Source: a virus
DNA length: 20,393 nt
IMG/VR virus record: IMGVR_UViG_3300034272_000848
Location: 1-20,393 of that record
Direction: 5' to 3' (one strand)
In this document: positions 1-20,393 of the stretch, in pieces
How the letters are laid out: each line of letters begins with the position of its first letter
Numbering within the stretch: the stretch's first letter is position 1
The notes under the pieces: model-generated
The model's database searches: none
Seen by the model: the letters and a program-made list of their open reading frames with translations, nothing else
Told to the model about the DNA's origin: nothing
Program-made: the position numbers and the translations under genes

Positions 1-3000
1 TTTCTGGATTTAGGACTTCAAATTGGAACGGTGATTTCTTTAGTCCAGGATTTATATTTGATAACGTAGAAGTTTCTGATTGGAAATCTTATCAAATCTA
101 TAACCCCGGAGTAGTTGTAAGATATAACGGAGCCTATTACGAATCATCAGAAAAGATCAACGGAGATAAGAACTTTGAATTTAACAAGTGGGTTAAACTT
201 TCAGAGAAACCAATTCCTAGTTTGCTTCCTAACTTTGATTATAAAATTAGTCAATTCGAAGACTTCTATAGTTTAGATATTGATAACTTCGATTCGTCTC
301 AACAACAGTTATCTCAACAGTTGTTAGGATATAATCAAAGACCTTATCTTACAAATATTTTTACAAACCCGACTACACAATATAAATTTTATCAAGGATT
401 TATTCGAGACAAGGGAACAAAGAATGCACTTGACAAAATTGTAAAAGTTGGAGCATTTGCTAGAAACGGAGATATCTCTTTTAACGAAGAGTGGGCATTC
501 CGTGTTGGATACTTTGGTGGATTTGAAACCTATAAAGAAATTGAATTTACATTAGATGAAGGAACTTCTTTAGAAAATCCGTATCTTGTTAAATTGGTCA
601 ATACAATAGAGTCTAATCCTAACAGTTTAATTAATTATATTCCCTCGTCGGATATGTTAATTAAGCCGTCTGACTACACTCCGGCAACTACTTTTAGCAC
701 ATATGACAGTGCGGGTTATGATGATACTAATTTTGAGTTATCGACCGCAGGATATGTTAGCATCGACGATGTCACTGCCACTGCCTACAATAAAAATAGT
801 TTGCTAGATATTGCTAATAATTCTGATATCAAAGAAGGCAATACTATTTGGTTAGGATTCTTAGAAAACGGAGGATGGGCCGTTTATAGGTATGCAAGAC
901 AGCCTGCAAAAGTTTCAGGTGTATTTGTTAACGAACCTACAGAAAGTATTACCTTTGTAACGGACATTCATCATAATTTAGCAGTTGGCGATATTATTTC
1001 TGTAGTTGCATTTAATGATCAAGTAAACGGAGTCTATATTGTAAAAGATATACCTGAATTGAATCAAGTAACAGTTGCAAGTGAGTTATCTACTATTGTA
1101 AATGAAGAACTCCTAGCGTTTGGTGCATTGTTTAAATTTGACAATGCAAGGTACACTGGATTTAAACAGTTATCTGAAGTTAAAAATTTATTAAATCTTT
1201 CTCCAGGCGACAAACTATGGATAGATAGTGCCAGCAATGAGAAGTGGGCCGTATACGAAAAGACCATTAACTACAACACAGGAATTGCCGCCGATACTTA
1301 TGCTTCACCGTTTGGTCAAGAATTAGGCCATACCGTATTTGCTAGTGACGACAACAATGTGATAATGGTATCTGCCCCGTCATGGGAGTCTGCTCAGTCA
1401 GGTAGTGTGGGCAGAATATGGGTCTATGACACTAGTTTTGGATTATTTGAAAAAAAATACGAATATATTTTAAACAGCAATAATCTTGTTTATGCTGAGC
1501 CAAATACTAGTACTGAGTTTGGATATTCTTTAACATATGACAACAACAAAGGTTTATACTTTGCAGGAGCTCCTGCAGCATCCGATGTTCGAGTAAGTGC
1601 TGTTGGCACGGTTGTATTCAGTACAGGTTCTGGCACCGCTCGAAGTTTTGACAATGAAGGGCTAGTTAAAATCAGTTCAAGAGCATCATTCTTTGGTGAA
1701 GAAAAAACTGAGAGAGTATTAGCAAGACCTAATAACGATTCTACCCCAGCGGCTCATGCTAGATTTGGTCATAGCGTATATATTAACCAAGTTGCTGAAT
1801 CGTCTTCTACTACATTATTAGTTGGCGCACCCGGCGACGGTAATTTACACAATAGCGTTGGTCGTGTTTATGCTTACTCCTTAACTGCAACATCTGTTTC
1901 AGTTAATCTTACAGCACACCCTGCAGGTTTTGAAGTGTTGCCTACTGTGTCGTCGAGTAAAATGCAATGGGGACATAAAATTGCAGGTGATGCAGCAGGA
2001 AATTTTGTAGCAATTAGTGCTCCTGGGTACGTAGGTGCCGGATTAGGCATGATACAAATCTTTGATAATGATTTAGAAGTTAAGCAGACAATTCAATCTC
2101 CGTTTGATAATACTGTAGTGTTTGGTGATGATCTATTTGTTTCTTCTAGCGGAAAGTTTTTAGTAGTATCTTCGAAAGACATAAAATCAGTTGGCGAAGG
2201 ATATGGAAAAGTTGCAGTCTATACAGCAACTAACCTAACATCCTCTGGCACATATGTCCTGCATCAGATCATTGATAATCCTGTAGTAACAAACGATTTA
2301 AGATTTGGTCATAGTATTTCTATGAGTAAAGACGAAACAGTTTTGGTAATCAGTTCTCTAGGAAAAAATAGATCACAGTATTATGAATTTGATGAAACAG
2401 GTAGATCTGGAATTACTACCTTTGATCAAAACACAACAAGATTTATAGCACCTATTGCAGATTCTGGCGCTGCATATGTTTACAATAATCTGGGTGATTA
2501 TTTTGTTCCTGCTGAAGAGCTAAACGATGCAGCAATTATTGAAGGCAGCAGATACGGTTATTCAGTTGCGGCAACTAATAAATTTGTTTTAGTAGGTGCT
2601 CCGTGGTATGCTGTTACATCTGAATCCGATGATTCTACATTTTTTAAATTTGATAAGATTGACGAAACAACTAACAGCTTCAAACTATTACAGTCTCAGC
2701 CTGAACTAGTTGATGTAAACAAAGTTAAGAGAATTGCATTAATCAATTCAGTCAATGAAGAAATTGTTGAATACCTTGATGTGTATGATCCTCTAAAAGG
2801 TCGCATTCCTGGTCTTGCTAGTCAAGAATTAAAATATAGAGTTGCAGCCGATCCTGCAATTTATACAATTGGTACAGCAGGAACAGTTGTTGATACAGAA
2901 ACAAGTTGGATCGACGAGCATGTTGGAGAACTATGGTGGGATCTCAGCACGTTAAAGTACACATGGTACGAGCAAGGTAATGAGATTTTCAGAAAAAACA

Positions 3001-6000
3001 ATTGGGGCAAATTGTTCCCCGGATCAACTGTTGATGTCTACGAGTGGGTCAAGAGTGATCTTCTACCTAGCGAGTGGGCTGCTCAAGCCGACACTAACGA
3101 AGGGTTAACATTAGGTATTAGTGGACAACCAAAATATCCTGATAACAGTATTATTTCTGTCAAGCAGTTGTTTAATAATGTTACTAACTCTTTTGAAAAT
3201 GTTTATTATTACTGGGTTAAGAACAAGGTTACAGTACCCGACATTATGAACAGGAGAATTAGTTCGTTCCAGGTTGCAAGTTTAATTACGGATCCTGCTG
3301 CAAACGGATTAAGATTTGCAGAGATTGTTTCACCAGATGCAATGGCATTGGCTAACGTACAACCGTTGTTAGTGGGCAATAAGATAAATGCAAATATTGC
3401 AATTGATTCTATTAACAATAAGATCCCTCGTCACACTGAATGGGTATTGCTCGAAGAAGGTAGTGCATCTAGTATGCCTACAACTATGTTGAATAAGAAA
3501 TTATTTGACAGTTTATTAGGACATGATGTCAATGGCACATTGGTTCCAGATCCTTCTTTATCATACAGGAGTAAGTATGGTATTGGTATTAGACCTCAAC
3601 AAACTCTATTCAAAGATAGATTAGAAGCATTAAGAAACATTGTAGAATTTTCCAATTCTGTATTAATTAAAAATAGAATTACAGGAAGTTATAATTTTGA
3701 AAATTTAAACAGTAAAGAAGAGATACCTGATCAATTTTCTAAGCAGTATGACCTAGTTGTCGAAGATTTGTTTGAATTAGATCAAGTTGAAACTACTAAT
3801 TTTTCAAAAGCACAAGTAGAATGTTTAACATTTAACGGTCGTATAATCAGTGCAACTATTGTTGATCCAGGATACGGTTATAGTTTGCCGCCTGAAATTA
3901 CAATTTTATCCGAAACTGGAAGCGGAGCAATACTAACAGCTTCTATTAATAGTAGCGGCGAATTAATTTCTATTGAAATTGAAAATGCAGGAAATAATTA
4001 TACTGAATTAGAACCAGCAGCAATAGTTAGACCACATACTGTTATTGTTGCAGTTAATGAAGAGTTTGGAAATCGCTGGACTAAGCATGAATTTGATTAT
4101 ACATTTAGACAATGGATCAGGGTTAAAACTCAATCGTATAATACACCATTATACTGGAAATATGTTGATTGGGTTAGCGACTCCTACAACGGCTACAAGG
4201 ATTACAAATATGTAATTTCTGATTCTGGAGAACTTTCTAAAATTGTAGATACGGTTCCGGGAGATTATGTTAAAATTAACAACATAGGTGACGGAAGATA
4301 TCTGATATTGGAAAAAATTAAACAAGGTGATATTGGAAATTTCTCAACACAATATAACATTGTTTATAGCCAACATGGTACAATACAAATTTTAGATGAC
4401 ATATGGAATTATTTAGAAGGCAATTATGCTTATGATAGTTCTACGTTAGACGAAACTTTATACGATCAAATTCCAGATGTTGAATTGTTTAAAATACTAA
4501 CTGCTCTTAAGGATGATTTATTTGTTAAAGATTTAAAAATTAATTGGAACTTATTATTCTTCAAAGCAGTCAAGTATGCACTAACTGAACAGAAGTTGTT
4601 AGATTGGGCATTTAAAACATCATTTATCACTGTTAACAATAAGATTGGTGAGTTAGATCAGCGATCAGTTTACAGATTGGATAATGAGTCTTATTTTGAA
4701 GAATACATTAAAGAAATCAAACCATATAGAACTAAAATTAGATCTTATACATCTGACTACTCGGTCACGGATACATTTGGAGTAGAAGGAGCACCAGTTA
4801 CTGATTTTGATTTACCATCGTATTTTAATTCATCAACTAATGCAATTGAGCAAGTAGGCCTTGATAACCCGTTAATTACAGAAACACCGTGGAAGTGGTG
4901 GGCTGAGAATTACAAGTATTATGTGAGCAGTATTGAAGTAGCAGATCATGGTGAGGGATATACACAGCAACCTACTATTGAAATTGTTACAGCACCAGGT
5001 GATTCTGGTTCTGGCGCATCTGCGGTGGCGTATATTAAAGATGGTAAGTTATATAAAATATTGGTAACTTCTCCGGGTAGCGGATATGTCACAGCGCCTA
5101 TTTTAAACGTCATAGGTGGTGGTACAACAGTTACTAGAAAGGCAACTGCTTCTGTCATCATAGATAATGATTATATTAGAAAAAATAAAGTCAGTATCAA
5201 ATTTGATAGAGTTGGCGTACAGAACGAAATTGGTAACAATCGAGTTACTGAAAGTTTCACTTGTTCGGGTGTAGATAATAAATTTGCACTAGGTTGGTTA
5301 GCTGAGCCTGCAAAGTCGCATATTGTTCCTTTGTTAGATGGAAAATTAGTATTGTCAGCAGACTATACAATTGAATATTTTACAGAAACAGTTGACAACT
5401 ATACTAAGAAACATTGCAGATTTGTATTTTTAAATTATGTACCATTAATTGGACAAGTATTTAAAATTACCTATAACAAAAACATTGATCTATATTCAGC
5501 AGTTGATAGAATTAATGAATATTACGAGCCAACTGATTCTATGGTCGGCAAAGAACTACCGTTACTGATGTCAGGTGCAGAGCAAGGCGGAACTCAAATA
5601 CAAGGTTTATCTTTTGGATATTCTCCACCGTGGGGTCAAGGTTTCTTTGATAATGACTCTGCCTGGTCAGACTTGGTGGCCTATTATGCATCTGCCAAAT
5701 TGATCGCTGATGTTGATTATGCAACATCTACATTAGAGTTAGATTCTACTGAAGGTATTTCTGTAGGACAGCGAGCAAATATTGTAAACACATCTACAAA
5801 ATATATTAGAGAAGGTACAATAGTAACAGCAGTTAATACGTCATTGAATACAGTTGTGTTATCTGATAAAAATTATACAATTGATAAAGTATTTGCGTCA
5901 TCGTCGACTAATGCTTATCCTGTTGTATTCTATACTGTAGAACATCTCAATTATCTGCAAGAAAACGATAAAATTGTAGTCACTTTAGATGGCGGGGCAG

Positions 6001-9000
6001 TTAGTGGTTATGATGGAGATTATATTGTAACCGGTGTAGGTACTGACAGATTTGAAGCGGTTGCTGTTACCTCTTCTGTATTATCAACTACTACTGTGAG
6101 AACTGTACCACTAGGCTCATCTATATATGTTCCGGCAGTACTAGCAGATATTAATGCACTCACTGATTATAAATTGTATCAGTTTGAAGACGATATTACA
6201 AATACAAGCACCGTCTACTATGACACTCAAGTACCAGTTGATCGAGTTTCTTCAATCGAAGTTAAGGTAGGAATGACTGTACTATCTGACTCTCCTGGCC
6301 CAGTTGAATATTATGTAACAACGTCTACAAATAATGGTACATTTGCATTTACAGTTTATAATCTAGGCGTAATTTCAAATAATCACTTTGACGTTACAGT
6401 TTACGGATATCCAACAGTTGAATTCTGGAAAGACAATTTCAATGCTGGCGGCGTAGATACTGATCTAATTGGAGGCTCGTGGAATGGTGCTGGAAACTTT
6501 GTAGGAGCACTGGGAGTTAATCCTGCAGATCTTGTGGTACATGCCGGTTCTTTAATTGAACCTAACTTTGGCTATGCTCCGGAAGAACATGTAAAAGGAC
6601 ATGTTCTTGAGAACATTAACATTAATGTCTACACACAAGATAACCAAACTTCACCATTGGTAGTCACCGGAGTAGTTCCAGTTGAAGCATTTCAGACTAC
6701 AATTGCAAAACTTGGATTGCCAGTTGATGAGTCGGTCGGTGTAATGGTTAACTTTAAGAACAAAATACTTGATAGATTGTCTACGCCACCCGATACTGAA
6801 GATACAGGTCCTTATTTTAGTGTAGCCGAAGCGTTGCCTAAAGGACCAGTTGGTCCACCGATTGCATCAAGTGCAGGCGACGACTTCTACACAGGACCCT
6901 ATACTATTCCGTTTAATTGGAATATGTTTGGTACAGTATTCACTGAAGTTTTTGTTAGTACTAACGGGTTCTTAACGTTCGGTGGTCCTGGAAATAATTT
7001 CCCCGCACCGTGGCGCTTAACAGATGTTGACAATATCGCTTATCCCTCTATTCTAATCGAGTATTGCGACCTTTGGCAAGATTTTGGTAGTAGTGGTCAG
7101 GGTTTGATTACAGGAGAAATTCCAGGACTGTATATCAGCAACGGCACAATTGCAAATTTCAATTACTGGAGATTGCGTTTCCAAGGAAGCCATTATTCAC
7201 AGAGAGATGTCCTACCTCAAATGCCAGCATACCAATATGAGGTAACATTGTATAGCGATGGTGTAAATCAGTATGTCGAAATGATATATGAAAATACATG
7301 GAGAAGTTATAATGTTGGTCTTGAACCACCTAGTGCGTTAGGATTCTTTACAGGTATTGCTACTGCTAATCTTAATGAATTTGTTCAGATACCCTACACT
7401 AGTATTCAAAATAATACTAGTCATGTATTCTACAGTACACAGGCCGGCGGCGAATGGAAGTATGCAGGTCAAGGTAGTTTTGATCCTTATAAAGATCCTT
7501 ACAACTTTACATCAGCTGACCAATATTACATAAAAGGCGATTCTATTTTTATTGCCCCACAACCTGAATCAGGCCGTGCCGGATATACCTTGATGACTAT
7601 GGGAGGAGAGAATGTTATTGATTCTAACTCCGTACTTGTCGATGATCCTAGCGTTACATCTATAGTAATTGACAGTATTGCAAATATTAACGATGTAAGA
7701 AGTGTATATGTAACAGCTGACGGAATAGAATTAACTGAAGTGGTATCTACATCTTCATATGGCTATATGGTAACTCCATTGGGAATTAATAACAATAGAG
7801 CTGCAATAACCGTTTATAATATTCCTACCACTCCTACTACAATTCAAGCGTGGTTCTTAAAATCTAATCATGCAGAGTTTAACGGTATGTGGGAACAAAC
7901 ATTTGTAGTTGAAACAACTGCAACAACGTTTGAATTAAGTCGTCCTCTTCCGAATATTGAACCAGTTAGTGCTCAAATATTTGTCGAAGTAGAAACAGTT
8001 TCATCTGGAGTTCAAGGTAGAAAGCGATTGATGCCACCCGATGTTACCTATTACAAAATAAAGAACGGTCAAACCGTATTTGAAATTGATGCAAAATCTA
8101 GACCAGTTGACACATTCTCGTTATCAAATGTTAGAGTATACGGCAACGGTGCGCTGTTAAGACCAGGTTTTGATTACATTTTAACTGGAGGTACAGGTAC
8201 TATTACATTGTCTACTGGACTATTACCAAACGGTAGTGTAATTGCTATAGAAATTATGATTGACTATGACTATGTTGTTGTAGGAAACACAGTGATTTTA
8301 ACAGAAGGTATCTTTGACACTACATTAAAAGTTACAACATTTACTGATCATACAGGAATGATGATCCGCACTGAGCAATTTGATGGAAACGTGACTCGTA
8401 GATTTGTATTGAGCTTACCGGCAGTGTCAACTGAGTACATTTGGGTATATGTGGATGGTGGTCCATTAATAGCTGGCTATGATTATGAATTACTTGATGA
8501 TATGAGAACAGTGCAGTTCAGTGAATGGGCAGGAATTACACCAGCTTCTAAGGTTGCAATTTCAGTAGTAAATTCACCATTCCGTAGTAACATGATTGTA
8601 GGATATAACATATCTAACGATATTTTTGGAAGAGTCGGATATAATCGAATTACTGATTTCTACAGTACACGATTGACTAAAGAGTTAAATCTAACTGATA
8701 CAGAGATTTATGTCGAAGATGCTACAAGAATAATTCCACCTAATCCTAGTAAAAATCTTCCTGGCGTATTATTTGTTGATAGTGAAAGAATTGAATTTTT
8801 CTCAAGAACAAATAACGTATTAGGTGACCTACGTAGAAGTACTATGGGAACTGCTCCAGCAAGCTATTCTGAAATAGGAACTAAGTTGTTTGATAGAACT
8901 CCTCAACAGCGAATTCCTTATGCTGATGTTATTAAACTACAGAAACATATTACTAGTTCTACTACAAATGAATTTGTATTGAACACAGTATCTGCAGGTA

Positions 9001-9509
9001 ATAACACATATACTGTTAAAATTAGCACCAGTTCTTATGTAATTAATACTGGCACGCTATTTGAATCTACAGGAACAGGAATGACATTGGCTGCTATAGA
9101 TGGTCTAAGCAATCAACTTACAGTTAAATATGGTGGAAGAGTCCTACGTAAAAATACTAGTACTGTACATAATCCTGATATTTCCTATGATTCAACAGCT
9201 GAAAGTGTATACACAATTCCGCCTGAATTTACAGTAGTATACAATTCAGGTACAGGAGATTATGAAGTAAATATTACAGTTGACGATTTTAAATTAGGAA
9301 CACGAATTGATATTGAACAGAAAACTGGATCAATGTGGCATGCTCCTGGAGATTCTATCTTGGTATCTAACAGTATTCAGGCAGAATTTTTAAGAGCTAA
9401 AACTACTAATTTACCAGATTCTTATTACTACGGTGGCAACCCAGTTCTTACTGATGACACTAATTTTGAACTAACTGACGAAGACAACAACCCATTAGAG
9501 GGATATTAA
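1..9509 (+). CDS. Giant modular virion structural protein, 5'-truncated by the window edge
   Basis: The frame is open from base 3 to the TAA at 9507-9509 (3168 codons) with no stop upstream, so the true start lies outside the window and the internal TTG at 222 is not a credible start. It is probably a tail or baseplate-associated exterior protein that contacts the cell surface. Domains by nucleotide position: a CBM5/12-like aromatic motif (81-200); two Trp motifs of the form GxxxW...WAVY near 840-890 and 1205-1255; a 'H-L-x-x-GD' beta module at about 951-1100 and again at about 5922-6090; seven FG-GAP repeats (1311-2612); Gly-Tyr-Gly repeat domains (about 3837-4050 and 4925-5165); a conserved-looking EEYIKEIKPYRTKIRSY stretch near 4696-4746; a NIDO-like domain (about 6870-7370); several VxxxG..L..G.DY beta modules (about 5320-8575); and a GVLFVDSERIEFF segment near 8762. 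No signal peptide or membrane segment was seen. Similar long mosaic proteins occur among structural genes of marine T4-like phages. The exact virion position is unknown. Confidence 0.8.
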   Translation, partial: SGFRTSNWNGDFFSPGFIFDNVEVSDWKSYQIYNPGVVVRYNGAYYESSEKINGDKNFEFNKWVKLSEKPIPSLLPNFDYKISQFEDFYSLDIDNFDSSQQQLSQQLLGYNQRPYLTNIFTNPTTQYKFYQGFIRDKGTKNALDKIVKVGAFARNGDISFNEEWAFRVGYFGGFETYKEIEFTLDEGTSLENPYLVKLVNTIESNPNSLINYIPSSDMLIKPSDYTPATTFSTYDSAGYDDTNFELSTAGYVSIDDVTATAYNKNSLLDIANNSDIKEGNTIWLGFLENGGWAVYRYARQPAKVSGVFVNEPTESITFVTDIHHNLAVGDIISVVAFNDQVNGVYIVKDIPELNQVTVASELSTIVNEELLAFGALFKFDNARYTGFKQLSEVKNLLNLSPGDKLWIDSASNEKWAVYEKTINYNTGIAADTYASPFGQELGHTVFASDDNNVIMVSAPSWESAQSGSVGRIWVYDTSFGLFEKKYEYILNSNNLVYAEPNTSTEFGYSLTYDNNKGLYFAGAPAASDVRVSAVGTVVFSTGSGTARSFDNEGLVKISSRASFFGEEKTERVLARPNNDSTPAAHARFGHSVYINQVAESSSTTLLVGAPGDGNLHNSVGRVYAYSLTATSVSVNLTAHPAGFEVLPTVSSSKMQWGHKIAGDAAGNFVAISAPGYVGAGLGMIQIFDNDLEVKQTIQSPFDNTVVFGDDLFVSSSGKFLVVSSKDIKSVGEGYGKVAVYTATNLTSSGTYVLHQIIDNPVVTNDLRFGHSISMSKDETVLVISSLGKNRSQYYEFDETGRSGITTFDQNTTRFIAPIADSGAAYVYNNLGDYFVPAEELNDAAIIEGSRYGYSVAATNKFVLVGAPWYAVTSESDDSTFFKFDKIDETTNSFKLLQSQPELVDVNKVKRIALINSVNEEIVEYLDVYDPLKGRIPGLASQELKYRVAADPAIYTIGTAGTVVDTETSWIDEHVGELWWDLSTLKYTWYEQGNEIFRKNNWGKLFPGSTVDVYEWVKSDLLPSEWAAQADTNEGLTLGISGQPKYPDNSIISVKQLFNNVTNSFENVYYYWVKNKVTVPDIMNRRISSFQVASLITDPAANGLRFAEIVSPDAMALANVQPLLVGNKINANIAIDSINNKIPRHTEWVLLEEGSASSMPTTMLNKKLFDSLLGHDVNGTLVPDPSLSYRSKYGIGIRPQQTLFKDRLEALRNIVEFSNSVLIKNRITGSYNFENLNSKEEIPDQFSKQYDLVVEDLFELDQVETTNFSKAQVECLTFNGRIISATIVDPGYGYSLPPEITILSETGSGAILTASINSSGELISIEIENAGNNYTELEPAAIVRPHTVIVAVNEEFGNRWTKHEFDYTFRQWIRVKTQSYNTPLYWKYVDWVSDSYNGYKDYKYVISDSGELSKIVDTVPGDYVKINNIGDGRYLILEKIKQGDIGNFSTQYNIVYSQHGTIQILDDIWNYLEGNYAYDSSTLDETLYDQIPDVELFKILTALKDDLFVKDLKINWNLLFFKAVKYALTEQKLLDWAFKTSFITVNNKIGELDQRSVYRLDNESYFEEYIKEIKPYRTKIRSYTSDYSVTDTFGVEGAPVTDFDLPSYFNSSTNAIEQVGLDNPLITETPWKWWAENYKYYVSSIEVADHGEGYTQQPTIEIVTAPGDSGSGASAVAYIKDGKLYKILVTSPGSGYVTAPILNVIGGGTTVTRKATASVIIDNDYIRKNKVSIKFDRVGVQNEIGNNRVTESFTCSGVDNKFALGWLAEPAKSHIVPLLDGKLVLSADYTIEYFTETVDNYTKKHCRFVFLNYVPLIGQVFKITYNKNIDLYSAVDRINEYYEPTDSMVGKELPLLMSGAEQGGTQIQGLSFGYSPPWGQGFFDNDSAWSDLVAYYASAKLIADVDYATSTLELDSTEGISVGQRANIVNTSTKYIREGTIVTAVNTSLNTVVLSDKNYTIDKVFASSSTNAYPVVFYTVEHLNYLQENDKIVVTLDGGAVSGYDGDYIVTGVGTDRFEAVAVTSSVLSTTTVRTVPLGSSIYVPAVLADINALTDYKLYQFEDDITNTSTVYYDTQVPVDRVSSIEVKVGMTVLSDSPGPVEYYVTTSTNNGTFAFTVYNLGVISNNHFDVTVYGYPTVEFWKDNFNAGGVDTDLIGGSWNGAGNFVGALGVNPADLVVHAGSLIEPNFGYAPEEHVKGHVLENININVYTQDNQTSPLVVTGVVPVEAFQTTIAKLGLPVDESVGVMVNFKNKILDRLSTPPDTEDTGPYFSVAEALPKGPVGPPIASSAGDDFYTGPYTIPFNWNMFGTVFTEVFVSTNGFLTFGGPGNNFPAPWRLTDVDNIAYPSILIEYCDLWQDFGSSGQGLITGEIPGLYISNGTIANFNYWRLRFQGSHYSQRDVLPQMPAYQYEVTLYSDGVNQYVEMIYENTWRSYNVGLEPPSALGFFTGIATANLNEFVQIPYTSIQNNTSHVFYSTQAGGEWKYAGQGSFDPYKDPYNFTSADQYYIKGDSIFIAPQPESGRAGYTLMTMGGENVIDSNSVLVDDPSVTSIVIDSIANINDVRSVYVTADGIELTEVVSTSSYGYMVTPLGINNNRAAITVYNIPTTPTTIQAWFLKSNHAEFNGMWEQTFVVETTATTFELSRPLPNIEPVSAQIFVEVETVSSGVQGRKRLMPPDVTYYKIKNGQTVFEIDAKSRPVDTFSLSNVRVYGNGALLRPGFDYILTGGTGTITLSTGLLPNGSVIAIEIMIDYDYVVVGNTVILTEGIFDTTLKVTTFTDHTGMMIRTEQFDGNVTRRFVLSLPAVSTEYIWVYVDGGPLIAGYDYELLDDMRTVQFSEWAGITPASKVAISVVNSPFRSNMIVGYNISNDIFGRVGYNRITDFYSTRLTKELNLTDTEIYVEDATRIIPPNPSKNLPGVLFVDSERIEFFSRTNNVLGDLRRSTMGTAPASYSEIGTKLFDRTPQQRIPYADVIKLQKHITSSTTNEFVLNTVSAGNNTYTVKISTSSYVINTGTLFESTGTGMTLAAIDGLSNQLTVKYGGRVLRKNTSTVHNPDISYDSTAESVYTIPPEFTVVYNSGTGDYEVNITVDDFKLGTRIDIEQKTGSMWHAPGDSILVSNSIQAEFLRAKTTNLPDSYYYGGNPVLTDDTNFELTDEDNNPLEGY
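1311..2612 (+). repeat. Seven FG-GAP-type repeats, predicted seven-bladed beta-propeller, within the giant protein
   Basis: Seven successive segments follow the pattern [F/W/Y]G-x-[S/T/K/D]-[V/L/I]...[V/I/F]-x-[G/S]-[A/S]-P. They begin at FGQELGHTVF (1311), EFGYSLTY, RFGHSVYI, QWGHKIAG, VFGDDLFV, RFGHSISM and RYGYSVAA, and five of the seven end in a GAP or SAP tripeptide. Between them run 'GRIWVYD', 'GRVYAYS' and 'GKVAVYT' type strands. This is the layout of integrin-alpha-type FG-GAP repeats, which fold as seven-bladed propellers that bind proteins or glycans. Blades 5 and 6 have degenerate GAP motifs. The repeat count was made by eye. Confidence 0.7.
6870..7370 (+). other. Nidogen-like (NIDO) domain coding segment within the giant protein
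   Basis: The translation near 6879 reads DDFYTGPYTIPFNWNMFG, followed by TEVFVSTNGFLTFGG, a later aspartate-rich 'YPSILIEYCDLWQDFG' strand, 'WRLRFQGSHY', 'YQYEVTLYSDG' and 'IGFFTGI'-like strands. This order (PF-x-F-G, V-S-x-N-G-x-[L/I]-x-F, an acidic D/W strand, then a V-x-L-Y-x-D-G strand) matches the NIDO extracellular adhesion domain family. Assignment is by motif only. Confidence 0.5.
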
Positions 9510-9511
9510 AC

Positions 9512-10237
9512 ATGCCAAAAATTACTCGACTACCTTTTATTACTTCAGGAACCACTGCTACTAGTTTTTTAGTAGTAGATGCGTTAGCAACACGCCGCTT
9601 ATTATACTCGGACTTTGTCGACAGGGTAGTTAGTGAAATTGGTGCAGAAGAATTTACAGGACCAACTGGCCCACGAGGTCCGGATGGTCCGTCAGGCCCG
9701 GCTGGGGTTAGTTCTGTCCCTGGACCTACAGGACCAACTGGACCGTCTTCGTTGCCAGTAGGTGGTGCTACTGGTCAGGTATTATCTAAACTGTCGGGTA
9801 CAAATTACGACGTAGGATGGGCTGATGCATCAGGCGGCGGTGGCGAAGTAGGATTATCATCGAGAGAAAATACTAGTGTTGTTGCATCAACCGTAGCCGC
9901 AGGTAATTCACTTGAAGTGACAGCAAGCGGATTTAAAACTTATGTTCTATCTAAAGTTACTACAAGTTCTCCAGCTTGGGTTAGAATTTATTCAGATGCT
10001 ACTAGCAGAACAAATGATGCAGCTAGAACAGAAGGTACTGATCCTTTACCTGGTAGTGGTGTTATTGCAGAAGTTATTACTACTCCGGGATCTTTAACTC
10101 AACTAATCACTCCTGGAGTTATTGGATTTAACAACAATTCTACTCCTGCTAATTTAATTTATATGGCGGTAAAAAATACTGATACTGTTTCTAGAGATAT
10201 TACAGTAACTTTATCTATTTTACAGTTGGAGGCATAA
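9512..10237 (+). CDS. Collagen-like tail fibre / minor virion protein
   Basis: This 241-aa protein starts two bases after the preceding stop, with an AGAGGG ribosome-binding site (9497-9502) nine bases upstream of the ATG. Residues 1-45 form a short N-terminal domain of a type often seen at the start of phage fibre proteins ('MPKITRLP...'). Residues 50-79 are Gly-X-Y triplets (five, a short break, then three), expected to form a collagen-like triple helix. A 'GGATGQVLSK...NYDVGWAD' linker typical of fibre proteins follows, then a Gly-rich hinge at 107-111. Residues 114-241 form a beta-rich C-terminal domain with 'PAWVRIYSDATSR' and 'DPLPGSGVIAEV' stretches; its function is not known to me. 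It is probably a trimeric fibre or decoration protein. It lies in one transcription unit with the giant protein and the protease. Confidence 0.75.
   Translation: MPKITRLPFITSGTTATSFLVVDALATRRLLYSDFVDRVVSEIGAEEFTGPTGPRGPDGPSGPAGVSSVPGPTGPTGPSSLPVGGATGQVLSKLSGTNYDVGWADASGGGGEVGLSSRENTSVVASTVAAGNSLEVTASGFKTYVLSKVTTSSPAWVRIYSDATSRTNDAARTEGTDPLPGSGVIAEVITTPGSLTQLITPGVIGFNNNSTPANLIYMAVKNTDTVSRDITVTLSILQLEA
9659..9748 (+). repeat. Collagen-like Gly-X-Y repeat tract
   Basis: This segment encodes GPT-GPR-GPD-GPS-GPA, a short interruption (GVSSVP), then GPT-GPT-GPS. Proline sits at the second position of every triplet, as expected for a trimerising collagen-like stalk. Confidence 0.85.
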
Positions 10238-10238
10238 T

Positions 10239-11879
10239 ATGAGAAAAAAAGAGTATGTAGTAACTCTAAAAAATAAAGACGATCTGCCAGGATTCTATAA
10301 TGATATGGAAACGGTTGGGGGATCTCTTTCTATCCCAAATAGAGCAGTACCTGTTAAAAATCGCAGACCTATCAGCAGGAATACAACATATCTCTTAACA
10401 GAATTTGAAGCAAAAAAAATTAGCAAAGATCCGAGGGTGTTGTCTGTTGAATTGACATTTGAAGAACAAGGAATAAAAATTAAACCTAGTCGTTCTGAAA
10501 CAAGTACACTATGGAACAAATCTAATACAATTAGTACAGGTCATAGAAATTGGGGATTATTGAGGTGTGTAGAAGGCGCAACTCGATCAAATTGGGGCAG
10601 CAACGGTACAACTAACGTTAATGGCACTATTACCCTTACATCAACTGGAAAACACGTTGATGCAGTGATAGTAGATGGACATTTTGACCCCGATCATGCA
10701 GAATTTGCAGTAAACGCCGACGGAACTGGCGGCTCCCGAGTAGTGCAGTTTAATTGGTTGTCTTTAAATCCTCAAGTAATAGGAGAACCAGCAGGAACTT
10801 ATGTTTACGCACCTTATGTTGGTGATACTGCTCTTACTAATAATAATAATCACGGAATGGCTGTTGCGGGAGTATTTGCTGGAAATACTAGAGGTTGGGC
10901 GTCGGATGCTAATATTTACAATATAAGTCCGTATGCTAGTAACCCCAATACTGATGTGCCGTTTAATCTTTTTGATTACATACGAGCATGGCACAATTCA
11001 AAACCTATTAATCCTGCTACCGGCAGACGAAATCCCACTATCACTAATCATAGTTACGGAGCTGATGCTGATTTACCAGTAACATCTATATCACAGGTTC
11101 GATTTAGGGGCGTTGTTAATAATGGTCCCTTTACACTTAGCCAATTGTCTGCATTTGGAATTGTTACCTATGATTCTGGAGGTGGAGTATATGCTGCAAC
11201 ATTTCCTTTGCGATCAAGTGCGTTTGATGCAGATATAGTAGATGCAATAGATGACGGTATTATTATTGTATCTGCATCTGGTAATAGTGCTACCAAAATA
11301 GATAATTTTAGCAGTAATCTAAGTGCTGATTATAATAATTATATTGTGAGCGATGGTTTTCTATATTACTATAACAGAGGTCCTTTATTTGCAACACCAG
11401 GTTCTATACAAGTAGGAGCTATTGCTGCAACTGTAAGTGAAACAAAAGCTACATACAGTAATTGTGGTCCTAGGATAGATCTTTATGCTCCGGGATCTCT
11501 TATAATGACAACAATTAATTCTGGAGGATTTGTTAGTGATGCTAGAGATCCTATAGATAGATGGACTAAAGTAAACGGCACTAGTTTTTCGTCACCACAA
11601 GTTGCAGGAGCATTAGCTTGCCTTGCTGAACAGTGGCCCACAATGACTCAGTCACAGGCATTGAGATATATTACAGAAAATGCCACAGTTGATCAAATAG
11701 CAGATACTGAGGGCGGCCCCGGTGACGATCTTAGTTTACAAGGTTCGGAAAATCGCTATCTTTACTATGTTAAAGAACGGCAGGAGCAAGGACAAATTAC
11801 TCCTAGGTCAAATCAAGGATTTCGTCCTACAAGTGGAATGACTTGGCCTCGTCCTCGAATTTACCGATACGGAAGATAA
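10239..11879 (+). CDS. Subtilisin-like serine protease (peptidase family S8)
   Basis: This 546-aa protein is preceded by GGAGG (10228-10232), six bases before the ATG, and its start codon lies one base after the previous stop. Residues 1-80 look like an inhibitor-I9-type propeptide ('EYVVTLKNKDD...' to 'ISKDPRVLSVEL'). The catalytic domain has the S8 triad in family order: Asp146 in 'AVIVDGHFDPDHAEF', His205 in 'NNHGMAVAGVFAG', and Ser449 in 'NGTSFSSPQVAG'. Asn349 in 'VSASGNS' is the expected oxyanion-hole residue. A 'NWGLLRC' segment near 104-110 resembles the start of mature subtilases. No signal peptide is visible, so it probably acts in the infected cell or as a virion component. Placement between fibre genes suggests either processing of virion proteins or cleavage of host surface proteins. 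Activity is inferred from motifs; the role is speculative. Confidence 0.9.
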   Translation: MRKKEYVVTLKNKDDLPGFYNDMETVGGSLSIPNRAVPVKNRRPISRNTTYLLTEFEAKKISKDPRVLSVELTFEEQGIKIKPSRSETSTLWNKSNTISTGHRNWGLLRCVEGATRSNWGSNGTTNVNGTITLTSTGKHVDAVIVDGHFDPDHAEFAVNADGTGGSRVVQFNWLSLNPQVIGEPAGTYVYAPYVGDTALTNNNNHGMAVAGVFAGNTRGWASDANIYNISPYASNPNTDVPFNLFDYIRAWHNSKPINPATGRRNPTITNHSYGADADLPVTSISQVRFRGVVNNGPFTLSQLSAFGIVTYDSGGGVYAATFPLRSSAFDADIVDAIDDGIIIVSASGNSATKIDNFSSNLSADYNNYIVSDGFLYYYNRGPLFATPGSIQVGAIAATVSETKATYSNCGPRIDLYAPGSLIMTTINSGGFVSDARDPIDRWTKVNGTSFSSPQVAGALACLAEQWPTMTQSQALRYITENATVDQIADTEGGPGDDLSLQGSENRYLYYVKERQEQGQITPRSNQGFRPTSGMTWPRPRIYRYGR

Positions 11880-11898
11880 ACTGCTAATAGTTTAAGTA

Positions 11899-11906
11899 GA
11901 TAAATA
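11899..11906 (+). promoter_or_regulatory. Candidate T4-type late promoter (GATAAATA)
   Basis: GATAAATA differs from the T4 late consensus TATAAATA only at the first base and lies in the only intergenic gap (32 bases) of the right-going block. It begins 13 bases before the ATG at 11912. A transcript starting the usual few bases downstream would begin near that ATG. Confidence 0.45.
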
Positions 11907-11911
11907 TCATT

Positions 11912-12541
11912 ATGGATGACAAAAACATGAACAGCTTTGCAAACGATGCCGGTGCGATTAGCATACAAGGGCATATTAAAATTTACGACCCTATCTCTAA
12001 AGAAGTCTATATAGATAAAAGAAATGCTATTCACTACGAGAATTTTTCAATTGCTCTTGCACAGAGCATTGCTAATCAAGGTGAAGGTATGATTGCAGAA
12101 ATGGTATTTGGCAACGGCGGAACCAGAGTTTCTAATGGTATTATTACATATTTAACACCTAACTCAGTCGGTAGAAATGCCACATTGTATAATCAAACAT
12201 ATTACAAAACTGTTGATGCTAAAAATGCAGCGTCGTTGGATCCTGCAAGAAATTTTATGGAAACACGTCACATTGAAGGAACAGTTTATACTGATATTTT
12301 AGTCACATGTTTGCTAGATTTTGGAGAGCCTAGTGGACAACTCGCGTTTGATAATGAAACAAATACAGATAACGCAGCCTTTGTGTTTGACGAACTGGGA
12401 CTAAAAGCATATAATCCAGTTGGCCCTAATACTGGCGATTTATTAACTCACGTAATTTTTCACCCAGTCCAGAAGTCATTGAACAGATTGATTCAAATTG
12501 ACTACACTGTGAGAATACAGAGTCTGAGCACTGGAGTATAA
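11912..12541 (+). CDS. Probable virion structural protein of unknown specific role
   Basis: This 209-aa protein lies between the protease and the fibre genes. No family function is recognised with certainty. It has no Cys-rich, coiled-coil or membrane segments and appears beta-rich, with 'GAISIQGHIKIYDPISKEVY' near the start, 'MVFGNGGTRV' in the middle and an 'LTHVIFHPVQKSLNRLIQIDY' stretch near the C-terminus. This resembles small virion proteins encoded near fibre genes in marine myoviruses, but that is inference from context. The start is uncertain: the ATG at 11912 has no Shine-Dalgarno sequence and sits directly after a late-promoter match. The Met codon at 11927 (residue 6), with GGATG upstream, could be the real start of a late transcript. 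Confidence 0.7.
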   Translation: MDDKNMNSFANDAGAISIQGHIKIYDPISKEVYIDKRNAIHYENFSIALAQSIANQGEGMIAEMVFGNGGTRVSNGIITYLTPNSVGRNATLYNQTYYKTVDAKNAASLDPARNFMETRHIEGTVYTDILVTCLLDFGEPSGQLAFDNETNTDNAAFVFDELGLKAYNPVGPNTGDLLTHVIFHPVQKSLNRLIQIDYTVRIQSLSTGV

Positions 12542-12544
12542 CAA

Positions 12545-14341
12545 ATGTCAACATCATATGTATATACATTAACATTTTCCGATCCTACAAACACTGATGT
12601 TATTGAAATTTTAGGAACTACTGTAGGCTCGGGTAAAAATAATTATAGTACCAGCCTTGACTTAGTAGGGTCTGGATATGTTAATTACGGCAAAGACATT
12701 GCACAAAATTTCGTAAAAGTTCTTGAGAATTTTGCAGGACCTAATCCTCCAGTTAATGCAATTAAAGGTCAAATTTGGTATGATACCAGTAACCCTGCTC
12801 GAAGTGTTCTAAGGGTCAACAACGGAAAAGTTACTAGCAATCGTTGGCCTGCTGCAAGTGGAATTTATCAACAAACAAATGATCCAACGGTGAGCTATAG
12901 TCAGAGCGTTACTATAGGTGATATCTGGGTAGACACTAACAGTAATCAACTTAAAATATGGTCACTAGACGGATGGACTACAGTTGGTCCAGCAATCGAT
13001 ACAGGTAGCAATAAGTCTGGACCAGAGACTGTAACTATTCAGAGTAATACTGGTGCAGATTTTCCTGTAATTTTAAACTGGGTAAATGGTAAAGTTGTAG
13101 AAATTATTGCTTACGATAATTTTACTCCAAGATCTGTTATCGACGGGTTTACATCGATTAGACAAGGTACTAATTTAACATCAAGGATTCCTGCTCGTTA
13201 TAACGGTATAGCAGAATCAGCAGCAAGTTTATATGTGTCACCTGGTGTAACAATTAGGTCGACAGATGTATTAAAAAATAAATCTCCTCTAACTCCGCAA
13301 ATTCATACTGGTACATTTATAGTAGAAACTTCAGCTGCCGTTAACGGTGGTCTTCGTATTAGAAATCCTAATGTAGTCGGAGGTACAATACAGATTCATA
13401 ACTTACCTGGACAAGGAGCAGTTGTTGATTATTTAAAAACAGATTCTACTCTAAGAGTAGGAGTTTCAACGTCTTCTTTTATTAGGTTTGATGGTAGCAG
13501 TAAATCAGTTAGCATCAACACGGCAACTACAAACGGCACATTCTATGTTTATGGTTCGGGCAATTTTTCAAGCAATGTAGGAATTTCTACAACATTATCT
13601 GTCGGTGGACATGCAGATTTTTTAAGTTCAGTTAATGCTGCTAGATTGTCTGTATCTAATCTATCTACATTTAGTGGAGGAATAACATTAGGAACTACAT
13701 TGGGTAGTGGTCCTATCGTTGTTCCTAATAATAGTGATAGCTACGATTTAGGAACCGCAGCAAACCCCTTTAGACACCTCTATGTGTCTGCTATTGGATC
13801 TACTAATTCTAACATTACAATATATGGAAGGGTGTCAACTGCAACACAGATAGAAATTGCTCAACCTGTCAGTATTCAAGGTCATATTGCTTCTGTTGCT
13901 CCGGTTATGTTTAACGGAACCGCACCAGTTACATTAATTACAACTGCTACTGCTAGCCTAATTACTACAACATCAATAACTACCGCAACTGCACCAACAC
14001 AGTCGTTGTTGGTTGTTGATACAGCAGCAGTAATTCCGGAATTAAAACAGATTAGTAAAGCAAACTTTTTATCAGATCTGTATTCGTTAGTGTTCCAGCC
14101 TGGAATGATTATTCCTTTCGGGTCTACATCTACTACAGGTACTCCTAGTGTTATAGGTTTTAATGACGGTGATTGGTTATGGTGTAATGGATCCGTGGTA
14201 GCAATCAGTACATATACCGCTCTTAATTCGGTGCTTGGTACCCAATACGGATCAGCACCAGTTGGATATTTTAAACTTCCGAATTTAACAACTGCTACTG
14301 TTGCTAACGGGTATGCAATACAATACATTATAAAGACCTAA
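12545..14341 (+). CDS. Tail fibre protein with C-terminal phage tail-collar domain
   Basis: This 598-aa protein has GGAG (12533-12536) eight bases before its ATG, inside the end of the preceding gene. Residues about 30-140 hold an N-terminal domain shared with the next two genes ('LDLVGSGYVNYG...NFVKVLENFAGP', 'KGQIWYD', 'GDIWVDTNSNQLKIWS'), probably the attachment part. The middle is a beta-rich shaft with 'GNFSSNVGISTTLSVGG' type repeats and a 'YDLGTAANPFRHLYV' motif common in fibre proteins. Residues about 518-598 match the tail-collar family: 'PGMIIPFGS', 'GDWLWCNGSVV', 'YTALNSVLGTQYG' and 'FKLPNLTTAT'. Collar domains occur in T4 gp12-type receptor-binding fibres. It is therefore a likely receptor-binding or short-fibre protein; the receptor is unknown. 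Confidence 0.85.
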   Translation: MSTSYVYTLTFSDPTNTDVIEILGTTVGSGKNNYSTSLDLVGSGYVNYGKDIAQNFVKVLENFAGPNPPVNAIKGQIWYDTSNPARSVLRVNNGKVTSNRWPAASGIYQQTNDPTVSYSQSVTIGDIWVDTNSNQLKIWSLDGWTTVGPAIDTGSNKSGPETVTIQSNTGADFPVILNWVNGKVVEIIAYDNFTPRSVIDGFTSIRQGTNLTSRIPARYNGIAESAASLYVSPGVTIRSTDVLKNKSPLTPQIHTGTFIVETSAAVNGGLRIRNPNVVGGTIQIHNLPGQGAVVDYLKTDSTLRVGVSTSSFIRFDGSSKSVSINTATTNGTFYVYGSGNFSSNVGISTTLSVGGHADFLSSVNAARLSVSNLSTFSGGITLGTTLGSGPIVVPNNSDSYDLGTAANPFRHLYVSAIGSTNSNITIYGRVSTATQIEIAQPVSIQGHIASVAPVMFNGTAPVTLITTATASLITTTSITTATAPTQSLLVVDTAAVIPELKQISKANFLSDLYSLVFQPGMIIPFGSTSTTGTPSVIGFNDGDWLWCNGSVVAISTYTALNSVLGTQYGSAPVGYFKLPNLTTATVANGYAIQYIIKT

Positions 14342-14345
14342 AACT

Positions 14346-15314
14346 ATGGCTTATACAATTTATAACAATGACGAAACAGTATTGCTAATTTTAGCAGATG
14401 GTGAAATTGACACAGATACAACTGCCTTAACATTAGTTGGTAAGAATGTTAATAATTATGGACAATATGTTAATAATAATTTTACAAAGTTATTGACTAA
14501 CTTTGCATCACCGAATGTTCCTGTTGCTAGGGCAGGACAGTTATGGTATGATAGTGCAAACAGCAAATTAATGGTTCATAACGGAGTTGAGTTTGACCCA
14601 GTATATGGCGCTACTATTAGTGGAACACAACCTGCAACAACTAGCACTGGCGATATTTGGTATAATAGTGTTGACAGCAGTCTCAACATTTGGTCAGGCA
14701 GTCCGCTAAATCAATGGTTCAAAGCAGATCCGAGAATATACGAAAACAGTAAGTATGGGATTTTTAGACCTGAAGACGATGCAAAATTTTATGACGATGA
14801 TTTTAGTCAAGAACAAGATGTATCTGTAATTTATTCTAAAGGTGTTCCTGTAGGGTTAATTACTACTGCATCATATTCTATGCCGGTATCTGATGCGGTA
14901 GTATACTTTGGAACTGCAACTACATCAACAGTAATTGCAGGAGTCACATTACTTGACAATTTAGAAGTTCGTGGCAATCTTTCAGTTAGAGGTAGCACTA
15001 CATATGATAGAAATTTAATAGCCTATTATGACATTTCTAATTACGGAACTCCTAACAGCTTAGTTAATATTAATGCCGGAAACGTTGCTATACGTAATGA
15101 TTTGGCTAAATTGTTTCCTGTCGATAGTATATCGACATTAAGTCAAGTTGCATATTCTATAGGATCAGAAGCTAGAGTCTTATGTATCTATAATGGAGAT
15201 ACTTCTGTTAGACGATTTGTCCTAGATGATCTAACGCCTGGGGTTCCGAGATGGGAGCCATTAAATCTATACTATACTGTTTCTGTGTCAACAGTAACTA
15301 ACATTGTAATCTAA
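14346..15314 (+). CDS. Short tail fibre paralogue (shared N-terminal domain, distinct C-terminus)
   Basis: This 322-aa protein starts four bases after the collar-domain fibre gene, without a strong Shine-Dalgarno sequence, so translational coupling is likely. Its N-terminal 130 residues repeat the shared domain: 'LTLVGKNVNNYGQYVNNNF', 'KLLTNFASP', 'AGQLWYD', then 'TGDIWYNSVDSSLNIWSG'. The C-terminal part (about 150-322) has a short shaft-like 'LDNLEVRGNLSVRGST' segment and ends in beta strands ('PGVPRWEPLNLYYTVSVSTV'), with no collar domain or other recognised tip. It could be a fibre subunit, a connector or an adaptor to which a longer fibre docks. The structural role is inferred from the paralogy and position. 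Confidence 0.7.
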   Translation: MAYTIYNNDETVLLILADGEIDTDTTALTLVGKNVNNYGQYVNNNFTKLLTNFASPNVPVARAGQLWYDSANSKLMVHNGVEFDPVYGATISGTQPATTSTGDIWYNSVDSSLNIWSGSPLNQWFKADPRIYENSKYGIFRPEDDAKFYDDDFSQEQDVSVIYSKGVPVGLITTASYSMPVSDAVVYFGTATTSTVIAGVTLLDNLEVRGNLSVRGSTTYDRNLIAYYDISNYGTPNSLVNINAGNVAIRNDLAKLFPVDSISTLSQVAYSIGSEARVLCIYNGDTSVRRFVLDDLTPGVPRWEPLNLYYTVSVSTVTNIVI

Positions 15315-15322
15315 GGACAGCT

Positions 15323-16606
15323 ATGCCATATATTCTTAATAAAACTAATGGAGAACGAATTGCAGTAGTTCAGGACGCAGCGTTAGATCTAAGTACAGAT
15401 TTAATTTTTGTCGGTAGAAATTATGCAGGTTACGGTGAGTGGCAAAATGAAAACTTTTTAAAGTTACTTGAAAATTTTGCCAATACAATTTATCCTCCTA
15501 AGGCTATTACTGGACAGATTTGGTATGATACTGTGAACATGAAGCTGGGATTTTATGACGGCAGTAGATGGAAAAAAGTTGCAAATTTAACAGTAGACGC
15601 TACAAATCCCGTTAGTTCAGAACCTACTACAGGTGATTTATGGTATAACAATACCGAGCAGCAATTATATGCATTCAACGGCGATGACTTTGCACTAATT
15701 GGACCCCCAAGTGGTGCAGATACCAAAGCACAATGGAGAGGAGACGTTGAGTATGCATCGGCTAGTGAGGATAACAGTGGTTCTCCTAAATATAATATCA
15801 AGGCAGTAGTTGGAACAAATGATCAAGTAGTTGCGTTAGTGTCTGATGAGCGATATATAATTGGTCCTGCAACACAAGCACCTTTCCCTAAATATCCAGT
15901 TTATGATGAAGGTACTTCTTTTACTATCGTTAAAGGTATTACTTTACGCGGAGCAGATCACGTAACAGGAAGATCTGCTAGCTCAACTGCTACTACTGAT
16001 AGCTATTTGATATGGGGCACAGCAGCTCATTCGATTTTAGCTGATGCAGCAACAAGTACTCGCGGATTTTCCTTTGCTAATAGCCCCACAACAGGATCCT
16101 ATCCTATACCTTACGTTAGTTCAACTGGTACAGCATTAGAGATATATTCAAATAACTCTTATTTTTACAACCCTGTAGACAATAGCGTCAACGCTTCTAT
16201 TTTTAGAGGAGTTGCTACCAGTGCGTATTATGCAGATTTGGCAGAACGTTATGAAGCAGATTCTGTTTACGACGAAGGAACGGTTGTAGTATTAGGTGGT
16301 ATAAAAGAAGTTACAATTAGTACAGAACATGCCAGTACCGCAGTTGCAGGAATTGTAAGTAAAAATCCAGCATATTTGATGAATTCCGAGGCAGGAACTG
16401 ACGAAACTCACCCTGCAATTGCATTAAAAGGTCGTATTCCGTGCAAAATTTACGGACCTGTTAGAAAAGGTGAGCTGCTAGTAACTAGTGGACATCGTCC
16501 GGGGCATGCTACTGCAAAACAATTAGGCGATGATCCGAACGCTGTAATAGGAAAAGCCCTTGAAGATTTCAAGGGCTTAGTTGGCGTTATAGAAATTAAA
16601 GTTTAA
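15323..16606 (+). CDS. Tail fibre paralogue with possible maturation-type C-terminal domain
   Basis: This 427-aa protein has AAGGA (15313-15317) overlapping the upstream stop, five bases before the ATG. Residues 1-135 carry the shared fibre domain ('TDLIFVGRNYAGYGEW', 'KLLENFANT', 'TGQIWYD', 'TGDLWYNNTEQQLYAFNG'). The centre is beta-rich. Residues about 305-427 form a compact conserved-looking end: 'SAYYADLAERYEADSVYDEG', 'AGIVSKNPAYLMNSEAG', 'IALKGRIPCKIYGPVRKGEL', 'TSGHRPGHA' and 'IGKALEDFKGLVGVIEIKV'. This recalls C-terminal fibre domains in which a chaperone or autocleavage unit follows an 'ADLAE' strand (Peptidase_G2-like), but I am not certain of the family. Its last codons contain the stem-loop at 16554-16578, and its stop overlaps the convergent thymidylate synthase stop. 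Confidence 0.75.
   Translation: MPYILNKTNGERIAVVQDAALDLSTDLIFVGRNYAGYGEWQNENFLKLLENFANTIYPPKAITGQIWYDTVNMKLGFYDGSRWKKVANLTVDATNPVSSEPTTGDLWYNNTEQQLYAFNGDDFALIGPPSGADTKAQWRGDVEYASASEDNSGSPKYNIKAVVGTNDQVVALVSDERYIIGPATQAPFPKYPVYDEGTSFTIVKGITLRGADHVTGRSASSTATTDSYLIWGTAAHSILADAATSTRGFSFANSPTTGSYPIPYVSSTGTALEIYSNNSYFYNPVDNSVNASIFRGVATSAYYADLAERYEADSVYDEGTVVVLGGIKEVTISTEHASTAVAGIVSKNPAYLMNSEAGTDETHPAIALKGRIPCKIYGPVRKGELLVTSGHRPGHATAKQLGDDPNAVIGKALEDFKGLVGVIEIKV
16554..16578 (-). terminator. Perfect 11-bp stem-loop, candidate terminator of the left-going operon
   Basis: AAGCCCTTGAA, loop GAT, TTCAAGGGCTT: all 11 stem pairs match and the core is GC-rich. Read leftward it lies 25 bases past the thymidylate synthase stop and the stem runs into a TTTT tract (GGGCTTTTCC), as in a rho-independent terminator. 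Read rightward the following bases (AGTTGG) make a poor U-tract, so termination is more convincing for the minus strand. It sits inside fibre codons for 'KALEDFKGL'. Confidence 0.7.
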
Positions 16607-17487
16607 ACTGCCATAGGTGCTTTAATAGCATCGTGACTGGTATAATTTACTAATTCAACATCATCCATTGTAAACCCTGTAATGTCTTTGACAGCAGGGT
16701 TTAATTTTAATTCTGGTAAAGGTAATGGCTTACGTGCTAACTGCTCGTTAACCTGATCAACGTGATTGGCATAGATATGAGCATCACCTAAAGTAATAAT
16801 AAGTTCTCCAACTTCTAAACCACATGCTTGTGCAATCATATGCGTGAATAGCGCATAGCTGGCAATGTTGAACGGTACTCCTAAGAACATGTCTGCTGAC
16901 CGTTGATACATTGAACAACTTAATTTGCCGTTGCTAACATAAAACTGACTCATCATATGGCAAGGAGGCAAAGCCATTAGCTCTAGCTCTCCCGGATTCC
17001 ATGCAGTAATGATATGTCTACGTCCGTATGGATCTTTCTTTAATCCGTCGATCAAATTAAGCAATTGGTCACAATTTTGTAGGACAACCTTGTTGATTCG
17101 AACTAGTGGAGCACGCCATTTGCGCCATTGTACACCGTAGACTCTACCAAGATCTCCTGCATGACGTTGTAGTCGCTTGTTTGTCCAATAAGGTGCTGTG
17201 GCATTATCTGACCAAATTGTTTTCTTATCAGTATAACGCTCACCGTGCAATATTTCTTTTAATCGATTTTCATCACCACTACCTTCAATAAACCAAAGTA
17301 GTTCACTCACACAGGCCTTCCATGCTAGCTTTTTAGTAGTAACAGCAGGAAATCCTTTCTGCAAATCAAATCGCATCTGTACACCGAACTTGCTGATAGT
17401 TCCAACACCTGTTCTATCAGGACGCTGTTCGCCTGTTGCTAAAATGTCTTTAAGTGCATTAAGATATGCTTGTTCTGGATGTGTCAT
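16603..17487 (-). CDS. thyA: Thymidylate synthase (ThyA type)
   Basis: This 294-aa enzyme converts dUMP and methylene-tetrahydrofolate to dTMP and dihydrofolate. Landmarks: 'RPDRTGVGT' near 22-30 (phosphate-binding Arg25), 'WFIEG' at 65-69, catalytic Cys176 in 'LPPCHMMSQFYV', Arg196-Ser197-Asp199 in 'QRSADMFLGVPFNIASYA', Asn207 for pyrimidine recognition, and His237/Tyr239 in 'GDAHIYANH'. All lie a constant 30 residues beyond their E. coli equivalents, which points to an extra N-terminal-half insertion as in many phage and non-enteric enzymes. The C-terminus 'APMAV' fits the family. The ATG overlaps the dihydrofolate reductase stop as ATGA, so the two are probably translationally coupled. The gene is uninterrupted: there is no group I intron of the kind found in T4 td. 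It is the last gene of the left-going operon. Confidence 0.97.
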   Translation of the reverse strand: MTHPEQAYLNALKDILATGEQRPDRTGVGTISKFGVQMRFDLQKGFPAVTTKKLAWKACVSELLWFIEGSGDENRLKEILHGERYTDKKTIWSDNATAPYWTNKRLQRHAGDLGRVYGVQWRKWRAPLVRINKVVLQNCDQLLNLIDGLKKDPYGRRHIITAWNPGELELMALPPCHMMSQFYVSNGKLSCSMYQRSADMFLGVPFNIASYALFTHMIAQACGLEVGELIITLGDAHIYANHVDQVNEQLARKPLPLPELKLNPAVKDITGFTMDDVELVNYTSHDAIKAPMAV

Positions 17488-17960
17488 AAGTTGTACTCTT
17501 TTATTGTATATTTTATCGGGTCATTAAGTATAGCGTGTTCTTTAACCTTTGTAAAGTGTTTCTTTACATACGCAAGATCGAAAAACTTATCACACTTGTA
17601 GTCTGCATCTATTTCAGTAATATAAAATCTATCAATGATATCGAGATATTGTTCATAAATGGCACTTCCGCCAATAATGAATATTTCTTTGTCGGGATAT
17701 TCTAAGGCACAGAAGTCTAGTGCGGAACCGCAGTCATCAAAGGTATGATCACCTAGCATCCTCTTTCTGCTTATCACTACATTGATTCTATTAGGTAGGG
17801 GCTTTCCTAAACTATCATATGTAGTTGATCCCATAATAACAACTTGGTTAGTTGTCATCTTTTTAAACCACTGCATATCACCCTTGAGGTGAGGCCAGGG
17901 CATCTGACCATTAAATCCTATGCCCTGGTTGCGTTCAACTGCAACTAAACAGTTAATCAT
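17484..17960 (-). CDS. folA: Dihydrofolate reductase
   Basis: This 158-aa enzyme reduces dihydrofolate to tetrahydrofolate with NADPH, regenerating the cofactor consumed by the adjacent thymidylate synthase. Family features in order: 'LVAVERNQGIGFNGQMPWPHLKGDMQ' region with Trp22 and the catalytic acid Asp28; 'VIMGSTTYDSLGKPLPNR' (NADPH-binding, 42-58); 'NVVISR' at 60-65; 'IFIIGGSAIYEQ' at 93-104; and 'FYITEIDADYKCDKFF' near 112-127. Length is normal for bacterial and phage enzymes. A TGAGG Shine-Dalgarno sequence precedes the start, and the ATG overlaps the upstream stop by one base (TAATG). The gene order (reductase then synthase, overlapping) matches frd-td of phage T4. Confidence 0.97.
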   Translation of the reverse strand: MINCLVAVERNQGIGFNGQMPWPHLKGDMQWFKKMTTNQVVIMGSTTYDSLGKPLPNRINVVISRKRMLGDHTFDDCGSALDFCALEYPDKEIFIIGGSAIYEQYLDIIDRFYITEIDADYKCDKFFDLAYVKKHFTKVKEHAILNDPIKYTIKEYNL

Positions 17961-18565
17961 TAAGCCTCAGCTTTTGTTGCCTTGGTAGCTTTCTTAGCAG
18001 GTGGTTCAATTTCGTCTGCCTTCTTTCGAAGATTTTGTGCTTCCTTAAACAACTTATCTGCCATGGACCGTAGATCGGATGCAGTAACTGGTGCTTCTGC
18101 AACTTTTGATCCAGTGTCTACAATCACATCGTCGACAATAATTTCTTCTTTAGCTGGCTTTTTAGTTGTAGTAGAAGGCTTCTGACCGTCACTAACAGCT
18201 AACTCTTCGACAGTGATACCCTTTTGAGCCGCAATCATTTCATTTAGCTCATTTAATGGAATCTGTGTTTGAGTATTAGGAGTCATCAACACGAGATTAG
18301 TGGGAACTTTTTTAAGTTGTCCACGAGCGTGTAGCCAACTTAGCATTACATCGCCGTCTGGAAATCGGCGTGTTGCTAAGATATCAGCTAACTCGTTTGC
18401 TTGTTGACCGGATTCACTTTGAATAACGCTCATCAAAGCATCGTGATTAGCATCTGGCAAGCCACTAGTCCCAACAACTAATGCATTGTTGGGCTCTCCC
18501 GGAACAGTCCTATAAACTACTGCTACTCGAGCAGCATTATTTTTCATTTTTCCCACATGTTTCAT
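17960..18565 (-). CDS. Conserved-looking phage protein of unknown function with Lys/Ala-rich tail
   Basis: This 201-aa protein is not assigned a function. Residues about 10-115 look like a folded domain ('ARVAVVYRTVPGEPNNALVVG', 'LPDANHDALMSVIQSESGQQANELADIL', 'MLSWLHARGQLKKVP', 'LVLMTPNTQTQIPLNELNEMI'). I recall similar unassigned proteins in marine T4-like phages, but this is memory, not a search. Residues about 125-201 are low-complexity (Thr, Lys, Ala, Pro), with an acidic stretch near 139-150 and a probable short coiled coil at 163-188, ending in 'KKATKATKAEA'. A strong AAAAGGAGA ribosome-binding site precedes the ATG, and a hairpin encloses the start codon. It lies within the operon leading to the folate genes. 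Confidence 0.75.
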   Translation of the reverse strand: MKHVGKMKNNAARVAVVYRTVPGEPNNALVVGTSGLPDANHDALMSVIQSESGQQANELADILATRRFPDGDVMLSWLHARGQLKKVPTNLVLMTPNTQTQIPLNELNEMIAAQKGITVEELAVSDGQKPSTTTKKPAKEEIIVDDVIVDTGSKVAEAPVTASDLRSMADKLFKEAQNLRKKADEIEPPAKKATKATKAEA

Positions 18566-18570
18566 GTGAA
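18552..18570 (-). promoter_or_regulatory. Hairpin enclosing the start codon of the 201-aa gene
   Basis: The message reads CACATG-AAA-CATGTG, a perfect 6-bp stem with a 3-base loop (18554-18568). Two U-G wobble pairs extend it to 8 bp (18552-18570). The initiator ATG (18565-18563) is inside the 5' arm, while the AAAAGGAGA ribosome-binding site is just outside and free. This could limit initiation or be opened by upstream translation. Confidence 0.5.
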
Positions 18571-18577
18571 TCTCCTT

Positions 18578-18820
18578 TTATTGCTTAGGTGCTGGTTCTT
18601 GACCTTTAGCAGGTGCAACTGCATTTAGAAATACATTCAGCTTGTCAAAAGCTGCACCAACACCCGAAACTTCAGATGCACTAAACGCACCGCGGCGAAC
18701 TGCAACATCGATAATTGCTCGCAAGTTTTGTAGATCTGAAATTGTCAAGTCTGGTTGACTTGGAGCACCCTGATCTTGTGTTTGTGCAACTTCTGGTTGC
18801 ATGTTTTCTTTATTTTCCAT
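18578..18820 (-). CDS. Small protein of unknown function (80 aa)
   Basis: The start is supported by an AAGGAA ribosome-binding site lying inside the end of the upstream gene (the mRNA reads AAAAGGAATTTTAAAAATG). The N-terminal 24 residues are Gln/Pro-rich and probably disordered. Residues 25-68 form a predicted helical core ('LTISDLQNLRAIIDVAVRRGAFSASEVSGVGAAFDKLNVFL'-like, in two helices), and the end is Pro/Lys-rich. Small proteins with a similar 'DL..LR.IIDVA.RRGAF' core are, from memory, common in T4-like marine phages without a known role. It lies between the 96-aa and 201-aa genes, with 12 bases to the next start. Confidence 0.7.
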   Translation of the reverse strand: MENKENMQPEVAQTQDQGAPSQPDLTISDLQNLRAIIDVAVRRGAFSASEVSGVGAAFDKLNVFLNAVAPAKGQEPAPKQ

Positions 18821-18822
18821 TT

Positions 18823-19113
18823 TTAAAATTCCTTTTGTTTATGTAAATGATGACAACCCAATGATAGCATAGTTAGCTCTTTAGGATCTTCCATTCCTAT
18901 TTCTGTAATAGAAACAAGTTTCCTGTTAGAGTCAATGCCTTGCTTAACTTGAATAGCATATCGACTATTTAAATTAAACTCAATCCATTGTTCTACTAAT
19001 TTGGTATCAAATTTATGATCGATGGATATTTTCAAAAAATGTTCCGGAATAAAGGAAAGTTTCCTAAATCCTAGAACATTCAATGCATTAACTATCCCTC
19101 TATTTAGCGCCAT
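18823..19113 (-). CDS. Small protein of unknown function (96 aa)
   Basis: This is a basic-to-neutral protein with no recognised domain. The central segment 'LVEQWIEFNLNSRYAIQVKQGI' is followed by 'LVSITEIGMEDPKELTMLSLGCHHLH', which looks like a conserved phage motif but has no function I can name. The 'C-H-H-x-x-H' cluster near the C-terminus (C87, H88, H89, H91) might bind metal; this is speculation. The start is preceded by AGTAGGTAG, a modest Shine-Dalgarno sequence, and by a perfect TATAAATA late-promoter match, so late expression is plausible. Its end overlaps the ribosome-binding site of the next gene. Confidence 0.65.
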   Translation of the reverse strand: MALNRGIVNALNVLGFRKLSFIPEHFLKISIDHKFDTKLVEQWIEFNLNSRYAIQVKQGIDSNRKLVSITEIGMEDPKELTMLSLGCHHLHKQKEF

Positions 19114-19125
19114 AAACTACCTACT

Positions 19126-20385
19126 TTATTTATAATAAGCAGTCTGACCGAACGGAGAAACGATTGATTCTGTGCCGTGGATAACGAACAAAGTGTCGCA
19201 ATAGTCCTCATCTCCCCAACTACCGCAAGGATATCCGTCAGTAAACATGATAAACTTTTTAGGTTGAATATCATTGTCCTTCATGAATTCCCAGTTTGCA
19301 TCGAAGTCAGTACCGCCACCGCCTTTAACATCGTAGCTCATAATGTCGTCGGCACTATCACCTGTAAATTGTGCATAGTTATACACCTGAGTGTCGAAGC
19401 ACCACAGGTCCAATTTAAAGTCCTGATACTCGTCCATAATACCCTTAACTTCACTGAGGAAATCTTTAGCCATAGCATCGCTAATAGACCCGCTCATGTC
19501 AATTGCAACAGAAACGTCAATAGTATCTTGGTTCATCATGCCAGGCAAAATCGCACCACTGTGCTGACTCTTACGATTTGGACGAGCGAAGCTGTAGTTG
19601 CTTTTTAGAATACTTTGGATATTCATACGCAACAGTTGACGCCAGTCCATTTTTGGCTCAGTAAAGTCTTTAATCATTCGAGCAATAGCCGCTGGCATTT
19701 TACCAGCACCTGCTGATTGTGCAGCCGCCACCATGGCTTCTTTGATTTCGTCTCGGATAGCTTTCTTTTCTTCGGCAGTTAGCTTAGGACGGCCTTTGCC
19801 GTTACCTTCTTGATCACCGTCTTCTCCTTCGTTCTCATCATCGCCCTCGCCGTCTAGGTGCTCGTCTAGCAATTCGCCGAGTTGGCTGAGATCGATTTTG
19901 TCGGCTTTTTCGTACAAGTCATTATAAATTTCTTCGTAGCTCTTTCCACGATACTTGTCATCTTGGAAGATCTTGATAAGACTAGGCACTGTACCAATTC
20001 GTTCGTCTTTAAGAATTTGATTAGTTGCATAGTCTGCCGCGATGTTAGACAGCTGAGGGTCACGTCCTTCACGGCGCCCCATATGATCAAACACATTATG
20101 GAGAACTTCGTGAGCAAAGCCGAACTCACACTCTTTAGGGTTTAGTTTATTAACAAAACCTAAATTGTAATAAAAATTACGACCGTCGGTTGCAAGAGTT
20201 TGACACCAGTCTCCTGCTTCTACCATTTTCATACGAGTAGCAAGATTGCCAAAGAATGGATGACGCAACAGAAGACCGACACGAGCAGTAATCAGTTTGT
20301 CTAGAATCTTAGCTTTCTCAGAAGGGCTAAATTCTTGTTTAGTCCAATCTTGCTTTTTAACTTTTTCAGTCTTCATTACTGTCAT
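19126..20385 (-). CDS. Metallopeptidase-like / VWA-like protein (DUF2201-type)
   Basis: This 419-aa protein has two recognisable halves. The N-terminal half has the zinc motif 'FAHEVLHNVFDH' (His92, Glu93, His96, with His101 four residues on) followed by 'NIAADYATNQIL' with Asp118, the pattern of the DUF2201 metallopeptidase-like family. An acidic linker (about 174-198, rich in Asp, Glu and Gly) precedes a helical segment (200-260). The C-terminal half (285-400) is a VWA-like domain with a MIDAS pattern: 'AIDMSGSIS' (Asp296, Ser298, Ser300), 'GGGGTDF' (Thr359) and 'MFTDGY' (Asp383). Bacterial relatives commonly sit beside MoxR-type AAA+ ATPases, which suggests a partner just beyond the right edge. 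The start is not certain: the ATG at 20385 has a weak upstream site, Met4 is an alternative, and the frame stays open to the window edge. Confidence 0.85.
   Translation of the reverse strand: MTVMKTEKVKKQDWTKQEFSPSEKAKILDKLITARVGLLLRHPFFGNLATRMKMVEAGDWCQTLATDGRNFYYNLGFVNKLNPKECEFGFAHEVLHNVFDHMGRREGRDPQLSNIAADYATNQILKDERIGTVPSLIKIFQDDKYRGKSYEEIYNDLYEKADKIDLSQLGELLDEHLDGEGDDENEGEDGDQEGNGKGRPKLTAEEKKAIRDEIKEAMVAAAQSAGAGKMPAAIARMIKDFTEPKMDWRQLLRMNIQSILKSNYSFARPNRKSQHSGAILPGMMNQDTIDVSVAIDMSGSISDAMAKDFLSEVKGIMDEYQDFKLDLWCFDTQVYNYAQFTGDSADDIMSYDVKGGGGTDFDANWEFMKDNDIQPKKFIMFTDGYPCGSWGDEDYCDTLFVIHGTESIVSPFGQTAYYK
19127..19134 (-). promoter_or_regulatory. Perfect T4-type late promoter TATAAATA
   Basis: Read leftward, bases 19134-19127 are TATAAATA, identical to the T4 late consensus. 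It lies at the junction after the metallopeptidase-like gene (overlapping its last bases) and 13 bases before the ATG at 19113. Transcription would start near 19121, leaving a short leader that still includes AGGTAG as a ribosome-binding site. Confidence 0.55.
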
Positions 20386-20393
20386 GATATTTC

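Follow-up and report, generated by a model that had tools for sequence, protein, structure and literature searches.

Why does a phage carry a gene for a subtilisin-like (S8) protease among the genes for its tail fibres, and does the enzyme act on the fibres themselves or on the surface of the host? The question is raised by the window analysed here – an entire IMG/VR contig, 20,393 bases long – in which such a gene lies directly behind that of a collagen-like fibre protein. The original prediction, made from the letters alone, offered two roles for the product: processing of fibre or baseplate proteins during assembly, or travel in the virion to cut host surface proteins. Here, we compare the protease, its partner and its C-terminal tail with their relatives in other phages, and weigh these roles against two further ones.

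The protease gene and its setting

The features of the window are as follows.

222-9509, + strand: giant virion protein, 3095 aa, TTG start (PHROG virion structural protein)
9512..10237, + strand: short collagen-like fibre protein, 241 aa, the partner upstream of the S8 gene (Pfam, PHROG)
9656..9751, + strand: shaft of the partner, collagen-like Gly-Pro-Thr repeats (weak PF01391 match; read from sequence)
9830..10234, + strand: C-terminal tip domain of the partner, all-beta, conserved beside S8
10227..10241, + strand: GGAGG ribosome-binding site, stop codon, one base, ATG of the S8 gene
10239..11879, + strand: S8 subtilase gene, 546 aa (Pfam, PHROG, family alignment, predicted structure)
10239..10520, + strand: propeptide-like region, residues 1-94 (predicted structure; weak I9 match in two of 54 members)
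10548..11777, + strand: catalytic domain, putative mature form, approximately residues 104-513 (alignment, predicted structure)
10674-10676, + strand: Asp146 codon
10851-10853, + strand: His205 codon
11283-11285, + strand: Asn349 codon, oxyanion position
11583-11585, + strand: Ser449 codon
11799..11876, + strand: C-terminal tail TPRSNQGFRPTSGMTWPRPRIYRYGR, conserved, basic and predicted to be disordered; proposed docking tag
11912..12541, + strand: downstream structural gene, 209 aa (PHROG 11259; also behind the S53 locus L153)
12545-14341, 14346-15314 and 15323-16606, + strand: three related fibre-type proteins, one with a tail-collar domain
19126-20385, - strand: DUF2201 putative metallopeptidase plus VWA-like protein
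Also on the - strand: thyA, dihydrofolate reductase and small genes, besides the DUF2201 protein

The S8 gene does sit in a tail-fibre cassette, as had been proposed, flanked by the collagen-like fibre gene on one side and by structural and fibre genes downstream. An origin from a typical T4-like cyanophage is unsupported, the backbone genes pointing to jumbo myoviruses (Atu_ph07, Phosso, PA5oct and 121Q), and psbA is present in one of 20 relative contigs. The giant protein has relatives in jumbo myoviruses; its gene stands before the tip gene in the window as well as in L143, L145 and L153, and S-H38 and S-CREM1 have a giant gene in a similar position. The products of the three fibre-type genes resemble each other in their N-terminal region (NFxKLLxNFAxPxxPxxAxxGQxWYD) and differ at their C-termini (tail-collar, none recognised, and PHROG 6427), a pattern suggestive of a single fibre anchor that was duplicated and given different tips. 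The DUF2201 protein is 87% identical in contigs of the closest S8 relatives, and its relatives in phage records are often labelled 'HNH endonuclease' or 'homing endonuclease'.

The protease reading frame begins with ATG, and its assignment to S8 is secure. The protein matches PF00082 (Peptidase_S8) with 78.5 bits and E=6.9e-22 (curated cut-off 21.8) and PHROG 9158 with E=6e-106, and PF00082 is matched by all 54 of the aligned family members, which confirms that the first sighting of an S8 protease gene was real and far exceeds chance. The order Asp146/His205/Ser449, together with the oxyanion Asn349, is present in the window protein with the triad exactly at the positions first read, and it is conserved family-wide: Asp and His occur in 85 of 85 aligned sequences, and Ser and Asn in 84, the sole exception (S-TIM54) being cut short in that alignment and having both the GTSAASP and AGN motifs in the full comparison. 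Judged by its sequence, the gene encodes a complete protease with an intact, conserved active site.

An AlphaFold2 model built on the alignment of 54 family members (mean pLDDT 87.9) has the subtilisin fold, matching 8c4z in Foldseek with E=2.1e-19 and a TM by target of 0.83. The top matches are ProteinT protease, aqualysin I and proteinase K (TM by target 0.81-0.86), and PCSK9 is also among the fold matches. Other identities are ruled out: that of a sedolisin (S53) by the S8 His205 (in HGMAVAG) and the S8 triad, that of a polysaccharide depolymerase tailspike – a glycan-cutting beta-helix trimer – by the subtilisin fold, and that of a catalytically dead adhesin by conservation of the triad across the family.

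The apparent propeptide of the original prediction takes an I9-type form in the AlphaFold2 model, where residues 4-72 are arranged as beta-alpha-beta-beta-alpha-beta, the topology of I9 propeptides (strands at 4-10, 39-41, 48-53 and 67-72, helices at 13-24 and 55-61), with a further strand at 85-93. Residues 78-83 form a linker of low confidence, which would fit a processing linker. Pfam I9 (PF05922) has no match in the window protein and is matched weakly by two of the 54 members (best E=0.015). A Sec leader was sought in the first 40 residues, where the best 10-residue hydrophobicity is 0.78 as against 2.73 for a typical Sec leader, in keeping with the earlier remark that no export signal is visible.

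Compared with the proteinase K and aqualysin subtilases (MEROPS S8A), the window protein has the same fold, Asp/His/Ser triad and oxyanion Asn, and the I9-type topology, but it lacks a signal peptide, stands in a phage fibre context, and has approximately 130 extra residues in the catalytic region and a basic C-terminal tag predicted to be disordered. Its identity to solved subtilase structures is 15-20%.

Pairing with a conserved fibre tip

The spacing of one base to the collagen-like fibre gene, noted at the outset, is exact, with the partner gene stopping at 10237 and the S8 gene starting at 10239, and the GGAGG site for S8 sits within the final codons of the fibre gene. This junction suggests that translation of the protease is coupled to that of its partner.

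The arrangement recurs in other phages. Among 80 IMG/VR loci plus L014, of which three were not assessable, an ORF with the tip domain ends within -4 to +4 bp of the S8 start in 77 of the 78 loci counted, numbers that overstate independence because some loci are near-duplicates; the remaining locus, L042, has another S8 copy between the tip gene and S8. A reverse search from the tip domain gave 81 tip ORFs, 76 of them followed by an ORF matching the subtilase profile (at least one of which, in L184, is a sedolisin on inspection). The other five precede a family of cupredoxin-like proteins of ~650-820 aa (four loci, with one of the proteins cut off by the contig end) or a sedolisin (L153); the cupredoxin-like sequence was read by eye and has no Pfam match. 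Chance adjacency of S8 and fibre gene is ruled out by these two counts, and related phages show a near-absolute adjacency rather than S8 genes at unrelated positions.

A profile search of IMG/VR recovered at least 570 S8 relatives, and others are found in 39 annotated phage records, of T4-like cyanophages (33 named Synechococcus, four Prochlorococcus and two 'Marine virus'), where the gene is always within a fibre or virion-protein cassette. Divergent S8 genes (those of P-SSM2, S-SCSM1, S-SSM7 and their kin) immediately follow fibre genes whose tip domain is a second one, unrelated to the first. In bacterial genomes there are two close relatives, in Rickettsiales and Euryarchaeota metagenome bins, which may be mis-binned phage contigs; the rest are ordinary subtilases.

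The close matches to the tip domain are exclusively phage proteins, mostly of cyanophages, and its matches to the PDB are weak and generically beta-rich, including furin and Kex2, which we regard as generic beta-sandwich similarity. A mirror-distance test is not discriminating, with r=0.53 for S8 against the tip and r=0.48 for S8 against the fibre N-terminus. In the gp37-gp38 pair of T4-type phages, the fibre gene is followed at once by the gene of a protein that associates with the tip of the fibre; the likeness to the window is one of gene position, the downstream gene here being a protease.

Strict adjacency and the likely translational coupling, together with the lack of an export signal, would also suit an assembly protease that cleaves the upstream fibre or another tail protein during maturation, for which presence in the virion would be unnecessary. 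No common cleavage site is apparent, however, since the shafts and N-termini of the partners vary in length and sequence, and the tip domain is conserved up to its last residues. Taken with the exchange of peptidase families and the virion evidence described below, this makes an assembly role unlikely.

The C-terminal tag and exchange of S8 for S53

Residues 522-546 of the window protein are predicted to be disordered, and the tail of the family has the consensus RPxxGxx[YFW]PR, in which R529, P537 and R538 are invariant in the alignment and G533 nearly so; some S8 homologues have a cupredoxin-like domain at the C-terminus in place of the tag. The strict pattern is found in 79 of 168 complete S8 ORFs and in 13 of 4146 other ORFs (S-SCSM1_233 being counted twice), all 13 of them in fibre cassettes, with 0 in 50 shuffles – a count that describes rather than tests, because the pattern was defined after the sequences were seen. 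The tagged non-S8 proteins include small proteins behind a cupredoxin-like protein (in S-H9-1, ACG-2014i, Sf-CH1b, S-SCSM1, L197, L210 and L220) and one protein each from L036 (small) and L164 (240 aa). SSCSM1_235 also belongs here; it is annotated 'tail fiber protein', bears the virion label, and has a GHSQG lipase-like motif that was read by eye, with no confident Pfam match.

Locus L153 is syntenic with the window: its downstream protein is 68.5% identical to that of 11912-12541, and matches extend to the collar protein and to the final part of the giant protein. At the S8 position it carries a 425-aa kumamolisin-like S53 peptidase (E=3.6e-36), in which the Glu/Asp, Asp and Ser motifs are present, and which ends in NQGMTFPRQVSIRPSQGQTFPRSTTRFTH, with the motif seen in the S8 tail (FRPTSGMTWPRPRIYRYGR). 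A second tagged sedolisin lies directly behind the tip gene in L184. The same slot behind the same tip is thus filled, with the same tail, by peptidases of another family, whose catalytic set is Glu/Asp/Ser, whereas the window gene is S8. Nothing argues more strongly than this replacement that the position requires proteolysis as such, and not a particular fold or site, and a swap to a protease family of other specificity is more easily explained by a surface blade than by a site-specific processor of tail proteins.

The same exchange bears on a further explanation, in which the sole use of catalysis is removal of the propeptide, the mature protein being a receptor-binding tip of the gp38 kind, as in the single-use protease PCSK9. 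The presence of PCSK9 among the fold matches is in its favour, as is the cupredoxin-containing protein without a recognised peptidase that fills the position in other phages. We consider such a self-processing adhesin quite unlikely, because replacement by an S53 enzyme with its catalytic motifs favours protease activity as the conserved trait, and not one catalytic residue has been lost in the aligned family.

The cupredoxin-like family found in the S8 slot behind the tip has members of ~770 aa in L007 (10572-12875), L025 (5172-7502) and L142 (5383-7680); they share a conserved C-terminal region, KGLPxNxxMxPCPYYLPDDF, and a small tagged protein comes next.

From its distribution we infer that the tail docks its bearer on the fibre, although it could instead serve folding or a chaperone. 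A broader reading, which we hold tentatively and at somewhat less than even confidence, is that RPxxGxx[YFW]PR is a plug-in tag that docks swappable cargo on the conserved fibre tip, allowing surface-cutting enzymes to pass as a cassette between phages with different backbones; the cargo would comprise S8, the S53 sedolisin, a small adaptor beside a cupredoxin-containing protein, and perhaps the lipase-like protein. If the tag is a docking signal, the occupation of one fibre place by unrelated enzymes would be explained.

Likely virion association and the proposed role

Evidence on the virion comes from a distant homologue. Mass spectrometry of CsCl-purified S-SCSM1 virions identified 45 phage proteins (PMC9602691), and by our own count 48 genes are labelled 'virion protein' in the GenBank record. 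The labels include ORF91, ORF213 and ORF214, unusual ones named in that paper, and omit the terminase and several hub proteins; we take the label as detection by mass spectrometry because it matches the non-structural proteins that the paper names as so detected. The S8-bearing SSCSM1_228 is labelled in this way, and has 27% identity to the window protein, a different tip domain, C-terminal LamG lectin domains and no clear tag. In S-TIM54 (L022, 9989-16411), S8 is joined with a carboxylesterase-type region and Ig domains, both above Pfam cut-offs, in a virion structural protein of 2140 aa. The status of S8 as virion cargo is thereby supported, via the record label and paper on one distant homologue. 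Cultured phages with the tagged module are S-CREM1, S-H38, S-RSM4 and Sf-FR1, and for S-CREM1 mass-spectrometry data on virions have been published (PMC9964418).

Of the two roles first offered, travel in the virion is therefore the better supported, with the cutting of host surface proteins standing as a proposal as to substrate, and processing of fibre or baseplate proteins is the less likely, since the virion label and the fusions to binding domains favour the former. The same label and fusions, and the pairing of one tip domain with S8 across otherwise different phage backbones, speak against an intracellular role apart from the fibre, such as host protein degradation or counter-defence, in which the location would reflect late-operon history. 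The lack of a signal peptide would allow such a role and there is a weak match to the PADLOC subtilase model, as expected for any subtilase; we regard it as very improbable.

Because the gene adjoins a fibre-tip gene in hundreds of aquatic phages, and the tag is common to unrelated enzymes, the product is most likely a fibre-borne blade. We propose a tail-fibre module of two genes in which S8 supplies the enzyme, its product probably being an auto-processed, fibre-docked protease that cuts a host surface protein. The upstream gene would give a trimer-type fibre with a collagen-like shaft and a conserved beta-rich tip, and the protease would be translated directly after it, fold with the help of its I9-like propeptide, and cleave itself at the linker (approximately residues 78-100). 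The disordered tag would attach it to the fibre, presumably by binding the tip, so that it leaves the cell within the virion. On contact with the next host, it would cut an outer-surface protein and so open access to the receptor or membrane.

Most known virion enzymes that remove host surface material are depolymerases acting on glycans, and the S8 protein would be their counterpart for protein. Like them, it is proposed to clear such material from a place on a tail fibre or spike; unlike depolymerases and tailspikes, it is a protease, a separate polypeptide apparently attached by its tag, and not a beta-helix trimer. If this is true, many aquatic phages would breach protein coats with a protease of this widespread, fibre-docked kind, and the target of cyanophage fibres could be tested directly.

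The use of this family in a phage, first thought uncommon, is so in part at most, S8 proteases being common in the fibre cassettes of T4-like cyanophages. Annotations of such genes go back to P-SSM2 (T4-GC292, PF00082), and the T4-GC292/PHROG 9158 'subtilisin-like serine protease' group of T4-like cyanophages (P-SSM2 PSSM2_297, S-RSM4, S-H38 and S-CREM1) has 27-45% identity to the window protein and the same place in the fibre cassette. These are known as annotation, and from phages unlike that of the window, which extends the module to a jumbo-myovirus-like backbone. There is also a passing mention of an S8 peptidase in P-HM1 and P-HM2 (PMC3037559). Within the openly available papers covered on cyanophage subtilisin-like or S8 proteases and phage sedolisins, we found no functional study and no description of the tip pairing, the tag or the S8/S53 exchange. 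The original prediction had likewise overlooked the conserved tip domain, the tag and the replacement. An S8 gene in a fibre cassette is thus already known, but the interchangeable module of tagged protease and tip appears to be undescribed.

Some members of the family depart from the usual form. L042 has tandem S8 genes (1604-4309 and 4311-5957) behind a single tip gene, the first of them encoding a 901-aa protein with large inserts, in which HA replaces the usual HG after the catalytic His. In S-CAM1 (L141, 5308-7563), a divergent S8 annotated as a tail fiber protein lies behind the tip domain, and the position of the catalytic Asp appears, in a weak alignment, to read Glu.
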